In this document: piece after piece, positions 1 through 64,000 of the stretch
Layout of the letters: each line of letters opens with the position of its first letter
Position numbering within the stretch: position 1 is the first letter of the stretch
From: Micromonospora sp. WMMA1363
GTDB lineage: Bacteria > Actinomycetota > Actinomycetes > Mycobacteriales > Micromonosporaceae
NCBI RefSeq assembly: GCF_030345795.1
Contig: NZ_JAUALB010000001.1
Coordinates: 1,669,001-1,733,000 of the forward strand
DNA length: 64,000 nucleotides
Reading direction: 5' to 3'
Translations under genes and position numbers: made by a program
The notes under the pieces: generated by a model
Database searches by the model: none
Told to the model about the DNA's origin: nothing
What the model saw: the letters and a program-made list of their open reading frames with translations, nothing else

Positions 1-659
1 GGCGAGAGGATCTCGACGCCCGCCTGGGTGAGGTCGCCGAGGCCGGGCTTCCGGCTCATCAGGTACACCTTGCCGCCGGACTTCTCCTTGACGATCCGGG
101 CCTGGGCCACCAGCTCCTCCACCGTGGTCGGCGGCTTGGTCGCGTCCAGCCCGTACCGGCTCAGCAGCTCGGAGTTCCAGTAGTTGACGTCCGTGTTGAG
201 GTACCACGGGTAGCCGTAGACACCGGTGTGGCCGGCGAACTCGTACGCGGCGACGCCGCCGGCGACGTACTCGTCGCGGAGCTTCCCGTCGGCCCCGGCG
301 ACGTCGAGCAGCAACCCCTGCTCCGCCAGGGGCAACGCGAAGTCCGGCGGAAGGTTCGTCACGTCGGGCAGCTGGCCGCTGGCCGCCTGGCTGAGCACCT
401 TCTCCGAGTACCCGTCGCCCGGCTGGTCCAGCCACTCGACGGTCACGCCCGGGTGCTTCTCCTCGAAGCCGTCGATCACACCCTGCAGGTAGTCGGTGAA
501 CTTGGGCTTCAGGGCCCAGGTCTGCAGGGTCACGGTGCCCTTGATCTCGCCGGTGGTGGTGACCTGTTCGTCGCTGGAGTCCGTGCCGGACAGCCCGCAT
601 CCCGCGAGCACCGTCAGCACGGCCGAGGACAGGGCGAGTCCGGCCAAGCGTGTTCGCAT
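1..659 (-). CDS. Sugar ABC transporter substrate-binding lipoprotein (3' end beyond window)
   Basis: Extracellular solute-binding protein of the family-1 type, which captures a sugar or oligosaccharide outside the membrane for an ABC importer. The ATG at 659 opens a signal peptide ending in a lipobox (LAGC near residue 20), so the mature protein should be lipid-anchored. The readable 219 residues contain the family's usual 'LPDV' and 'YGYPWYLNTDVNYW' blocks of a mannose/maltose-type binding protein. The frame is still open at base 1, so the C-terminus and any permease genes lie outside the window. It diverges from the LacI regulator at 854, with a palindromic operator between them, so it is probably repressed by that regulator. 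The substrate is not readable; the neighbouring GH5 enzyme suggests a plant beta-glycan. Confidence 0.85.
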   Translation of the reverse strand, partial: MRTRLAGLALSSAVLTVLAGCGLSGTDSSDEQVTTTGEIKGTVTLQTWALKPKFTDYLQGVIDGFEEKHPGVTVEWLDQPGDGYSEKVLSQAASGQLPDVTNLPPDFALPLAEQGLLLDVAGADGKLRDEYVAGGVAAYEFAGHTGVYGYPWYLNTDVNYWNSELLSRYGLDATKPPTTVEELVAQARIVKEKSGGKVYLMSRKPGLGDLTQAGVEILS

Positions 660-743
660 CTCTACTCCCGCTCGTAGCTGTGGTCAGCCGGCAACGCGTG
701 TCGGGTCGGGCGTGTCCGGTGCGCACAGGTGATGTGGTGGTGG

Positions 744-755
744 TAAACCGGTCTA
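744..755. promoter_or_regulatory. Candidate LacI-family operator 1 (TAAACCGGTCTA)
   Basis: A 12-base near-perfect palindrome (one mismatch to TAAACCGGTTTA) lies between the divergent binding-protein gene and the lacI-type gene. An almost identical site occurs at 1887-1898. LacI-family proteins bind such even palindromes with a central CG. Assignment to the adjacent regulator is inferred. Confidence 0.55.
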
Positions 756-853
756 GTGCACGGACTATCCCCCTGGCTAGAATCGCGTGTCAAGAGTCGG
801 CGGACCGATCGTCGCCTGTTTGGTCCCCCCACACGGACGGAGAACGACACCAG

Positions 854-1885
854 ATGCAGCGACCGACCATCGCCGACATCGCCAAGCGGGCGGGGGTGTC
901 CAAGGGCGCCGTCTCGTTCGCTCTCAACGGCCGGCCGGGCGTCAGCGCGGCCACCCGGGCGCGCATCCTCCAGGTCGCCGAGGAGATCAACTGGCGTCCA
1001 CACAGCGCGGCCCGGGCCCTCGGCGGCGCCCGAGCGGACGCCGTCGGCCTGGTGATCGCGCGCCCCGCACGCACCCTCGGGGTGGAGCCCTTCTTCGCCC
1101 GTCTGCTCTCCGGGCTGCAGGCCGAGCTGTCCAGCCAGTCGATCGCGCTGCACCTGATGATCGTCGAAGACAGCCAGGCGGAGATCGACACCTACCGGCG
1201 TTGGGTGTCCGAACGCCGGGTCGACGGCCTCGTGCTGATCGACCTGAAGACACACGACCCGCGCATCGCCGTGGTGGAGCAGCTCGGGATTCCGGCGGTG
1301 GTGGTCGGTGGACCGGGCAGGCACGGCCGGGTGCCCTGCGTGTGGGCCGACGACCGGGCGGCGATGCTCGCCGCGGTGGAGTACCTCGCCGCCCTCGGGC
1401 ATGCCCGGATCGCACACGTGGCGGGGTTGCCGGAGTTCCAGCACACCCAGCGGCGGGCCCGGGCGTTACGGGACGCCGCCGCCCGGATGACACTCCCCCG
1501 CGCCAGGTCGCTGCACACCGATTTCAGCGACGCCGAAGGCGCGGCGGCCACCCGCAAGCTGCTCTCCGGGGCCGACCGACCGACGGCGATCATCTACGAC
1601 AGCGACCTGATGGCGGTGGCCGGGCTCGGCGTCGCGCTGGAGATGGGGGTCGCCGTTCCGGACGACTTGTCGATCATCTCGTTCGACGATTCGGTGTTGA
1701 CCCAGCTCACCCACCCCTCGCTCACCACGCTGTCCCGCGACACCTACCTGTTCGGGGTGCAGGCGGCGCAGGCCCTGGTGGCGGTGTTGGCCGATCCCGC
1801 GGCGGCGAGGAACCACAAGACCGAGACACCCCGGCTGACGGTGCGGGAGAGCACGTCTCGAGCACCCGCCGGCGCGTGCGGGTGA
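854..1885 (+). CDS. LacI-family transcriptional regulator
   Basis: 343-residue repressor. The N-terminus is a canonical LacI helix-turn-helix (PTIADIAKRAGVSKGAVS, residues 3-20) followed by the hinge (residues 45-60), then a periplasmic-binding-protein-like effector domain to the end. The ATG at 854 is chosen because the family's HTH starts two residues in; longer upstream starts would add a non-homologous tail. It lies between a divergent sugar-binding lipoprotein gene and a downstream GH5 glycosidase, each preceded by the same palindrome (744-755 and 1887-1898). The simplest reading is a local repressor of a glycan-uptake and degradation regulon that may also regulate itself. The effector sugar is unknown. 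Confidence 0.88.
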   Translation: MQRPTIADIAKRAGVSKGAVSFALNGRPGVSAATRARILQVAEEINWRPHSAARALGGARADAVGLVIARPARTLGVEPFFARLLSGLQAELSSQSIALHLMIVEDSQAEIDTYRRWVSERRVDGLVLIDLKTHDPRIAVVEQLGIPAVVVGGPGRHGRVPCVWADDRAAMLAAVEYLAALGHARIAHVAGLPEFQHTQRRARALRDAAARMTLPRARSLHTDFSDAEGAAATRKLLSGADRPTAIIYDSDLMAVAGLGVALEMGVAVPDDLSIISFDDSVLTQLTHPSLTTLSRDTYLFGVQAAQALVAVLADPAAARNHKTETPRLTVRESTSRAPAGACG

Positions 1886-1886
1886 G

Positions 1887-1898
1887 TAAAGCGGTTTA
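1887..1898. promoter_or_regulatory. Candidate LacI-family operator 2 (TAAAGCGGTTTA)
   Basis: Palindrome starting 2 bases after the lacI stop codon and 31 bases before the GH5 start. It differs from site 744-755 at two of twelve positions. This position suits repression of the GH5 gene separately from lacI. Confidence 0.55.
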
Positions 1899-1929
1899 GA
1901 TCTCGTACCGAGTACCGCACGGAGGACGC

Positions 1930-3192
1930 TTGACCATCGACCACTCGCCGAGCACCCGAAGGGTTCGCCTCGGCGCCAACTACGTGCCGTCCGACGGCTG
2001 GTTCTACAGTTGGCTCGACTATTCGGCCGACGCGGTACGCCGTGACTTCGAAGACCTGGCCGGCATCGGCCTGGACCACGTACGGGTCTTCCCGATCTGG
2101 CCGTGGATCCAGCCCAACCGGGCGTTGCTGCGCCAGCGACCGATCGACGACCTGCTCTCGTTGATCGACGTGGCGGCGGAGTTCGACCTCGACGTCGCGG
2201 TCGACCTGCTCCAGGGTCACCTGTCCAGCTTCGACTTCCTGCCGTCCTGGGTGCTCACCTGGCACCAGAGCAGCGTGTTCACCGACCGGACGGCGCGCGA
2301 CGGCATCAGCCACTACGTCCGACGGGTCAGTGCCGAGATCGCGACACGTCCCAACGTCTTCGCCATCACCCTCGGCAACGAGGTCAACAACCTCTGGCCC
2401 GCCAACACCTCGACACCCGCCGCCTCCCGGCACTGGGCCACGGAGCTGCTCGAGGTGGTCCGGGCCGCAGCGCCCACCGTGCTGTGCCTGCACTCCGTGT
2501 ACGACGACGCCTGGTACGCCCCCGACCACCCCTTCCAGCCCGCCGACGCGGTCGACCTCGGCGACCTGACCACCGTGCACTCCTGGGTGTTCAACGGCAC
2601 GTCCCGCATCGACGGGCCACTCGGGCCGGCCAGCACCTCCCACGCCGACTACCTGGTCGAACTCGCCGCCGCGAGCGCACCCGACCCGCACCGCCCGGTG
2701 TGGCTACAGGAGGTCGGTGCGCCCCGACCGGACGTGCCACCCGAGCACGCCGCCGAGTTCGTCGCGCGCACCCTGGACACGGTCGCGCCGAACCCGGCAC
2801 TGTGGGGTGTCACCTGGTGGTCGTCGCACGACATCGATCGCCGTCTCGCCGACTTTCCCGACCGGGAATACGATCTGGGCCTGTTCACCGTCGACCACCG
2901 GCCGAAGCCGGCCGCACTCGCCTTGGCCCAGTTCGCCCGCGGCGCCGCGGCCGAGACGGCCCCGGCTCGACCGGCGGTGGTGTGCCCGATCGAACCCCGC
3001 CGGGAGCCCGCGCGGCGCGCCGAGATCGCTCCAGGTAGCGAGTTCCACACGGAGTGGGTGAGGGTCCGTCAGACCGGTCCCACCGCGATCGTCACCCCGG
3101 ACAGAGCCGCGGACGGCGACTACCTCGCCGCCCGCGACATCGGCCCCGTGCCCCCGACGGACGCCGCCCAGCCGGCGACAGTCCACGCCTGA
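1930..3192 (+). CDS. Glycoside hydrolase family 5-type enzyme (beta-mannanase/cellulase-like)
   Basis: 420-residue TIM-barrel glycosidase of clan GH-A. The acid/base glutamate is E151 in the strand-4 motif LGNEVNNLW and the nucleophile is E261 in WLQEVGAP. Other clan landmarks are GANYVPSDGWFY at the N-terminus and WWSSHD near residue 300. The TTG at 1930 follows a strong GGAGG at 1920-1924, which decides the start. No signal peptide is seen, so the enzyme is probably cytoplasmic and acts on imported oligosaccharides, which suits the adjacent binding protein and LacI regulator. About 100 C-terminal residues after the barrel are proline/alanine-rich with no clear domain. Exact specificity cannot be read from sequence. 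Confidence 0.8.
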   Translation: MTIDHSPSTRRVRLGANYVPSDGWFYSWLDYSADAVRRDFEDLAGIGLDHVRVFPIWPWIQPNRALLRQRPIDDLLSLIDVAAEFDLDVAVDLLQGHLSSFDFLPSWVLTWHQSSVFTDRTARDGISHYVRRVSAEIATRPNVFAITLGNEVNNLWPANTSTPAASRHWATELLEVVRAAAPTVLCLHSVYDDAWYAPDHPFQPADAVDLGDLTTVHSWVFNGTSRIDGPLGPASTSHADYLVELAAASAPDPHRPVWLQEVGAPRPDVPPEHAAEFVARTLDTVAPNPALWGVTWWSSHDIDRRLADFPDREYDLGLFTVDHRPKPAALALAQFARGAAAETAPARPAVVCPIEPRREPARRAEIAPGSEFHTEWVRVRQTGPTAIVTPDRAADGDYLAARDIGPVPPTDAAQPATVHA

Positions 3193-3260
3193 GGAGCGCG
3201 ATCCTGGAACGCAGCACCTCGTCGGGCACCCGGACGTGGCCGTTGGGGCGGGAGGTCCAG

Positions 3261-3404
3261 GTGGTCTACCTGGTCTACCTACCCGAGGCTCCGGCCACGA
3301 CCGGCCGGATCGACCTCTCCTCGCAGCATGCCACCAAAGTCGGCGTGATGCTGGTGGTCGGCATCGTCCTCACGACCCTCGCCGGCGTGCTTGTGATGCG
3401 CTGA
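3261..3404 (+). CDS. Possible 47-residue single-pass membrane protein
   Basis: A GTG at 3261 preceded by GGGAGG (3250-3255) opens a short frame ending at 3404. Residues 27-45 form one hydrophobic segment (VGVMLVVGIVLTTLAGVLV) after a short polar stretch. It lies just downstream of the GH5 gene on the same strand. I do not recognise the family; it may be a real small protein or the tail of a lost gene. Confidence 0.3.
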   Translation: MVYLVYLPEAPATTGRIDLSSQHATKVGVMLVVGIVLTTLAGVLVMR

Positions 3405-3555
3405 ATGCTCATGCGGGCCGCCGCCCGCCCCGCCTCGGGGCCCTGGCCAACGGCCGGGCGCGTCGGAGCTTGGCGACGGCGGGGGGTCGCGGCACGGAAT
3501 TCGGTTCGTGCGGTTGGATTCAGGGTGTTGCCCTGTCCTGGCTAGGAGCGCCCTG

Positions 3556-5348
3556 GTGAATCCGTATCAACAGCTTACTGACCTTGACCTGCCGACCCTG
3601 CAGGTGTTGGAGGCGGCTCTGGCGCTGGGTGGCGTCGTCACCGAGACTGATGTGTCGACATTGGTTGGCGCCGACGCAGCACCGTACCTGCGACGTGCCA
3701 GCGATGCGGGGCTGGCCGCGCGGCTGCGGAGCCGGTACGAGGTGAACGACGTCATGTGCGAGGTCTTCGCCCGTCCGCTGGGTGTGGGCCCGCCGGCTGG
3801 GCAGCTCGCCGCGGTGTTGAGCGTCGACGACCTGAAGGTCGTCTCGGGCAACCTGGGGCTGCCGACGAAGGGCCGCAAGGCGGACCTGTTGCGGGCAGTG
3901 ACGGAGTTCTTCCTCGATAGGGACAACGTGCACGGGCTCGTCAAGCGGATGCCCGCCGCGACGCGGGCGCTGTTGGCGGAGGTTGAACGCGATGGTGGAC
4001 GGATCCGGCACCACGGCGGCGGCGTCGCGCACCGCAGCCGGTATCCGAGCCGCTATCGCCGGGTACATCCGCTGGACTGGGCCGAGGAGCGCGGGGTGGT
4101 GTACCGCGTGACCTGGGAGGACCATCAGCTGGCGGGTCAGGTCGCGCTCGCCTTGCGAGGAGCGGACTACCGGGCCCCGTTCCAGCCACAGGAACCCCGG
4201 TCGCCTGGCGACAACCGAAACCCACGGCAGTGCACCGCGACGCCCAGGCGCAGGGCATCGCCGTGGTCGGGCTGTTGTCGGCGCTGCTGGACGGGGCTGG
4301 ACGGGAGCCACTGGCAACGGTCAAGGCCGGCGGCGTCGGCGTGCGCGAACTGACTCGGACGGCGAGGACGCTGGGCGTGACGGTTTCGACCGTGCGGCTG
4401 CTGCTGGCGGTCGCCGAAGGGGCCGGGCTGGCCGAACTCGGCAACCGTGTCATCCCGACGGCCGGGTATGACCGCTGGCTCAAGCTCGGTCTCAACCATC
4501 GGCTGGCGGTGATCTTGAAGGCGTGGCGCGAACTGGGCTATCTGCCGTCGTCGCAGACCGGGCCGTGGGTGCCGGACCACGACGACGCCCGGTCGACACA
4601 CGCCCGGCTGCTCGCGCTGCGGGCGTTGGGCAACCGGGCGGCGACGGACCCCGAGCAGGCGGCGCACTGGCTGTGGTGGCGGCAGCCGCTGGCCTTTGGC
4701 GGTGCCACCGTGGCGCACGGTCTGCTGGAGGAGGCCACGACTTTGGGAGCTCTCGGCGCGGGCGCGACCAGCCCAGCCGGACAGGCGCTGCTGGCCGGCG
4801 GGGACATCGTCAAGGCCATCGGTGACCTGGGTGAGGTCGCCCGCACCGCCCGGCTGCAGGCGGACCTGACCGCGGTCGTGGTCGGAACGCCGAGCCCGGA
4901 GCTGGCAGAGCTACTCGCTGCGACCGCCGTCGTGGAGTCCCGCGGCGTGGCGACGACCTGGCGCTTCAACCCCGCAGCGGTACGTGGCGCGTACGACGCA
5001 GGCTGGACCGAGCACCGCCTGACAAGGGCCCTGACGAAGATCGCCGAAGGGGGACTGCAGCAACCGCTGGTCTACCTGCTGTCCGACGTCGCCCGCCAGC
5101 ACGGTTCGATCCGGGTCGCGCCCGTGGCCAGCACTCTGGTCAGCGACGACACCGCGTTGTTGGCGCAGATCTGCGCCGACAAGCGACTGGACAAGCTCGA
5201 GCTGCGTCTACTCGCCCCGACCGTGCTGGCCAGCCAGGCCACCACGGCTGACACGATGGCTGCCCTGCGCAAGGCCGGCTTCGCCCCACGCCAGCAGGCC
5301 GCCGACGGCCGCGACGTTGTCGAGCGCGTCCGCCGCCACCGCGCCTGA
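3556..5348 (+). pseudogene. Helicase-associated (XPB/Ssl2-like) domain protein, broken by one frameshift
   Basis: The GTG at 3556, eight bases after AGGAG, opens a frame matching actinobacterial helicase-associated proteins (N-terminal winged-helix/SAP-like part, C-terminal Helicase_C_3-type region). The first frame carries about 215 family-like residues to 'FQPQEP' near 4198. Homology then resumes at 'WRQPK' in the +2 frame and runs to the natural end at 5348 ('VVERVRRHRA'). A single-base indel in the CCCCGG run near 4195-4203 explains the break. The two frames together would give about 597 residues, in the family's usual range. It may be a genuine pseudogene or a sequencing error; both halves otherwise look conserved. 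Confidence 0.75.
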
Positions 5349-5568
5349 CGTTCGGGAGCACGGTCCTGGGCGTTGCCCGTGGCAACCGCACTTGCCGGCG
5401 ACCACGTCGCCTGGTCACACCACCGACCGGGATCACGGCATGACGCTCAGGCTCCGGTGTCGGTCGCACCGGCGGCATGGCCAGCGCGACGTCCGAGTCG
5501 GGGGAACAGGCGGCACGGATGGTGCCCGCACGATCTGACGCCCCTCTCCCGGACGATGGCGGACCCGG

Positions 5569-5691
5569 GTGGCGGCAGCCCTGGGGCCGGGTTTCCGGTG
5601 CCTCGGCGACCTGCAGGATCCGGAGGCGTTCCGGTCCTGGCTGGTGGCGATCACCATCCGGCAGGTACGCGACTGGGAACAACGCCGACGC
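5569..5691 (+). pseudogene. Remnant of an ECF sigma factor (region 2)
   Basis: A 40-residue stretch (LGDLQDPEAFRSWLVAITIR) has the sigma-70 region 2 signature seen in ECF factors, but no region 4 follows and the upstream half is missing. It ends in a short tandem repeat (CACCGCCACG, about 2.8 copies near 5691-5720). Interpreted as a deletion scar of a sigma-factor gene. Confidence 0.5.
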
Positions 5692-5723
5692 ACCGCCACG
5701 CACCGCCACGCACCGCCACCGCG

Positions 5724-5903
5724 CCCGCCGGCGAGCTACCGTTCCGGGCGGTGGCCCTGATCCGGGCGCACCTCACGCAGACCGTGGTGCTGTGCCGGGG
5801 TCAGCAGACCTCCGGCGTGAGCCCGCAGCTCAAGGCATTCACCGAGCGGATGCAGCAGACCCGGACCGCCGAACTGGCCGAACTGGCCGAACTGGATGGC
5901 TGA
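5724..5903 (+). pseudogene. Remnant resembling the C-terminus of a DUF305 protein
   Basis: About 55 residues (VVLCRGQQTSGVSPQLKAFT, then ERMQQTRTAEL) resemble the second half of DUF305 ferritin-like proteins, where a long helix with 'aQ..Ei..m' follows the metal-binding part. The N-terminal half and the conserved HHxQ are absent. The end contains three tandem GAACTGGCC units (5871-5897). Probably a decayed fragment joined to the sigma remnant. Confidence 0.35.
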
Positions 5904-6222
5904 GCCGCGAGCCGTTCGGCACCGTCCTGGCCGCGGCGGCGCGCACCCACTCATCTGGGGCGCGCTGGTGGGTCTCGTGCTCAGCGGAGCCGCGCTCGGC
6001 CCCGACACCTCCTCCGGGCTGGTCCGGATCAAGCTCTGCGCGGTGCTGGTGGTCGGGCTCAACGGGCTGCTTCTCCGCCGCGCCGGCGACCGGATCACCG
6101 CCGGAGACGGGCACCCACGCTGGACCGCGATGGTCCCCGGCGCCGTCGGAACCGCAATCTCCCAGCTCGGCTGGTGGACCGCCACGTTGATCGGTTTCTG
6201 GAACGCCCATCCGGGCGGCTGA
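5896..6222 (+). CDS. Small membrane protein of unknown function (possibly truncated)
   Basis: 108 residues with three hydrophobic segments (about residues 19-34, 44-60 and 82-102). The first 18 residues are basic and look unlike a natural N-terminus. As it follows gene debris directly, it may be the C-terminal half of a larger integral membrane protein. I do not recognise the family. It converges on the permease gene ending at 6294. Confidence 0.4.
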   Translation: MAEPRAVRHRPGRGGAHPLIWGALVGLVLSGAALGPDTSSGLVRIKLCAVLVVGLNGLLLRRAGDRITAGDGHPRWTAMVPGAVGTAISQLGWWTATLIGFWNAHPGG

Positions 6223-6230
6223 TGCCCGTT

Positions 6231-6262
6231 GGCCCGCGCGGGCCGCAGGCCGACATCGGCCG
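6231..6262. terminator. Two adjacent palindromes between convergent genes
   Basis: GGCCCGCGCGGGCC (6231-6244) and GGCCGACATCGGCC (6249-6262) can each form short hairpins between the + gene ending at 6222 and the - operon ending at 6294. There is no T-tract; this is the actinobacterial I-shaped style. Confidence 0.45.
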
Positions 6263-6293
6263 GATGAGAGAGTGATCACCGGGCCGGGGCCGG

Positions 6294-7199
6294 TCAGCTC
6301 TTGACCGAGCCGGCCATGAGCCCGCCGATGAACCAACGGCCGAGCAGGACGTACACCAGCAGGGTCGGCAGTGACGCGATCAGGGCACCCGCCATGGCTG
6401 CGGCGTAGTCGGGTGACTGCGCCCCGGCGAGGGCGTTGAGTGCGATAGTGACCGGTCCGTTGCGGGTGTTCGACATGAAGATCGCGAAAAGGTAGTCGTT
6501 CCAGGCCGAGGTGAACTGCCAGATGACAGTCACCACGAAGCCCGGCGCGGAGAGCGGCAGGATCACCGAGACGAACGTCCGCAGCATCCCCGCGCCGTCG
6601 ACCCGGCTCGCCTCCATGAGCTCGGCCGGCACCGTCGTCGCGTAGTAGTTGCGAAAGATCAGGGTGCAGATCGGGATGCCGTAGACGCAGTGCACGAAGA
6701 CCAGCGTCGGGATGCCCGGTGGCAGCCCCATCTCCTGCACGACCTGCCGCAGCGGGATCATGACCGCCTGGTACGGGATGAACATGCCGAACAGGATCAG
6801 CGTGAACACCACGTCGGCGCCCGGGAAGCGCCACCGCGACAGGACGAACCCGTTGGCGGCGCCGAGGACCGAGGAGATCACCGCCACCGGAACGGCCAGC
6901 TCGAAGGTGCGGATGAACGACGGCCGTAGCGCCGACCAGGCCTTCTCCCAGGAGGCGAACGTCCAGTCCGTCGGCAGGTTCCACTGACCGTTGACGCCGA
7001 TCTCCCGCCCGGACTTGAGGCTGGTGATCACGAGGACGTAGGCCGGCATGAGCACCACGATCAGGAAGACGAACAGCAGCGCGTACGTGACGGCCCGGCC
7101 CGCGGGCGAGCGCCGGTTGATCCCGCCGCGCGACGTGCGGCCCGGCCGGCCGGCACTCACCCGTGCGTCGGTCGTGGGCGTGACGGTGCTGGCGGTCAT
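6294..7199 (-). CDS. Carbohydrate ABC transporter permease (MalG type)
   Basis: 301-residue inner-membrane permease with six hydrophobic segments. The EAA loop that docks the ATPase is at 'ELMEASRVDGAGMLRTFVSV' (about residues 195-214). The ATG at 7199 overlaps the stop of the upstream permease by four bases (ATGA), indicating translational coupling. It follows the MalF-type permease and binding protein in one minus-strand operon. No ATPase gene is present, so a shared MsiK-like ATPase is likely, as is common in actinobacteria. The cargo is probably a glycoside regulated by the divergent ROK protein. Confidence 0.9.
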   Translation of the reverse strand: MTASTVTPTTDARVSAGRPGRTSRGGINRRSPAGRAVTYALLFVFLIVVLMPAYVLVITSLKSGREIGVNGQWNLPTDWTFASWEKAWSALRPSFIRTFELAVPVAVISSVLGAANGFVLSRWRFPGADVVFTLILFGMFIPYQAVMIPLRQVVQEMGLPPGIPTLVFVHCVYGIPICTLIFRNYYATTVPAELMEASRVDGAGMLRTFVSVILPLSAPGFVVTVIWQFTSAWNDYLFAIFMSNTRNGPVTIALNALAGAQSPDYAAAMAGALIASLPTLLVYVLLGRWFIGGLMAGSVKS

Positions 7200-8155
7200 G
7201 AACGACGCTCCACCCGGTTGTTGTAGACGAGGTAGGGCACGATCACCACGGCCACGAGCAGCAACAGGATGACCGAGATCGCGGCGGCCTTGGCGTAGTC
7301 GCTGGTGAGGAGCGTCTGCCAGACGTACACGGCGGGCACCTCGGTGATCCACTGCGCGCCGGAGACCGACATGATCAGGTCGAACATCTTCATCGACATG
7401 TGACCCAGAATGATCGTCGCGGAGAGCGCGGTCGGCGTCAGCTGCGGGAAGACAACATGCCGGTACAGCTGGTAACTGGAAGCGCCGTCCACCGCTGCGG
7501 CCTCACGCAGCTCAGCCGGGATGCCCCGGAAGCCGGCCAGGAACAGCGCCATCACATACCCGGAGAGCTGCCAGATCGCCGGCAGGGCCATGGCGGCCAT
7601 CCCCCAGTTCGGGTCGGTCCACCACGGATTCTCCAGGAACGTGAGACCGAGATCGTGGAAGATCCGGTTGAGGCCGCCGGCCTGGTCACCGGTGCCGGAG
7701 TTCAGTAGCCACCGCCACACCACGCCGGAGGCGACGAACGACACCGCCATGGGGAACAGGTAGGCCGCGCGGAAGAAGCCCTCGCCGCGCACGCCCCGCT
7801 CCAACAGGAACGCCCACAGCAGGCCCATGAGCAGCGCCCCGACCATGAACACGACGGTAAAGATCAGCAGGTTCCGCAACGAGTGCACGAACCGGCCGTT
7901 GATGTCCTCGGTGAACAGGTCGGTGAAGTTCCGCAGGCCGACGAAGCCCTTGCTGCCCAGGGCGTCGTGCTCGTCGCTCAGGGACAGCTTGACGGTCCAG
8001 CCGATCAGGCCGTAGACGAAGATGCCCAGCAGGATCAGCGAGGGTGAGAGCAGCAGCAGCCCTGGCGCCCAGCGTTGCATCCTGGCCCGACGGGCGGCCG
8101 CGCTGCGGCGCCGGCGGGCCTGCGGCGGGGCCGGCGGTGCGGTACTGGTGGTCAA
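7196..8155 (-). CDS. Carbohydrate ABC transporter permease (MalF type)
   Basis: 319 residues; an Arg-rich cytoplasmic N-terminus (residues 13-28) is followed by six membrane segments. The EAA motif is at 'ELREAAAVDGASSYQLYRHV' (about residues 218-237). It pairs with the downstream permease to form the translocation pore. A 16-bp perfect hairpin separates it from the upstream binding-protein gene and may lower expression of the permeases relative to the binding protein. Confidence 0.9.
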   Translation of the reverse strand: MTTSTAPPAPPQARRRRSAAARRARMQRWAPGLLLLSPSLILLGIFVYGLIGWTVKLSLSDEHDALGSKGFVGLRNFTDLFTEDINGRFVHSLRNLLIFTVVFMVGALLMGLLWAFLLERGVRGEGFFRAAYLFPMAVSFVASGVVWRWLLNSGTGDQAGGLNRIFHDLGLTFLENPWWTDPNWGMAAMALPAIWQLSGYVMALFLAGFRGIPAELREAAAVDGASSYQLYRHVVFPQLTPTALSATIILGHMSMKMFDLIMSVSGAQWITEVPAVYVWQTLLTSDYAKAAAISVILLLLVAVVIVPYLVYNNRVERRS

Positions 8156-8173
8156 CGGTCCTCCATCAGGGAC

Positions 8174-8207
8174 GCGCTGGGGTGGGCCGTGCGGCCCACC
8201 CCAGCGC
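8174..8207 (-). terminator. Intra-operon hairpin between binding protein and permeases
   Basis: A perfect 16-bp inverted repeat (arms 8174-8189 and 8192-8207) with a two-base centre lies between the binding-protein stop (8219) and the MalF-type start (8155). Placement inside the operon suggests partial termination or protection of the 5' mRNA segment. Confidence 0.6.
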
Positions 8208-8218
8208 AGCCGTTTGTG

Positions 8219-9478
8219 CTACTTGCCCGCGTACTGCTCGGCGGCGGCGACGAGCGCGTTCTGCAGGGCGGCGACGTCACCGTCGCTGGAGAACTTGCCC
8301 TGCGCGGAGGCGACCGCACCCTGCCAGCCCTGGGAGCAGGCCGAGCCGTGTGGGCAGGACGGAACCGGCGTTCCCTTGGCCCAGTCCTCGATCGCGCTCT
8401 GCTGATAGGCCGGGTAGTCCGCGGCCACCGCGTCGGTACGGGCCGGAATCGAGCCCTTCTTCGTGTTGAACGCCTTCTGCCCGGCCGTACTGCCGAGGGT
8501 CTTCAGCCAGCACTTGGCGCCCTCGGGGTTCTTGGAGTCCTTCGGCAGGACGAACGAGTCGGCGAGCCACTGGTAGGCGTCGCCGTTGCCGGGGAAGACC
8601 GAGTAGTTGTAGTCCGTGAAGCCCTTGGCGTCGAGGTCCGCGGCCGCCCAGTCACCCATCAGCTGGTACGCGGCCCTACCGTCCATGAGTAGCTTCTCGG
8701 CGTCGGTCCAGTCGAAGGTGTCGCGGTCGGTGTTGCTGTAGGACAGCAGCTTCTTGTAGTCGTTGATCGCGTCGGTGAGGTCCGCGCCGGCCCAGTCGGT
8801 CTGACCGGTCCAGAGCCCGCTGAACCTCTCCGGACCGAGCTTCGAGATGAGCACCGCCTCGAAGAGCATCTGCTGGGTCCAGTCCTTGCCCAGCGCGAGT
8901 GGCGTGGCGACGCCCTTGGCCTTGAGCGTGTCCAGCTGCGTGAAGAACTCCGGCAGCGTGGTGGCTGGTGCGGTGATGCCCGCGTTGGCCAGGACGGTCT
9001 TGTTTCCCCACAGAACGTTGGCCCGGTGGATGTTGGCCGGCACCGAGTAGATCTTGCCGTCGACGGTCAGGCTCTCCACGAGGCCCTTCGGGAACGCCTC
9101 GGTCAGACCCCACTCCTCGTACTGTGCGCTGAGGTCCTCGATCTGGCCGGCCCTGATGTAGTCGGACAGCTCCGCGCCGGCGTGCGCCTGGAAGGTGTCC
9201 GGCGGTTCGTTCTGCTGCAAACGGGAGGCGAGCACCTGCTTGGCGTTGGCGCCGGCACCGCCCGCGACCGCACCGTTGATGAACTCGTACTGCGAGCAGT
9301 CGGTCGTGAACTGGGCGACCAGACCGTCGAGGCCGGCCTTCTCGCCGCCATCAGCCCACCAGGTGAAGACCTCCACCTGCGGGCTGTCGCTGCCGCTGCC
9401 GTCGTCCGCGCCGCAGCCACCTGCCAGAAGGGCAAGCGCGAGGCCGGCGGCGGTGGCCATGCGAGTGCTGAAGCGCAT
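8219..9478 (-). CDS. Sugar ABC transporter substrate-binding lipoprotein
   Basis: 419-residue family-1 solute-binding protein. The ATG at 9478 gives a signal peptide with the lipobox AGGC (Cys near residue 21); frames further upstream lack signal-peptide character. The mature part has the typical two-lobe features, including VEVFTWWADGGEKAGLD at its start and 'KAGLDGLVAQF', and ends in an alpha-helical 'NALVAAAEQYAG'. It resembles glucose/maltose-type binding proteins. It is the first gene of a three-gene uptake operon and diverges from a ROK regulator gene 200 bases away. Confidence 0.88.
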   Translation of the reverse strand: MRFSTRMATAAGLALALLAGGCGADDGSGSDSPQVEVFTWWADGGEKAGLDGLVAQFTTDCSQYEFINGAVAGGAGANAKQVLASRLQQNEPPDTFQAHAGAELSDYIRAGQIEDLSAQYEEWGLTEAFPKGLVESLTVDGKIYSVPANIHRANVLWGNKTVLANAGITAPATTLPEFFTQLDTLKAKGVATPLALGKDWTQQMLFEAVLISKLGPERFSGLWTGQTDWAGADLTDAINDYKKLLSYSNTDRDTFDWTDAEKLLMDGRAAYQLMGDWAAADLDAKGFTDYNYSVFPGNGDAYQWLADSFVLPKDSKNPEGAKCWLKTLGSTAGQKAFNTKKGSIPARTDAVAADYPAYQQSAIEDWAKGTPVPSCPHGSACSQGWQGAVASAQGKFSSDGDVAALQNALVAAAEQYAGK

Positions 9479-9641
9479 GCGTCCTCCGTCAAACTCGGGG
9501 TGTTGGGGTATCGGTGTGTGACGGAACGTGTTCGAGCATGGTGGGGATCCCCTGCGACACTCGCTTCTCCACCCAGTTGTGTCAACTCCTGGCAATCAAA
9601 ATGTGACCTGGGGGCGTCTACTTGGTCGGTTTTGCCGTCGA

Positions 9642-9671
9642 TTGACAGAACCGGAGCGGGCACAGCAGGAT
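9642..9671 (+). promoter_or_regulatory. Candidate promoter for the ROK regulator, probably leaderless
   Basis: TTGACA (9642-9647) and CAGGAT (9666-9671) are 18 bases apart. The -10-like element ends nine bases before the ATG at 9681, so transcription would start at or near the start codon. No good ribosome-binding site precedes the ATG, which agrees with a leaderless mRNA. Confidence 0.4.
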
Positions 9672-9680
9672 CTCACCCTG

Positions 9681-10874
9681 ATGACGCCAAAGATTCCTCC
9701 GCACACGCTGTGGCGTCCCGGTGTGTCCGCGACCGTTCGTCGCGTGGCCGAGACACTCCGGGCCCACGGTCCCCGGACCCGCGCCGAACTGGTCTCGCTC
9801 AGTGGGCTGTCCCGCGCCTCGGTCTCCACCGCGTTGGCCGAGCTCAGCGCAGCCGACCTCGTCACGGAGCGCACCGGCCCCTCGGACCGGTCGGCCGGGC
9901 GCACGCTCGGCGGACGACCGGCGTCGGTCGTGCGGCTCACCCGCGCCGCCGGCATCGCCGCCGGGGTGGACATCGGTCGCCGACACGTGCGGGTGGCCCT
10001 CGCCGACCTTGACCACGACGTGCTCGCCGAACGGCAGACCCACACCGACTTCGATGCCGACGACCGGCCCCACGAGGTGCTCGAACTCGCCGCCGGCCTG
10101 CTCACCGACGCGCTGTCCGACATCACCGCTGACCGGGACGAAGTCGTCGGTGTGGGGCTGGGCGTGCCCGCGCCGATCACGCACGACCAGCGCATCGGCG
10201 CCCGTCCGATGCTGCCCGGCTGGGCCGACCTGCGCCCGAGCGACGCGTTCGGCGACCTGATCCGACTGCCCGTCCGGGCGGAGAACGACGCCAATCTGGC
10301 CGCGCTCGGCGAGTACGTGTGGGGGGCCGGCCGGGGCTGCACCAACCTGGTCCACGTCAAGCTCGGCACCGGGGTGGGCGCCGGGATCGTGCTCGACGGC
10401 CGGCTGTACCGGGGCGCCGCCGGCACGGCAGGGGAACTGGGCCATGTCACGCTCGACGCCCGGGGCCCGGTGTGCCGCTGCGGCAACCGTGGCTGCCTCG
10501 AACTCGCCGTCGGTGGCCGGGCACTACTCGCCCACGCCCGACAGGCCAACGCCGGGCTGGCCGACCTCGCCGCCCTCATCGCCGCCGCCCGCGCCGGCGA
10601 CCCGGGCTGCCGCCGCCTCATCACCGATGCCGGGGGCCAGCTCGGCTACGCGCTGGGCAACCTCGTCAACCTCATCAATCCACAGCGGGTCGTTCTCGGC
10701 GACGAGCTCGGCAGCGCGACCGACCTGCTGCGCGAGCCGTTGCAGCGGGGCCTCGCCGAGACCGCGATCGCGTCCGCCGCCGAGGCGGTCGAGGTGGTGC
10801 GGAGTGAGTTGGCGTCCCGGGCGGGGGCGCTCGGCGGCGTCGCGCTCGCACTCGGCGCCAACCCGCGCGGATGA
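9681..10874 (+). CDS. ROK-family transcriptional regulator
   Basis: 397 residues. A winged helix-turn-helix (about residues 13-75, RAELVSLSGLSRASVSTALA) is fused to a ROK domain. The ROK part has the sugar-kinase-like VDIG motif, the 'ENDANLAALGEY' motif, 'GTGVGAGIV' and the zinc-binding CRCGNRGCLE motif (about residues 265-274). Such NagC/XylR-type proteins regulate sugar genes in response to a bound sugar or sugar phosphate. It is divergent from the ABC sugar operon (6294-9478), its likely target. The start at 9681 is supported by the HTH spacing and the nearby promoter. A strong bidirectional hairpin follows the stop. Confidence 0.88.
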   Translation: MTPKIPPHTLWRPGVSATVRRVAETLRAHGPRTRAELVSLSGLSRASVSTALAELSAADLVTERTGPSDRSAGRTLGGRPASVVRLTRAAGIAAGVDIGRRHVRVALADLDHDVLAERQTHTDFDADDRPHEVLELAAGLLTDALSDITADRDEVVGVGLGVPAPITHDQRIGARPMLPGWADLRPSDAFGDLIRLPVRAENDANLAALGEYVWGAGRGCTNLVHVKLGTGVGAGIVLDGRLYRGAAGTAGELGHVTLDARGPVCRCGNRGCLELAVGGRALLAHARQANAGLADLAALIAAARAGDPGCRRLITDAGGQLGYALGNLVNLINPQRVVLGDELGSATDLLREPLQRGLAETAIASAAEAVEVVRSELASRAGALGGVALALGANPRG

Positions 10875-10933
10875 CCTCGGCCGGCCGCCGGACCGGGCGT
10901 CGGTTGCGGTGCCCGCGCTGGCCTGACTCGAGA

Positions 10934-10973
10934 CGCGTTGGGTGGGGCCGTACACGCGGCCCCACCCAACGCG
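10934..10973. terminator. Bidirectional hairpin terminator
   Basis: A perfect 17-bp stem (10934-10950 with 10957-10973) and six-base loop separate the ROK gene from the convergent GH92 remnant. No U-tract. Confidence 0.75.
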
Positions 10974-10986
10974 CTGCCACCCGGCC

Positions 10987-12648
10987 TCAGCTCGAGCCGG
11001 TGACGGTGAACGGCAGCGAGATCCGCCGCGCCGACGTCTCCCCCACCCGCGTGATGCTGGTCGAGCCAGTCGGAGCAGTGTCCGGAATGCCGACGGACCC
11101 GCCCGGGACGACGCCGTCAGCATTCGCGCGAGCGGTGACGGGGCGGGGCCGCCGCCGGCGACGGTGATCGTGTCGCCGCCGGCGGCCGTGGCGGACCCGG
11201 CCACCGCGGGCGTCGGCTGGGCACCACCGCCCGTCACCGTCACGGTGAAGGCCCCGGTGCTGCTCGACAGCGAATCCCACGCGGTGACCCGCACCCGGTA
11301 GGTGCCCTCCCGCGAGTAGGTGTGCCGGCCGCTCATCGCGCCAGACGGGTCAATCGTGACGTCGTCCGGGACCGTGCCGTCGCCCCACTGGACGCGGGCG
11401 TGGTAGCCCCCCGCGCCGGGAACGCCGCCGGTCACCGAACCGAGCCCCGCCGCGAACTCCGCGCCCGCGGTGGCCGTCTGGTCCCCCGGGGCGGTGACCA
11501 CCAACGCGTCGACCGGCGTGCCGTCGTCGGCGACGGCGAACACGTGGATCCGGCCGGTCGAGCCGGGGTCACCGGTCTGCGTCGGCAGGTTCACCGAGAC
11601 GAGCGTCTTGCCCGCCGGAATCTGGTACGGCGTGGTGGCGAACAGGAACGGCTGCGCACCGTCCCGGCTCGTGCCGTGCAGCCGGTACCCGGCCTTGGCG
11701 ACGACGATGTTGCCGTAGGCCGGGGTGCCGTCGGCGTTGCCGCCCAGCGTCCAGTCACTCAGCTGAATCGGGATGCTGGCGGTGTGCCGTCACCGAACGT
11801 CGCCGTACCCGGTGGTGTTCTGGTTGCCCTGCGTCCCGGCGCCGATGAACGAGACGTTCCGGGCGTCGGCCGGGAGGTCGAACACGACCGTTCGGCCGTT
11901 GCCGGTCGCGTCGTCCGGCTGCCCCGGCGGAACCACCGGGAGCGTGAAGTGCAGCTCCGTGCCGGGCACCTGGTGCCGCTGGCCCTGGATCACCCCGGCG
12001 GCTTCGAGGGCGGCCCGCGAGTACGCCCAGTTCTTGGCGTCGCAGTTCGCCGTGCGCACGCCCTCGTCGCCGATGCAGACCGGTCACGGTGGCCAGCGGC
12101 ACCGACACCGCGACCCCCGTGGTGGCGTGCACGTCGTTCGCGGTGCTGACCGCGACGGCACCGCCACCAAGCTCGACGTCGCCGCCGGCGAGCAGTTCGA
12201 CCTCGGCCAGATCCGTCCGCTCGGCGCCGGTCGTCGTGGTCACCACCAATCGGAACTGCGCGAACTCACCCCGTCGGTGGATCTTGAACGGCCGGGTCTG
12301 GTTACGCCACCGGAACTCCTGGCCGCGGCGGTGGTCGAGGGTGGTCCAGGAGATCCCGTCGTTGGAACCCTGCAACCGCCAGTCGGTCGGGTCGCCCGCG
12401 CTCGCTCCCGAGGTCAGCGTGTAGTAGGTCGGCTTCTGCCTGCCGCCCCGGAACATCCAGCTGATCTGCGGCGTGCCGGAGGCGAAGGTCAGCTGGGTGG
12501 TCGACGAGTCGTCGAAGAGTTTGGCCGCGTCCTGCCCGCCGCCCGCGGTGGCGGTGCCGAGACCCGGGCAGTGCCGCCGGCAACAGGGTCGCGGCTGTCG
12601 CGGCGAACAGCCGGGTGGATCGGGGGCGGGGGCGGCGCGGATCGGCAT
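10987..12648 (-). pseudogene. Decayed secreted GH92-type alpha-mannosidase: catalytic domain lost, several frameshifts
   Basis: Reading the minus strand from the ATG at 12648: a signal peptide survives in two frames ('RSTRLFAATAATLLPAALPG'); a discoidin-like module follows (ISWMFRGG, DPTDWRLQGSNDGISWTTLD, 'FAQFRLVVTTTTG..LAEVELL'), as at the N-terminus of actinobacterial GH92 enzymes. The GH92 catalytic domain (normally over 700 residues) is absent. The text then shifts frame to a C-terminal accessory module ('NWAYSRAALEAAGV', 'SDWTLGGNADGTPAYGNIVV') and a PKD-like end. At least three frame changes are seen, near 12600, 12080 and 11150. Only the two flanking module regions remain. A LacI-type palindrome lies just upstream, at the position expected for its old promoter. 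Confidence 0.7.
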
Positions 12649-12713
12649 GGCGGGGGTGCCTTTCGACTCGATCCGGTCGAGTGCCTCCACTCGCCCTCCC
12701 CACGGTTGCGAGC

Positions 12714-12727
12714 TGACATCGTTGTCA
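12714..12727. promoter_or_regulatory. Operator-like palindrome upstream of the GH92 remnant
   Basis: TGACATCGTTGTCA has perfect five-base arms and resembles the GACAAC-type operators of actinobacterial LacI-family repressors. It lies 66 bases upstream of the remnant's ATG. It may be a surviving regulatory site of the dead mannosidase. Confidence 0.45.
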
Positions 12728-12903
12728 TCCGGGTTCGCAACGACGAAGGCAGGAGCAAGTGGACTTCCGCTGATCGTTACGGCAGACCACGATGATGTCA
12801 ATGGGTTGATCAGGGTGAATGGATCCATCGAACGCATGGCGGTGGCGCAGGCGGGTAACCGCGCCGGGTGAACCGCCGGGAGGAGGGGTACGCCCACAGC
12901 CGA

Positions 12904-14097
12904 ATGCGGTCAGTCGCCGGCAGCCGGCTCGGGCCGCCGCGCGCCGCGGGCCCGCCGCGGGGCCACCACGGCGGGCTGGCGGGCCCGCAGGTTCGCCCTG
13001 GCCACGATCGCATCGTGATCGTGTCCGGGGACATCGGTGCGGGACACGACGCCGCCGCCGCCGAGCTTGCGGATCGACTGGCCGTTGGCGGCATCGGGGT
13101 GGAGCACCTCAACTTCTTCACCGCGCTGCCACGGCCCATGCACACCATCGTCCGCGAAGGCTACCGGGCGCTACTTCGCTGGCTGCCCTGCAGCTACGAC
13201 GCGCTGTTCACGATCACCGACCGCTCACCACTGGCGGTCAGCGCGATCAGAGCCGCGCTGCGACTCGCCTCCCGGCGGATGCTGAGGCGGCTACCACCCG
13301 GCACCCGCCTCGTCGTCACGACGTTTCCGTTCGCCAACCAGATCCTCGGGCCGCTACGCCGCGCCGGGCGGCTCAGCACACCGGTCATCGCCTACGTCAC
13401 CGACTTCGCGGTCCACCCGACCTGGATGGCACCCGGTGTCGACACCTACTGTGTCATCCACGAGGCCACGCAACAGCAGGCCGCCGCCTGCGGCGCACCC
13501 GATGTCCGAGTGGTCGGCCCGCTGGTATCCGCCCGGTACACTCGGCTGTCGACCGACGACAAGCGCACCGCGCGTGCCTTCTTCGGCTTGCCCGACGGGG
13601 AACGGTTGGCGTTGATCGTCGCTGGTTCCTGGGGTGTCGGCGACGTAACCCGTACCGCCACGGAGGTGCTCGCCACCGGCTGCGTCACGCCGATCATCGT
13701 ATGCGGACGCAATGACAACCTACGCCGCCGGTTGCACGGCTTTCCTGGTCACGTCATGGGCTGGGTCGACGACATGCCCACCCTGATGCGGGCGGTCGAC
13801 GTTGTCGTGGAGAACGCCGGGGGCCTCACCTGCCAACAGTCCCTGGCGTCCGGACTACCGACCGTCACCTACCGGCCGATCCCCGGCCATGGCAGAGCCA
13901 ACGCCGAGGTGCTGGCCGGCGCGGGGCTGACCACCTACGTCGCCGCCGCCACCCGCCTGCGGCCGGTCCTCACCGCGCTCACCACCGCCGGCCCCGCACC
14001 CACGATCTTCGCCGGCGCCGACATGGCCGCCGTGGTCTCCGAGGCTGTGCTGTGTACGGATGCTCGAACTGCCGGCCGTCGCGGACGTCATCGATGA
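12904..14097 (+). CDS. Glycosyltransferase of the MGDG synthase / UgtP type
   Basis: 397 residues resembling processive diacylglycerol glucosyl/galactosyltransferases (GT28, GT-B fold). The N-terminal MGDG_synth part carries SGDIGAGHDAAAAELADRL (the S.G.GH..AA signature, about residues 40-58) and 'PVIAYVTDFAVHPTW'. The C-terminal part has 'VVENAGGLTCQQSLASGLPT', the donor-binding segment. These enzymes transfer sugar from UDP-sugar to diacylglycerol at the inner membrane face. The start is uncertain: ATG 12904 is used, GTG 12868 is possible, and AGGAGGGG at 12881-12888 lies rather far upstream. It overlaps the following transporter gene, so glycolipid or envelope-lipid work is a reasonable context. 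Confidence 0.7.
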   Translation: MRSVAGSRLGPPRAAGPPRGHHGGLAGPQVRPGHDRIVIVSGDIGAGHDAAAAELADRLAVGGIGVEHLNFFTALPRPMHTIVREGYRALLRWLPCSYDALFTITDRSPLAVSAIRAALRLASRRMLRRLPPGTRLVVTTFPFANQILGPLRRAGRLSTPVIAYVTDFAVHPTWMAPGVDTYCVIHEATQQQAAACGAPDVRVVGPLVSARYTRLSTDDKRTARAFFGLPDGERLALIVAGSWGVGDVTRTATEVLATGCVTPIIVCGRNDNLRRRLHGFPGHVMGWVDDMPTLMRAVDVVVENAGGLTCQQSLASGLPTVTYRPIPGHGRANAEVLAGAGLTTYVAAATRLRPVLTALTTAGPAPTIFAGADMAAVVSEAVLCTDARTAGRRGRHR

Positions 14098-14977
14098 CGA
14101 CGCCGCGGGACGAGACCGCCGACCACGTGCTGGCCGCGCAATGATCCCTTTCGCGCTGGCCGCAGCGTTCTGCTTTGCGCTGTCCTCCGTGCTGCACCAG
14201 CGCGCCGCGAAGCACCAACCGCAGTACGGCGTCGCTGATCCGCGTCTGCTCCTGAGGCTGTTCAAGAGCCGCACGTGGTTGTCTGGCTGGGTGCCGGACA
14301 CGGCCGGTGCGATTTTCCAGGTCCTCGCGCTGCGAATCGGAACGCTCGCGGTCGTCCAGCCCGTCATGGCCAGCGGCCTGTTCATGGCGGTGCTGATCGA
14401 AGCGGCCGTTGTCCGCAGACGCGTCGCGCCTCGGGACCTCATCGCTGTCGCGATAGGTATTGCCGGTTTGACCGCGTTCCTCCTCATTGCGGACATTCGC
14501 CCTGGCGTGTCCAGTCCTCGCCCCGCCGCCTGGACCGTCCCCGCCATCTGCGCGGCGGTGGTCATCTCGGCCTGCGTCCTGGCCGCCCACCGCCTCAGCG
14601 GCGCCGCGCGAGGCGCGCTGCTGGGCACCGCCGGCGGCATCGCCTACAGCCTCGCGGCGGCCCTGGTCAAGGATCTCACCGGGGGCCGCCACGGCACCCT
14701 CCTGGCCACCGTGGTCAGCTGGCCAGCCGCCGCGCTGGTGGTGGTCGTTGCCATCGGGCTGCTGCTGAACCAGACCGCGTTCCAGAACGGCCGCCTCGCC
14801 GCTCCGCTGACCGCTCTCACCCTCATGGACCCCGTGACCAGCACCATCCTCGGCATCACCGTCTTCGGGGAATCCCTCACGGTCACCCCCGTACGGATCA
14901 TCGGACTCGTGCTGGCCGCCGCGACAGTCGCCGCCGCCGTGTGGCTCGCCGCCACGAGCTCCGCAGCCAGCCGATAG
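14060..14977 (+). CDS. DMT-superfamily (EamA-like) membrane transporter
   Basis: 305 residues, about ten hydrophobic segments arranged as two EamA-like halves. Features include 'FALSSVLHQRAA' in segment 1, 'LAVVQPVMASGLFMAVLIEA' and the C-terminal 'LTALTLMDPVTSTILGITVF', which is the repeat-end motif of this family. The frame opens at ATG 14060, overlapping the glycosyltransferase by 38 bases. A start at ATG 14141 would put the first membrane segment right at the N-terminus and is equally possible. Function is likely export or flipping of a small or lipid molecule; substrate unknown. Confidence 0.75.
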   Translation: MLELPAVADVIDDDAAGRDRRPRAGRAMIPFALAAAFCFALSSVLHQRAAKHQPQYGVADPRLLLRLFKSRTWLSGWVPDTAGAIFQVLALRIGTLAVVQPVMASGLFMAVLIEAAVVRRRVAPRDLIAVAIGIAGLTAFLLIADIRPGVSSPRPAAWTVPAICAAVVISACVLAAHRLSGAARGALLGTAGGIAYSLAAALVKDLTGGRHGTLLATVVSWPAAALVVVVAIGLLLNQTAFQNGRLAAPLTALTLMDPVTSTILGITVFGESLTVTPVRIIGLVLAAATVAAAVWLAATSSAASR

Positions 14978-15199
14978 GTAGTCAGTCGACCAACCAGGCC
15001 GGTCGAGACGGCCAGACTGATCGACAGGCCCGCAGACGGGCGAGACGTCCGCTCACACCACGGCTCGGCCGGCCCGTCGTCCGCACCCAACGTGACAGGT
15101 CGGGTCCGCCTGCACTCGCCATCCCGCCGGCAGGTGGCGCTTGCCGCGGAATGGGCGTTCTTCGGCCGTGGGACAACCGCCGAGGGGGACAATCAGCCG

Positions 15200-15820
15200 G
15201 TGGACACGGTGTTCGCGGCACTGACCGGGCTGCCGCCGGCCCTTGTCCTGGCCTTGGTGTTCCTGCTGCCGGCCCTCGAGTCCTCGACCCTGCTCGGTCT
15301 GGTCATACCGGGTGAGACGGCAATTCTGATCGGCGGCCTCCTGGCACACACCGGCTCGCTGCCGCTCTGGGTGGTGGTCGTCGCCGGCACGGTCGGGGCC
15401 TGCCTCGGCGACCAGATCGGCTACGCGCTGGGCCGCCGGTACGGCCCGAAGGCGCTGCGCCACGTCCCGAGTCTGGTGCGGCGGCACGCCGACATCGAGC
15501 GGGCCCGACGCCTGATCGCTCGACGGGGGACGTGGGCGGTGGTGGCGGGCCGATGGGTGGCGGTCCTACGCGTCCTGGTTCCGATGGTTGCCGGCGCCGG
15601 CGGGATGCCATGGCCACCGTTCCTGCGAGCGAACCTGGCCGGCGGGCTGCCGTGGGCGGCAGCAGTGGCACTACTCGGCTACCTCGGCGCTGCCTCTTAC
15701 CGCTACCTCGAACGGCAGCTGGGGATCGGTGAGTTGGTTCTGCTGGCAGTGATCGCCGCTGGCGTAGCCGTGAAGGCGTGGCGGCGCCGTCAGGTCCGGC
15801 TCGGCCACGCCGACCAGTGA
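15200..15820 (+). CDS. DedA-family membrane protein
   Basis: 206 residues. DedA/SNARE-associated family landmarks: 'PALESSTLLGLVIPGET' (the E...PGE re-entrant motif), 'GDQIGYALGRRYG' and 'RRGTWAVVAGRWVAVLRVLVP', which includes the conserved R of the second re-entrant loop. Four to five hydrophobic segments. Members of the family have been linked to phospholipid or undecaprenyl-phosphate flipping and envelope homeostasis. GTG 15200 is chosen because it follows GAGGGGG and gives the usual family length; a GTG at 15092 would add an implausible basic tail. Fits with the glycolipid transferase and transporter just upstream. Confidence 0.82.
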   Translation: MDTVFAALTGLPPALVLALVFLLPALESSTLLGLVIPGETAILIGGLLAHTGSLPLWVVVVAGTVGACLGDQIGYALGRRYGPKALRHVPSLVRRHADIERARRLIARRGTWAVVAGRWVAVLRVLVPMVAGAGGMPWPPFLRANLAGGLPWAAAVALLGYLGAASYRYLERQLGIGELVLLAVIAAGVAVKAWRRRQVRLGHADQ

Positions 15821-15938
15821 CCGGTCGGCCGAATGGCCGTGCGTCGGCGGCCCGGAGTGTTCACCTCGCGGGTCTCTTCGTCGAGCCGCGGCTGTTCCAG
15901 GTGCGCCAGCGCCTGAAAAGGTGCGGCTCAGGATCGGC

Positions 15939-16112
15939 CTACTGTTCGCGCCGCGCCCCGCGTTCGGCGCGCCTGCGCTCACGCTGCTCGCGGCTCCACT
16001 GCTGACGCCGCTCGAGGTCCCGCTTCCAGAGGTCGCGAGCCTGCCGCGAGCCGCCCTGGACGGCGTTCTCCACCATCGGCGGACCGGCGAGGTTCCGAAA
16101 CACCCAGGCCAT
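15939..16112 (-). CDS. Doubtful 57-residue ORF
   Basis: Frame from ATG 16112 to 15939; starts with a short hydrophobic-aromatic stretch (MAWVFRNLAGPP) and ends in an Arg/Glu-rich predicted helix. No family recognised. It lies downstream of the hairpin at 16183-16218, which was probably the terminator of the iniB-like gene before IS insertion. May be non-coding. Confidence 0.2.
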   Translation of the reverse strand: MAWVFRNLAGPPMVENAVQGGSRQARDLWKRDLERRQQWSREQRERRRAERGARREQ

Positions 16113-16182
16113 GATGCGCCCGCCCTCGCCCACGGCTGCGGAGATCCTCGCCGTGCCGGCAGAGCCCGAGGCGAACGATTGG

Positions 16183-16218
16183 TGGAGCCCCCCGGCGGGC
16201 AAACCGCCGGGGGCTCCA
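16183..16218 (-). terminator. Hairpin, probably the original terminator of the iniB-like gene
   Basis: Arms TGGAGCCCCCCGGCGG and CCGCCGGGGGCTCCA pair with one bulged C around a short AAA-containing loop. If IS copy A and one target duplication are removed, this hairpin begins 17 bases after the stop of the iniB-like gene. The insertion has moved it 3.2 kb away. Confidence 0.65.
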
Positions 16219-17737
16219 CACCTGCACACGTGCGTTCAGACCCGGATCCACGGATAGCGGAGGCGTGATCGCTACGCATCGGTGATAGGCGATGGGTGGT
16301 GTGGTGTTTCGGTGGGTGGGCATGCCGGTTTCCCGGGTGGCGCCGGGTTCGCTGGTCTCCGTGGGCTGGGACATGGCCGATGGGCCGAGTGGTCAGGTCC
16401 AGATGGGTAGCCGGCGGAGCCGGGCCAGGACCTGAGCCAGTAACTGTTGCCTCGGGGGTAGCCGTAGGGTGACCTGCCGGGCGTGGCGGACCAGCCGGGC
16501 GGGCACGGTGATCAGCCGGTGGCGCAGGGTGCCGAGGTGGTTGCGGCCTCGTCCGTCGCCGTCGTCGAGGCCGGCCAGTTCCTGCAGCCAGGCGGACAGG
16601 TTGACGGCCAGCAGCGCCCCCCACATCCACACCGTGTTGGCCGCCCGGCTGCCGGAGGGCAGGTGCCGCAGCGCGGCGCCGTGCTTGGCATCCCGGATGC
16701 GATCTTCGATGTCGGTGCGCATCCGGTGCCAGGCCTCCACCGCGACCGTCTTCGCCGGGGTGGACACATCCAGGTTGGTGGCGATGAACGAGTACGCGTA
16801 CACGTGCCCGACCAGGCCGTCCAGGGCGAGCGTGAGTTGAGCTTTGGGGATGGTGCGCCGGCGGCGGGCGCGTGGGTCGGCCGAGATATCGGTAGCGTGG
16901 ACCTTGACCCGCCGCACCACGGTCATGGTGGCGGGTGGCCAGCCGGCCGGTGCGTAGTCGCACACGGCGACCTGGGCGCCTTTCATCCGTTCGGCTTTGC
17001 GCCATGCATCGTCGGGGATCGCGGCCGCGGCTCGCCAGACCGCGGGGTTGCGGGTCACTCCGAGGGAAAAGTCGCAGCCGGCCTCCACCGCGGCCTGCGC
17101 GATGTCCTTGGCGAAGTAGCCCACATCGCCGCGGACCTTCGGCCGGGCGGTGACCCCGGCCGCGTTGAGGGTGGCCACGCTGCGTTCGATCAGCGAGCCC
17201 GCTCCCGGGCGGGGGTCTTCATCACCGGCGAGGAGGTCCGCGGCGGTCACCACCCCGGCCTCCGCCCACGTGGCCACGTGCGGGCGCCCGGCCCGGGCGC
17301 CCTTGTAGCTGTAGGCGATCCCTTCCTTCTTGGCCCCGTACACCTCGACGTCGGTGCCGTCCAGGTCGATGGTGGCCCCACCGGTGCGCAGCACCGCCCG
17401 CCGGGCGGCCGGCAGCAAACCGACAACCCGGCAGGCGATCTCCCCGATGCCTTCCTCGATACCAGCCACCTGCGCCGGACCGAACCGAGACGCCAACTCC
17501 ACCGCGGTGCTCGCCGCCGGCGTGGGCACCGCGGACAACGCCTCACCCGCCGTATCGGCGCGGCGGCGATCCAGACCCACCCAAAACTGCGCGCCGCACA
17601 TCTGCGCCTGCGCCACCGCGACCAGGAACTCTCCGCCGGACAATCCTCGATCCCGCTGCTTGATTCGGCCCACGGCGTCGTCCAGCGCGGCGGTCACGCC
17701 CAGCCGGCCGACCAACTCGGCCACCGCCACCACACCC

Positions 17738-19206
17738 CACGGGCACGGCAAAGTCGGAGAGTGCTCGTGTGAGGACTTTGTGTTGTGGTCCAGAGTGGAT
17801 TTGACGGGGCGGGCACGGCTCCGGTGATCTTGAGGTTGTCTACGCCTTCGGATCACCCTGTGGAGTACCGTGCCCGCGCCTGCATCATTGCTGATCAACG
17901 CTGTCCAAGACCAGCCGGACGAGCAGACACGACCGGTCCTGTTGGGCCGTAACAGGCAGGAAAGCCTGGTCGCGGCGCTGTCGGAGGTTTCTGATCCGCG
18001 GGACGCGCGAGGGATCCGGCATCGGTTGCCGACGGTGGTCGGGTTGGCCCTGGCGGCGGTGCTGGCCGGCAATACGTCGGTGTACGCGATCGGGCAGTGG
18101 ATCGCCGGGTGTTCACAGAAGACCCTGAAGGTGTTCGGCGCCCGGGTGGCTCCGGCGACCGGCCGGTATGTCGGTCCGGATGAGAAGACGGTGCGCGGGT
18201 TGTGCGCCCGGCTCGACGGTGACGTGCTGGACGCGGTGATGGGTCGGTGGCTGCAGCGGCGTGCCCTGGCGGCGCAGCGGGCGAAGGCGCGGACCGGGGT
18301 ACGGCCCCCGCGAGGTCGTAAGGCCCGTCGCCGGGCCAAGGCCGCTGGCCAGCGCCGCTGGCGGGCCAGTACACGCGGTCGGCACCGGCCGCGGCTGATC
18401 CAGGTCGCGGTGGACGGCAAGACCAGCCGCGGTGCGAAGAGCGCCGGCAACCCGGCGCCGCACCTGCTCGCCGCGTTGTCATGCGTGGGGGTGGTACTCG
18501 CCCAGCGCCAGGTCGACGGCAAAAGCAATGAGATCACCGCGTTCGTACCGCTGTTGACGCCCCTCGAGCTGGCCGGCCAGGTGGTGACGGCCGACGCGAT
18601 GCAGACGCAGCGTAAGCATGCCCGATGGCTGCGCCAGGTCAAGGACGCGCACTTCATCTTCCCGGTGCTGGACAACCAGCCCACCCTGTTCGACCGGCTC
18701 GACGCTCTGGACTGGGCCGGGGTGCCGGTCACCGCGTGGAGCGTGGACGACGACCGGGGCCGGCACGAGCGACGCACCATCCAGGTCATACCCGCTCCGC
18801 CCGAGGTGAACTTCCCGCACGTCGCGCAGGTGTTCCTGATCGAACGGACCGTCACCGTCAAAGGCAAGACCAGCTACCAGGCGATGCTGTATGTCACCAG
18901 CCTCACCGCCGAGCAGGCCGACCCCGCTGACCTGCTCGCGTACGTGCGCCAACACTGGGGAATCGAGGTTCTGCACTGGGTGAGGGATGTGACCCTCGGC
19001 GAGGACGCCTCCCGGGTCCGGACCGGTAACACGCCACGCGTCATGGCAACCCTACGAAACGTAGTGGTCAGCCTGCTCAGAATCCACGACACCACCAACA
19101 TCGCCGCCGCGCTGCGATACAACGCCCGCACGAACCGCCGGATCCTCAAACTCCTGGACCTTCTACCAGCCTAAACACCCCACCCGCCGACTTTGCCGTG
19201 CCCGTG
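17738..19206 (+). mobile_element. ISAs1-family insertion sequence nested in copy A
   Basis: 1469 bp with perfect 20-bp terminal inverted repeats (CACGGGCACGGCAAAGTCGG at the left). An 11-bp direct repeat CCACCACACCC flanks it at 17727-17737 and 19207-19217; the uninterrupted copy B has this sequence once. One transposase gene on the plus strand, opposite to its host IS. Confidence 0.93.
17870..19174 (+). CDS. ISAs1-family transposase
   Basis: 434 residues, GTG start at 17870. Family landmarks: N-terminal DUF4338-like part '[20 protein letters not shown]' (about residues 41-60), first Asp in [14 protein letters not shown], second Asp in '[14 protein letters not shown]', and the C-terminal '[20 protein letters not shown]' with the catalytic Glu. 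Intact from end to end and fully inside the inverted repeats, so it may still be active. Confidence 0.92.
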
Positions 19207-19407
19207 CCACCACACCCGAGACCGGCGTCAGCGACGCGTCCGGTGCGCCAACACGGACACGACCTGCCAAACCAGGTATCTTCTTCACCGAACGGGTGTC
19301 CTTCCCACAGCGGCGGATTGGTGTCTCGACAACCCCAATCGTCCCTGCTGGCAAGGCATCCGTTCATCTATGCCACGCGGTGGCATATCCCTATCCGCGG
19401 ATCCGGG

Positions 19408-20544
19408 TCAGAGGGCCACCTGCTCGTCGACGCCCAGCACAGGCCCACCCTGCGGGTCGAGCCCGGGGAAGTCGACCGGGTCGAATCCCGCACCGAGTCC
19501 ACCGTTGTCAACGTTGGCATCGATGTCGACGTCACCGCCGATGCTGGTGTTCACGCTGTCGTCATTGTTGATCGAGTTGTCCGAGCTATCGTTGTTCGAG
19601 TTGTTGACCGAGTTGTCGACATCGTTCTCGGTGATGACATCGTTCTCGGTGTTGACATTGTTCTCGGACGTGTTCTCGACGGACTGGTCGTTGTTGGAGT
19701 CGTTGATCGAGTTGTCCCGCGACAGGTCAGAGTCGCTGACCGAGTTGTCGATCGAGTTGGACGACTGGTCCTGGACACCCGATCCGAAGTTCAGGTTCGC
19801 GAGGTCGTTGCGCTCACCAAAGTCGACATTGCCGTCGCCGACCGTGTTCCCCTCACCGACCACGTTGCCGTCACCGAAGGTGTTGTCACCATCGCCGACA
19901 ACCCCGCTGTTTTCGCCGGTGTTGACGTTGTCCACGCCGCCTTCGGCAAGGACGGCACCGTCGCCGGTGTTGGCCTGACCGTCATTGTCACCGCCGATGG
20001 CCTGGGCGCCGGCACCCGTGGCCGCGTTGACGTCGCCCTCACCCGTGTTGACGACGTTGCCGTCACCCGTGGTGGCGACGCTCTCGATGTCAACGTCACC
20101 GTCCACGTCACCGTCCACATCCACGTCCACCGAGTTGTCGATGTTCGTCGACTGGTCGACGAAACTCGTCGACTGGTCGACGTTCTGGTGCACGACGGTG
20201 ACCAACTCGGTGACGGTCTGCACGATCTGCTCCAGCGGCGGCTGCCCGCCGCCCGCCGCCTCCCCGCCACCGCCCGACTCCTGCTCCCCGCCACCGCCCG
20301 GCTCCTGCTTCCCGCCGCCGAACGCGAACTGCGCAACCGCGTCCTTGGTCTCCGGCGGCAGCGTCGACTCCTGAGCGACGACCGCGGCGACCTGGGCCAC
20401 GTTGACGCCCGAGAGGTCGGCGTCGGTGATGCCCTCCGCGGCGAGCACACCCTCCGGGTCGGCCGCGAAGTTCTGCGCGGCTTCACGGTCATTGAAGATC
20501 TTGGCGAAGAAATCCCGGAAAAGCTCAGTCACGTCGATGCTCAT
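19408..20544 (-). CDS. iniB: IniB-like protein with Asn/Asp/Gly-rich repeat domain
   Basis: 378 residues. Residues 1-75 match the IniB N-terminal domain (FRDFFAKIFNDREAAQNFAA, 'DPEGVLAAEGITDADLSGVN'). A Gly/Pro linker and a helix (LEQIVQTVTELVTVVHQNV) follow, then about 250 residues of short imperfect repeats: first Gly/Asn-rich (VVNTGEGDVN, 'DGNVVGEGNTVGDGN'), then Asn/Asp/Ser-rich (SVNNSNNDSSDNSINND). It is very acidic with no membrane segment. The ATG at 20544 follows AAGGAG by nine bases. In mycobacteria iniB is the first gene of the isoniazid-inducible iniBAC operon; its function there is still unclear. Here it heads a cluster containing both GTPase genes. An IS sits right at the stop codon (TGA lies within the 5-bp target duplication), so the protein is intact but its terminator is displaced. 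Confidence 0.75.
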   Translation of the reverse strand: MSIDVTELFRDFFAKIFNDREAAQNFAADPEGVLAAEGITDADLSGVNVAQVAAVVAQESTLPPETKDAVAQFAFGGGKQEPGGGGEQESGGGGEAAGGGQPPLEQIVQTVTELVTVVHQNVDQSTSFVDQSTNIDNSVDVDVDGDVDGDVDIESVATTGDGNVVNTGEGDVNAATGAGAQAIGGDNDGQANTGDGAVLAEGGVDNVNTGENSGVVGDGDNTFGDGNVVGEGNTVGDGNVDFGERNDLANLNFGSGVQDQSSNSIDNSVSDSDLSRDNSINDSNNDQSVENTSENNVNTENDVITENDVDNSVNNSNNDSSDNSINNDDSVNTSIGGDVDIDANVDNGGLGAGFDPVDFPGLDPQGGPVLGVDEQVAL

Positions 20545-20563
20545 CGTCTTGCTCCTTGGTCTA

Positions 20564-20585
20564 GCCGGGCCGCCTTCGGCCCGGC
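20564..20585 (-). promoter_or_regulatory. Hairpin in the 5' leader of the iniB-like mRNA
   Basis: A perfect nine-bp stem (20564-20572 with 20577-20585) and CCTT/AAGG loop lies 20-41 bases upstream of the start codon, just before the ribosome-binding site. It could stabilise the message or regulate translation. Confidence 0.45.
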
Positions 20586-20702
20586 GTGTCCCTACCCTGC
20601 CGCTGGAGTCCCAGCGAAGACATCGGGGAAACCCCCACTGACGCGCCCCCGCAATAGGGGTTGATGCCAGCCAGTTGGCCAACCGGGTAACGCGGTCGCG
20701 GC

Positions 20703-23072
20703 TCAGCCGACGACGACCCCCGGGTGTTCCCGCAGCGCGGCGAGGAATTCGGCACGGTTGGACACGCCCAACTTGGTCCGCATCCGCGCCGCATGGTGCT
20801 CAACCGTCTTCGGCGACAGATACAGCTGAGACCCGATCTCCCGATGCGTGCGCCCCTCGAGCACCAGGCGGCCGACCTCCATCTCCCGATCGGACAGCAC
20901 TCCAGCTTGCCCACTCTCCTCGCCCCCACCGAGCTCCGCAGTGGACAGCTCCCGCGCGCGTTCCAGCAGCCGACGTGCCGCCGCCGCGTCCGTTGTGCGG
21001 ATCGCCGCCTGGCCCACCAACCGCGAGGCCTCCCAGGGCAGGTAGTTCGCCGCCAGGTCCTGCGCGACCAAGCAGACCGTGTCGACGTCCACCGTGCCCG
21101 CCAGCACGTCGGCCCAGGCCGCCGCGGCGGCTCCCTGCGCGCGCTGGCGCGGTCCAGCGAGGGCGACTGCCGTGGTCAGATCGCAGGCAACCGCGGCGGC
21201 CGCCGTCGCGTCCTCGAGGGTGACGGCGACCTGCAACCGGATCCAGCCCACCGCGACAACCCACGCCGGCGGATGTCCGGCGCGTGCAACGAGATCGTCG
21301 AATGCGTCAAGCACCGGCTCGGCCCGAACCAGGCGGCGTAGCCGCGCCGCCGCCACCACGAGTTCCTCCAGGACCTCGACCGCGAACAGATCAACCGCGC
21401 GTCGGGCCAGCTGCGTCTCCACTGCGGTCCAGGCCTCGCGCGTCCGGGCCACGTCACCACTACGGCGGGCCACCCCGGCTGCGAGTGCGGCGGTGAGCAG
21501 CCGGTCCCGGGCCGGCTGGTTTGACGTGGTGGCCAGCTGCGCCACCGCGGTGTCGTAGCGGCCGGCACGCATCCGGGTGAACGCCAGCAACAACTGGTGC
21601 CGCTGGACGGTCGCCGGTCCGCCGACATCCGCGGCCAAACCGGCGACGAGCAGCTGCTCCGCGGTGGACACATCCCCGGTCAACCCGGCGATGAGGGCGC
21701 CGAGCGCGTGCGGCGAGTCGGGCAGCACCACCTCGGGTGGTGTGCGCTGGGCGGCCTCGGCGGACTCGATCAGCAGGGTCAACGCGGCGTCCGGCTCGCC
21801 GAGGCTCGCCGCGGCCTCGGCCAGCCGCGCCAGGGCCTCCGGCGTCCGCCCACCCGGCTCGGCTCGGGACCGCCGCGCGGCATCGCGGGCCCGGTCAAGA
21901 TGCCCGGTCGCTGCCCAGGCGACGGCGGCCAGGGCCGGGGCGGGACGTTCGGCGGTTGTCAGTGCCTCTGCCGCGCGGTCCCACCGCCCCTGCTGAGCGG
22001 CGACTGCCGCGCCCACGATGGACAGGCGCGTCGGCTCGCCGCTGACCCCGGTCAGATCCACCGGCATACCGAGCTGCGTGGCCGCCTCGGCCCGGCCCAC
22101 GCCGACGGCCGCCGGTTCCGCGCCCGCCTCGGCAGCAGCGTCGTACCAGGACACCGCGGCGCCGGGGTTGCGGAATCGCAACCGATCAGCGGCCTGTGCG
22201 TAGGCGACCGCCGCCACGGGCGTCAGAGCACGGGCGTGCCGCAGCTGGACCGCGGCGAGCAAAGGGTCAGCGCCCGAGTCCAGGAGCGCCGTGGCCACGC
22301 GGTCGTGCAGCTGTCGCCGCGCCGCCAGTGGCAGGTCGGTCAGGATCGCCTCGGCGACGGCCGGCACCAACGAATCCGAACCGGGGGCGATCATGCCGAG
22401 TTCCTGCAGGACACCGGTGGTATCGGCGACCACCTGGACGGCGACCCCGGCCGCCGTGGCGAGCACGGAGTCCGGCACGTCCAGCAGTAGGGCGAGCACC
22501 TGCGCCACGGCCGCGCCCTCGGCAGGCAGGCCGGCGAGGCGGCGCTGTATCCGGGCCCGCAACGCGGCAGGCACCGGCCACACAGACCGCGCGGCGGCCA
22601 GGGAGGCGGCTACCGCGGCCATCCCGTGGGAGGCGGCGAGTACCTCCTCGACCGTGACGTCGCCGGGCTCGACCCCGCCCGCCTCAGCGACAACCGTGCT
22701 GATACCGGCGGCGTCCAGCGGTCCGAGCTGGTCGACCGTGCCGGCCGCCGCGACGACCTCGTCCAAGTCGGCCAGCTCCACGGCGTGGATGATCGGCCGT
22801 CGCGCGAGAAGCATCGCCTGGCCGGCGCGGGCGGCCGCGGCCAGGGCCCGCCACGTGGCCGGTTCCCCGTGGTGTGCGTCGTCGACGATCACCACGGCAT
22901 CCTCCGCCCGGGCCTCGACCAGTACCCGGTCGAGGTCCTCGCCGCTACTCGGCAGCGTCACCCAGCGCACGGAACGCTCGAGCGCGACCGCGAGATCGCG
23001 CATCCGCCGGGTCCGGCCGGCACCGTCGACACCCACGACCACGGTCGTGGCAGAGGCGCCCGGGGTGGCCAT
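20703..23072 (-). CDS. Large LuxR-family ATPase regulator, IniR-like
   Basis: 789 residues. N-terminal AAA-like part with a degenerate Walker A (GVDGAGRTRR, residues 14-23; the usual Lys is replaced by Arg) and a Walker B-like AVVIVDDAHH; a long alanine-rich TPR-like middle; C-terminal LuxR helix-turn-helix (LSDREMEVGRLVLEGRTHRE and KTVEHHAARMRTKLGVSNRA, about residues 726-780). ATG 23072 follows AGGAGG. The layout (MalT/LAL type, about 800 residues, next to iniB) matches IniR (Rv0339c), the reported regulator of iniBAC in Mycobacterium tuberculosis, and the gene is likewise adjacent to an iniB-like gene. It probably controls this cluster. Nucleotide binding may be weak given the altered P-loop. 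Confidence 0.75.
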   Translation of the reverse strand: MATPGASATTVVVGVDGAGRTRRMRDLAVALERSVRWVTLPSSGEDLDRVLVEARAEDAVVIVDDAHHGEPATWRALAAAARAGQAMLLARRPIIHAVELADLDEVVAAAGTVDQLGPLDAAGISTVVAEAGGVEPGDVTVEEVLAASHGMAAVAASLAAARSVWPVPAALRARIQRRLAGLPAEGAAVAQVLALLLDVPDSVLATAAGVAVQVVADTTGVLQELGMIAPGSDSLVPAVAEAILTDLPLAARRQLHDRVATALLDSGADPLLAAVQLRHARALTPVAAVAYAQAADRLRFRNPGAAVSWYDAAAEAGAEPAAVGVGRAEAATQLGMPVDLTGVSGEPTRLSIVGAAVAAQQGRWDRAAEALTTAERPAPALAAVAWAATGHLDRARDAARRSRAEPGGRTPEALARLAEAAASLGEPDAALTLLIESAEAAQRTPPEVVLPDSPHALGALIAGLTGDVSTAEQLLVAGLAADVGGPATVQRHQLLLAFTRMRAGRYDTAVAQLATTSNQPARDRLLTAALAAGVARRSGDVARTREAWTAVETQLARRAVDLFAVEVLEELVVAAARLRRLVRAEPVLDAFDDLVARAGHPPAWVVAVGWIRLQVAVTLEDATAAAAVACDLTTAVALAGPRQRAQGAAAAAWADVLAGTVDVDTVCLVAQDLAANYLPWEASRLVGQAAIRTTDAAAARRLLERARELSTAELGGGEESGQAGVLSDREMEVGRLVLEGRTHREIGSQLYLSPKTVEHHAARMRTKLGVSNRAEFLAALREHPGVVVG

Positions 23073-23267
23073 CCATCCTCCTACTCGTCGGGACGGCAGG
23101 TATCGGCGACCGACGCAGACGCCGGCCTGGACCGTTGGGAACGGGCGGACGATCAGCGCGGCGGCCGGCCGACCCGCGACTGGTGCCCGGCGGGCGCCCG
23201 TCGCGATCGGGAAACGCCCGCGGGAGACGACCGCCTGCGGCCACCGCAACCGGCAGTCGCCCATCGG

Positions 23268-25193
23268 TCAGCCCTCGGTGATCGGCACGCAGTTACCCGT
23301 CTCGTACCCGCCGTTGGTGTCCTGGACCAACCCGTGCCAGTCGCTCGCGATCCGCACACACACCCGGTCCGGCAGCGTCTGCCCGGCCGGTGCGTACGCC
23401 GCGATCGCCTCCCACTTGCCGTCGCCCCACCTGGCGACGGACGGGAGCTTGTCCTCGACGAACCACACTCCGTGCGCGGCGGCGTGGGAACCCATGAGAG
23501 CCGGGTCCGGGCTGGTGCCGTCACTGCCGAACAGGTGCAGGTGGAAGCCGCCGTCGACGTCGAGGACCGTGCCCTTCGGGACACCGACGTCGCCCCGGAT
23601 AGTAAGCGTGGAACCGTCGAAGACCGCAGCGGTCAGGCATGCCCACCGCTTGTTGGCCGTGATCGCCTCGGGGCACTGCGTGTCGGACGGGGGCACCGCC
23701 TCGCTGGATGCCGTCGGCACCGACGCCGCCGCGGTCTGGGCCACCGGATCTGCATCGTCACGGCCGAACATCGCGTATCCGGCACCAGCAAGCGCCAGCA
23801 CCAAGACGAGGGCCGAAGCGCCGACGGCCAGCGGGCGCGACCGGCCCGGTTTGGCCGACGGCTGCTTCGTGCTCGGCGTGCGGTCGGAGCCCGCCTGGTC
23901 GGTGTGACCACCCCCGCCGCCGACGGTGGCCACCCCGCGAACCGATTGCGCGGCTGCGGCTCCGCCCCCGAGCGTCGGCATGGGCGCCGTCACCGAGCTG
24001 CCGGCCGGCCGCCCCGCCGGGGCCGGGGCCGGGGCCGGGGCCGGGGCCGGGGCCGGAACGCTCGCCTCGGAAACGCCCACTGGCGCCTTCCGGAGCGTCG
24101 CCGCCGGCGCCGGGCTGCCCGCTTTCCGGGCCGCGTCGCCCGCAGCGAGCCAGGCCGCGCCGAGCGCGACCGCGTGCTTCGGGTGGGTGTCCACCGCCAG
24201 CGGGCGGCCCAGCTCGGCGCCGACCAGCTGTGCCACCAGCGGCATCCGGGACGAGCCGCCGACCAGCAGGACCGAGTGCAGGTCCTCCGGCTTGACCCCG
24301 GCCGAGGCCAGCGCCCGGCGCATCGCCTCGATCGAGTCGTGGAGCGCCGGGCGCACCATCGCCTCCAGCTCCGCACGGGTCAGCCGGATCTCGGTGGACA
24401 GGTTCGGCAGCAACACCGGGATAGACACGTCGGTGTCAGCAGACAGCGCCTCCTTGGCCTCGACGCACTCGCCACGCAACCGCGCCACGGCCGCGATCGC
24501 GGCCGGATCGTCGTCGTCCAGCTCCGCGACCTTCCCGCCGATCACGGCCGCCACGTGTGCGAACACAGCCGCATCGAAGTCGATGCCGCCGAGCCGCTCG
24601 ATCCCCTCGGGCTGCCCGAGGATCTCGAACCCGTCCCCGGTACGCCTCAGCACCGCCGCGTCGAACGTGCCGCCGCCCAGATCGTAGACGGCCACGACGG
24701 CCCCCGGCTCGACCCGCTCCTGCTGGGCGTACGAGACGGCCGCGGCGACCGGCTCGGTGGTGTACTCGACCGGCTGCTCGATGCCGGCCAGCCGCACCGC
24801 CTGGCGCAGCATGTCGGTCTTGTACGGTCCCCAGTTCGCCGGGTACGACAGGCAGACCCTGGCCGGCGCCTCGCCCTCGCGTTGGATCACTCCGTCGACG
24901 ACCGAGCGGAGTAGCCGGGCCATCAACGCCTCGGCCGAGTACGGCACCCCGCCCAACAGCAGCGGTGTGGTGTCGCCGAACCTCCGCTTGAACTCCCGCG
25001 CTACTCGGCGTGGCTCGGTCAGCCCGCGCCTGCTGGCGGTCTCCCCGACCAGGAAGGTCTCGTCGTCACGCAGCAACACCACCGACGGGATCGCGGCGGC
25101 GCGCGTGCCCAGCGAAGCGATCTCCGCCCGCCCATCCCGCCACGTCGCCGCGGCGGTGTAGGTGGTTCCCAGGTCAATTCCCAACACGTACAT
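23268..25193 (-). CDS. Membrane-anchored Hsp70-like protein with extracytoplasmic C-terminal domain
   Basis: 641 residues. Residues 1-350 are an Hsp70-type ATPase domain (phosphate-1 LGIDLGTTYTA, phosphate-2 VYDLGGGTFDAAVL, adenosine LLVGGSSRMP). The normal substrate-binding domain and lid are missing. Instead there is a Pro/Ala repeat linker (about residues 379-392), a single membrane segment (about 454-477, PLAVGASALVLVLALAGAG) and a 160-residue outside domain with three cysteines. The sequence predicts ATPase inside and sensor or adaptor domain outside. ATG 25193 follows GGAG and puts the DLGTT motif at the usual position. It lies between the IniR-like regulator and the divergent second iniB-like gene, so it belongs to the ini-like cluster. 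Actinobacteria have other Hsp70-TM proteins of unknown function; substrate and partner are not readable. Confidence 0.85.
   Translation of the reverse strand: MYVLGIDLGTTYTAAATWRDGRAEIASLGTRAAAIPSVVLLRDDETFLVGETASRRGLTEPRRVAREFKRRFGDTTPLLLGGVPYSAEALMARLLRSVVDGVIQREGEAPARVCLSYPANWGPYKTDMLRQAVRLAGIEQPVEYTTEPVAAAVSYAQQERVEPGAVVAVYDLGGGTFDAAVLRRTGDGFEILGQPEGIERLGGIDFDAAVFAHVAAVIGGKVAELDDDDPAAIAAVARLRGECVEAKEALSADTDVSIPVLLPNLSTEIRLTRAELEAMVRPALHDSIEAMRRALASAGVKPEDLHSVLLVGGSSRMPLVAQLVGAELGRPLAVDTHPKHAVALGAAWLAAGDAARKAGSPAPAATLRKAPVGVSEASVPAPAPAPAPAPAPAGRPAGSSVTAPMPTLGGGAAAAQSVRGVATVGGGGGHTDQAGSDRTPSTKQPSAKPGRSRPLAVGASALVLVLALAGAGYAMFGRDDADPVAQTAAASVPTASSEAVPPSDTQCPEAITANKRWACLTAAVFDGSTLTIRGDVGVPKGTVLDVDGGFHLHLFGSDGTSPDPALMGSHAAAHGVWFVEDKLPSVARWGDGKWEAIAAYAPAGQTLPDRVCVRIASDWHGLVQDTNGGYETGNCVPITEG
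24017..24056. repeat. Hexanucleotide tandem repeat (CCGGGG, about 6.7 units)
   Basis: Six full CCGGGG units plus CCGG, all in frame and encoding the Pro-Ala repeat linker of the Hsp70-like protein. A second run of the same hexamer is at 43589-43624. Prone to slippage and to G-quadruplex formation. Confidence 0.95.
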
Positions 25194-25389
25194 CTCAACT
25201 CCAGCGCTTGCGCTTCGCGGTTCCAACAGCCACGCTCGGGTCTCGCGGCCTGACATCGCCGGTGCCTCGCGGGCTCCGTCCACAGCTCGTGCGACGCGGC
25301 CGGCTACCTCCGCCATCCACGACGATTAGGGGATGGGTCGGGGATCTCCCCGCTGTGGCATCGGCGGCACGATCCCTACAGTGGGCGGC

Positions 25390-26043
25390 ATGGACTCGGG
25401 CAGACTTCTCGACGCGCTCGGTGACCTCGCCGGCAGCGAGGACGCCCGGCAGAAGTACGCCGCCGACCCGGACGGCTTCCTCGGCGGCTACGGGCACTCG
25501 GGGTTGCCCACCGACCTCGTCGCCGAGGCCGTCTCCAACTACGCTGACGTGGCGGGTCCGGCTCTCGCGGAACACATCGCCCCGATGATCATGGTCTACC
25601 GTGGTTTCGGCGACCCGGACGCCACCGGCGATCCCGATGCCGGTCTGGACGTTCTGGCTACCGCACCGACCGCCGACGGCGGCGGCGACCCGGCGAACCT
25701 GGACGGCGATCTCGCTGCCGGATCCGGCGACCGGGCCGCGGGAGGGGAGGCCGCCACCGGCGGCGACCCGTTGCCCGAGTCGGCGACCGGTCCCGGCGAC
25801 CTGCTCGACCTGGACTTCGGCTTCGGTGCGGAGGCGGAGGCGGAGGCGGAGGCCGAACCTGAGTTCGGTCTGGACGCCGACCCGGCGGGCACCGGGTCGG
25901 CGGGGTCGGCGGCGATGGACACGGAGCCGCTCGGCGACCCCGATGAGACCGGCCTCCCGCAGCACGACCCGGCCGGCGTCCACGACGACCAGCCGCCGGA
26001 CGAGCGGTGGCCGGATGACGCGTTCGGCCTGGACAGCCTCTGA
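25390..26043 (+). CDS. Second IniB-like acidic protein
   Basis: 217 residues. Residues 1-65 resemble the IniB N-terminal domain (LLDALGDLAGSEDARQKYAA, 'DPDGFLGGYGHSGLPTDLV'). The rest is Asp/Gly/Ala/Glu-rich low complexity, including an (EA)n run encoded by GGAGGC repeats (25828-25854). No membrane segment. ATG 25390 is used because homology begins there; no strong ribosome site is seen and a TACAGT -10-like element lies nine bases before the start, so the mRNA may be leaderless. It diverges from the Hsp70-like gene and converges on the iniC-like gene, ending six bases from it. Possibly a paralogue of the 378-residue IniB-like protein with a different tail. Confidence 0.65.
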   Translation: MDSGRLLDALGDLAGSEDARQKYAADPDGFLGGYGHSGLPTDLVAEAVSNYADVAGPALAEHIAPMIMVYRGFGDPDATGDPDAGLDVLATAPTADGGGDPANLDGDLAAGSGDRAAGGEAATGGDPLPESATGPGDLLDLDFGFGAEAEAEAEAEPEFGLDADPAGTGSAGSAAMDTEPLGDPDETGLPQHDPAGVHDDQPPDERWPDDAFGLDSL

Positions 26044-26048
26044 CCCCT

Positions 26049-27545
26049 TCATTCGCCCCGGCCGCTTCTGGTCAGAAGAGCGAGTATCCCCTCGCAGGAT
26101 CGGACCGCGACCCGGCCGGCGATCGCCATCTCGTGGCTGGTCATCGGGTTCTCGGTCCGCACCTGCCAACGCTCCAGCGCGGCGTGGACCGCCGACGTCA
26201 GTTCCTGCCTCGACGCGTCCGGCTCCAGACCCACCCGCAGGTGCGGCGCGGCGCCCCGGCCCCCGATGAGACGCTCCAGGTCGTCGACGACGGCGGGCTT
26301 GCCAGTGACCCAGCCGGCTCGCACCGACGTCAGCACCCGCAGCTCGCTGAAGGGATGCGCGCCGGCCAGGATCGCCTCCACCTCGGCCGCGACCGCCTCG
26401 CTACCCGGCACCGGACGGGTCCGGGTGAGGGCGTCGACGGCCAGCAGCGCCGACCGGCTCTTCAGCACGTCGCGCCGCTCGAAGAACAGTGCGCCGAGCA
26501 CCGCCCTGAGCTCGGCGAGGCCGCTTCGCTCCGACAACTCGCGGGCCATCTCGGCGGCGGTCCCCACGACCTTCTGCCGCACCATCGCCGCGGCCAGTCG
26601 GACGCCGAACAGACCGAACCGTTCCAACAGCAGGTCTCGCTCGATCGAGGTCAGGCCCAGCTCAGGCATCGACTCTCGGAACCGGTCGGCGGACAGCAGC
26701 AGCACCTCGGCGTCCTTGGGCGCCAGCTCCGCGACACGCCGCAGCTGGGCCATCTCGGTCTCGGTGAGCGTAGCCGCGGTCTCCGCGAGCAGACCGGCCA
26801 CGGGCACGACCGTCTGCACCATCCGCCGCATTCTCGGATCCATCGCCATGCGCGACGCGATGCGGCGTGCCGACGCCATCGAGTCGATCCGGCCGACACC
26901 GATCTCGTCGGCGCGGGACAGGACGCCGATCGCGTTGACCGGATTGGGCCGCGACACCTCACCGTCGTGGAACGCCTTCAGGAACTCCACGTCGGAGGCG
27001 TGAACGTGCCGCATGAGATAGAGCACCGCGTCGGCCGGCGTCGCCTCCTCGTCGGCGGCGAGCAGGTCCCAGGACCGCCGGGACACCCGCTCGGTCAGGG
27101 AGCCGATGCCGGGCGTGTCGATCAGGGTGGCGGTCCGCAGGGCCTGCGACGGCCAGGTCACGGTCAGTTGGTCGACGTCGTCCGGCGACCGGCCGCCGAG
27201 GTCGACCTCGATCGCGCCGTCGTCGCGCGTGAACCGCAGTTGCACCGGAGGCTGGTCGCCGACGTGCGCGGTGACCCGGTAGGTGTGGCCATCGGCGTAC
27301 CACGTCACGATGCGGGTGCACTCACCCTCGTCGGTGGGCGCCAGCCGCTCCCCCACCAGCGCGTTGAGCAGTGTGGACTTACCGGCCTTCACCCGGCCGG
27401 CGATGGCCACGCGCAGCGGCTCGTCGAGACGGTCACGGATCGCGACCAGCTGCGGCTCGTCCGCGGTCCCGCGATAGACGCCGATCGCGTGGCTCAGTGC
27501 GGCCCGGGTCCGGTCCAGCAGGTCCATCGGCGTCGGCGTGGTCAT
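26049..27545 (-). CDS. iniC: Dynamin-like GTPase, IniC-like
   Basis: 498 residues, close to mycobacterial IniC (493). GTPase domain at the N-terminus: P-loop GRVKAGKST (residues 50-58), G3 DTPGIGS, and a G4-like 'VLSRADEIG'. The rest is helical with no obvious membrane paddle. Bacterial dynamin-like proteins remodel or protect membranes, and often work as pairs of unequal subunits. The ATG at 27545 overlaps the stop of the iniA-like gene by four bases (ATGA), so the two are translationally coupled. The neighbourhood supports an IniA/IniC-type pair. Confidence 0.82.
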   Translation of the reverse strand: MTTPTPMDLLDRTRAALSHAIGVYRGTADEPQLVAIRDRLDEPLRVAIAGRVKAGKSTLLNALVGERLAPTDEGECTRIVTWYADGHTYRVTAHVGDQPPVQLRFTRDDGAIEVDLGGRSPDDVDQLTVTWPSQALRTATLIDTPGIGSLTERVSRRSWDLLAADEEATPADAVLYLMRHVHASDVEFLKAFHDGEVSRPNPVNAIGVLSRADEIGVGRIDSMASARRIASRMAMDPRMRRMVQTVVPVAGLLAETAATLTETEMAQLRRVAELAPKDAEVLLLSADRFRESMPELGLTSIERDLLLERFGLFGVRLAAAMVRQKVVGTAAEMARELSERSGLAELRAVLGALFFERRDVLKSRSALLAVDALTRTRPVPGSEAVAAEVEAILAGAHPFSELRVLTSVRAGWVTGKPAVVDDLERLIGGRGAAPHLRVGLEPDASRQELTSAVHAALERWQVRTENPMTSHEMAIAGRVAVRSCEGILALLTRSGRGE

Positions 27546-29353
27546 GCCGCACCCTCCGCGATCGCACCGGCCATCTGCCGCACCTTCGCCAGCCGAGCCA
27601 GCTCCGCGTCCAGGTCGCGCAGGCGCGCCGCCCGGTTCGCCTTGGTGGTCTTCGCCCCGTCGGTGGCGGATTTCAACGCCTCGGCGGTGGACTTGTTGAG
27701 CTCCTCGGCCAGGGCGGCGTAATGGTCGCGTAGCTGCCGCTGAATCCGGCGCAGCGTGTCCCGGGAGTCCTTGCCGACGACGAAGTTGACCTCGTCGCAG
27801 TAACGCCGGACCGAGTTCTTCGCCTGGCTGCGCCGGTTCTGCAGCTGGCGCTTCTTCTCGTCGCGCAGGCCCTTGTGCCCCATGATGAGCCCGATGCCGA
27901 GCCCGATCGGTCCCAACCCCAGGCCCAGCAGGCTGCCGAGCATCGTGAACATCAGCCCGCCGGTGTACGCGTTCTTCAACGCCACCATGGCCTGCTTTCC
28001 GACCGTCATCTTGGTCAGGTCGAGGTCCTTGTGCTCGCCGGCCCGGGCCGCCACCCGGCTCGGGTCGTAGACGGCGAGCTGGTCGAGCGCCGCGCCGGAA
28101 GCCTCCCGGAAGTGCTCGGCCACCTCCCGGCTGAGTTCCTCGGCCCGGTCGCGCAGCAGCGTGTAGTTCGCCAGTACCTCGGCGGAGGTCCGCGACTGCA
28201 ACCACGTCTCGACCGTGTCCCAGGAGTCGGCCGGGTCGATGTCGGCGATCACGTCGTCCGAGTCCTCGACCACCTTCCGGATCCGGCTACGCAGGTCGTG
28301 GTCAACATCGGCGGTCAGGTCGGCGATACCGTCGTTGAGGGTCTGGCTCCACCGGGCTGCGGCACCACGCAGGGCCTCGGTCCGGGCACGGGTGGCGGCG
28401 AGGTCGTCCACGATTCGCTGCGCGGCGTCCGGGTCAGCCAGCGCCGCCCGTTCGGCCTGGAACTGGGCACTGATCTGGTCCATGGCACTCACGACGTCCG
28501 CCGCGCACTCGGTGGCAAGCCGCTTCGCCGCCGGTGCGCCGACGCGGTCGGAGACGAACGCGACCAACTCGCCGAAGCCGGATTCGCGGTTGAGGTCCCG
28601 GTCTCCGACGGCTACGGCGCGAGAACGCAGCGCCGAGGACACCGCCATCACCGGGAATTCGCCGCCCACATGTCCCTGGTTGAGGTCACGGACCTTGCGC
28701 CAGGCCGGGTAGAAGTCGGTCTTGGTGATCACGCAGGCGACGGTGGGACACATCTCCCGCACCCGGTGCAGGAACTCGACCTCGTTGCGGGTCAGCTCCT
28801 GCGACGCGTCGGTGACGAAGACGACCGCGTTGGCCATCGAGGTCGCGGCCAGGCTGGCCGTCGCGTGGGTGGAGTTGAGGCCACCCACGCCTGGCGTGTC
28901 GACCAGGACCAGGCCACCGGCGAGCAGCTTGCGGGGCAGGCTCACCTCTACCGCGGCCAACGGCTCGGGCCCGTGCCCGGCGTCGCTCTCCACCACGTGC
29001 GCGCGGATGTCCTCCAGCGCGATCGGATCCCGTGTTGGCGGCTCACCCGCGCGCAGCAACACCGCGGCCGCCTGCTCGCCATAGCGCACCTGGGTGGGCA
29101 CCGCCGTGGCCAGATCGTCGTTCACCGGGCAGAGATTGGTGCCGACCAGCGCGTTCACCAGGGAACTCTTGCCCTTCTTGAACTCGCCGACCACCACCAC
29201 GTGCACGTCGGTCGCGTGCAGCCGGCGCCGGGCATGCCGCAGTCGGGCGGCGAGGTCGGCGCGTTGGTAAGCCTCACAGGCGCGCAGTGCAAGATCCACC
29301 AGCTGCGCCGTCTTCTCGATCACGCCGGTCGTTTCCGTCTCAGATGCGGTCAT
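27542..29353 (-). CDS. iniA: Dynamin-like GTPase, IniA-like
   Basis: 603 residues (mycobacterial IniA is about 640). P-loop GEFKKGKSS (residues 56-64), switch Thr region 'ATAVPTQVRYG', G3 DTPGVGG, G4 TKTD. A helical neck and trunk follow, with a hydrophobic paddle-like segment at about residues 463-491 (GGLMFTMLGSLLGLGLGPIG) that should insert in the inner membrane. Mycobacterial IniA has been shown to be a membrane-fission dynamin and is linked to isoniazid and ethambutol tolerance. It is coupled to the iniC-like gene by ATGA overlap. Likely role: membrane maintenance under envelope stress. Confidence 0.85.
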   Translation of the reverse strand: MTASETETTGVIEKTAQLVDLALRACEAYQRADLAARLRHARRRLHATDVHVVVVGEFKKGKSSLVNALVGTNLCPVNDDLATAVPTQVRYGEQAAAVLLRAGEPPTRDPIALEDIRAHVVESDAGHGPEPLAAVEVSLPRKLLAGGLVLVDTPGVGGLNSTHATASLAATSMANAVVFVTDASQELTRNEVEFLHRVREMCPTVACVITKTDFYPAWRKVRDLNQGHVGGEFPVMAVSSALRSRAVAVGDRDLNRESGFGELVAFVSDRVGAPAAKRLATECAADVVSAMDQISAQFQAERAALADPDAAQRIVDDLAATRARTEALRGAAARWSQTLNDGIADLTADVDHDLRSRIRKVVEDSDDVIADIDPADSWDTVETWLQSRTSAEVLANYTLLRDRAEELSREVAEHFREASGAALDQLAVYDPSRVAARAGEHKDLDLTKMTVGKQAMVALKNAYTGGLMFTMLGSLLGLGLGPIGLGIGLIMGHKGLRDEKKRQLQNRRSQAKNSVRRYCDEVNFVVGKDSRDTLRRIQRQLRDHYAALAEELNKSTAEALKSATDGAKTTKANRAARLRDLDAELARLAKVRQMAGAIAEGAA

Positions 29354-29457
29354 CGTCGTGCTCTCCTAGCGCCGCCGCTCCTGCCGCGACGGCGAACGAC
29401 CCGGTAGCGGGGCCGCCCGGATCAGGGATCTGCGCGGCCCCACGACGCCAGACCCGC

Positions 29458-30042
29458 TCAGGCGAGGCGGATGTTGCCGTCCTCGACGACCAGGTCAAGC
29501 GGGTCGAGGCTGCGCCGTGCCGGCCCGCGGGCCACCGAACCGTCGGCCACCGAGAACCTGCTGCCATGGCAGGGACAGTTGATCGTTCCGCTGGACACCT
29601 CGGCCACGCTGCAGCCTTGGTGCGTACAGATCGCCGAGAACCCCCGGAACGTGCCCGCCTGTGGCTGCGTGATGACCAGCTTGGCGTCGGCGAGAATCGC
29701 ACCGCCGCCGACCGGGATGTCAGCTGTCCGCGCCAGGACCTGCCCGCCACCGGCGTCATTTCCGGTTCCCGTGCCGTCATCGCCACCACCGGTGTTTCCA
29801 CCACCGTCGCCCGCGCCACCGCCAGCCGGTGCGGAACTGTCGTACGTGGCGCAACCGCTCAGGATGATCGCCCCGGTGGCACCTACCCCGGCCAGCAGCC
29901 GTCGCCGCGACGAACACGCCACCGGCCGCACGACGTCGCCCACGTCGGACAGGGCAGGACGGTTGGCCCCGCCCGCGTCCAGGCCACCACGGCGGTGCGC
30001 CACGCCACCGGACATCCCGGCGGCCTTCCTCAACTCGGTCAC
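29458..30042 (-). CDS. Tat-exported Rieske [2Fe-2S] lipoprotein
   Basis: 194 residues, GTG start at 30042 overlapping the previous stop by four bases. A Tat-type twin-arginine region (SSRRRLLAGVG, residues 44-54) precedes a lipobox (LSGC, Cys64), so it is probably folded in the cytoplasm, exported and lipid-anchored. A Gly/Asp-rich linker (70-100) leads to the Rieske fold: CTHQGC (C139, H141, C144) and CPCHGSRF (C156, C158, H159), giving the cluster ligands and the disulfide pair. It probably passes electrons to or from the adjacent b-type membrane protein. It is not a bc1-complex Rieske (no N-terminal triple helix). Confidence 0.88.
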   Translation of the reverse strand: MTELRKAAGMSGGVAHRRGGLDAGGANRPALSDVGDVVRPVACSSRRRLLAGVGATGAIILSGCATYDSSAPAGGGAGDGGGNTGGGDDGTGTGNDAGGGQVLARTADIPVGGGAILADAKLVITQPQAGTFRGFSAICTHQGCSVAEVSSGTINCPCHGSRFSVADGSVARGPARRSLDPLDLVVEDGNIRLA

Positions 30043-30635
30043 AGCTTGACTCCAAACGTGGTGAAGTACCAGAACGACGACGTGAGCCACAGGCCGATCA
30101 GGGCGGTGAACACGGCACCGCCCAGCACCGGCAGGACCCAGCCGCGCAGGCCAGATTTCGGCAGAGCGAGCATCTTGACGGTGAAGGCGCCGAAGAAGAA
30201 ACAGCCGAGCAGTCCGTGCACGACCACTCGGGTGTCGTAGGTGGCGAACCCGAGCGCGTACAGGCAGTGCATCGCCACCGGGACCGCGAGCAGGAAGGCA
30301 AGTCGCCCCGACCACCGATGCACGGGCGCGGACCAAGCCGGTGCCGACGAGCCGAACGTGCCCCACATCGACAGCGCGGACAGCAGTTGGATCACCGCGA
30401 GCACAGCCGCGCCCGTGGCGAGCCACACCTTCACCGTCAGTGGACTGGAGAACCCGGCCACGTTCACCGCGACGCCCGTCGGCTCGTGCAGGCTGCCGTA
30501 GACCCCGAGGGTCACCGCGACCGCGGAACCGATCAGGAACGGGACGCCGAGCAGAGCCAGCTGACTCGCGCCGGTGGCTCGGCCGGCGTCCCCGTCGCCA
30601 GCCTTCGTCACCGTCTCGCCGGCGGGATTGGTCAC
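30039..30635 (-). CDS. Multi-pass membrane protein, b561/ferric-reductase-like (DUF6529-type)
   Basis: 198 residues with five to six hydrophobic segments. Histidines placed near helix ends (VHRWSGRLAF, AMHCLYALGF, VVHGLLGCFF) suggest bis-His haem b ligation as in cytochrome b561-like proteins. GTG 30635 follows AAGGAG and overlaps the previous stop by four bases; its own stop overlaps the Rieske gene start. Context suggests it exchanges electrons with the Rieske lipoprotein across the membrane. The DUF assignment is from memory of similar neighbourhoods, not a search. Confidence 0.65.
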   Translation of the reverse strand: MTNPAGETVTKAGDGDAGRATGASQLALLGVPFLIGSAVAVTLGVYGSLHEPTGVAVNVAGFSSPLTVKVWLATGAAVLAVIQLLSALSMWGTFGSSAPAWSAPVHRWSGRLAFLLAVPVAMHCLYALGFATYDTRVVVHGLLGCFFFGAFTVKMLALPKSGLRGWVLPVLGGAVFTALIGLWLTSSFWYFTTFGVKL

Positions 30636-31276
30636 GACAGCTCCTTGGGACGGGTAGGGGTGAGGGCGGTGCCACTGACGGTGACCGTGCCGGTATCGGT
30701 GTCCAGGGGCGGCGCGGGTCGGGCGGCGCCGTCCACGGTGACCAGGCCGACCTGGGTGCCGTCGGCGAGTACGATCCAGCCGCCCTCGACCTGCGCGCCG
30801 CGCGCCGTCGCGGTGGCCCGGTAGAGCCCGGACGGTGCCGTGACCGTCTTCACGGTGAATGGCAGGGTCTTGTTGTCGACCTTGATTTGGCCGGTGGCCC
30901 GCCCCTCGCCGAACGTGCCACTGATCGTCCCACCGTCGCGGCCTGCCAGGGTGAGTCGCCCGCCCGCGGCGGTGCCCTGGAGCCATGCCTCGACCGCGAC
31001 ACCGTCGCACAGATAGGCCACCGCCACGCCGTCCTGCACGGAGATGGCGAGTGTGCCGGACGCCACGTGTCCCGCCCACACCGCGTTGACCGGTGCCTCC
31101 GTCGGAGACGGGGAAGGTGACGGCGGTTCGGACGCCGGCGTGGCGGCAGTCGTGGCGGGGGCGGCGGCCGGGACCGGCGGTTCGTCGTTCCCGCCGGTGG
31201 CGTTCACGCTCGCCGCCAGCAGGATCACGCCAAGTGTCGACCCGCCGAGCAGAGTAAGCAGTGGAGTGCGTTTCAC
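30632..31276 (-). CDS. Secreted or N-terminally anchored protein of unknown function
   Basis: 214 residues. Residues 1-24 form a signal or anchor segment (LLTLLGGSTLGVILLAASV), then a Pro/Ala/Thr/Ser-rich linker (33-60), then a beta-rich domain (GHVASGTLAISVQDG, 'GTISGTFGEGRATGQIKVDN'). The first gene of a three-gene overlapping operon with the b-type membrane protein and the Rieske lipoprotein; probably an outside partner of them. Family not recognised. Confidence 0.65.
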   Translation of the reverse strand: MKRTPLLTLLGGSTLGVILLAASVNATGGNDEPPVPAAAPATTAATPASEPPSPSPSPTEAPVNAVWAGHVASGTLAISVQDGVAVAYLCDGVAVEAWLQGTAAGGRLTLAGRDGGTISGTFGEGRATGQIKVDNKTLPFTVKTVTAPSGLYRATATARGAQVEGGWIVLADGTQVGLVTVDGAARPAPPLDTDTGTVTVSGTALTPTRPKELS

Positions 31277-31369
31277 AGCGGTAAGTCAACGCGCGTCCGA
31301 CGCGGTGGTCTGCGTACAAGTACCCATAGCCGAACCGAGGCTTCCGACAACGCCACGTATCGTGGGCGC

Positions 31370-33106
31370 GTGCGGCGACAGCTAACCGGGCCTCCCACCT
31401 CGCCGGCCGAGCAGCTGCGGCCTCCGCAGCCGGCCCGCCGCCGATCGGTACGCCAGATCGCCGTACCGGTACGCAGCCTGATCTGGGTCATCCACATGGC
31501 CATGCCGCTGCTGGGGTTGTGGCTGCTGCTGGCCCGCCCACAGATCGACGTACATTGGCACGATCCGATCGGCCACTTCTATCTGATCGCCACGGTGGCA
31601 CTGGTCAACCTCGTGCTTGGCGCCCTGGTCAGCGCAGCGGCCCATCGCCGCAACGATGCTCGGCTGTTCCTGGTCTCGTTGGCGTTCCTGGCCAGCGCCG
31701 GGTTCCTCATGTTGCACGCATTGGCCACTCCGCGGGTGCTCGTCGACGATCCGAATCTCGGATTCGAGCTGGCACAGCCGGTGGGGCTCGCCTTCGCCGC
31801 CGTGTTCGCGCTGGCCTCCTCGCTGCCACTGGACGGCCCGCGCGGCGCAGCGATCCTGCGCGCGCGACACGTCCTCTGGAGTGAACTGGCGATCTTCCTC
31901 ACCATCTGGGGTGTGGCGTCGCTGCTGGGCCTGCCCCCGCTGTCCGATCGGCCGAGCACAGCCGCCGAGGATGCCTGGCTGACCTGGCTGGCACCGTTGT
32001 CGGTGGCGCTGCTGACAGTCGCCGCGGTTCGCTACTTCCTGCTGTACCGCCGCCAGCCCACGGCCGTGCTGATCAGCGTCATCACGGCGTTCGTGCTGCT
32101 GGCCGAGGCGATGGTGACGGTGGTACTGGCCGACAAGTGGGCGTTGTCCTGGTGGGAGTGGCATGTGCTGCTGGCGCTGGCCTTCGGCTTCGTCGCCTAC
32201 AGCGCGTTCGTACAGTACCGCCGCGAGGGGTCATCGGCCGGGCTGTTCGACGGGATCGCCCTACACCAGACCATCAGGGCGATTCGGGCCGAGTACGGTG
32301 CCGCCTTGGAGGAACTCGTGTCAGCCCTGGCCGAGCGGGAGCGCGACGGCACGGGCGACGTCGGCCCGGTCGCGGCCGGTCTGGCGGACCGGTTCGGGCT
32401 CACCGAACGGCAGACCGCGGTACTGGAGCGTGCCGCGCAGGCGCTGTCCGCCGAGCGGGAGGTCAGCCGGCGATTGAGTACCTTGTTCCGGCACTACCTG
32501 TCGCCGGATGTCGCAGCGGCGCTGATCGCCGACCCGGACCAGGCGGCGCTGGGGGGCTCGGTCGTCGAGGTGACGGCGCTCTTCGCTGACCTGCGCGGCT
32601 TCACCACGTTCTCCGAAGCGGCGGAGCCGGCGGAGATCGTCGCCATGCTGAACCGTTACCACGGCGTGGCGGTGCCGTGCATCCTCGACAACGGCGGCAC
32701 AGTGGTGCAGTTCGTCGGCGACGCGTTGCTCGCCCTCTTCAACGCGCCAGCTCGGCAGCCCGACCACGCGCTTCGGGCGGTACGCGCGGCCACCCAGATG
32801 CAGCACGCCGTGAACGAGATCGCCACCGGCCACCCGGGCTGGCCCCGGTTCCGCGTCGGCGTGAACACGGGCCCGGCACTGGTCGGCAACATCGGCAGCG
32901 AACAACTGCGCGGGTTCAACGCCATGGGCGATGCGGTCAACGTGGCCGCCCGGCTGCAAACCATGGCCGAGCCAGGGCAGATCGTCATCGGTGAGTCGAC
33001 CTGGCGGTCGACCAACACCCTGGTCCCGGTCGATCCGCTCGGGGACCTCGCGGTCAAGGGTCGAGTCGGTCTGGTCAGGGCGTATGCGGTGCGGGTGGAT
33101 CAGTGA
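31370..33106 (+). CDS. Membrane-anchored class III nucleotide cyclase with Gln/Asn substrate pair
   Basis: 578 residues, GTG start at 31370. Residues 30-285 contain about seven membrane segments; a coiled-coil-like linker (310-370) leads to the cyclase domain (about 395-560). Metal-binding Asp residues are present (LFADLRGFTTFSE and VGDALLALF), as are the transition-state Asn/Arg (VNVAARL). The two purine-selecting residues are unusual: Q447 replaces the normal Lys (VVQFVGD) and N517 replaces the normal Asp (FNAMGD). A Gln-Asn pair is known from M. tuberculosis Rv0386, which makes cAMP with relaxed specificity. The stop overlaps the start of a Crp-type gene by four bases, implying a dedicated signal-receptor pair. 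It is divergent from the secreted-protein operon at 31276. Confidence 0.88.
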   Translation: MRRQLTGPPTSPAEQLRPPQPARRRSVRQIAVPVRSLIWVIHMAMPLLGLWLLLARPQIDVHWHDPIGHFYLIATVALVNLVLGALVSAAAHRRNDARLFLVSLAFLASAGFLMLHALATPRVLVDDPNLGFELAQPVGLAFAAVFALASSLPLDGPRGAAILRARHVLWSELAIFLTIWGVASLLGLPPLSDRPSTAAEDAWLTWLAPLSVALLTVAAVRYFLLYRRQPTAVLISVITAFVLLAEAMVTVVLADKWALSWWEWHVLLALAFGFVAYSAFVQYRREGSSAGLFDGIALHQTIRAIRAEYGAALEELVSALAERERDGTGDVGPVAAGLADRFGLTERQTAVLERAAQALSAEREVSRRLSTLFRHYLSPDVAAALIADPDQAALGGSVVEVTALFADLRGFTTFSEAAEPAEIVAMLNRYHGVAVPCILDNGGTVVQFVGDALLALFNAPARQPDHALRAVRAATQMQHAVNEIATGHPGWPRFRVGVNTGPALVGNIGSEQLRGFNAMGDAVNVAARLQTMAEPGQIVIGESTWRSTNTLVPVDPLGDLAVKGRVGLVRAYAVRVDQ

Positions 33107-33774
33107 ACGAATTCTGGACCATGCTCACCCACACCGAGCGGGAAGCCTTTCGACGGCGGGCCGTCACCCGCCGCTGGCAGCGCGGCGAGGTACTGTTCCG
33201 CGAAGCCGACCAGTCGGGATGGGTCGCCGTCCTCGTCAGTGGCCGGGTCAAGGCATCCTGCCACAGCGCGTCCGGCACCGAGATCCTGCTCGCGGTACGC
33301 GGACCTGGAGCGCTACTCGGCGAGCTTTCGGCGGTGGATCGGCAGCCGCGGTCGGCGACGGTGCAGGCGTTGGATCCGGCGACCGCTCTGGTGATGCCAC
33401 CGGCCGGGTTCGAGGAGTACCTGCAGCAGCAGGGCCGGGTCGCCTTCCAACTCATGCGGCTGCTCGCGGAGCGGCTGCGTGACGCCGACCGCAAACGGAT
33501 CGAGTTCGGCGCCCAAGACAGCACGGGTCGGGTAGCTGCCCGCCTGGTGGAACTGGCCGAACGGTTCGGCACACCGGTTGACAAGGGCATCCACGTCGCG
33601 GTCCGGCTGTCCCAGGACGAGTTGGCCGGCTGGATCGGCGCGTCACGGGAGGCGGTCACCAAATCCCTGCGCGTGTTACGCGACGCCGGTTGGGTTCGCA
33701 CCAGCAGGCTGTCGGTCGTGGTGCTCGACCTCGACGCGCTGCGGCGACGAGCGGACGGCCGGGAGGCGGACTAG
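33103..33774 (+). CDS. Crp/Fnr-family transcriptional regulator
   Basis: 223 residues. Cyclic-nucleotide-binding beta roll at residues 15-125 with the phosphate-binding cassette PGALLGELSAVDRQPRSATV (Glu, Arg and Ser of the cNMP pocket present). The dimer helix follows, and then a winged HTH (LSQDELAGWIGASREAVTKS, about residues 168-187). GTG start at 33103 overlaps the cyclase stop, so the two proteins are made together. It most likely reads the product of that cyclase. A hairpin terminator lies 99 bases downstream. Confidence 0.88.
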   Translation: MNEFWTMLTHTEREAFRRRAVTRRWQRGEVLFREADQSGWVAVLVSGRVKASCHSASGTEILLAVRGPGALLGELSAVDRQPRSATVQALDPATALVMPPAGFEEYLQQQGRVAFQLMRLLAERLRDADRKRIEFGAQDSTGRVAARLVELAERFGTPVDKGIHVAVRLSQDELAGWIGASREAVTKSLRVLRDAGWVRTSRLSVVVLDLDALRRRADGREAD

Positions 33775-33872
33775 GACCTGGCGACTGGTCTTGTCCGTAA
33801 CCCTCGGGTCGCCAGGGAGCGGTCGTGGCGAGGTTCTCCTCCGGTGCCCGGACAACTTCGCGGCGGCGGCAC

Positions 33873-33896
33873 GGCCGGGGCGTTGGAGCCCCGGCC
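33873..33896. terminator. Hairpin between convergent genes
   Basis: Perfect nine-bp stem (GGCCGGGGC, 33873-33881, with 33888-33896) and GTTGGA loop between the crp-type gene and the convergent serine-hydrolase remnant. Confidence 0.6.
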
Positions 33897-33908
33897 CGCC
33901 GGCTGCGA

Positions 33909-34734
33909 TCAGCGGTTCTCGCAGAGGGCTGCGGAGGCTGTGGCGACCATTTTGGTGATCGCGGTGACAGGGTCGAGCGTGGCCTGGGAGTTGGTCGTCA
34001 GCGACACGTGGCGGCCGTCGGGAGTCGCCGCGGAGAACGACAGGTGACCGGTGACGCCTCCGGCGTGTCCGAATGCCACCCCGCCGCAGGGCAGGGCAGC
34101 TGGTCCAGGCCCAGGCCGTACGGGGCATGGGCGCTTGACGTCATCATCTGGTCCAAACCCGCCGGAGAGACGACCTCGCCATCGACGAGTGCCTGGAAGA
34201 ACGTGGCCAGGTCCTGCTCGGTGGAGGCCATCGCTCCCGCGCTGGAGAACAGGGATGGTTCCAGGTGCGACGAAACGTCCTGCCAGAAGTAGAACGGGCC
34301 GACTCGAAGGCCACGGTAGCCCCGCACATAGGGATCGGCGAGGGAGCGGTCACCTGGCTCGGGGAAGCGGGTCTGGGTCAGACCAAGCGGTTCGATGATC
34401 CGGTTCGTGATCGTCTGGCCCACCGGCGTGCCGGGCTGCCGACGCGGTAGTGGTCGGTAGGCTGGATGGCCTGGCCAGTGCCGGTGGCGCTGGTCCCCGC
34501 GTGGAGGCTCCAGGAGCTGGTGCGGTCCCCGGCGTAGAGCCCGGCGCCCGGACCGCCGACGGCCTGGAAGTCGTCGAGTGCCGCCTGGGTGGCCGCGTGC
34601 CCGCTGCCCGTCGCGGCCACCGCGGGTGTCGGCGGTGCCAGCGCCGCCGCCACCGCGACGAGTGCGGCCCCAAGTCTCCGCTGGCCCGCGGCTCTCACCA
34701 CCGGAACTCCTCGTGAGGCGAACGGTCGAGTCAT
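33909..34734 (-). pseudogene. Serine hydrolase / beta-lactamase-type D,D-peptidase, internally deleted
   Basis: The ATG at 34734 opens a good signal peptide ('LGAALVAVAAALAPPTPAVA') and the first 90 residues of a class C beta-lactamase-like protein up to 'HYRVGS', normally followed by the catalytic SxxK. At about 34430 the text jumps to a segment hundreds of residues further on in the family (NRIIEPLGLTQTRF), in another frame. A second frame change occurs near 34065, and the natural C-terminus ends at 33909 (ATASAALCENR). The catalytic serine motif and the YxN region are missing, so the product cannot be an active hydrolase. Confidence 0.75.
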
Positions 34735-35151
34735 CCGGCGATTGTCGTGTGAGGCACGGCGTTGCGCCCGCCTCGTGCGCCGGTCATATGTGGCCGCCGA
34801 CGATGACCAGCACGATCACCGGCTTTGCCGTTCCCGGCGTACTCCCCCGCCACTGTCGGCATCGGCTCTCTACCGGGCGGCCGACCGGTCGCCAATCGTC
34901 GTTCGAGTCTCGTCGACCCCCACTGGAATCCCCAAGGTCGGGATCTTCTACCCCACCCCATCCGCCGCGGACGGCCCCGGGAGCGGCCAGGCACGCCGCA
35001 CGCCGCGGCGACCACGTTGGCGAAGCGGGCCCAGGCGCCGGCGGTGAACCGTCGACGTCGTATGGCAGGTTCTCGTCGGCTGCGGCGGTGACGGCCTGGA
35101 CGATCTCCGGGCCGGCGCTGGCAGTGTTGTCGCTGGTGACTATGCGTTGGG
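34735..35151. other. Intergenic stretch without a supported gene
   Basis: About 417 bases between the hydrolase remnant and the XRE gene. On the minus strand a possible C-terminal scrap ends at 34784 (AKPVIVLVIVGGHI then stop), and several short frames overlap, but none has a start, length or family support. Probably further gene debris. Confidence 0.4.
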
Positions 35152-35763
35152 TTACGGCGGGGGCGGTGACGCTCGTGTCCAGGGTCTTTCAGTTGATGTT
35201 GGGGCGGCGATGACGACGGTGACGTCTACCGCATCGACGCCGGTGCGGTAGACGTGCGGGGCATCTCCCGCGAAGGCGAGCAGGTCGCCGGGGTGCAGGT
35301 CGGTGGGGGCGTCGGCGGGCCCGGCGGTGAGTCGGCCGGAGGAGACGAGCAGGTGCTCGATGGTGCCGGTCGCGTGCGGAACACCATCCAGGCGCGTGCC
35401 GGGGGGCATGCGCAGCCGCCAGATCTCCAGGCTGTTGCCGCTGCTGATGCGGCGCAGCAGCTCTCGTCCCACTTCGCCGTTGGCCAGGTCGGTGCCCGGC
35501 ACATGCACCGGTCCCGGGTCGGTGTCGCGGGCGAGAAGGTCGGTCAGCGGGATGCGCAGGGCGATCGCGAGCGCGTCGAGAGTCTCGATGGTCGGGTTGC
35601 CCCGTCCGGCCTCCAGCTGCGACAGGGTCGCCTTGCTCAAGCCAGCCCGACGGGCCAACTCGGCACTACTCATACCGCGCTGTTCGCGGCGCTGGCGGAT
35701 TTGCGCACCAACCGCGATCGCGGTGCTGCTGGCGGGCCGACGCTCGCCTGGCGACGGAGTCAC
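35152..35763 (-). CDS. XRE-family regulator with C-terminal cupin domain
   Basis: 203 residues. HTH at residues 17-70 (SSAELARRAGLSKATLSQLE, the classic XRE recognition helix), then a small cupin (about 100-195; LHPGDLLAFAGDAPHVYR, with the cupin-2 GD and H positions). Such XRE-cupin proteins often sense amino acids or small metabolites. GTG start at 35763 overlaps the stop of the alaX-like gene by four bases, so the pair forms one operon. A palindrome near the operon promoter (36476-36490) is a candidate self-binding site. Confidence 0.85.
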   Translation of the reverse strand: MTPSPGERRPASSTAIAVGAQIRQRREQRGMSSAELARRAGLSKATLSQLEAGRGNPTIETLDALAIALRIPLTDLLARDTDPGPVHVPGTDLANGEVGRELLRRISSGNSLEIWRLRMPPGTRLDGVPHATGTIEHLLVSSGRLTAGPADAPTDLHPGDLLAFAGDAPHVYRTGVDAVDVTVVIAAPTSTERPWTRASPPPP

Positions 35764-36452
35764 AACCGCTCCCGGTGAGCGGCGCTGTAGGAGACGCGGA
35801 TTCGGCCCTTCTTGACCTTCAGCGTCGGCAGCACGACGTCGGCGAGGTCGCCGAGGCTGCGCACGTGGGTCCCCCCGCATGCAGCGGAATGCAGACCGGC
35901 CAGGTGCACGATGCGGCGCCCGTCGGCGTCGTTCTCCCAGGTCACGGGCAAGTCCTGCGCGATGGCCTCGGCAACCTCCGTCCGCAGCGCCTCGGTGGCC
36001 TCCTCCCGGCCCGCAAGGGCGTCCAGGCGCGCGTCGGGCTGCGGCGCGGTGAACTCGATCCGGGCCTGGCCGGGAAAGTGGTTGTTCGCGGCCAGCACCC
36101 AGCCCTGTGCCCGCCCGACCGCCTCGATCAGGTGTCCGGCCGTATGCAGCGCAGCATGGGTGATGCGCACGGGAAGGTCGATGCGGACCTCGAGCGGCTG
36201 CCCGACCGAGAAGACCGGCAGCGCGGCCGCACCGCTGGCCACGGCCGCGACCAGCCCGGAGCCATGATCCCGCACAGGGACGATCTCGTGGCCGTCCACC
36301 CAACCGCGGTCGGCGGGCTGACCTCCGCCCTGTGGATGGAACAGACAATGTTCGACCGCCACCCACGGTGCGCCGTCGCGCTCACCTACGGCGACCACCT
36401 GGGTTTGGGCTTGCCCCTCGTACGTGTCCGCGTAGTAGGCGGCGACCTGCAT
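35760..36452 (-). CDS. AlaX-type alanyl-tRNA editing protein
   Basis: 230 residues, the free-standing form of the AlaRS editing domain that hydrolyses Ser-tRNA(Ala) or Gly-tRNA(Ala). Zinc-site residues are present: HTAGH (H103, H107) and CGGTH (C192, H196). The N-terminal beta barrel has LFHPQGGGQPADRG (residues 37-50), the other family signature. ATG 36452 is preceded by GAGG. It is encoded with an XRE-cupin regulator, an unusual partner that suggests editing is induced by a metabolite, or that the enzyme works on another aminoacyl substrate. Confidence 0.9.
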   Translation of the reverse strand: MQVAAYYADTYEGQAQTQVVAVGERDGAPWVAVEHCLFHPQGGGQPADRGWVDGHEIVPVRDHGSGLVAAVASGAAALPVFSVGQPLEVRIDLPVRITHAALHTAGHLIEAVGRAQGWVLAANNHFPGQARIEFTAPQPDARLDALAGREEATEALRTEVAEAIAQDLPVTWENDADGRRIVHLAGLHSAACGGTHVRSLGDLADVVLPTLKVKKGRIRVSYSAAHRERL

Positions 36453-36463
36453 GACACCTCACT

Positions 36464-36490
36464 GATATAGCAAATTGAACAGTTAGTTCA
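36464..36490 (-). promoter_or_regulatory. Promoter/operator region of the alaX-XRE operon
   Basis: TGAACAGTTAGTTCA (36476-36490) is a palindrome with perfect five-base arms, in a locally AT-rich patch. A TATATC -10-like hexamer (minus strand, 36469-36464) lies next to it, 12 bases before the start codon. A regulator bound here would block transcription; the XRE protein of the operon is the natural candidate. Confidence 0.45.
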
Positions 36491-36527
36491 CTATAACGAA
36501 CGAGCTGCAGGGTTGCCTGTGTGAGCC

Positions 36528-36821
36528 ATGCCACCAACGTATGTGGCCGACTTCGCGGCGAAGGGCCGCCAAGGGCACCGATCGAGCCGCAGCGCAGGCA
36601 CCGACATCGACGAGCGCGGGCTACGCGCCCCGCTGTCCCGGCTCGCCCGCCTCGGCCACTGAGCCGGCAGGGTCACCATCGTGCGGTAAGGGGCGACGAT
36701 GGCGGGCGCGGGGGCCCGGTGACATGACAGTCATGCGTCGGGGCCATGCCGCCAGGCGCGCGAACCACTGATCGTTCGAGCCGGTCGGCGTGACTTTCCG
36801 CGTGCCCCAGCCCCGCAGGGA
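36528..36821. other. Gap without a supported gene
   Basis: Only short competing frames are visible (for example a 44-codon + frame from 36528) with no ribosome site or family resemblance. Nothing further seen. Confidence 0.4.
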
Positions 36822-36838
36822 GGGCCGACAATCGGCCC
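36822..36838 (-). terminator. Hairpin downstream of the DUF4185 gene
   Basis: GGGCCGA-CAA-TCGGCCC, a seven-bp stem 19 bases after the stop codon of the minus-strand DUF4185 gene. Confidence 0.5.
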
Positions 36839-36856
36839 GGCCGGCGCGGCGGGCGC

Positions 36857-37969
36857 TCAGGCGGTGCCGACGAACTGGCTGACGTGGTAGGCCGTGCTCC
36901 CGCCGTCGGTCCTGGTCCATTTCGAGACCATCAGGTGCAGGCCGAGGACCTGCCGGCTGGACCACGGGTGGATGAACCCGCCGTAGAGCCCCGGCTCCTG
37001 CCAGGGGGCGACCTGCACCTTCTCCGCCGACCAGGCCTGGTCCGGCCCGCCGGCGGTGCGGGTGACGATGCAACCGGTGGCGCCATTGAGGTAGGACATC
37101 ACCCAGCTGCCGTCGGCGAGCCGCCGGACCGACGGCTCGCCGAAACGGCCGGTCAGGATCGGCGTGCACGGCCGGCCCCAGCCCCAGTCGCTGCCGTTCC
37201 AGCCCCAGCCCTCGTACGACTCGGGGTGGAACAGCCGGTCCCAGTAGACCCGGCGCAGCATCATCGGGCCGTCCTGGCGCCCCGCCCGCACCGAGAAGAC
37301 GTACACCCAGGGGCCGTCACGCTGCATCGTCCACATCTGGAACGGGTCGGTGTTGGTGCCGTCGTTCCACCACTTCAGCGATGTGCGGACGAAGTCGTTG
37401 CCGTTGTCGCTGAAGGCCAGTCCGGCGTAGCGCGACCGCCAGCGCGGCCCGGCTTGCCCGGGGGGTGTCCAGTACTCGATGCTCATGTACGAGATGAGCT
37501 GCCGGCCGGTCTCCGGGAAGCTGATGCCGTCGTTGGGAATGACGGTCACCTCCCAGAGGCCGTCGATGCCGATCCCGTTGTGGCCGTTGTGCATCAGCTC
37601 CGGAGCCCGCCCGTCGCCGACGACCCGGGCCGCACTGTCGAAGACCACGCCGCCAGCAGCGCCCGGGTGGATGTTGGAGCGCAGCATCACCGGTGAGCGC
37701 CAGTCGTTCAGCAGCGGCGGACCCTCCGGCAGCGGGGTGTTGAAGGTGTCCCCGAAGAGGTATCCGATGGAGCCGTTCTCCAGCGTGTAGGGGATGCCGA
37801 GGTCAGTGCCGGCGACCTGCCACCGGTGGTTGGTGTCCAGGTCGGCGCCGGTGAGGCGCTTCTTCCAGAACGCGGCCCGGGCCGGTTCGGAGGCGAGTAG
37901 CGCGCCGGTCGCCGTGGCCGCGCCGACCACGGCAACCCGGCCGAGCAGGCCTCGGCGGTTGATACCCAT
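36857..37969 (-). CDS. Tat-exported DUF4185 protein
   Basis: 370 residues. The N-terminus is a twin-arginine signal (INRRGLLGRVAVVGAATATG) with a cleavage region 'SEPARAAF'. The rest matches DUF4185, a five-bladed-propeller-like carbohydrate-active fold (GSIGYLFGDTFN near residue 67, 'WRSPVMLRSN', 'GWGRPCTPILTGRFGEPSVR'). Probably a secreted glycan-binding or glycoside-acting protein. ATG 37969 is taken because the Tat motif begins just after it; a TTG at 38005 is possible. Two direct repeats (CGGTAGTCAA, 25 bases apart) overlap the leader. Divergent from the secreted M23 peptidase. Confidence 0.78.
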   Translation of the reverse strand: MGINRRGLLGRVAVVGAATATGALLASEPARAAFWKKRLTGADLDTNHRWQVAGTDLGIPYTLENGSIGYLFGDTFNTPLPEGPPLLNDWRSPVMLRSNIHPGAAGGVVFDSAARVVGDGRAPELMHNGHNGIGIDGLWEVTVIPNDGISFPETGRQLISYMSIEYWTPPGQAGPRWRSRYAGLAFSDNGNDFVRTSLKWWNDGTNTDPFQMWTMQRDGPWVYVFSVRAGRQDGPMMLRRVYWDRLFHPESYEGWGWNGSDWGWGRPCTPILTGRFGEPSVRRLADGSWVMSYLNGATGCIVTRTAGGPDQAWSAEKVQVAPWQEPGLYGGFIHPWSSRQVLGLHLMVSKWTRTDGGSTAYHVSQFVGTA

Positions 37970-38137
37970 GACGGTAGTCAAATTGATGATCCTGGCGGTA
38001 GTCAAGAGGGATCCACTCGCTCCACCGGAATGTCTCTCGACTCCATTGACAGAGATCGTGGCGTGTGGCCAGACTCCGGCAGACAGAGTTTGACACCAGC
38101 CAGCTTGTCACCAGCAAACGGGGCGGAGCGTTTCGTC

Positions 38138-39661
38138 ATGACCAAAGCTGTACCTCGGGCAGGCCTCGCCGCGATCCTCGCGGTGTGCCTGGCGGCCGCC
38201 GGCGTCCTCGTGGGCGCATCGCCCGCACACGCGGCGCCCGTCTTCAAGGCCCCGTTCCCGTGCGGTCAACGGTGGACGTACAGCCACTACAACGGCGAGG
38301 TCCGCCAGGCGCTGGACTTCGTCCGCGCCGACGGCGGCGTCACCAACGGCACCCCCGTGCTCGCCTCGGCCGCCGGCGTCGCATACCGGCACGCGGAGCC
38401 CGGCGGCGCCGGCAACTACATCGCCGTCGAGCACGGCGGCGGGTGGAAAACCTACTACTTCCACCTCTCCGCATACTCGGTGGCCAACGGCGCGACCGTC
38501 ACCCAGGGCCAGCAGATCGGGCTGACCGGCAACACCGGCAACTCCTTCGGTGCACACATCCACTACGAGCAGCTCCACAACGGGGTGGGGCAGGCCATCG
38601 TCATCAACGGCGTGTCTCTCGCGCCGTATCCGGGCTCGTACCACCAGCGTTACCTCACCAGCGACAACTGCGGCCGCTCCGCCGAGCCCGTCGCGGGCCG
38701 GGCCTTCGGGTTCGGCGGTGGACAGCACTACGTGGCCGTCGATTCGGCGGGGAGGCTGGCGAACCTGTCGTGGTCGCCGGGGTCGGGGTTGGTGCGAGCA
38801 GACTGGGGTGGCGGTCCGCTTTCCGGTAAGGCGGTGGGGTACGCGCACGCGAACCAGCAGCACGTGTTCGCTCGGGGAAGCGACAACACCCTGCGGCACT
38901 GGTGGTTCACGCCGGGAATGGGCGCGCCGGGGATGGACAACTGGAACACGGTCGGGCGGGTGGTGTCAGATCCGACAGGGTTCGCGTACGGCAGTCAGCA
39001 GCATGTGTTCTACCGGAACCCGGACGGGCATCTGGAGCATCGGTTCTACGACCTGAACACGGGTCAAGTAGCCGGTGGGGTGTGGCCCGGTGGGACGTTC
39101 GTCGGTAACCCGTACGCGTTCGTGCACGGCGACCAGCAGCACATCTTCGGCCGTACCGCCTCCGGTGGGCTGATCCACTGGTACTGGTGGCCGGGGATCA
39201 GTCCCGGTACGGACGACTGGGGTGTGACCTCGGGTGTGGCGTCGGACCCGACGGGTTTCTCCTACGACGGCAACCAGCACCACGTGTTCTTCCGCAACAG
39301 GGACGGCAACCTGCAGCACCGGTTCTTCGACGACCTGTCCGGCACCCTCGACGGTGGTGTCTGGCCGGGCGGAGCGTTCGTCGGTAACCCGCACGCCTTC
39401 GTGCACCGCGACCAGCAGCACATCTTCGGCCGCACGGCGTCCGGTGACCTCGTGCACTGGTACTGGTGGCCCGGGGCCAACCCCGGAGTGGACAACTGGG
39501 GCGCCCGTGGGGTGGTCACCGACGACCCCGTCGGCCTATCCGCTCCGGGCCAGCATCACGTGTTCTACCGGCTAGGCAACGGCACCCTGGAACACCGCTT
39601 CCTCGACGACACCACCGGCCAGATCGTCACCGACAACTGGGGCGGAACGCTCGCACCGTAA
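38138..39661 (+). CDS. Secreted M23-type peptidase with C-terminal lectin-like repeats
   Basis: 507 residues. Signal peptide at 1-32 (LAAILAVCLAAAGVLVGASP, cleavage after AHA). The M23 domain (about 33-175) has the metal-site pieces QALDF and HIHYEQ and a lysostaphin-like fold. From about 185 to the end lie four to five repeats of roughly 70-80 residues built on 'QQHVFYRNPDGHLEHRFYD' and 'QQHIFGRTASG.L.HWYWWPG', as in PLL-type beta-propeller lectins. ATG 38138 follows GGAG at 38124-38127. The likely role is cutting peptidoglycan while the repeats hold the enzyme on a cell-wall sugar. The two internal repeats at about 39000-39480 are very similar at DNA level, consistent with recent duplication. 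Confidence 0.85.
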   Translation: MTKAVPRAGLAAILAVCLAAAGVLVGASPAHAAPVFKAPFPCGQRWTYSHYNGEVRQALDFVRADGGVTNGTPVLASAAGVAYRHAEPGGAGNYIAVEHGGGWKTYYFHLSAYSVANGATVTQGQQIGLTGNTGNSFGAHIHYEQLHNGVGQAIVINGVSLAPYPGSYHQRYLTSDNCGRSAEPVAGRAFGFGGGQHYVAVDSAGRLANLSWSPGSGLVRADWGGGPLSGKAVGYAHANQQHVFARGSDNTLRHWWFTPGMGAPGMDNWNTVGRVVSDPTGFAYGSQQHVFYRNPDGHLEHRFYDLNTGQVAGGVWPGGTFVGNPYAFVHGDQQHIFGRTASGGLIHWYWWPGISPGTDDWGVTSGVASDPTGFSYDGNQHHVFFRNRDGNLQHRFFDDLSGTLDGGVWPGGAFVGNPHAFVHRDQQHIFGRTASGDLVHWYWWPGANPGVDNWGARGVVTDDPVGLSAPGQHHVFYRLGNGTLEHRFLDDTTGQIVTDNWGGTLAP

Positions 39662-39870
39662 CGACACCACGAAGGGGCAGCACAAAACCCAACCGGGTCC
39701 GACGCCAGGGCCGTTGCGGGTTGGTGGATAGCCCCTGCGCTGGGTGATACGAGGCGATCGACCTCTGTGGAGGTGGCCACGACGGGTAAGATCACCAGTA
39801 GTGTTCGTTGGAGCCTGCCCCACAGCCGAAGGGGTCACACGGCTCCCAGGCGTCGACCCGTGCGTCCAGC

Positions 39871-40842
39871 TCAGGTGGCAGGCAGCCAGGACTGCCAGAC
39901 ATCAGGGTTCGCGTCCAGCCACTTCTTGGCCGCCTCGTCCCGGGACAGCTTGTCCTGCCGGATGTAGCGGGCCACCGTGTTCTGGTCGGCGTTGGTCCAC
40001 TCGAAGTTCTTGATCAGGACCGCCGCCGGGCTGCCAGATTCGGCGAACTCCCGGTTGGCGATCTTGTCGAGGTCGTACGGCTGGTAGTCGCAGGCCACCT
40101 TCTTCGGGTCCGCGTCGCACCCGGGTGTGTAGTCAGGGAGCTTGATATGCACAAGGTCGACCTCGGAGAGAAACCATTGGGGAGCGTAGAAGTATCCGAT
40201 GACGGGCCGACGCTCCTCCTCCGCTGTGCGGAACGCCTCGATCAGCTTGTCCTCGCCGCCGGTGAAGGTGACCGTGTAGTTCAGCTTCAGGTTGCGGATC
40301 AAGGCCTTGTCGTTGGTGACGTAGGTCGGGTCACCGCCGAGCAACTCTCCCTTCCCGCCAGAGCGGGGGGTGCGAAACAGGTAGGCGTACTCGTTCAGCT
40401 TCCGCCAGTCGGTGACGTCCGGGTACCGCTCGGCCAGCCACGGCGGGACGTACCAGCCGATGATGCCCTTGTTGCCGGTGACACCGTGCTCCACGGCGAC
40501 CCGTTCGTCGTCGATATACCGCTTCTTCAGGTCGTCGTGGCCCCAGTTCTCCAGGATGGCGTCGACCTCACCACTGGCGAGAAGCTTCCAGGACTCCTCC
40601 TCGGCGAGGTCCTTCTCCACCACGGTGCAGTTGAGCCGGTTCTTGGCCAGATAGCTGATGACGGCGACGTTCGCCTCGTACCCGACCCACGGGTTGACCG
40701 CGAGGGTCAGCGTGCCGCACTCGGTCGCCGCCGGCGGGCCGGGGGCCGCGACCCGGGGCTGAACGTCGGCCGCGCAACCGGCCAGCGCCAGTACGACCGA
40801 GCCGGCAAGGGACGCTGCCCTGGTCCAGGCTGGTGTCCGCAT
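39871..40842 (-). CDS. Glycine betaine/choline-type ABC substrate-binding lipoprotein
   Basis: 323 residues. Signal peptide with lipobox ALAGC (Cys near residue 23). The mature part is the OpuAC/ProX-like fold: 'LTLAVNPWVGYEANVAVISY', ENWGHDDL and 'GVTGNKGIIGWYVPPWLAERY', with aromatic residues typical of a quaternary-amine cage. ATG 40842 follows GGGAG and AGGAG; a GTG at 40866 overlapping the upstream stop is an alternative. No permease or ATPase gene is nearby. It lies at the end of the conservon operon, so its expression may be tied to that signalling unit. Confidence 0.82.
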   Translation of the reverse strand: MRTPAWTRAASLAGSVVLALAGCAADVQPRVAAPGPPAATECGTLTLAVNPWVGYEANVAVISYLAKNRLNCTVVEKDLAEEESWKLLASGEVDAILENWGHDDLKKRYIDDERVAVEHGVTGNKGIIGWYVPPWLAERYPDVTDWRKLNEYAYLFRTPRSGGKGELLGGDPTYVTNDKALIRNLKLNYTVTFTGGEDKLIEAFRTAEEERRPVIGYFYAPQWFLSEVDLVHIKLPDYTPGCDADPKKVACDYQPYDLDKIANREFAESGSPAAVLIKNFEWTNADQNTVARYIRQDKLSRDEAAKKWLDANPDVWQSWLPAT

Positions 40843-40862
40843 TGCTCCTGTCTCCCTTCTCG

Positions 40863-41468
40863 TCACGCCCTGCCCGCCGTTTCACCGAGCGGCGGCCGAG
40901 CAAGGCGTTGGGCCAGAACCACCTCGGTGAGCGCGATCAACACCTGCTTGACCGACTCCCGGTTCCGAGCGTCGCAATCCACGATCAACACCTCGTTCTC
41001 CACCCCCAGGGCCTCCCGCACCTCGGCGAGGTCGAACCGGCGGGCGGCGTCGAAGTTGTTGATCGCCAGCAGGAACGGGATGTCGTGATCCTCGAAGTAG
41101 TCGATCGCCGGGAAGCAGTCCTCGATGCGGCGGGTGTCGACCAGAATGACCGAACCCAGAGCACCATCCACGAGGTCGTCCCAGAGAAAGGCGAAGCGGT
41201 CCTGGCCGGGGGTACCGAACAGGTACATCAGCAGGGAGTCGTCGAGGCTGATCCGCCCGAAGTCCAAGGCCACCGTGGTGGTGGTCTTCGCCGCGACCCC
41301 GGTGGTGTCGTCGACCCCCACCGAGACCTCGGTCAGGTCGGCCTCGGTGACCAAAGGCTCGATCTCCGAGATGGCCCCGACGAAGGTGGTCTTGCCGACC
41401 CCGAATCCTCCACTGATCACGACCTTCACGGACGTGGGCGCGGGCCGCTGGCTAGAGAGCGCGGACAC
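40863..41468 (-). CDS. cvnD: CvnD-type small GTPase
   Basis: 201 residues. P-loop SGGFGVGKTT, a switch region 'TTTTVALDFGRI', G3 FGTPGQDRF and G4-like NNFD. This is the GTPase of actinobacterial conservons. GTG 41468 overlaps the end of cvnC by 17 bases. Conservons (kinase-like CvnA, roadblock CvnB, DUF742 CvnC, GTPase CvnD) form a membrane signalling complex compared with eukaryotic GPCR/G-protein sets and influence development and antibiotic production in Streptomyces. Confidence 0.9.
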   Translation of the reverse strand: MSALSSQRPAPTSVKVVISGGFGVGKTTFVGAISEIEPLVTEADLTEVSVGVDDTTGVAAKTTTTVALDFGRISLDDSLLMYLFGTPGQDRFAFLWDDLVDGALGSVILVDTRRIEDCFPAIDYFEDHDIPFLLAINNFDAARRFDLAEVREALGVENEVLIVDCDARNRESVKQVLIALTEVVLAQRLARPPLGETAGRA

Positions 41469-41883
41469 GGTCTCTGATCCTCTCGAGCATGGCGACGGAA
41501 AACTCGCCTTGTTCTTCGCGGCGCAAGTAGCCCTCGGTGAGGAGGTCGGCGACGAGCACCCGGACAACCCCCAGCGGCACCCGCATCGCCACGGCCAGAT
41601 CCGCCACACTGGTGGGCTGCTGGCACAGCGTGACGATTCGGTGCGCCTCGAAACGCAGTGGCGCGGAAAGCGCCGCTGGCTGGGCGGAGAGCAGCGTCTC
41701 CACCCGTAGCCCGTCCTGCACCGGCCGGGTACGCCCGCCGGTGAGCAGGAACGGACGCACCGCCGCCTCGTCCGAGGGTTCCTCCGGACGTTGCGGCTGC
41801 GGATTCCGTACGGCAGGCGGCTGCGTGGGCGTCCAGTGCGGGATCATCCGCGGGTCGGGCAGCCGGGGTTCGTTGTCACTCAC
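41452..41883 (-). CDS. cvnC: CvnC-type DUF742 protein
   Basis: 143 residues; proline-rich N-terminus and a winged-helix-like DUF742 core (RPFLLTGGRTRP, 'FEAHRIVTLCQQPTSVADLA', 'GVVRVLVADLLTEGYL'). GTG 41883 overlaps the cvnB stop by four bases. Second-last member of the conservon. Confidence 0.9.
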   Translation of the reverse strand: MSDNEPRLPDPRMIPHWTPTQPPAVRNPQPQRPEEPSDEAAVRPFLLTGGRTRPVQDGLRVETLLSAQPAALSAPLRFEAHRIVTLCQQPTSVADLAVAMRVPLGVVRVLVADLLTEGYLRREEQGEFSVAMLERIRDRVRAL

Positions 41884-42305
41884 CGGGGCAGGACCCGTCT
41901 CGACTCGGAAATCAGGGCCGGAGTCAGCAGGGCGCCGAACCGCTCGGCGAGTAGCGAGATCTCGTACCCGACCAAACCCAGGTCGCATCCCCCTTCGGCG
42001 AGCACCCCCAGACAGCTGCCGTCGCTGATGGCCGATACCAGCAGGAAGCCCCGCCTCATCTCGATCATGATGAGTTTCAGCCCGTCGAAGTCGTACTTGC
42101 GGGAGGCGGTACGAGCCAGACTGGACATACTGGACACAATCGCGGCCAGTTGGTCGGCGGCTCCCCGGTCCAGGCCCGCCGAGGCCGCTATCAGCAGGCC
42201 GTCGGAGGAGACGGCGACGGCGTCCCGTGCCCCGTCAGTGTGCCGGACGAAGTTTGCCAGCAGCCAGTTCAACTGGTGCGGATCGGTCTGGGTGTCAACC
42301 GTCAC
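41880..42305 (-). CDS. cvnB: CvnB-type roadblock/LC7 protein
   Basis: 141 residues of the roadblock/LC7 family (LNWLLANFVRHTDGARDAVA, SSDGLLIAAS, 'MIEMRRGFLLVSAISDGSCL'). In conservons this protein is thought to regulate the GTPase. GTG 42305 follows GGAGG directly and overlaps the cvnA end by 11 bases; a start at 42338 would overlap more and lack a ribosome site. Confidence 0.9.
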   Translation of the reverse strand: MTVDTQTDPHQLNWLLANFVRHTDGARDAVAVSSDGLLIAASAGLDRGAADQLAAIVSSMSSLARTASRKYDFDGLKLIMIEMRRGFLLVSAISDGSCLGVLAEGGCDLGLVGYEISLLAERFGALLTPALISESRRVLPR

Positions 42306-44811
42306 GTGTCCTCCAAGGCTCGGTCGGGGCATCGTCACCGGACTCAGACACGGCTACCGACCGTTCGATCTGGCTGCGGAGCATCCCGGCGCGCAGCGCG
42401 GTCAACCGGTCCCGGATGTCCGTGGGCGAGTCGTCGAGGGCCGCCGGACGCCGTCCGGGCTCCGGCGGGGTGACCTCAGGCGCCACCGTGGTCGACCGCC
42501 GGTCCCGCGGCAGGCGCTTGCGCAACCCGTTGGCGGTCCGGTCCCCTGCCGCGCCTGCGCCAGCCGGCTGGACGGGGAGGCCGGTCGCCTGGTCGTTCAA
42601 CCGCCGGGCCGGGGCGGTGCGGTGGGATTCGATGGTGTGCGGTGCCGTGGTGAGCGGGCCGGCGCCGGATTGCTCCACCACCGGGGCCGGCCGGCTGCCG
42701 ATCTCCGGGAGCCGGCCCGACGGGTCCCCGGCCTGCGCCGTGACCTGCTCGGGTGCGGCGGCGATGGCGATCGGCGGGACGACGCTGGCCGCCGAGCCGT
42801 CATCCGGTGGCGTCGCACCCGGGGTTGCCAGCACGGTATGCGGCAGGACCACCCGGGCGGTCACCCCGGTGACCGGGGAGGGAACGAGTTGAACGTCGAT
42901 CTCCAGTTCCCGGGCGAGCTGGCCCACCACGTGGTGCCCGAGATAGCGAGTGGGGGCCGACACGAAGTCGGCCTCCCCGCGTAGTCGGGCGTTGGCCTGG
43001 GCCAGGTCCTCGGCGGACATACCGATGCCCTGATCCGTAATGGCGATGAGGTATCCATCGCCGCTGCGCCGGCCCTGGATTTCCACGTCGGACTCGGGCG
43101 GTGAGAAGGTCAGCCCGTTCTCGACCAGTTCGGCAAGCATGTGAGCCACGGCGCTGACGGTTGCCCCGACCACCCAGGCGTCGTCGATGCGGCGCAGCTG
43201 CACCCGGCGGTACTCCTCGACCTCGGAGATCGCTGCCCGAATCATGTCGGCAACGGGCAGCGGCGCCACCCATTGACGGGTTTTGCCGGCGCCCACGAGC
43301 ACCAGCAGGCTTTCCGCGTTGCGTCGCATGCGGGTGGCGAGGTGATCCAGCTCGAAGAGATTGGCGAGCCCGGCCGGATCAGTCTCCTCCCGTTCCAGCT
43401 TGGTGATGAATCCGAGCTGGCGCCGCAGCAGGTTCTGGTTGCGTCGGCCGAGGTTGGCCAGGGACTCGGTGGTGCTGCGGCGCAGCATGGCCTGCTCGGC
43501 GGCGAGGCGGAAGGCCACGGCCTGCACCTGGTCGAGGGCACCGGCCACCGACCGGATCTCCGAGGTGGATCCGACCGGTACCTGGACTGGGGCCGGGGCC
43601 GGGGCCGGGGCCGGGGCCGGGGCCGCCGGATCGTTCTCCTCGTCCTCCCCGCCCTGCAGCCGGCGTACCGCGGCCGGCAGCCGGGTGGTCGCCAGTTCGT
43701 GGGCTTCGGCGGCCAGCGTCGCCAGCGGGCGTGTGATCGACCGGGTGGCGACCACCAGCAGGATGACCGCGCCGACCAGGAAGAACAGCACTCCGGAGGC
43801 GACGACGAGGATGCGCCGGGTGGAGTCGTTCTGGCGCTCGGCGGCACGTGCCTCGATCTCCGCGCCGACGTGCCGCTGAGTCTGGCGCATACCGTCCAGC
43901 ACGGTGGTCAGGGCCGACCACCACGACTGCGGGTTGACCTGCAACCGGCGGCCGTCGGCGGAGTCGAGGGCGACCTGCTCGAAGTAGGCGGCCACCCGGG
44001 CGGCCCCGGTGTCCAGCACCCAGTCGTTGGCGGCCTTCTGGCTGGGGGTCGCCTGTCCGTCGAAGTCGGCCAGGGCTGCGTCCCGCGCTGCGCGCATGGC
44101 GGCGAACTGGAGGAACTCCCCCCGTCCGAAACCGCCGGCGGAGAAGACCCCGTTGAGGAAGGCCCGCTGTTGGGCGGTGCTCTCCTTGACCCGGCTCAGC
44201 GCCTTGAAGGTGGCCACGTGCCGCCGCAGCTCCGGGTCGGAGACCTGGTCGAGGCCGAAGTCGATGCGGTTCAGCGTGGCAATGCGTTCGGTGAAGAATT
44301 CGAAGGTCGCGGCCCGCCCGGCACTGCCGCTGTCGGCGCCGGAGCGGACCACCGGAAGCCCGTCGAGTTCCCGCAGGGCCGCGTCGACCCGGTCGGCCAC
44401 CTCCCCACCGCCGGAGATAGCTGCCTCGACCGCCTGTCGTCGCTGGTTCACCCGCTGCCGGGCCGGTTCGATCTCGTCGCGGAATCCGGCGTTGCCACCG
44501 AGCAGACCCGCGGTGAGGCCACGCTCGGTCTGCAACTCCTGGGCCAGGTCCTGCACCGCGAGGGCGAGGGACACCGACTCGCTGGCCGCCGTGACGGCCC
44601 GGTAGCCGGCGGCTTCGATGACAGTGACATAACCGAGCAGCAACAAGATGGCCAGTACCGGCAGGGCGATGATGCCGACCAACCGGCCACGGATGGTGCC
44701 TCCCGGGTTCACGGTCACGGGGGCTGGTGGCGGGACGACCTGGGGCTCCGCACCAGACGGGTCCGCAGTGGATTTCGGCTGCCTGCTGCGCCGATGCCGC
44801 ACCACCGTCAC
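42295..44811 (-). CDS. cvnA: CvnA-type nitrate-sensor-like histidine kinase
   Basis: 838 residues. Two membrane segments (about 46-66 and 333-353) enclose a NIT-like outside sensor domain. A HAMP-like region follows (about 354-400), then a Pro-Ala linker encoded by GGGGCC repeats, a helical segment, and a HATPase_c domain (ELVENGLTFSPPESDVEIQG with the N box, 'ITDQGIGMSAEDLAQ' G1 box). No phosphorylatable H box is obvious, as usual for CvnA. The long C-terminus is Pro/Ala-rich. GTG 44811 follows AAGGAG. The start lies 193 bases from an IS256 element whose insertion separates this operon from its older upstream DNA. Confidence 0.88.
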   Translation of the reverse strand: MTVVRHRRSRQPKSTADPSGAEPQVVPPPAPVTVNPGGTIRGRLVGIIALPVLAILLLLGYVTVIEAAGYRAVTAASESVSLALAVQDLAQELQTERGLTAGLLGGNAGFRDEIEPARQRVNQRRQAVEAAISGGGEVADRVDAALRELDGLPVVRSGADSGSAGRAATFEFFTERIATLNRIDFGLDQVSDPELRRHVATFKALSRVKESTAQQRAFLNGVFSAGGFGRGEFLQFAAMRAARDAALADFDGQATPSQKAANDWVLDTGAARVAAYFEQVALDSADGRRLQVNPQSWWSALTTVLDGMRQTQRHVGAEIEARAAERQNDSTRRILVVASGVLFFLVGAVILLVVATRSITRPLATLAAEAHELATTRLPAAVRRLQGGEDEENDPAAPAPAPAPAPAPVQVPVGSTSEIRSVAGALDQVQAVAFRLAAEQAMLRRSTTESLANLGRRNQNLLRRQLGFITKLEREETDPAGLANLFELDHLATRMRRNAESLLVLVGAGKTRQWVAPLPVADMIRAAISEVEEYRRVQLRRIDDAWVVGATVSAVAHMLAELVENGLTFSPPESDVEIQGRRSGDGYLIAITDQGIGMSAEDLAQANARLRGEADFVSAPTRYLGHHVVGQLARELEIDVQLVPSPVTGVTARVVLPHTVLATPGATPPDDGSAASVVPPIAIAAAPEQVTAQAGDPSGRLPEIGSRPAPVVEQSGAGPLTTAPHTIESHRTAPARRLNDQATGLPVQPAGAGAAGDRTANGLRKRLPRDRRSTTVAPEVTPPEPGRRPAALDDSPTDIRDRLTALRAGMLRSQIERSVAVSESGDDAPTEPWRTRDG
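43589..43624. repeat. Hexanucleotide tandem repeat (GGGGCC, six units)
   Basis: Six perfect in-frame GGGGCC units encode the Pro-Ala linker of CvnA. Same hexamer and same orientation as at 24017-24056 in the Hsp70-like gene. Confidence 0.95.
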
Positions 44812-45004
44812 TACACGCTCCTTGTCACGCCAGCCGGGCGACGGCCGGGTTCCGGTGCCGTCAGACCATTGTGAACCCGTGTGAACATGCATCTCCAGTC
44901 ACCGACATGGCCGCCCCAGTTGGTGGGATCGGCATCACAGGAGTTGATCACAGGAAATATTGCGCCAGATACCCGACCCCGCAACCCGCCAGACGGGTTG
45001 GACA

Positions 45005-46375
45005 GGGAGTGTCAAGTTAACGGCTGATCTTGGTTGTTGAGGTGGTCAGTTGTTGGCCGGGGTGAGCCGGCCTTCGAAGGCGATCTGGAAGGCGTTCAGT
45101 GGTGCTTTCCAGCGCATGGTCCAGCGTCGGCGGCCGGCTCCGGTCGGGTCGAGGCTCATCAAGGCCATGTAGACGCACTTGAGTGCGGCCTGCTCGTTCG
45201 GGAAGTGGCCACGAGCTCGCACGGCCCTGCGGATACGGGCGTTGACGGACTCGATCGCGTTCGTGGAGCAGATGACCTTGCGGATCTCCACGTCGAAGGC
45301 GAGGAACGGCACGAACTCCGCCCACGCGTTCTCCCACAGCTTCACGATCGCCGGATACTTACGGCCCCACGCCTCGGCGAACTCGAGGAACCGCTCGGTG
45401 GCGGCGTCCTCGGTCGCCGCGGTGTAGACCGGCCGCAGCGCTTTGGCGATCTTGTCCCAGTCCTGCCGGGCGGCGTAGCGGAACGAGTTGCGCAGCAGGT
45501 GCACCACACACGTCTGCACGATCGTGCGCGGCCACACCGTCTCCACCGTCTCCGGCAGTCCCTTGAGCCCGTCACAGACCAGCATCAGCACGTCGGCCAC
45601 GCCGCGGTTCTTCAACTCGGTGAGCACGTGCAGCCAGTACTTGGCGCCCTCGCCGCCGTCACCGGCCCAGATACCGAGGATGTCGCGGTGGCCGTCGACG
45701 GTGACCGCCATCGCGAGGTAGATCGGCCGGTTCGCGACCTGACCGTCCCTGATCTTGACGTTGATGGCGTCGATGAACACGACCGGGTAGACCCGGTCCA
45801 GGGGCCGGTTCTGCCACTCGGCCATGCCGTCCATGACCTTGTCGGTGATCGTGGAGATGGTCTGCTTCGACACCTCAGCGCCGTAGACCTCAGCCAGGTG
45901 CGCGGCGATCTCGCCGTGGGTCAGGCCCTTGGCCGACAGCGACAGGACCATGTCGTCGACGCCGGTCAGACGCCGCTGCCGCTTACGCACGATCTGCGGC
46001 TCGAACGTCCCGGCGGCGTCGCGTGGGACCCGCACCTCGACCGGCCCGACGTCGGTGAGCACCGTCTTGGTCCGGCTGCCGTTACGGGTGTTCCCGCTAC
46101 CCCGACCCGCCGGGTCGTGCTTGTCGTAGCCGACGTGGTCGGTGATCTCCCCATCCAACGCCGACTCGAGGACCCGCTTCGTCAGCTGCTGCAGCAGCCC
46201 ACCCTCGCCGGTCAGCTTCAACCCGTCACCACGAGCCCGATCGACCAGCATCGCGATCAACTGCTCATCCGTGACCGCACCCACCGGCTCCACGGCCGGC
46301 TGTCCCACGGTGGTCTCGGTCGTCATCTGGCGTCTCTCCCTTGATCGGTCGATCAGCCGTTATTTGTACAGTCCC
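45005..46375 (-). mobile_element. IS256-family insertion sequence, copy C (intact)
   Basis: 1371 bp with imperfect terminal repeats beginning GGGAGTGTCAAG and GGGACTGTACAA (20 of 25 positions equal when inverted). A perfect 8-bp target duplication GTTGGACA flanks it at 44997-45004 and 46376-46383. One complete transposase gene, minus strand. Same length as copy D once D's nested insertions are removed. Confidence 0.95.
45046..46326 (-). CDS. IS256-family transposase
   Basis: 426 residues. Mutator-type DDE transposase: 'DHVGYDKHDPAGRGSGNTRN' at the N-terminus, first Asp in 'PVVFIDAINVKIRDG', second Asp in 'MLVCDGLKGLPETVE' and the catalytic Glu in the C-terminal 'TNAIESVNARIRRAV' region. ATG 46326 lies just inside the right end of the element. 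Undamaged, so it could mobilise copy D as well. Confidence 0.95.
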   Translation of the reverse strand: MTTETTVGQPAVEPVGAVTDEQLIAMLVDRARGDGLKLTGEGGLLQQLTKRVLESALDGEITDHVGYDKHDPAGRGSGNTRNGSRTKTVLTDVGPVEVRVPRDAAGTFEPQIVRKRQRRLTGVDDMVLSLSAKGLTHGEIAAHLAEVYGAEVSKQTISTITDKVMDGMAEWQNRPLDRVYPVVFIDAINVKIRDGQVANRPIYLAMAVTVDGHRDILGIWAGDGGEGAKYWLHVLTELKNRGVADVLMLVCDGLKGLPETVETVWPRTIVQTCVVHLLRNSFRYAARQDWDKIAKALRPVYTAATEDAATERFLEFAEAWGRKYPAIVKLWENAWAEFVPFLAFDVEIRKVICSTNAIESVNARIRRAVRARGHFPNEQAALKCVYMALMSLDPTGAGRRRWTMRWKAPLNAFQIAFEGRLTPANN

Positions 46376-46383
46376 GTTGGACA

Positions 46384-46599
46384 TTGGGCCAGAGAGCCGC
46401 TTGCTCTTTCGTCCGTCTGACCGGATCGGATGGCCGGGCTCCGCATCGTCGGTCCAGCCCCGGTGCACGTGCGTGCGGGCCATCAAGACCGACGGTACAC
46501 GTTGAGCTGGTCTCCTACGCGACGCTTTCAGGCTCATTGATCAAGTGGCCGAGGACGGTGCGTCGGGCACGCTACCGCACAAGGAGCAGGACAAGACGT
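46384..46599. other. Unassigned segment between two insertion sequences
   Basis: About 216 bases with no supported gene; one + frame ends in an Arg-rich stretch (SLIKWPRTVRRARYRTRSR) that continues across the site of IS copy B if that element is removed. It is the only native DNA left between IS copies C and B. Confidence 0.4.
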
Positions 46600-46604
46600 T
46601 CTGA

Positions 46605-48291
46605 CCCGGATCCACGGATAGCGGAGGCGTGATCGCTACGCATCGGTGATAGGCGATGGGTGGTGTGGTGTTTCGGTGGGTGGGCATGCCGGTTTCCCGG
46701 GTGGCGCCGGGTTCGCTGGTCTCCGTGGGCTGGGACATGGCCGATGGGCCGAGTGGTCAGGTCCAGATGGGTAGCCGGCGGAGCCGGGCCAGGACCTGAG
46801 CCAGTAACTGTTGCCTCGGGGGTAGCCGTAGGGTGACCTGCCGGGCGTGGCGGACCAGCCGGGCGGGCACGGTGATCAGCCGGTGGCGCAGGGTGCCGAG
46901 GTGGTTGCGGCCTCGTCCGTCGCCGTCGTCGAGGCCGGCCAGTTCCTGCAGCCAGGCGGACAGGTTGACGGCCAGCAGCGCCCCCCACATCCACACCGTG
47001 TTGGCCGCCCGGCTGCCGGAGGGCAGGTGCCGCAGCGCGGCGCCGTGCTTGGCATCCCGGATGCGATCTTCGATGTCGGTGCGCATCCGGTGCCAGGCCT
47101 CCACCGCGACCGTCTTCGCCGGGGTGGACACATCCAGGTTGGTGGCGATGAACGAGTACGCGTACACGTGCCCGACCAGGCCGTCCAGGGCGAGCGTGAG
47201 TTGAGCTTTGGGGATGGTGCGCCGGCGGCGGGCGCGTGGGTCGGCCGAGATATCGGTAGCGTGGACCTTGACCCGCCGCACCACGGTCATGGTGGCGGGT
47301 GGCCAGCCGGCCGGTGCGTAGTCGCACACGGCGACCTGGGCGCCTTTCATCCGTTCGGCTTTGCGCCATGCATCGTCGGGGATCGCGGCCGCGGCTCGCC
47401 AGACCGCGGGGTTGCGGGTCACTCCGAGGGAAAAGTCGCAGCCGGCCTCCACCGCGGCCTGCGCGATGTCCTTGGCGAAGTAGCCCACATCGCCGCGGAC
47501 CTTCGGCCGGGCGGTGACCCCGGCCGCGTTGAGGGTGGCCACGCTGCGTTCGATCAGCGAGCCCGCTCCCGGGCGGGGGTCTTCATCACCGGCGAGGAGG
47601 TCCGCGGCGGTCACCACCCCGGCCTCCGCCCACGTGGCCACGTGCGGGCGCCCGGCCCGGGCGCCCTTGTAGCTGTAGGCGATCCCTTCCTTCTTGGCCC
47701 CGTACACCTCGACGTCGGTGCCGTCCAGGTCGATGGTGGCCCCACCGGTGCGCAGCACCGCCCGCCGGGCGGCCGGCAGCAAACCGACAACCCGGCAGGC
47801 GATCTCCCCGATGCCTTCCTCGATACCAGCCACCTGCGCCGGACCGAACCGAGACGCCAACTCCACCGCGGTGCTCGCCGCCGGCGTGGGCACCGCGGAC
47901 AACGCCTCACCCGCCGTATCGGCGCGGCGGCGATCCAGACCCACCCAAAACTGCGCGCCGCACATCTGCGCCTGCGCCACCGCGACCAGGAACTCTCCGC
48001 CGGACAATCCTCGATCCCGCTGCTTGATTCGGCCCACGGCGTCGTCCAGCGCGGCGGTCACGCCCAGCCGGCCGACCAACTCGGCCACCGCCACCACACC
48101 CGAGACCGGCGTCAGCGACGCGTCCGGTGCGCCAACACGGACACGACCTGCCAAACCAGGTATCTTCTTCACCGAACGGGTGTCCTTCCCACAGCGGCGG
48201 ATTGGTGTCTCGACAACCCCAATCGTCCCTGCTGGCAAGGCATCCGTTCATCTATGCCACGCGGTGGCATATCCCTATCCGCGGATCCGGG
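46605..48291 (-). mobile_element. IS1380-family insertion sequence, copy B (intact)
   Basis: 1687 bp; ends CCCGGATCCACGGATAG and, inverted, CCCGGATCCGCGGATAG. A 5-bp target duplication TCTGA lies at 46600-46604 and 48292-48296. It is essentially identical to copy A with its nested element removed. Confidence 0.95.
46757..48238 (-). CDS. IS1380-family transposase
   Basis: 493 residues, intact. Family features: N-terminal 'LVGRLGVTAALDDAVGRIKQ', first Asp in 'GATIDLDGTDVEVYGAKKEG', second Asp in 'VRGDVGYFAKDIAQAAVEAG', and Glu in the C-terminal 'RTDIEDRIRDAKHGAALRHL'. It is the undisrupted parent copy against which the broken gene in copy A can be read. Confidence 0.93.
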   Translation of the reverse strand: MPAGTIGVVETPIRRCGKDTRSVKKIPGLAGRVRVGAPDASLTPVSGVVAVAELVGRLGVTAALDDAVGRIKQRDRGLSGGEFLVAVAQAQMCGAQFWVGLDRRRADTAGEALSAVPTPAASTAVELASRFGPAQVAGIEEGIGEIACRVVGLLPAARRAVLRTGGATIDLDGTDVEVYGAKKEGIAYSYKGARAGRPHVATWAEAGVVTAADLLAGDEDPRPGAGSLIERSVATLNAAGVTARPKVRGDVGYFAKDIAQAAVEAGCDFSLGVTRNPAVWRAAAAIPDDAWRKAERMKGAQVAVCDYAPAGWPPATMTVVRRVKVHATDISADPRARRRRTIPKAQLTLALDGLVGHVYAYSFIATNLDVSTPAKTVAVEAWHRMRTDIEDRIRDAKHGAALRHLPSGSRAANTVWMWGALLAVNLSAWLQELAGLDDGDGRGRNHLGTLRHRLITVPARLVRHARQVTLRLPPRQQLLAQVLARLRRLPIWT

Positions 48292-49376
48292 TCTGACCGC
48301 CAACGCAACCGCGCCGCCCGCGAGGCGGGACTGTACAAATAACGGCTGATCGACCGATCAAGGGAGAGACGCCAGATGACGACCGAGACCACCGTGGGAC
48401 AGCCGGCCGTGGAGCCGGTGGGTGCGGTCACGGATGAGCAGTTGATCGCGATGCTGGTCGATCGGGCTCGTGGTGACGGGTTGAAGCTGACCGGCGAGGG
48501 TGGGCTGCTGCAGCAGCTGACGAAGCGGGTCCTCGAGTCGGCGTTGGATGGGGAGATCACCGACCACGTCGGCTACGACAAGCACGACCCGGCGGGTCGG
48601 GGTAGCGGGAACACCCGTAACGGCAGCCGGACCAAGACGGTGCTCACCGACGTCGGGCCGGTCGAGGTGCGGGTCCCACGCGACGCCGCCGGGACGTTCG
48701 AGCCGCAGATCGTGCGTAAGCGGCAGCGGCGTCTGACCGGCGTCGACGACATGGTCCTGTCGCTGTCGGCCAAGGGCCTGACCCACGGCGAGATCGCCGC
48801 GCACCTGGCTGAGGTCTACGGCGCTGAGGTGTCGAAGCAGACCATCTCCACGATCACCGACAAGGTCATGGACGGCATGGCCGAGTGGCAGAACCGGCCC
48901 CTGGACCGGGTCTACCCGGTCGTGTTCATCGACGCCATCAACGTCAAGATCAGGGACGGTCAGGTCGCGAACCGGCCGATCTACCTCGCGATGGCGGTCA
49001 CCGTCGACGGCCACCGCGACATCCTCGGTATCTGGGCCGGTGACGGCGGCGAGGGCGCCAAGTACTGGCTGCACGTGCTCACCGAGTTGAAGAACCGCGG
49101 CGTGGCCGACGTGCTGATGCTGGTCTGTGACGGGCTCAAGGGACTGCCGGAGACGGTGGAGACGGTGTGGCCGCGCACGATCGTGCAGACGTGTGTGGTG
49201 CACCTGCTGCGCAACTCGTTCCGCTACGCCGCCCGGCAGGACTGGGACAAGATCGCCAAAGCGCTGCGGCCGGTCTACACCGCGGCGACCGAGGACCCCT
49301 CTGTGTCATCCTTGGGGAAGGCAGGTTGACCTGCTGAAACTCTGACCCGTGAGGGCGTGCAAGGAGATCCACCCCC

Positions 49377-49778
49377 GTGACATCGCATCACCCGGTGCCC
49401 GACCCCGAGGTACCAGCAAAGCCCCGAACAAGGACATACACCGCCGCGTACAAGGCGCGGATCCTGGCCGAGTACGAGACCCTCGATAAGGCCGGCAAGG
49501 GCGCCCTGCTTCGTCGGGAAGGCCTGTACACGTCGCTGCTCGCGGCGTGGAAGCATCAGCGTGACGCCGGCGCCCGCGAGGCCCTGGCCAAGCCGGCCGG
49601 GCGGCCGAAGACCGATCCGGCGGTGCTGGAGGCAGCCCGGTTGCGGGCAGACAACGAGCGGCTGCGCGCCGAGTTGGACAAGGCCCGCAAGGTGATCGAG
49701 GTGCAGGGAAAACTCTCCGCGCTGTTGGGGCAACTCGCGACCGACAGCCAGCACAGCGGGAGCGAGCCGACACCATGA
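49377..49778 (+). CDS. IS3-type OrfA (element F)
   Basis: 133 residues; N-terminal HTH ([20 protein letters not shown]) and C-terminal leucine-zipper-like helix ([20 protein letters not shown]), the usual design of IS3 OrfA proteins. Its stop overlaps the ATG of orfB by four bases. Confidence 0.85.
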
Positions 49779-50794
49779 TCGACGCTGCGATCACCGAACT
49801 GACGCCGCTGATCGGCATCCGGGCGGCGTGCCGAGCCACCGGCCGGCCGCAGGCCAACCATTACCGCCGGCACCGCCAGACGCCTGCGCCACCGCGGCCG
49901 GGGCGTGAACCCAGGCCGCAGCCACGTGCCCTGAGCGCGGCCGAGCGTGACAGCGTCCGGGCGTTGCTCAACAGCCCGGACTTCGCCGACATGGCCCCCG
50001 CGGCCGTCTACCACACCCTCCTCGACGAGGGCGTGTACGTGGCGTCGGTGTCGAGCATGTACCGGATCCTGCGTGCCCACGGCGAAGTCAGGGAGCGCCG
50101 CCGTCACGCGGTGCACCCGCCGAAGGTCAAGCCCGAACTGATCGCCGACGCCCCCAATCGCGTGTGGTCGTGGGACATCACCAAGCTGCGCGGCCCGGCC
50201 AAGCGGGACTTCTACCACCTCTACAGCGTGATCGACATCTACAGCCGTTACACCGTCGCGTGGCTGCTCGCCGAGCGCGAGGACGCCGCCCTGGCCGAAC
50301 GGCTGCTGTCCGACGCGATCACCAAGCAGGGCGTCGCGCGTGAGCAGTTGACCATCCACGCCGACCGCGGCACCTCAATGGCGTCCAAGACGGTCGCGCA
50401 GATGATGGCCGACCTCGGCGTGACCAAGTCCCACTCCCGGCCCAGGTGCAGCAACGACAACCCGTTCTCCGAGGCCCAGTTCAAGACCCTGAAGTACCGG
50501 CCCGACTTCCCCGACCGCTTCGGCAGCGTCCAGGACGCCCGAGCTCACTGCCGCGCCTTCTTCACCTGGTACAACACCATCCACCGGCACTCCGGCATCG
50601 GCTGGCACACCCCACACGACGTCCACCACGGCCACGCCCGGCAGGTCCGCGATGTCCGCGCCGACGTCCTGACCGCCGCCTACACCCGCAACCCCGAACG
50701 ATTCGTCCGCGGCATCCCGCAACCACCCGCCCTGCCCACCACCGCGTGGATCAACAAGCCCGAGGACACCACGACTCAGTCAACGAACCCCTGA
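49775..50794 (+). CDS. IS3-type transposase OrfB (element F)
   Basis: 339 residues with an rve integrase core: first Asp in [10 protein letters not shown], second Asp in IHADRGTSM and Glu in '[15 protein letters not shown]'; C-terminal '[19 protein letters not shown]' is the common end motif. All catalytic residues present. Confidence 0.92.
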
Positions 50795-51250
50795 ACCGAC
50801 CGCCCCAAAAAGGTTGACACCTTCCGGACGCCGCCACCGAGCGGTTCCTCGAGTTCGCCGAGGCGTGGGGCCGTAAGTATCCGGCGATCGTGAAGCTGTG
50901 GGAGAACGCGTGGGCGGAGTTCGTGCCGTTCCTCGCCTTCGACGTGGAGATCCGCAAGGTCATCTGCTCCACGAACGCGATCGAGTCCGTCAACGCCCGT
51001 ATCCGCAGGGCCGTGCGAGCTCGTGGCCACTTCCCGAACGAGCAGGCCGCACTCAAGTGCGTCTACATGGCCTTGATGAGCCTCGACCCGACCGGAGCCG
51101 GCCGCCGACGCTGGACCATGCGCTGGAAAGCACCACTGAACGCCTTCCAGATCGCCTTCGAAGGCCGGCTCACCCCGGCCAACAACTGACCACCTCAACA
51201 ACCAAGATCAGCCGTTAACTTGTCAAGCCCCGGGTTTGGTGGAGAGTTGG

Positions 51251-52171
51251 TTAGCTGGTTTCCAGGGGTGCGGTGACCGGGTGGGTCATCGCGTGTAGGG
51301 CCTCGTGTTCGGCGGGTGGGGTGTGTCCGAGTTCGCCGTGCAGCCGGCGGTTGTTGTACCAGTCGATGTACTCGACGGTGGCCATCTCCAGGTCGTCGAG
51401 CCCGCGCCACGGACCTCGGTTGCGGACGAGTTCGGCCTTGTACAGGGAGTTGAACGCCTCGGCCATCGCGTTGTCGTACGAGTCGCCCTTGGACCCGACC
51501 GAGGCGACGGCGCCGGCCTCGGCGAGTCGTTGGCTGTAGCGAATCGCTCGATACTGGACTCCCCGGTCCGAGTGATGCACAAGTCCGCCCAGTTCAGCGC
51601 CCTGATGCTCGCGCCGCCAGATCGCCATCTTCAACGCGTCCAACGCGAGGTCGGTGTAGAGCGACGTGGATACCTGCCAGCCGACGATCATGCGCGAGTA
51701 CACGTCGAGGACGAACGCGGCGTACGCCCAGCCCACGGCCGTGCGCACGTAGGTCAGGTCGGCGACCCACAGCTGGTTCGGCCGCACGGCGGTGAAGTCG
51801 CGTTTGACCAGGTCACGAGGCCGACCGGTCTCGGCTGCGGGCCGGGTCGTGCGCGGCGACTTGTCACGCAGCAACCCGCGCAGCCCGGCGGCGCGCATCA
51901 GCCGCTCGACCGTGCACCGGGCCACCTCGACGCCCTGGCGGTGCAGCTCGTGCCAGATCTTGCGGGCGCCGTAGACGCCGTAGTTCTCGGCGTGGATCCG
52001 CTTGATCAGCGCGGTCAGTTCCTCGTCGCGCCGGCAACGGGCGCTGACCGGGCGGGTCTTGGTGGCGTAGTAGGTCGACGGTGCGATCTGTGCCGGCGTG
52101 TCTTCCAACACCCGCAAGACCGACTGGACACCGTGCTGTTCCTGCTGCGAGTCGACGAACGCGACCCTCAT
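51251..52171 (-). CDS. IS3-type transposase OrfB (element E)
   Basis: 306 residues; HTH_21-like N-terminus ('IHAENYGVYGARKIWHELHR'), integrase core with LWVADLTYV (Asp), HHSDRGVQY (Asp) and 'GSKGDSYDNAMAEAFNSLYK' (Glu), and the 'WYNNRRLHGELGHTPPAEHE' end. Intact. ATG 52171 overlaps the orfA stop by four bases; these genes are normally joined by a -1 frameshift. Confidence 0.93.
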   Translation of the reverse strand: MRVAFVDSQQEQHGVQSVLRVLEDTPAQIAPSTYYATKTRPVSARCRRDEELTALIKRIHAENYGVYGARKIWHELHRQGVEVARCTVERLMRAAGLRGLLRDKSPRTTRPAAETGRPRDLVKRDFTAVRPNQLWVADLTYVRTAVGWAYAAFVLDVYSRMIVGWQVSTSLYTDLALDALKMAIWRREHQGAELGGLVHHSDRGVQYRAIRYSQRLAEAGAVASVGSKGDSYDNAMAEAFNSLYKAELVRNRGPWRGLDDLEMATVEYIDWYNNRRLHGELGHTPPAEHEALHAMTHPVTAPLETS

Positions 52172-52485
52172 CGCGACGGCCGGTCCAGCTCGGCCGCGAA
52201 GAAAGACGCCGCGGACTTCAGGATCTGGTTCGCCCGCCGCAGCTCACGATTCTCCCGTTCGAGGGCCGCGATGCGTTCGGCATCGCTGCTGGTCGCGCCC
52301 GGCCGCTCACCGGCGTCGGTCTCGGCCTTCTTCACCCACGTCCGCAACGCCTCTGGGTGGACTCCGAGCTGGTCGGCGATCCGCCGGACCGCGCCGACCG
52401 CGCCGGCCGGATCCCGACGGGCCTCAAGGACCAACCGGGTCGCACGCTCACGCAGCTCGTCGGGGTACTTCTTCGGTGCGGGCAT
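52168..52485 (-). CDS. IS3-type OrfA (element E)
   Basis: 105 residues from ATG 52485 (MPAPKKYPDELRERA). HTH_Tnp_1-like N-terminus ('RRIADQLGVHPEALRTWVKK') and zipper-like helix ('ERIAALERENRELRRANQIL'). A longer start at 52518 is possible. Ends 'FFAAELDRPSR', the point where frameshifting into orfB usually occurs. Confidence 0.88.
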   Translation of the reverse strand: MPAPKKYPDELRERATRLVLEARRDPAGAVGAVRRIADQLGVHPEALRTWVKKAETDAGERPGATSSDAERIAALERENRELRRANQILKSAASFFAAELDRPSR

Positions 52486-52622
52486 CGCTGGTGTTCCTCC
52501 AGGTTTCGATGTCTCCATCTAACCCGGGGCGCAACAACTTGACACTCCCCCCGAGAGGAGGCCGTGATGATCCACTGCCCCGGGCGGTGGGTGTGCTTGC
52601 CGCTGTGGACGTTTCGGTGTGG

Positions 52623-52781
52623 TTATCGCTGTGAGTGGAGGAGCCAGGCTTGTTGTTCGATGGCGTGGCCGGTGGTGGTGAGGATGTCTTGGGTGATGGG
52701 GTCGTGGATGGTGGCTTCGATTGCGTGGTGGATTCCGGTGGCGGTGGTGGTGAGGAGGTGGTGGATTTGGGTCTGCTGCAC
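52623..52781 (-). pseudogene. C-terminal remnant of a Dps/ferritin-like protein
   Basis: 53 codons ending TAA at 52623. 'TGIHHAIEATIHDPITQDIL' and GHAIEQQAWLLHSQR match the last helix region of Dps proteins (pattern '..D..TqDiL...lEkq.WmL.a'). The upstream part, with the ferroxidase residues, is missing: the frame meets a stop at 52782 inside a perfect inverted repeat. Confidence 0.55.
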
Positions 52782-52800
52782 CTATCGGTGCAGCAGACCC
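52769..52800. repeat. Perfect 14-bp inverted repeat at the break of the dps remnant
   Basis: GGGTCTGCTGCACC (52769-52782), loop TATC, then its exact reverse complement to 52800. The proximal arm contains the last readable codons of the dps-like remnant (QQTQ), so the structure may be an inverted duplication made when the gene was truncated. Confidence 0.8.
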
Positions 52801-53365
52801 GGTGCCTTTCGGTGTCGTGGTGGCTGGTGGTGGTGTCGCTGTGGGGGTTTGATGCTGCTCGGTGTTGGGGTGGTGGCTGGTGTGGCCGGCCCGCCCCTGC
52901 TTGGGGGGGTGGTGGTTATCGGAGGTGACCGTCGCCACGAGGCGCGAACGGAACGACGGAACATGCCGGCACAAGCCGGCGAGGCGATCCGTGAGAAGTG
53001 CCGACCGGGGCCGACCGGCTGCCAGCCGAGCCCCAGCCGGGGCCACCTCGGCAGACAGCTCTCGGAGTTTCACCCGCGGCAAGGGCGCCCAAGGGGCGCA
53101 GCGGACGCCAACTGCGCGTTTCACCGCACGGCAGACCGGACGCGCTGTCGCTCCAACACCCGCCTGGCCTGACGGCCGCGCTCAAACCCTGACCATCACC
53201 ACGTCGAGGGATCGGAAACAGCGTAGAGCCGACGCGAACTGATCCGCGGCGAACCGCGCACCGTACAAGTGGACATCGGCGGCCGTGCGTGCCGTACGCT
53301 ACCGACCAGCTACTACTACAGGCCGTCGTGACCGCGTCGGGACGAGCGAGCCGGAGGTGTCGAAG
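52801..53365. other. Long non-coding stretch upstream of the sigma-factor gene
   Basis: No supported gene. The plus strand is strongly G+T-rich from about 52640 to 52920, continuing the composition of the dps remnant. The last 100 bases should carry the promoter of the sigma-factor gene, but no confident -35/-10 pair was found. Confidence 0.4.
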
Positions 53366-53932
53366 GTGACGGACGACGCGCAGACCACCGCGTGGGCACT
53401 CGCCGCCGGTCAGGGTGACCGTGCCGCCGCCGGCGCATTCGTCCGGGCCACCCAGCCGCACGTTCGGCGCTTTCTCGCCGCCCTGGTCTCCCCCGGCGAG
53501 GCCGACGACCTGGCGCAGGAGACGTACGTGCGGGCGATGCGGTCGCTGCCGTCCTTCGCCGGCCGGTCCTCGGCGCGCACCTGGTTGCTCGGCATCGCCC
53601 GGCGGGTCGCCGTGGACCAGGTCCGGATGGCGATGTCTCGCCCCCGCACGGTGCCGATGTCGGATTCTCACGACGCGGCTGACCCGCACCGCAGCGGCTT
53701 CGACCGACAGGTCGCGCTGGAACAGCTCATCACGGCGCTGCCCGACGACCGGCGGGAGGCCTTCGTGGTCACCCAACTGCTCGGGCTGTCCTACGCCGAG
53801 GCCGCCGAGGTGTGCGGCTGCCCGGTCGGGACGATCCGCTCCCGTGTTGCCCGGGCCCGCGAGGACCTGGTCGCCGCCGCCGTCGCCGATCCCGCCGGAC
53901 GGCCACGCGGGCGCGGCGACGTCGCCGGCTGA
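53366..53932 (+). CDS. ECF sigma factor (SigC-like)
   Basis: 188 residues. Region 2 at about 22-90 (VSPGEADDLAQETYVRAMRS and 'SARTWLLGIARRVAVDQVRM'); region 4 at about 115-170 ('LPDDRREAFVVTQLLGLSYA', 'EVCGCPVGTIRSRVARARED'). GTG 53366 follows GGAGG by eight bases, deciding against earlier in-frame starts. The next gene encodes a zinc-finger membrane protein, its probable anti-sigma factor, followed by copper-handling genes. Control of these by copper or envelope stress is inferred. Confidence 0.9.
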   Translation: MTDDAQTTAWALAAGQGDRAAAGAFVRATQPHVRRFLAALVSPGEADDLAQETYVRAMRSLPSFAGRSSARTWLLGIARRVAVDQVRMAMSRPRTVPMSDSHDAADPHRSGFDRQVALEQLITALPDDRREAFVVTQLLGLSYAEAAEVCGCPVGTIRSRVARAREDLVAAAVADPAGRPRGRGDVAG

Positions 53933-53999
53933 CCAGCCCTTTCCGCCGCGGACGACACGACACGGGAACCAACACCGCCCGCCGACCGACTACCGGTAC

Positions 54000-54752
54000 A
54001 TGGGGTGTGCGCAGTGGCGTGACGTGTTGTCGGCCCTCCTCGACGGAGAGGAGAGCCCGGCCGAGCGGTTGGCGGCCGAGGACCACCTGACCGGATGCGG
54101 CGGCTGCCAGGCGTGGTACGACCGGGCCGCCGCGGTGACCCGCCGGGCCCGGCTTTCACTCACCGGCGACGGCGTCGACCTCACCGACACCGTACTGGCC
54201 GCCCTGCCCGCTCCGAGCCCGCGACAACGTCCGTGGCACCGGATCACGGTAGGCCTGCGGGCCGTGCTGGGTCTGATCGGTGTGCTGCAGCTCGTGCTAG
54301 GCCTCGCCCAGGTGGGTCGCGGCGCCGCCAGCCCCCACCTCCACGCCAGCGGTCCGCTGGCCTCCGGGCATCTGTGGCACGAGTCGGCCGCATGGAACAT
54401 CGCGGTCGGCGCGGGCTTCCTGTTCGTGGCGGCCCGGCGCACCCCGCCGACCGGGCTGGTGCCGATGCTGTCCGCGTTCGTGGGCACCCTGGTGCTGCTG
54501 TCGGTCAACGACCTGGCCACCGGGCGGGTGGACCCCGCCCGGCTGGTCAGCCACGCCTTTCTGCTCGCCGGGTACGTGATCGTCGTGGCCATGTCCCGCG
54601 CGCACCAGGCACCGGGCGGCCCGGCCGACCGCGCCCGGGACGGGAGCCGTTGGCGACTGACGGAGGACGTGACACCGACACCGACCGGGCTGCGGCTGCT
54701 GCCGCCGCCCTACCCGGGATCGGCTCACCATCGCGAGGACGCGGCCGCCTGA
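54000..54752 (+). CDS. Zinc-finger (zf-HC2) membrane protein, probable anti-sigma factor
   Basis: 250 residues. The N-terminal zinc-binding anti-sigma signature is DHLTGCGGCQAW (H-x3-C-x2-C, about residues 34-45) with an upstream Cys in MGCAQW. Four to five membrane segments follow (about 85-195), including 'RITVGLRAVLGLIGVLQLVL'. ATG 54000 is 67 bases after the sigma stop. It should hold the sigma factor at the membrane until a signal is received. The HESAAW and multi-pass segment recall DUF2275-like parts. Confidence 0.82.
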   Translation: MGCAQWRDVLSALLDGEESPAERLAAEDHLTGCGGCQAWYDRAAAVTRRARLSLTGDGVDLTDTVLAALPAPSPRQRPWHRITVGLRAVLGLIGVLQLVLGLAQVGRGAASPHLHASGPLASGHLWHESAAWNIAVGAGFLFVAARRTPPTGLVPMLSAFVGTLVLLSVNDLATGRVDPARLVSHAFLLAGYVIVVAMSRAHQAPGGPADRARDGSRWRLTEDVTPTPTGLRLLPPPYPGSAHHREDAAA

Positions 54753-54850
54753 GCCACCGCCACGCGTGACGAGCGTTACCGCACCGGCGGGAACTATCGG
54801 CTCCGCTGACCCGACCAACCTACGACGCCGACTCTTCGAGGAGATCCGTG

Positions 54851-55474
54851 ATGCCCAGCACCACCGTGACGCCCCGCACCGCCACCGGCCGGCTGCTACG
54901 CCCGGCGGCCCTGCTCAGCGCCGCCATCCTGACCGTTTCCATCGCCGGCTGCGGGGCGTCGGACGACTCGTCGACCGCCGCGCCCAACACGTCGCCGACC
55001 GCCTCGGCGTCGGCCAGCACGGCGGCGGGCCTGCTCGGCATCCGCGATCCGTGGGTGAAGGCCGCCGACAAGGGCATGACCGCGGCGTTCGGCACCTTCG
55101 TCAACGACGGCGACGCCGATGTGACGATCACCTCCGCGTCGACGGAGGTGTCCCGGATGGAGCTGCACGAGATGACCATGCAGGACGGGAAGATGGTCAT
55201 GCAGGCCAAGCAGGGCGGCATCGTGATCAAGGCGAAGAGCGAACACGTGTTTCAGCCCGGCGGTGACCACCTGATGATGATGGACCTCAAACAGCCGGTG
55301 AGGGCCGGTGACGAGGTGACCCTCACGCTGACCTTCGCCGACGGTCGGACGCAGACCTTCACGGCGGTGGCCAAGCCGTTCACCGGCGCGCAGGAAAGCT
55401 ACGCCCCCGGCCACGGCGAGTCGATGCCCGGCATGAGCTCCACCCCGGAAATGAGCATGAGCCCGGCGTCATGA
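54851..55474 (+). CDS. Copper chaperone PCu(A)C-type lipoprotein
   Basis: 207 residues. Signal peptide with lipobox 'SIAGC' (Cys near 34), Ser/Thr/Ala linker, then the PCuAC domain: first ligands in MELHEMTM, then a Met in GKMVMQ, and the C-terminal GGDHLMMMDL (HxM). A Met/His-rich tail (GHGESMPGMSSTPEMSMSP) may add metal sites. ATG 54851 follows GAGGAG by seven bases. PCuAC proteins deliver Cu(I) to cytochrome oxidase. The stop overlaps the DyP gene start by four bases. Confidence 0.9.
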   Translation: MPSTTVTPRTATGRLLRPAALLSAAILTVSIAGCGASDDSSTAAPNTSPTASASASTAAGLLGIRDPWVKAADKGMTAAFGTFVNDGDADVTITSASTEVSRMELHEMTMQDGKMVMQAKQGGIVIKAKSEHVFQPGGDHLMMMDLKQPVRAGDEVTLTLTFADGRTQTFTAVAKPFTGAQESYAPGHGESMPGMSSTPEMSMSPAS

Positions 55475-56700
55475 CCGGCACCCCCAACCCCCGCCCGGTG
55501 AGCAGGCGTGGTCTGCTCACCGGCGGTGCCCTCGCCACCGCGGGCACGCTCGCCGGCGCCGCCGCCGTCACCGCCACCCGTTCCACCACCCCACCGGCAC
55601 CCGACGCCGAGACGACACCAGCGGCGCAGGTGGGTACCGCGATCGAGTCGTTCCACGGCCCCCGGCAGGCCGGCGTGGCCACCGAACCACAGGCCCACGC
55701 CGCGCTCGTCGCGTTCACCCTCAGGCCGGACACCGACCGGGCCGCGCTGGGCCGACTGTTGCGGCTGCTCTCCGACGACGCCGCCCGCCTCACCCAGGGC
55801 CGCCCCGCCCTCGCCGACACCGAACCGGAACTTGGCCTGCTGCCCGCCCGGCTGACCGTGACCTTCGGCTTCGGCCCCGGCCTCTACCGCGCGGCCGGTC
55901 TCGACGACCGGCGACCACCGTCCGTGACCGACCTGCCCCCGTTTCGGATCGACCGGCTCCAACCCCGTTGGTCCGGCGGAGATCTCCTACTACAAATCTG
56001 CGCCGACGACCCACTCACCGTCGCCCACGCCCAGCGGGTGCTGGTCAAGGACAGCCGCCCCTTCGCCACCGTGCGCTGGGTACAGCAGGGCTTCCGCCGC
56101 GCCGCGGGCGCCGAACCCGGCCACACCCAGCGCAACCTGTTCGGCCAACTCGACGGCACCGCCAACCCGAAACCCGGCGACCCCCTCGACACCGCCGTGT
56201 GGGTACCCGACGGCCCGGACTGGCTACGCGACACCACCACGCTGGTTGTCCGCCGAATCAGGATGAACCTGGAAACCTGGGACCTGCTCGGCCGCACCGA
56301 TCGGGAACTGGCCGTCGGCCGCCGCCTGGACACCGGTGCCCCGCTCACCGGCACCGCCGAGCACGACGAACCCGACCTCGCCGCCGTCGGACCAGACGGA
56401 CTGACCGTGATCCCGGACTTCTCCCATCTCACCCGCGCCCACGTCACCGACGACCGGCTCAAGATCCTCCGCCGCCCCTACAACTACGATGGTGTCCCCA
56501 CCTCGGACGGCACCGCCGACAGCGGACTCATCCTCGCCTCCTACCAGGCCGACATCACGAAGCAGTTCCTGCCCATCCAACAACGCCTCGCCGAACGGGA
56601 CCTACTCAACGAGTGGACCACCCCGATCGGCTCCGCCGTCTTCGCCATCCCACCGGGCTGCCCCGACCAGGGCTGGATCGGCCAACAGCTCCTCGGCTGA
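55471..56700 (+). CDS. Tat-exported DyP-type haem peroxidase
   Basis: 409 residues. Twin-arginine signal SRRGLLTGGALATAG (residues 11-25). DyP landmarks: GQLDGTANPKPGD (the GxxDG motif with distal Asp, near residue 229), proximal haem His in 'LTRAHVTDDRLKILRRPYNY', and a distal Arg further on. Part of the EfeB/YcdB-like class, often linked to iron or copper export modules. Encoded between PCuAC and CopC, so it probably works in the envelope with the copper system. ATG start overlaps the PCuAC stop. Confidence 0.9.
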   Translation: MTGTPNPRPVSRRGLLTGGALATAGTLAGAAAVTATRSTTPPAPDAETTPAAQVGTAIESFHGPRQAGVATEPQAHAALVAFTLRPDTDRAALGRLLRLLSDDAARLTQGRPALADTEPELGLLPARLTVTFGFGPGLYRAAGLDDRRPPSVTDLPPFRIDRLQPRWSGGDLLLQICADDPLTVAHAQRVLVKDSRPFATVRWVQQGFRRAAGAEPGHTQRNLFGQLDGTANPKPGDPLDTAVWVPDGPDWLRDTTTLVVRRIRMNLETWDLLGRTDRELAVGRRLDTGAPLTGTAEHDEPDLAAVGPDGLTVIPDFSHLTRAHVTDDRLKILRRPYNYDGVPTSDGTADSGLILASYQADITKQFLPIQQRLAERDLLNEWTTPIGSAVFAIPPGCPDQGWIGQQLLG

Positions 56701-56719
56701 GCACACCATCAGGAGAGAC

Positions 56720-57325
56720 ATGAGCACCCAGGTTCGCCGCCCGACCGTCGCCGGCATCGCCGCCGCCGCACTGACCGTGGTGGCGCTGCTGCTCGTACCG
56801 GCCGCGCCGGCCGCGGCGCACAACGCACTGAAAGCCGCCACCCCGGCCAAGGACGCCCGGCTCACCGAACCGCCGAAGCAGATCACCCTTGAGTTTCTGC
56901 AGAAGCTGAACCCGGCCTTCACCACCATCACACTGTCCGACGCCACCCTGCAGAAGGTGCCGACCAGCGAGCCCACCGTCGACGGCGGCGAAGGGACCAT
57001 CACCGTCGACCAGGCCCTGCCCAACGGCACCTACACCGTCGCCTACCGGGTCGTCTCGGCCGACGGGCACCCGGTGCAGGGCTCCTACCGGTTCACCGTC
57101 GCCGACCCGACCGCCAGCGGCAGTCCCGAGGCCGCCGCCGCGCCGGCCACCTCGGACCCGGCGGCCGAGGCGTCCACGACACCGGCCAGCCCCGCGCCCG
57201 CGGCCGGCGCCACCGGCGACGGCCCCGGCGTCATGCTCCTGGTCGGCGGCGGGATCCTGCTGGCCGTGATCATCGGCGCTGGAGCCGTCGCCCTCAGACG
57301 CCGACGGTCCACCCGGGCTTCCTGA
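56720..57325 (+). CDS. copC: CopC-type copper-resistance protein with C-terminal anchor
   Basis: 201 residues. Signal peptide to about residue 34 ending AAAH, so the mature N-terminus begins with His, the Cu(II) ligand (AHNALKAATPAKDARL). The second site is SADGHPVQGSYRFTV. An Ala/Pro/Thr linker (135-165) and a membrane segment (172-192, GVMLLVGGGILLAVIIGAG) with a basic tail follow. ATG 56720 follows AGGAGAG. Confidence 0.9.
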   Translation: MSTQVRRPTVAGIAAAALTVVALLLVPAAPAAAHNALKAATPAKDARLTEPPKQITLEFLQKLNPAFTTITLSDATLQKVPTSEPTVDGGEGTITVDQALPNGTYTVAYRVVSADGHPVQGSYRFTVADPTASGSPEAAAAPATSDPAAEASTTPASPAPAAGATGDGPGVMLLVGGGILLAVIIGAGAVALRRRRSTRAS

Positions 57326-57376
57326 CGCCGGCGGCGGGGGACCATCCGACAGCGTCCGCCGCCTGCCCGGCGAACA

Positions 57377-57406
57377 TCGGACCTGCCCGCTGCGGGCAGG
57401 GTCCGA
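57377..57406. terminator. Hairpin between copC and the CopD-CtaG gene
   Basis: CCTGCCCGC-T-GCGGGCAGG with an outer TCGGA/TCCGA pairing interrupted by one bulged base. It lies 51 bases after copC and 50 before the next start, so it may attenuate transcription of the downstream gene. Confidence 0.5.
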
Positions 57407-57455
57407 CCGGCACCCCACCGGCCCAGGCCGGCTTCCCGAAACCAAGGTCACCCAC

Positions 57456-59588
57456 GTGTCAGGCACCCTGTCCTCCCCGGCTCGTCCGCACCGTCCCCAG
57501 CAGCCCGCGCCCCCGTCGGATACCGAGCCGAAGCGGCGGATGGCAACCCGGTCGGCCGGCCGCGGCGCCCTGGTCGCCGCCGCGACCGGCGCGCTCGCCG
57601 TGGTCGTGCTCCTACTCGGGTTGCGAACCGGCGGCGCGTTGGTGACCACGATCCCCGGCCTGCCACACCCCGGAGCGGTGACGACCTGGGCGCTGCCGGT
57701 CGTCCGGCTGCTCGTCAACGGGCTCGCCACGGTCACCGTCGGGCTGGCGGTGACGGCGGCGTTCCTGCTGCCCGGCGACGGGCCGAGCGTCTCCCCGCAC
57801 GGCTGGCTGCTGCTGCGCCGCACGGGCCTGGCGGCGGCCGGTTGGGCGGCCGCCGCCCTGGTATTGATCGTGCTGACCGTGTCGGACCTGCTCGGCGTGC
57901 CGGCCGACGGGCTGGGCGTGGCGACGGTGGTCAGCTTCGCGACCTCGATCTCGCAGGGGCAGGCCCTGCTGTTCCAGGCTGGGCTGGCGCTGACCGGGGC
58001 GGTGCTGGCCCGAGCCGGTGTGTCCCGGAAGCTGGCCGCCGCCGTGGCGCTGGTCGCCCTGGTGGCGGCGGTGCCGCCAGCGTTCACCGGGCACGCCGCC
58101 GGCGCCGGCGACCACCAGGTCGCGGTCTCCAGCCTCGTCCTGCACGTCCTGGCCGCCACCCTGTGGGTCGGCTGCCTCCTGGCCCTGCTGACGGTCCGCC
58201 GCAGCCGCCACCTCGCCGACGCCGCCGGCCGCTACAGCCGCCTGGCGCTGGGCTGTTTCGTCACGGTCGCGGTCAGCGGGGCCGCCAACGCCGCCGTACG
58301 CCTCGGCTCGGTGGACGAACTCTGGCGGTCCCCGTACGGGTGGCTGTTGCTGGGCAAGCTGGCCGCCCTCGCCGTCCTGGGCCTGCTGGGTGCGGCGCAC
58401 CGGGCGCGAACCCTGCCCGCGCTGCGGGCGGGCCGGCGGGGCGCGTTCAACCGGCTCGCCGCCGGTGAGGTGGTGGTGTTCGGGGCGACCGTCGGGCTGG
58501 CGGTCGCGCTGTCCCGCAGCCCCACGCCGGTGGACACGGACCCGGTCGAGCCCGATCCGGTGACCGAGTTGCTCGGCTTCCCGATGCCCGCCCCGCCCAC
58601 CCCTGGGCGGCTGCTGGGCCAGCCCCTGCCGGACATGTTCGTGCTGGCCGTCGTCGCCCTGGGTGTCGCCGGCTACCTGGCCGGCGTGTGGCGGCTGCAC
58701 CGGGCGGGGCACCGCTGGCCGGTTGGACGCACCGCCAGCTGGCTCACCGGGCTGGCGGTGCTCGGCTCGGTCACCGCCCTCGGGCTGGCCCGGTACGCGT
58801 ACGTGCTGTTCAGCGCGCACATGGTGCAGCACATGGTGCTGTCCATGCTGGTACCGATCCTGCTCGTGGGTGGCGCCCCGATCACCCTGGCCCTGCGCGC
58901 GCTGCGGCGCCCCGTCGACCCGCAGGTACGTGGGGCACGGGAGTGGCTGCTGCTGGCGCTGCACAGTCGACCCGCGAAGCTACTCACCCATCCGCTCGTC
59001 GCGCTGGGCGTCTACACCGGCAGCCTGTTCGGCCTGTACTTCAGTGACCTGCTCGGCGCGCTCATGCGTTCCCACCTGGGGCACCTGGCCATGCTCACCC
59101 ACTTCGTGCTCGCCGGGTACCTGCTGTTCTGGGTGCTCATCGGCGTCGACCCCGGCCGGCGTCGGGTACCGTACCCGATCCTGGTGCTGGTCCATCTGGC
59201 CGCGATGATGGCGCACGGCTTCTTCGGCCTCGTGCTCATGCAGACCACCACCGTCATCGCCCCCGACTGGTATCTCGCCGTCCACCCCGAATGGGCGTCC
59301 TCGTTGCTGGCGGACCAGAAACTCGGCGCGGGCATCGCCTGGGCGTTCGGCGAGATCCCCGCCGCCGTCGTCATGATTCTGCTGGTCCGTCAGTGGATCC
59401 GCGCCGACCAGCGCGAGCAGGCCCGCCTCGACCGGGCGGCCGACCGGGCCGAGGCCAGCGGCGAGGAGGACGACCTCGCCCGCTACAACGCCTTCCTCGC
59501 CGCCGCCGCGCGCGCCGACCGGGCGCGGCGGGGCTCGGACGAGCTGCCGGACGCCGACCCGGGCGACCGACACGAACCGGTCCGGTAG
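57456..59588 (+). CDS. CopD-CtaG fusion membrane protein
   Basis: 710 residues, GTG start, about 15 membrane segments. The N-terminal half (about 75-350) is CopD-like, with His at 'FTGHAAGAGDHQVAVSSLVLH' in membrane-proximal positions and 'WVGCLLALL'. The C-terminal half (about 385-660) is the caa3_CtaG cytochrome-oxidase assembly family ('YVLFSAHMVQHMVLSMLVPI', GGAPITLALRAL, 'SHLGHLAMLTHFVLAGYLLF'). The charged tail is cytoplasmic. Fusion of copper import and oxidase assembly in one chain is frequent in actinobacteria and fits the PCuAC-CopC context. Confidence 0.9.
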   Translation: MSGTLSSPARPHRPQQPAPPSDTEPKRRMATRSAGRGALVAAATGALAVVVLLLGLRTGGALVTTIPGLPHPGAVTTWALPVVRLLVNGLATVTVGLAVTAAFLLPGDGPSVSPHGWLLLRRTGLAAAGWAAAALVLIVLTVSDLLGVPADGLGVATVVSFATSISQGQALLFQAGLALTGAVLARAGVSRKLAAAVALVALVAAVPPAFTGHAAGAGDHQVAVSSLVLHVLAATLWVGCLLALLTVRRSRHLADAAGRYSRLALGCFVTVAVSGAANAAVRLGSVDELWRSPYGWLLLGKLAALAVLGLLGAAHRARTLPALRAGRRGAFNRLAAGEVVVFGATVGLAVALSRSPTPVDTDPVEPDPVTELLGFPMPAPPTPGRLLGQPLPDMFVLAVVALGVAGYLAGVWRLHRAGHRWPVGRTASWLTGLAVLGSVTALGLARYAYVLFSAHMVQHMVLSMLVPILLVGGAPITLALRALRRPVDPQVRGAREWLLLALHSRPAKLLTHPLVALGVYTGSLFGLYFSDLLGALMRSHLGHLAMLTHFVLAGYLLFWVLIGVDPGRRRVPYPILVLVHLAAMMAHGFFGLVLMQTTTVIAPDWYLAVHPEWASSLLADQKLGAGIAWAFGEIPAAVVMILLVRQWIRADQREQARLDRAADRAEASGEEDDLARYNAFLAAAARADRARRGSDELPDADPGDRHEPVR

Positions 59589-59592
59589 CCGT

Positions 59593-59615
59593 CGCCCCGG
59601 GCACTCGGCGGGGCG
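59593..59615. terminator. Hairpin after the CopD-CtaG gene
   Basis: CGCCCCG and CGGGGCG form a seven-bp stem with a nine-base loop, starting five bases after the stop codon, between convergent genes. Confidence 0.5.
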
Positions 59616-59761
59616 GACGGCTGTCCCCCGGCGTGGCCCGGTAGGTGGCCGCCGGCAAGCGCACTCCTCCGGAGGGCCGCGCCACGTCGAGGCGCTCACC
59701 GAGCGCTCTCCGCGGACCACCGTGCGGGCAGCTGTGTCTTCCGGGACGAACGGGAACTGGG

Positions 59762-60727
59762 TCAGGGGACGGTGATCGGTGGCGGTGGTTCCGGTGGCTC
59801 GAACCGAACCTCGCCCCGGGTCAGGCGTCGGTGGCACATGTCGCAGGTGAAATGCGGCGCGAGCTCGTGCCCGCAGGCCCGGTGCACCAGAGCGAGGCCA
59901 GACGAACCGCCGGCCGCCAGCCACCGCTGAGCCCAGGCGTTGATCATAGTTGTGACCACGAAGAAGTCCGCGCCTTTGGGGGTCATCCGGTACTCCTGAC
60001 GCTTGCCGCCGGTCACCACGGACTCGCGGCAGAAGATTCCGGCGTCGACGAACAGGCCAAGGCGTTGGGTCAGGGTCACCGGAGAGATGTCCAGCCGGGT
60101 CCGGAAGTCGCTGTAGCGTCGGCTCCCCAGAAAGGCGGCGGACAGGATCATGGTGGACCAGCGGTCGCCCAGCACGCCGGCGGAGTCGATCGGAACACTC
60201 ATCGCGGGTGAACGCCGGGACCTACGGTCGGTGACGTCCGCCAGGAGGCGCTCCTCGACCGAGCCCACGACGTCGCGGACGGTGAGACCTCCGGCGCCGC
60301 ACCGGCCGCAGGTGAAGACCGGACGGATCTGGTGGCCGCAGGTGAGGTGCTGCAGTTCCGTGCGGGTGTCGGGGTGTGCTGTTCCGGCGTGCCTGACGTC
60401 CCAGTCCCACATCGCGACGAGCACCTGCCACAGGCCCCCGCCGGCCCCGGTCAGGTCGTACTCCTGGCGTGGCGGCTTCGACTGGTACTCCCGGGCCTCG
60501 ATGAGCCCGTCGGCGATCAGGGTGCGCAGCCGACGGGCGAGGACCGGGTCGGAGATCGTCAGCATCTCCCGGAGCTCCTGGAATCGCCGGCAGCCGTTGT
60601 ACACGGCGCGCAGGATGCGCACCGCCCACATGTCACCGACCAGCACGAGTGCATGGCCGAGGGGTGAGGCGGATCCCCGCGTGTTCCCGACCGCGACCTG
60701 GCTGATCACGGGTGTCTCCGCCGGCAT
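59762..60727 (-). CDS. Tandem HxlR-type regulator with two zinc-knuckle-like tails
   Basis: 321 residues made of two HxlR winged-helix domains. Domain 1 (about 25-115): GDMWAVRILRAVYNGCRRFQ, 'ISDPVLARRLRTLIADGLIE'. Domain 2 (about 185-275): GDRWSTMILSAAFLGSRRYS, 'ISPVTLTQRLGLFVDAGIFC'. Each is followed by a short Cys/His cluster (CGHQIRPVFTCGRCG and CGHELAPHFTCDMCH) that could bind zinc. Internal duplication is clear. ATG 60727 is taken since homology begins there. It is the last gene of a minus-strand run with a carotenoid oxygenase and thiolases and probably controls it. HxlR proteins usually sense aldehydes, quinones or similar electrophiles. Confidence 0.85.
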   Translation of the reverse strand: MPAETPVISQVAVGNTRGSASPLGHALVLVGDMWAVRILRAVYNGCRRFQELREMLTISDPVLARRLRTLIADGLIEAREYQSKPPRQEYDLTGAGGGLWQVLVAMWDWDVRHAGTAHPDTRTELQHLTCGHQIRPVFTCGRCGAGGLTVRDVVGSVEERLLADVTDRRSRRSPAMSVPIDSAGVLGDRWSTMILSAAFLGSRRYSDFRTRLDISPVTLTQRLGLFVDAGIFCRESVVTGGKRQEYRMTPKGADFFVVTTMINAWAQRWLAAGGSSGLALVHRACGHELAPHFTCDMCHRRLTRGEVRFEPPEPPPPITVP

Positions 60728-60827
60728 CGCGGATGGCCTTTCGGACGTGAACCCATCGGGTTCGGGCACTGGTAAGGGCTGCTGGACCGCCTCGATGTCC
60801 TCGGATTCCTCGTCGTGGCGCTGGTGG

Positions 60828-62345
60828 TCAGAGCCCCACCGCAGCGGCCGGGTCGTCCACGTTCCGCCAGTTGGGCAGGTCCGCGCCCGCTGCCCACGTC
60901 GAGTGCGTGCCGCTGGAGATCCGCTCCGGGAGGCGCAGCTTGCAGATCGGCCCGCCGGTGATGTCGGCAGCGTCGAAGACCAGGCAGTAGGACGCGTCGG
61001 CGTTGACGTCGGAGACGAGCGTGACCAGGTAGCCGTCGTCCTCGCCGGTGCTGCCGACGCGGGGTGCCACGGCGGTCTCGCTTCCGTAGACGCCGTCGGG
61101 GTACCGGTACGTCTGCTCGGTCCCCAGCAGGGAGTCATGCTTGACCAGCCCGTTGAAGAGGAACCACGCGGGCTTACTCGTCGCGGAGTAGGAGTATCGA
61201 TGCTTCCTGCCGCCATAGCTGCCGTTGACCATCCCGAACTCCGTGATGGTGTCGCTGAGCGACTCCTCCTTCACCAGGCCGGTGGTCAGATTGAGGCGCC
61301 ACCGGTGCAGGGTGGACCTCATCCGGTCGAGCGCGAGGAATCGGAACATCCGCTCCCACCGGTCGCCGACACCGTCGTCCGCCGGTGACGGATCCGCCTG
61401 GTAGAAGCCCTCGATGACGATCTCGTTGCCGTCCTCGTAGGCGTTGGTGAAGTGGAGCACGAAGGTCGACTCGGCCGCGAACCACCTGATGTCCCCAGGC
61501 CCGCCCCGACGCGGAAGGACGGCGAAACGCAAGGGGATGTCCGGGTGGAACCGCGCGGCGTACGCCCCGTTCCGCAGCGCCTCGGGATCCCAGAACAAGG
61601 GACAGTCGTTGAGGATCGCGTAGTTCTCGGTGAACGCCATGTCGTGCGGCAGTCGTGGGCCGGGCAGTGGGACGGGCGTGTAGTGGACCAGCCGGTCGTC
61701 GGCGTCGACCACGCCGTAGTTCATGTACGGCGGCTTGGTGCCGTAGTTGAAGAACAGCATCTCGCCGGTCCGGTCGTCGACCTTGGGGTGGGCGGAGACA
61801 CCCCACTCGAAGGGGAACCGGCCACCCCAGTCCTCCTTTCCGAGGGTCTCGGCGGTGAGCGGGTCGACGCGGTACAGGTCACCGCACTGGTAGAAGCTCG
61901 TCCGGGCGACGCCGTTGTGGACCACCACGTCGGTGCTCGAGGCGTCCTTCATCCGGGTGCGGGCGCCCCAACCGTCCGCGCGCAGCGACCGGTCCGGACG
62001 TTCGGCCAGCCCGGCCCAGAGTGGACCGCCGTGCTCGGCCTCGGCCTTGAACCCGTCGGTCTGGATCATGCGGTTTCGGTAGAACGCCGTGCCGTCGCGA
62101 AATCCGACGATGTGAATCATGCCGTCACCGTCGAAGGGGTGATAGGTGCGCAGCGCCGGATGAACGGGGTTCTCCGTGTTACGCAGGTAGACTCCGTCGA
62201 GGTCGGTCGGGAGGTCGCCCTCGACCACGTCGAGGTCGTCCGCCTTCCATTCGGTGGTCTGGGGGCGCCAGGCTCCGGTCCGGTACGGGTGATCGTCGTC
62301 CGCTGGCAGGGTCGACAGGATGCGTCCGACGACTTCGACGTCCAT
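60828..62345 (-). CDS. Carotenoid oxygenase family protein
   Basis: 505 residues of the RPE65/CCD family, seven-bladed propeller iron enzymes that cleave C=C bonds of carotenoids, stilbenes or related phenylpropanoids. Iron-ligand His regions are recognisable: VSAHPKVD, LPHDMAFTEN, VLHFTNAYEDG and the C-terminal SSGTHSTW. The N-terminus has LDGVYLRNTENP and 'HPFDGDGMIHIVGF', also family signatures. The ATG at 62345 lies three bases after the thiolase stop. Linked thiolases and an HxlR regulator suggest a side-chain or aromatic degradation route rather than carotenoid biosynthesis; no carotenoid genes are in sight. Confidence 0.9.
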   Translation of the reverse strand: MDVEVVGRILSTLPADDDHPYRTGAWRPQTTEWKADDLDVVEGDLPTDLDGVYLRNTENPVHPALRTYHPFDGDGMIHIVGFRDGTAFYRNRMIQTDGFKAEAEHGGPLWAGLAERPDRSLRADGWGARTRMKDASSTDVVVHNGVARTSFYQCGDLYRVDPLTAETLGKEDWGGRFPFEWGVSAHPKVDDRTGEMLFFNYGTKPPYMNYGVVDADDRLVHYTPVPLPGPRLPHDMAFTENYAILNDCPLFWDPEALRNGAYAARFHPDIPLRFAVLPRRGGPGDIRWFAAESTFVLHFTNAYEDGNEIVIEGFYQADPSPADDGVGDRWERMFRFLALDRMRSTLHRWRLNLTTGLVKEESLSDTITEFGMVNGSYGGRKHRYSYSATSKPAWFLFNGLVKHDSLLGTEQTYRYPDGVYGSETAVAPRVGSTGEDDGYLVTLVSDVNADASYCLVFDAADITGGPICKLRLPERISSGTHSTWAAGADLPNWRNVDDPAAAVGL

Positions 62346-62348
62346 GAT

Positions 62349-63578
62349 TCAGGCTCCCATGCCATTCGAGTGGTTGACGTTCTCCAGGAGTACGGCTGAT
62401 CCGAGGCCGGCCGCGCCGCTGACGGCCGCGACGCCGTACCGGCGGCCCGTGCGGGCGAGTTCCCGCGCGCAGGCGCCGGTGAGGATGGCGCCCGTCGCGC
62501 CGAATGCGTGGCCCGTCGCGATCGTCCCGCCGTTTCGGTTGAAGACGTCGCCGTCCAGGCCGTGGTCGCGCTGGATCTTCAGGCACATGGCGGCGAAGGC
62601 CTCGGCGAATTCCAGGACTCCGAGGTCGGCCACGACGAGTCCCGCGCGGGCCACGACCTTTTCCACGGCGTGCTGGCCGGCGACCAGCATCCGCACCGGA
62701 TCAGCACCGGCGCTGGCCGAGCCGACGATGCGTGCCACCGGGGCGATCCCGGTGCGCTCGGCGGCCGTGGCGGAGCCGACCAGGACGAGGGCGGACGCAT
62801 CGGCGAGCGCCGGTGACGTCGCGCGGGTGTGCAGGTGACGAACCTCGCCCAGCTCCGGTAGGTGGCGCAGCACCAGCTGGTCCTGGCCCGCGGCACCGAG
62901 CTCGGCGAAGGCCGGCTTCAGGTTAGCGACGGTCGCAGCGGTCAGGTCCTCCCGGATGTGCTCGTCGCGGTCCAGCAGGACCCGGCCCGTTTCGTCGCGT
63001 ACGGGGACGATCACCTCGTCGTGCAGGCCCTCGAACCGTGCCCGTGCTGCTCGCTCGTGGGTGACGAGCGCGTAGGCGTCGAGTTCTTCCCGGGTGAACC
63101 GTTGTTCGGTCGCGACCACGTCCGCCGCGATGCCCATGTGCACCGAGCCGATGGCCTCGACCACGTCCTCGTCGGCCCACAGTGGACCCTGGTCGGCGAA
63201 CATCGGCACGTACGAGACGGACTCGACGCCCCCCGCCACCACCAGGTCGGCCTGGCCGGAGCGGACCAGGGCGGCGGCGGTGGCCACCGCGTCGACGCCG
63301 GAGGCGCAGAACCGGTTGACGGTCTGACCGGGCACGGTGGTGGGCCAACCCATGGCCAGCAGGGCGGTGCGGGCGAGGTTACCGCCCTGCGCTCCCGTCT
63401 GGGAGGCCGAACCGAGGACGACGTCGTCGACCTGCTCCGGCTCGAGACCGGTGCGCTCGGCCAGCGCGGCGAGGAGTGTCTGGACCAGCCGCAGCGGCGG
63501 GACCGTGGCGAGACCTCCGCCCGGCCTGGCCTTGCCGCGGCCGGTGCGCACGCTGGCCAGAATGTGGGCCTCGCTCAT
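62349..63578 (-). CDS. Thiolase-family acyltransferase lacking the second catalytic cysteine
   Basis: 409 residues. Nucleophile C91 in VNRFCASG; catalytic His in 'GGTIATGHAFGATGA' (GHA in place of GHP). The third catalytic element, normally C-x-G near the end, reads AAVSGAAGLGSA: S387 stands where Cys is expected. The fold is otherwise complete. The change could reduce Claisen or thiolysis chemistry, or favour another acyl transfer. ATG 63578 overlaps the stop of the upstream thiolase by four bases (ATGA). With that protein and the carotenoid oxygenase it probably acts in CoA-dependent chain shortening. Confidence 0.88.
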   Translation of the reverse strand: MSEAHILASVRTGRGKARPGGGLATVPPLRLVQTLLAALAERTGLEPEQVDDVVLGSASQTGAQGGNLARTALLAMGWPTTVPGQTVNRFCASGVDAVATAAALVRSGQADLVVAGGVESVSYVPMFADQGPLWADEDVVEAIGSVHMGIAADVVATEQRFTREELDAYALVTHERAARARFEGLHDEVIVPVRDETGRVLLDRDEHIREDLTAATVANLKPAFAELGAAGQDQLVLRHLPELGEVRHLHTRATSPALADASALVLVGSATAAERTGIAPVARIVGSASAGADPVRMLVAGQHAVEKVVARAGLVVADLGVLEFAEAFAAMCLKIQRDHGLDGDVFNRNGGTIATGHAFGATGAILTGACARELARTGRRYGVAAVSGAAGLGSAVLLENVNHSNGMGA

Positions 63579-64000
63579 CGGGCACCGGCCTCCACGACGA
63601 AGGCGACGATGGTGGTGAAGGATCCCCCGACGTTGACCGTCAACACCCGGCGGGCGCCGTCGATCTGCTGGTGGCCGGCGTGGCCCGTCACCTGACGTTG
63701 GCCGTCCAGCACCATGCGCACGCCCGTCGCCCCGACGGGGTGCCCCAGTCCGAGGAGTCCACCACCCGGGTTGACCGGCAGGGATCCCGCACGGGTGGTG
63801 GTGCCGTTGAGAATCGCCTCCCCGCCCATACCCGGGGACACCAGGCCGAGGTGCTCCAGTGTCACCAGGCCGGTGACCGAGAAACAGTCGTGCAGCTCGA
63901 CGACGTCGACGTCCTCGATTCCGTCGACTCCCCCGCGGCGGAAGGCGTCGGCAACGGTGCGGCGCAGGTGCGGGAACATGTAGTCGTCGTCCCGTGCGCG
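63575..64000 (-). CDS. SCP-x-type thiolase, C-terminal part (5' end beyond window)
   Basis: The last 141 residues of a thiolase of the sterol-carrier/acetyl-CoA acetyltransferase type: DVVELHDCFSVT, 'PVNPGGGLLGLGHPVGATGV' with the catalytic His, and NVGGSFTTIVAFVVE at the end. The frame is open to base 64000, so the start and nucleophile Cys are outside. Coupled to the next thiolase by ATGA overlap. Confidence 0.88.
   Translation of the reverse strand, partial: RARDDDYMFPHLRRTVADAFRRGGVDGIEDVDVVELHDCFSVTGLVTLEHLGLVSPGMGGEAILNGTTTRAGSLPVNPGGGLLGLGHPVGATGVRMVLDGQRQVTGHAGHQQIDGARRVLTVNVGGSFTTIVAFVVEAGAR

Follow-up and report, generated by a model that had tools for sequence, protein, structure and literature searches.

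An ini-type gene cluster

The window analyzed here, the entire 64,000-nucleotide stretch of DNA to which all chance counts "in the window" refer, contains an ini-type cluster with two iniB-like genes, an iniR-like gene, a gene for a transmembrane Hsp70-type ATPase, and an iniC–iniA pair. All parts named in the initial annotation are thus present together.

19408..20544, minus strand: iniB1, IniB-like protein of 378 residues with a helical N-terminal domain and a long Asn/Asp/Gly-rich tail (IniB_NTERM, 32.9 bits)
20703..23072, minus strand: iniR-like signal-transduction ATPase/LuxR-type regulator of 789 residues (NF038181, 191 bits, and a GerE HTH)
23268..25193, minus strand: hsp70, transmembrane Hsp70-type ATPase of 641 residues (Pfam HSP70, 180 bits)
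24054-25193, minus strand: nucleotide-binding domain (NBD) of hsp70, followed by a low-complexity linker, a transmembrane (TM) segment at about 23775-23831, and an outer beta domain at 23271-23681
25390..26043, plus strand: iniB2, second IniB-like protein, 217 residues (IniB_NTERM, 16.6 bits, and family profile tests)
26049..27545, minus strand: iniC-like dynamin GTPase of 498 residues (Dynamin_N; IniC relatives)
27542..29353, minus strand: iniA-like dynamin GTPase of 603 residues (Dynamin_N; profile match to M. smegmatis IniA)

The open reading frames of iniB1 (19408-20682), the iniR-like gene (20703-23264), and hsp70 (23268-25316) extend upstream of the likely starts at 20544 (with AAGGAG just 5' of it), 23072, and 25193, respectively. 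iniA and iniC overlap by 4 bases. iniB2 is divergent relative to hsp70 and convergent with iniC, and is the positional counterpart of mycobacterial iniB*. The window locus was probably rearranged from a layout of iniR-iniB-iniA-iniC plus iniB*/hsp70, such as that of locus L010. The cluster was originally drawn to 31276; ini genes account for this range through 29353, and the remainder (29458-31276) encodes a Rieske protein, a DUF6529 protein, and a secreted-looking protein, which are absent from the recurrent neighbors across the loci compared. The largest sets of other partners recurring beside the core comprise seven loci of one lineage, and none is spread widely across lineages. One set of six loci unites L040-L044 and L065.

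Both GTPases match Dynamin_N (81.8 and 47.8 bits against a cut-off of 27), which is also the best Pfam match of each. A profile with the window IniA as its first row (A2) retrieves M. smegmatis IniA (6J72) at 525 bits, marking an IniA-type dynamin, and an IniC-type second dynamin adjoins it, as in ini systems. The IniC profile, partly built from the mycobacterial-type pair loci, matches those loci at 623-678 bits; the similarity of the window IniC to PDB entries is weak. Assignment of the IniB-like proteins draws on weaker scores: relative to the NCBIfam cut-off of 40 bits for IniB_NTERM, iniB1 falls short at 32.9 bits, as does iniB2 at 16.6 bits (E 0.0054). An IniB profile built without iniB2's own type matches it at E 6e-4, and a broader profile whose seeds included both window heads collects mycobacterial-type IniB as well. 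In Pfam, no convincing family was found for the IniB heads or for the Hsp70 outer domain. The iniB1 structure model exceeds a pLDDT of 50 only at about residues 1-78 and 102-121, with an overall mean of 46.6. The IniR-like protein aligns with NCBIfam IniR almost end to end; its score of 191 bits is far short of the 750 set for equivalogs, and the NCBIfam rule classes it as a homologue rather than an equivalog.

A transmembrane Hsp70-type ATPase

The Pfam HSP70 match of the window protein is confined to the ATPase domain; neither a substrate-binding domain nor an interdomain linker was found: the Pfam match, like the best of the listed PDB stretches, stops at the NBD. The protein is therefore not expected to be a general chaperone. 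Its catalytic motifs are intact, with equivalents of GIDLGTT, E171, DLGGGTFD, and GGSSR. A Salinispora homologue shares 88% identity with it across the NBD. A single predicted TM is followed by 168 residues, modeled with a pLDDT of 82, and nothing in a fold search with this outer-domain model reached E<=0.001. From lineage to lineage, the outer module differs greatly. Of 58 family members, 12 have the arginine of the J-domain contact, which is absent from the window Hsp70. Among the 22 best-scoring relatives in the class sample, nine have no IniA within 15 kb, so the family also has other uses.

Linkage of hsp70 to the dynamin pair

The initial annotation named rare adjacency of the Hsp70 to iniA/iniC as a refutation of the system view; the opposite was observed, with Hsp70-type genes recurring there. 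In the class sample, where a pair was defined as IniC within 3 kb of IniA and DnaK was excluded from the Hsp70 counts, 22 of 29 pairs have an Hsp70 no more than 5 kb away. The rough chance expectation is 0.37 of 29, with a maximum of 5 in 200,000 simulations; the linkage is far beyond chance. Outside the class, all 10 IniA–IniC pairs have an Hsp70 within the same distance. None of 16 solitary dynamins has one. Three of the seven class-sample pairs without a nearby Hsp70 have one about 9-14 kb away. In five of the 22 positive loci (L054, L055, L057-L059), the Hsp70 belongs to a distinct group that the tree places with DnaK and that is mostly without a TM. The regions L035, L042, and L045 have a canonical dnaK close to iniA/iniC; it was excluded by its DnaK score, and ordinary dnaK genes were rejected as the cause of the linkage.

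Loci collected by IniA family score show the same association, with an Hsp70 at 29 of 30 top-scoring loci and at 25 of 30 lower-scoring ones (taken from 94; two of the 25 rest on weak matches of 48 and 54 bits, and five loci have none). Two Chloroflexota (Tepidiforma) loci, L017 and L019, also carry one. Eleven of the 29 top-scoring Hsp70 loci are rearranged, with iniC, present in all 11, 4.4-4.7 kb from iniA and iniR in between; in every one, hsp70 has stayed next to iniC, 67-109 bp away and in the same orientation.

Among the best 120 of 1630 matches, at least 26 protein clusters fuse the Hsp70 ATPase domain directly to an IniA-type dynamin, covering 96-100% of an Hsp70–dynamin protein at 39-100% identity. 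The number of clusters and the length of some of their contigs (up to 3.8 Mb) rule out an assembly artefact. Nine fusions placed in the tree form one clade (support 100/99). In the fusions the outer module is replaced by dynamin, and those of L018 and L020 have no TM between the ATPase and dynamin domains. The L018 locus has no IniR, and neither of these two fusions has a box (described below) upstream. Because the two domains are fused directly in some bacteria, Hsp70 and dynamin are suggested to work as one machine. Coupling to the outside would be less general than coupling to dynamin, since the outer module varies between lineages and gives way to dynamin in the fusions.

A shared upstream element

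Upstream regions of the cluster contain palindromes and related half-sites.

20623..20636, minus strand: ini palindrome GGGGGTTTCCCCGA, a candidate IniR operator whose position, 92 bp 5' of iniB1, is conserved in relatives
20654..20660, minus strand: half-site CCCCTAT, 5' of the iniB1 palindrome
25326..25332, minus strand: half-site, the window's sole CCCCTAA, between the divergently oriented hsp70 and iniB2
25338..25351, minus strand: ini palindrome GGGGAGATCCCCGA, between hsp70 and iniB2
29422..29433, minus strand: GCAGATCCCTGA, an imperfect half-site about 70-80 bp 5' of iniA that is also conserved at two loci of Salinispora

By number alone, these elements do not exceed chance in the window: exact GGGGN4CCCCGA occurs twice (0.90 expected), the palindrome with one mismatch 20 times (26 expected), and the iniA half-site pattern is likewise not above chance. 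CCCCTAW occurs twice against 3.2 expected, so the support for these half-sites comes from their places, both in ini upstream regions. The combination CCCCGA-N5-CCCCTAA (25326-25351 region) is one of two matches to this pair pattern in the genome (reversed control, 1), and the palindrome occurs at two more places in the genome, with no CCCCTA nearby. The palindrome precedes 17 of 17 window-type iniB genes, six of them at the three loci from which it was derived, and 31 of 42 at further family loci. The CCCCTAA half-site, first seen by eye at the mycobacterial-type loci, precedes all 12 mycobacterial-type iniB genes. Judged by sequence, palindrome and CCCCTAA box constitute a candidate IniR operator, and the presence of the element at both speaks for joint regulation of hsp70 and the iniB genes. 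The shared boxes also lend indirect support to induction through IniR by cell-wall inhibitors. The available text of Boot et al. 2017 (PMC5760070) names no IniR operator.

Hsp70-like genes in mycobacterial-type loci

In mycobacteria, IniR activates iniBAC, whose promoter shows the strongest induction by ethambutol and isoniazid, and ini responds to cell-wall inhibitors (PMC5760070). According to the initial annotation, neither the Hsp70 nor the second IniB occurs in mycobacterial iniBAC. This does not agree with Boot et al. 2017 (PMC5760070), the available part of which reports iniB* and, for M. smegmatis only, a dnaK-like gene 3' of iniR, or with six mycobacterial-type loci (L040-L044, L047), each of which has Hsp70-like genes and two IniB-type genes. 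Hsp70-like genes occur in all six sampled genomes with an IniR above the NCBI cut-off, and their motifs are degenerate. Given this degeneration, and a dnaK-like gene mentioned in that text for M. smegmatis alone, an active Hsp70 would not be essential for ini function.

A model for ini function

The view that these genes form one ini stress system is backed by the linkage, the Hsp70–dynamin fusion, and the shared upstream element. We consider it probable, if not strongly so, that the locus encodes an IniR-controlled envelope-stress module in which, we infer, the Hsp70-type ATPase acts directly on the dynamins. IniR, a MalT-like regulator, would bind CCCC(T/G)A half-site boxes and activate the iniB genes, hsp70-iniR, and perhaps iniA. 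IniA and IniC would remodel the inner membrane, with the TM Hsp70 acting on the pair at the inner face, where its ATP cycle may recruit, load, or dismantle the dynamin assembly. The membrane anchor and variable outer domain would place Hsp70 in the envelope, whose state it may report. Of the outputs, IniB, with its small helical head and long disordered tail, has the clearest link to the boxes; it may provide adaptors or fillers.

The TM Hsp70 could instead serve IniR, holding or releasing the regulator at the membrane and relaying an outside signal, as is reportedly the case for MalK and MalT, a comparison also drawn by Boot et al. 2017. Of 29 loci carrying both genes, 10, the window among them, have hsp70 directly 5' of a co-oriented iniR, with a gap of -73 to 21 bp, and the outer domains of Hsp70 vary, as sensors may. 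We regard this as rather unlikely, since Hsp70 also occurs at pair loci without IniR in the region examined (L037, L038, L064, L071, L073, and others) and the fusions join it to dynamin. The fusions, and the retention of hsp70 beside iniC in all rearranged loci, weigh likewise against a neighborhood without joint function, in which ini keeps an old Hsp70-type gene through shared regulation while the protein acts elsewhere; relatives away from IniA and the degenerate mycobacterial-type proteins would fit such an arrangement, which seems distinctly improbable.

Least expected is an anti-phage or conflict system of a GTPase pair and Hsp70, resembling the DO-GTPase/HSP70 neighborhoods of Kaur et al. 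2020 (PMC7159879), where, in the text available, HSP70 lacks the peptide-binding domain. PADLOC matches both window GTPases to LeoA/LeoBC (best 73 bits). The GTPases are nevertheless IniA-family dynamins, a word absent from the available main text of that study; no effector family recurs beside the core across lineages, and mycobacterial ini is triggered by cell-wall inhibitors (PMC5760070). We consider this reading very improbable.

More generally, direct action of Hsp70 on the dynamins would allow a broader proposal, which we hold tentatively, at somewhat less than even confidence: ini may at root be a two-motor machine, in which an Hsp70-type ATPase drives or resets a heterotypic dynamin pair at the inner membrane. 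It would be old in Actinomycetota, present also in Chloroflexota, fused in one lineage including Ilumatobacteraceae, and reduced to a pseudo-Hsp70 in the mycobacterial types in which ini genes were first studied. If the older form of iniBAC has a working Hsp70-type ATPase on its dynamins, a missing energy-coupling part becomes open to study in harmless soil and marine actinomycetes and in single-chain fusions. An Hsp70 motor joined to dynamin would constitute a new kind of membrane-remodeling machine, and the conserved box offers a testable candidate operator for IniR.

Comparison with known systems

Like DnaK/Hsp70 chaperones, the window protein has an NBD with phosphate and adenosine motifs; unlike them, it has a TM and an outer domain in place of the substrate-binding domain, and the DnaK of its own genome matches at only 131 bits. 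Other bacterial dynamin-like proteins are reported for LeoABC (PMC4159319), and a dynamin-like pair in another study (PMC6104087). Both share dynamin-like GTPases with the window, the latter paired as here, whereas their descriptions mention no Hsp70-type partner. In actinobacterial DO-GTPase/HSP70 systems, paired GTPases also lie beside an HSP70 without a peptide-binding domain; as described in the available text (PMC7159879), those GTPases differ in forming a separate TRAFAC family with GAP1 partners.

The closest comparison is mycobacterial iniR/iniB*/iniBAC. The window differs in gene order, in an IniR whose clade has Arg for the Walker A Lys, in boxes that form GGGGN4CCCC palindromes, and in an Hsp70 that keeps the examined ATPase motifs lost from the mycobacterial-type proteins. 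Both have IniA and IniC dynamins, IniR, an IniB family including a second small member, and CCCCTAA boxes 5' of iniB genes, and the window hsp70 has its likeness in the dnaK-like gene described by iniR in M. smegmatis.

Organization of the ini Cluster

Five genes run along the window's minus strand in the order iniA, iniC, an Hsp70-type gene, an iniR-type gene, and an iniB-type gene (iniB1), and a second iniB-type gene (iniB2) lies on the plus strand:

27542-29353, minus strand: iniA, Dynamin_N match
26049-27545, minus strand: iniC, Dynamin_N match, 4-base overlap with iniA
25390-26043, plus strand: iniB2, IniB head match, below threshold
23268-25193, minus strand: Hsp70-type gene, HSP70 match in the ATPase domain (NBD) only
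20703-23072, minus strand: iniR-type gene, nearly full-length IniR match, below threshold
19408-20544, minus strand: iniB1, IniB head match, below threshold

iniB2 is divergent from hsp70, and its end lies 5 bases away from the end of iniC. A Pfam HSP70 search of the window's own genome returned two genes, the window Hsp70 and one full-length dnaK type. The initial annotation extended the cluster to 31276; the ini genes within that range stand, and the part at 29458-31276 holds a Rieske/DUF6529/secreted-looking gene set for which no recurrence near ini loci was seen. This set is upstream of iniA, and its Rieske end is kept at that place in two Salinispora loci. On its left, the cluster is bordered by two oppositely oriented DDE transposase genes (16393-19174). 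An adenylate/guanylate cyclase gene followed by a Crp-type regulator gene occupies 31370-33774, and Crp-type regulator genes also turn up close to ini loci L004, L007, and L057 (L numbers denote the genome regions examined).

Linkage of Hsp70 to IniA/IniC Pairs

IniA was searched in whole-genome samples with an IniA-type dynamin profile (A2), up to 20 kb were fetched around each place, and neighbours were scored with Hsp70, IniA, IniC, and IniR profiles, all built from loci of this same analysis; matches to DnaK of at least 400 bits were excluded from the Hsp70 count. In the class sample, IniA was found in 29 of 197 genomes (33 places), which, minus the window's own locus, gave 32 regions: 29 IniA/IniC pairs and three unpaired IniA. 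Hsp70 lies within 5 kb of 22 of the 29 pairs, with a predicted transmembrane segment (TM) in 16 of those 22, against a rough chance expectation of 0.37 of 29 (from match counts at E<=1e-15). IniR is present in the region of 14 of the 29 pairs, and Hsp70 accompanies none of the three unpaired IniA. Among the seven pairs without Hsp70 at this distance (L035, L046, L050-L053, and L060), L046, L050, and L053 have an Hsp70 relative some 9-14 kb away; L035 is at a contig start, and the same genome carries an IniR-Hsp70 pair (L062) near the end of another contig.

IniA-profile matches occurred in 36 of 396 genomes of the phylum sample; outside the class, Hsp70 accompanies 10 of 10 pairs, all with a TM, and none of the 16 weak solitary dynamins, several of which are on short contigs. 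In the family sample (matches in 106 of 200 genomes), all 30 places scoring at least 850 bits, the own one left out, and 30 of the 94 lower-scoring places were fetched. Hsp70 lies within 5 kb of IniA or IniC in 29 of the former, the exception being a 3.9 kb contig, and in 25 of the latter, two of them weak (48 and 54 bits). iniR stands between iniA and iniC in 11 of the top 30 loci, separating them by 4.4-4.7 kb, and in all 11 hsp70 stays on the same strand as iniC at a distance of 67-109 bp.

In the reverse direction, a search with the window Hsp70 gave 17 loci, in 15 of which IniA and/or IniC lies nearby or is fused to the Hsp70; of the other two, L012 has a weak IniC and L015 neither. Nine of the best 22 Hsp70 matches of the class sample have no IniA inside 15 kb (hand count), and the Hsp70 family is therefore wider than ini. 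The Hsp70s of five of the 22 linked class-sample loci (L054, L055, and L057-L059) make up a group of their own, placed with DnaK in the tree. Overall, the Hsp70 very probably belongs to the ini system.

L054, L055, and L057 form a separate IniA/IniC pair group, in which the Hsp70-type neighbours have no predicted TM and several have WD40-like C-terminal repeats (repeat type by eye). Three class-sample genomes (L035, L042, and L045) have a canonical dnaK no more than 6 kb from iniA/iniC.

Hsp70-Dynamin Fusions

In L018 and L020, a single open frame encodes an Hsp70 NBD followed by a complete IniA-type dynamin (in L018 also by Pfam). When the L018 frame was searched against proteins, 26 such fusions, query included (P0014-P0039), were among the best 120 of 1630 matches. 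Among the matches listed, these cover 96-100% of the frame at 39-100% identity and all combine PF00012 with PF00350; some are on contigs of 0.9 and 3.8 Mb. By motif search, DLGGGTFD is present in 23 of the 26 and a GTPase P-loop in 22, and the nine fusions taken into the tree grouped at 100/99. No TM was predicted between NBD and dynamin in L018 or L020, and the fusions have no outer domain, the part that follows the TM in other members; the partner kept by the NBD is therefore the dynamin. Direct action of the Hsp70 on the dynamins is an evenly balanced possibility. Among the matches listed in a literature search, which covered titles, abstract openings, and few subscription journals, none had an Hsp70-dynamin fusion, or Hsp70 as a general ini component, as its topic.

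The Hsp70-Type Protein and Its Outer Domain

As read from its sequence, the window NBD retains the defining residues of an active Hsp70 ATPase, which are invariant across a 14-row alignment and were also compared with DnaK. The arginine through which DnaK contacts J-domains occurs in 12 of 58 Hsp70 family members and is missing from the window protein. Pfam and PDB comparisons found no substrate-binding domain in it; the NBD is followed by a low-complexity stretch, one predicted TM, and the outer domain.

The outer domain is lineage-dependent: a small beta domain marked by HxH...TGNC (the window, Salinispora, Actinophytocola, Saccharothrix, Actinoplanes, Tepidiforma, and others), propeller-like repeats, or Ser/Thr/Pro-rich tails in mycobacterial types. 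The small beta domain also occurs in another protein, P0139, which has no HSP70 domain; there it is preceded by a hydrophobic stretch (by eye) and two PASTA domains, an arrangement that supports an outside location. The model of the window outer domain is fair (mean pLDDT 82) and gave no match in a PDB fold search at E<=0.001. Tentatively, the domain might sense envelope state.

Upstream Boxes

The window and two Salinispora loci have the palindrome GGGGN4CCCCGA in common in their upstream regions. In the window it has two exact copies, one between hsp70 and iniB2 and one 92 bp ahead of iniB1. This number does not exceed chance (0.90 expected; 19 of 100 shuffles reach 2), nor does that with one mismatch (20 vs 26 expected), and the case for the box rests on position and conservation. 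GGGGN4CCCC occurs within 200 bp upstream of all 17 window-type iniB genes, six of which belong to the three discovery loci, at 11.8 per kb vs 0.053 per kb elsewhere in the loci, mostly at -90 to -96 (iniB1 types) or -42 to -49 (iniB2 types). Counting all types, it precedes 25 of 50 iniB genes. The palindrome is upstream of 31 of 42 iniB genes (3.9 vs 0.045 per kb) in the top family loci, some of whose species may have been sampled before; it is rare among lower-scoring family loci, with 2 of the 21 that carry IniB.

The half-site CCCCTAA, first spotted by eye in mycobacterial-type upstream regions, precedes 12 of 12 mycobacterial-type iniB genes (9.6 vs 0.034 per kb). The window has CCCCTAA once, in the hsp70/iniB2 region, and CCCCTAT once, upstream of iniB1; for the two together, 3.2 are expected by chance. 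In the own genome, a longer palindrome pattern occurs at 22 places vs 12 for the reversed control, and of these 22, just the two ini palindromes overlap with matches to half-site pair patterns, which alone are not enriched (13 vs 30 and 2 vs 1, reversed controls). No box was found upstream of the fusions in L018 and L020. The part available of Boot 2017 (PMC5760070) gives no IniR motif, and of 8,324 papers matched by a text search for one, none of the 12 listed concerned IniR.

Comparison with Mycobacterial-Type Loci

Window-clade IniR proteins have exchanged the Walker A Lys for Arg in all seven with a readable N-terminus (the window, L004, L005, L007, L010, L011, and L029); the Lys is kept in 14 other IniR, and L062 and L065 are without a clear motif.

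A profile seeded with both window IniB heads found 50 proteins, one or two in each locus with any, mycobacterial-type loci included; there was no match in L012-L020, L035, L037, L038, L046, L048-L060, L071, or L073. Built without the iniB2 type, it still found seven of nine iniB2-type proteins (window iniB2 at E 6e-4); a mycobacterial-only profile found window iniB1 and one of the nine iniB2 types, not the window's. Because of these recoveries, iniB2 is a likely, distant member of the IniB family. The iniB1 model has a helical head and places most of the remainder at very low confidence, and most of the protein beyond the head is read as disorder.

IniR scored above the NCBI cut-off in six of 197 class-sample genomes, and the ini loci of all six (L040-L044 and L047) contain Hsp70-like TM genes, one or two each and nine in total. 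The catalytic motifs are gone in all nine proteins (DLGGGTFD has become DFGGSGTS and the like), and degenerate motifs also occur in L036, L039, L045, and L062. Two of the nine, from L040 and L041-type loci, one from L043, and a protein of L036 score 54-82 bits against Pfam HSP70 (cut-off 20.6). The mycobacterial-type and some related TM proteins are predicted pseudo-Hsp70s, and the tree position of such fast-evolving degenerate proteins is unsure. The part available of Boot 2017 (PMC5760070) reports iniB* and a dnaK-like gene, the latter for M. smegmatis; iniB* has a similar place to window iniB2, which diverges from hsp70. Together with the motif loss in mycobacterial types, these reports indicate that the window Hsp70, judged by its predicted ATPase, is a form with intact catalysis of something already described in part.
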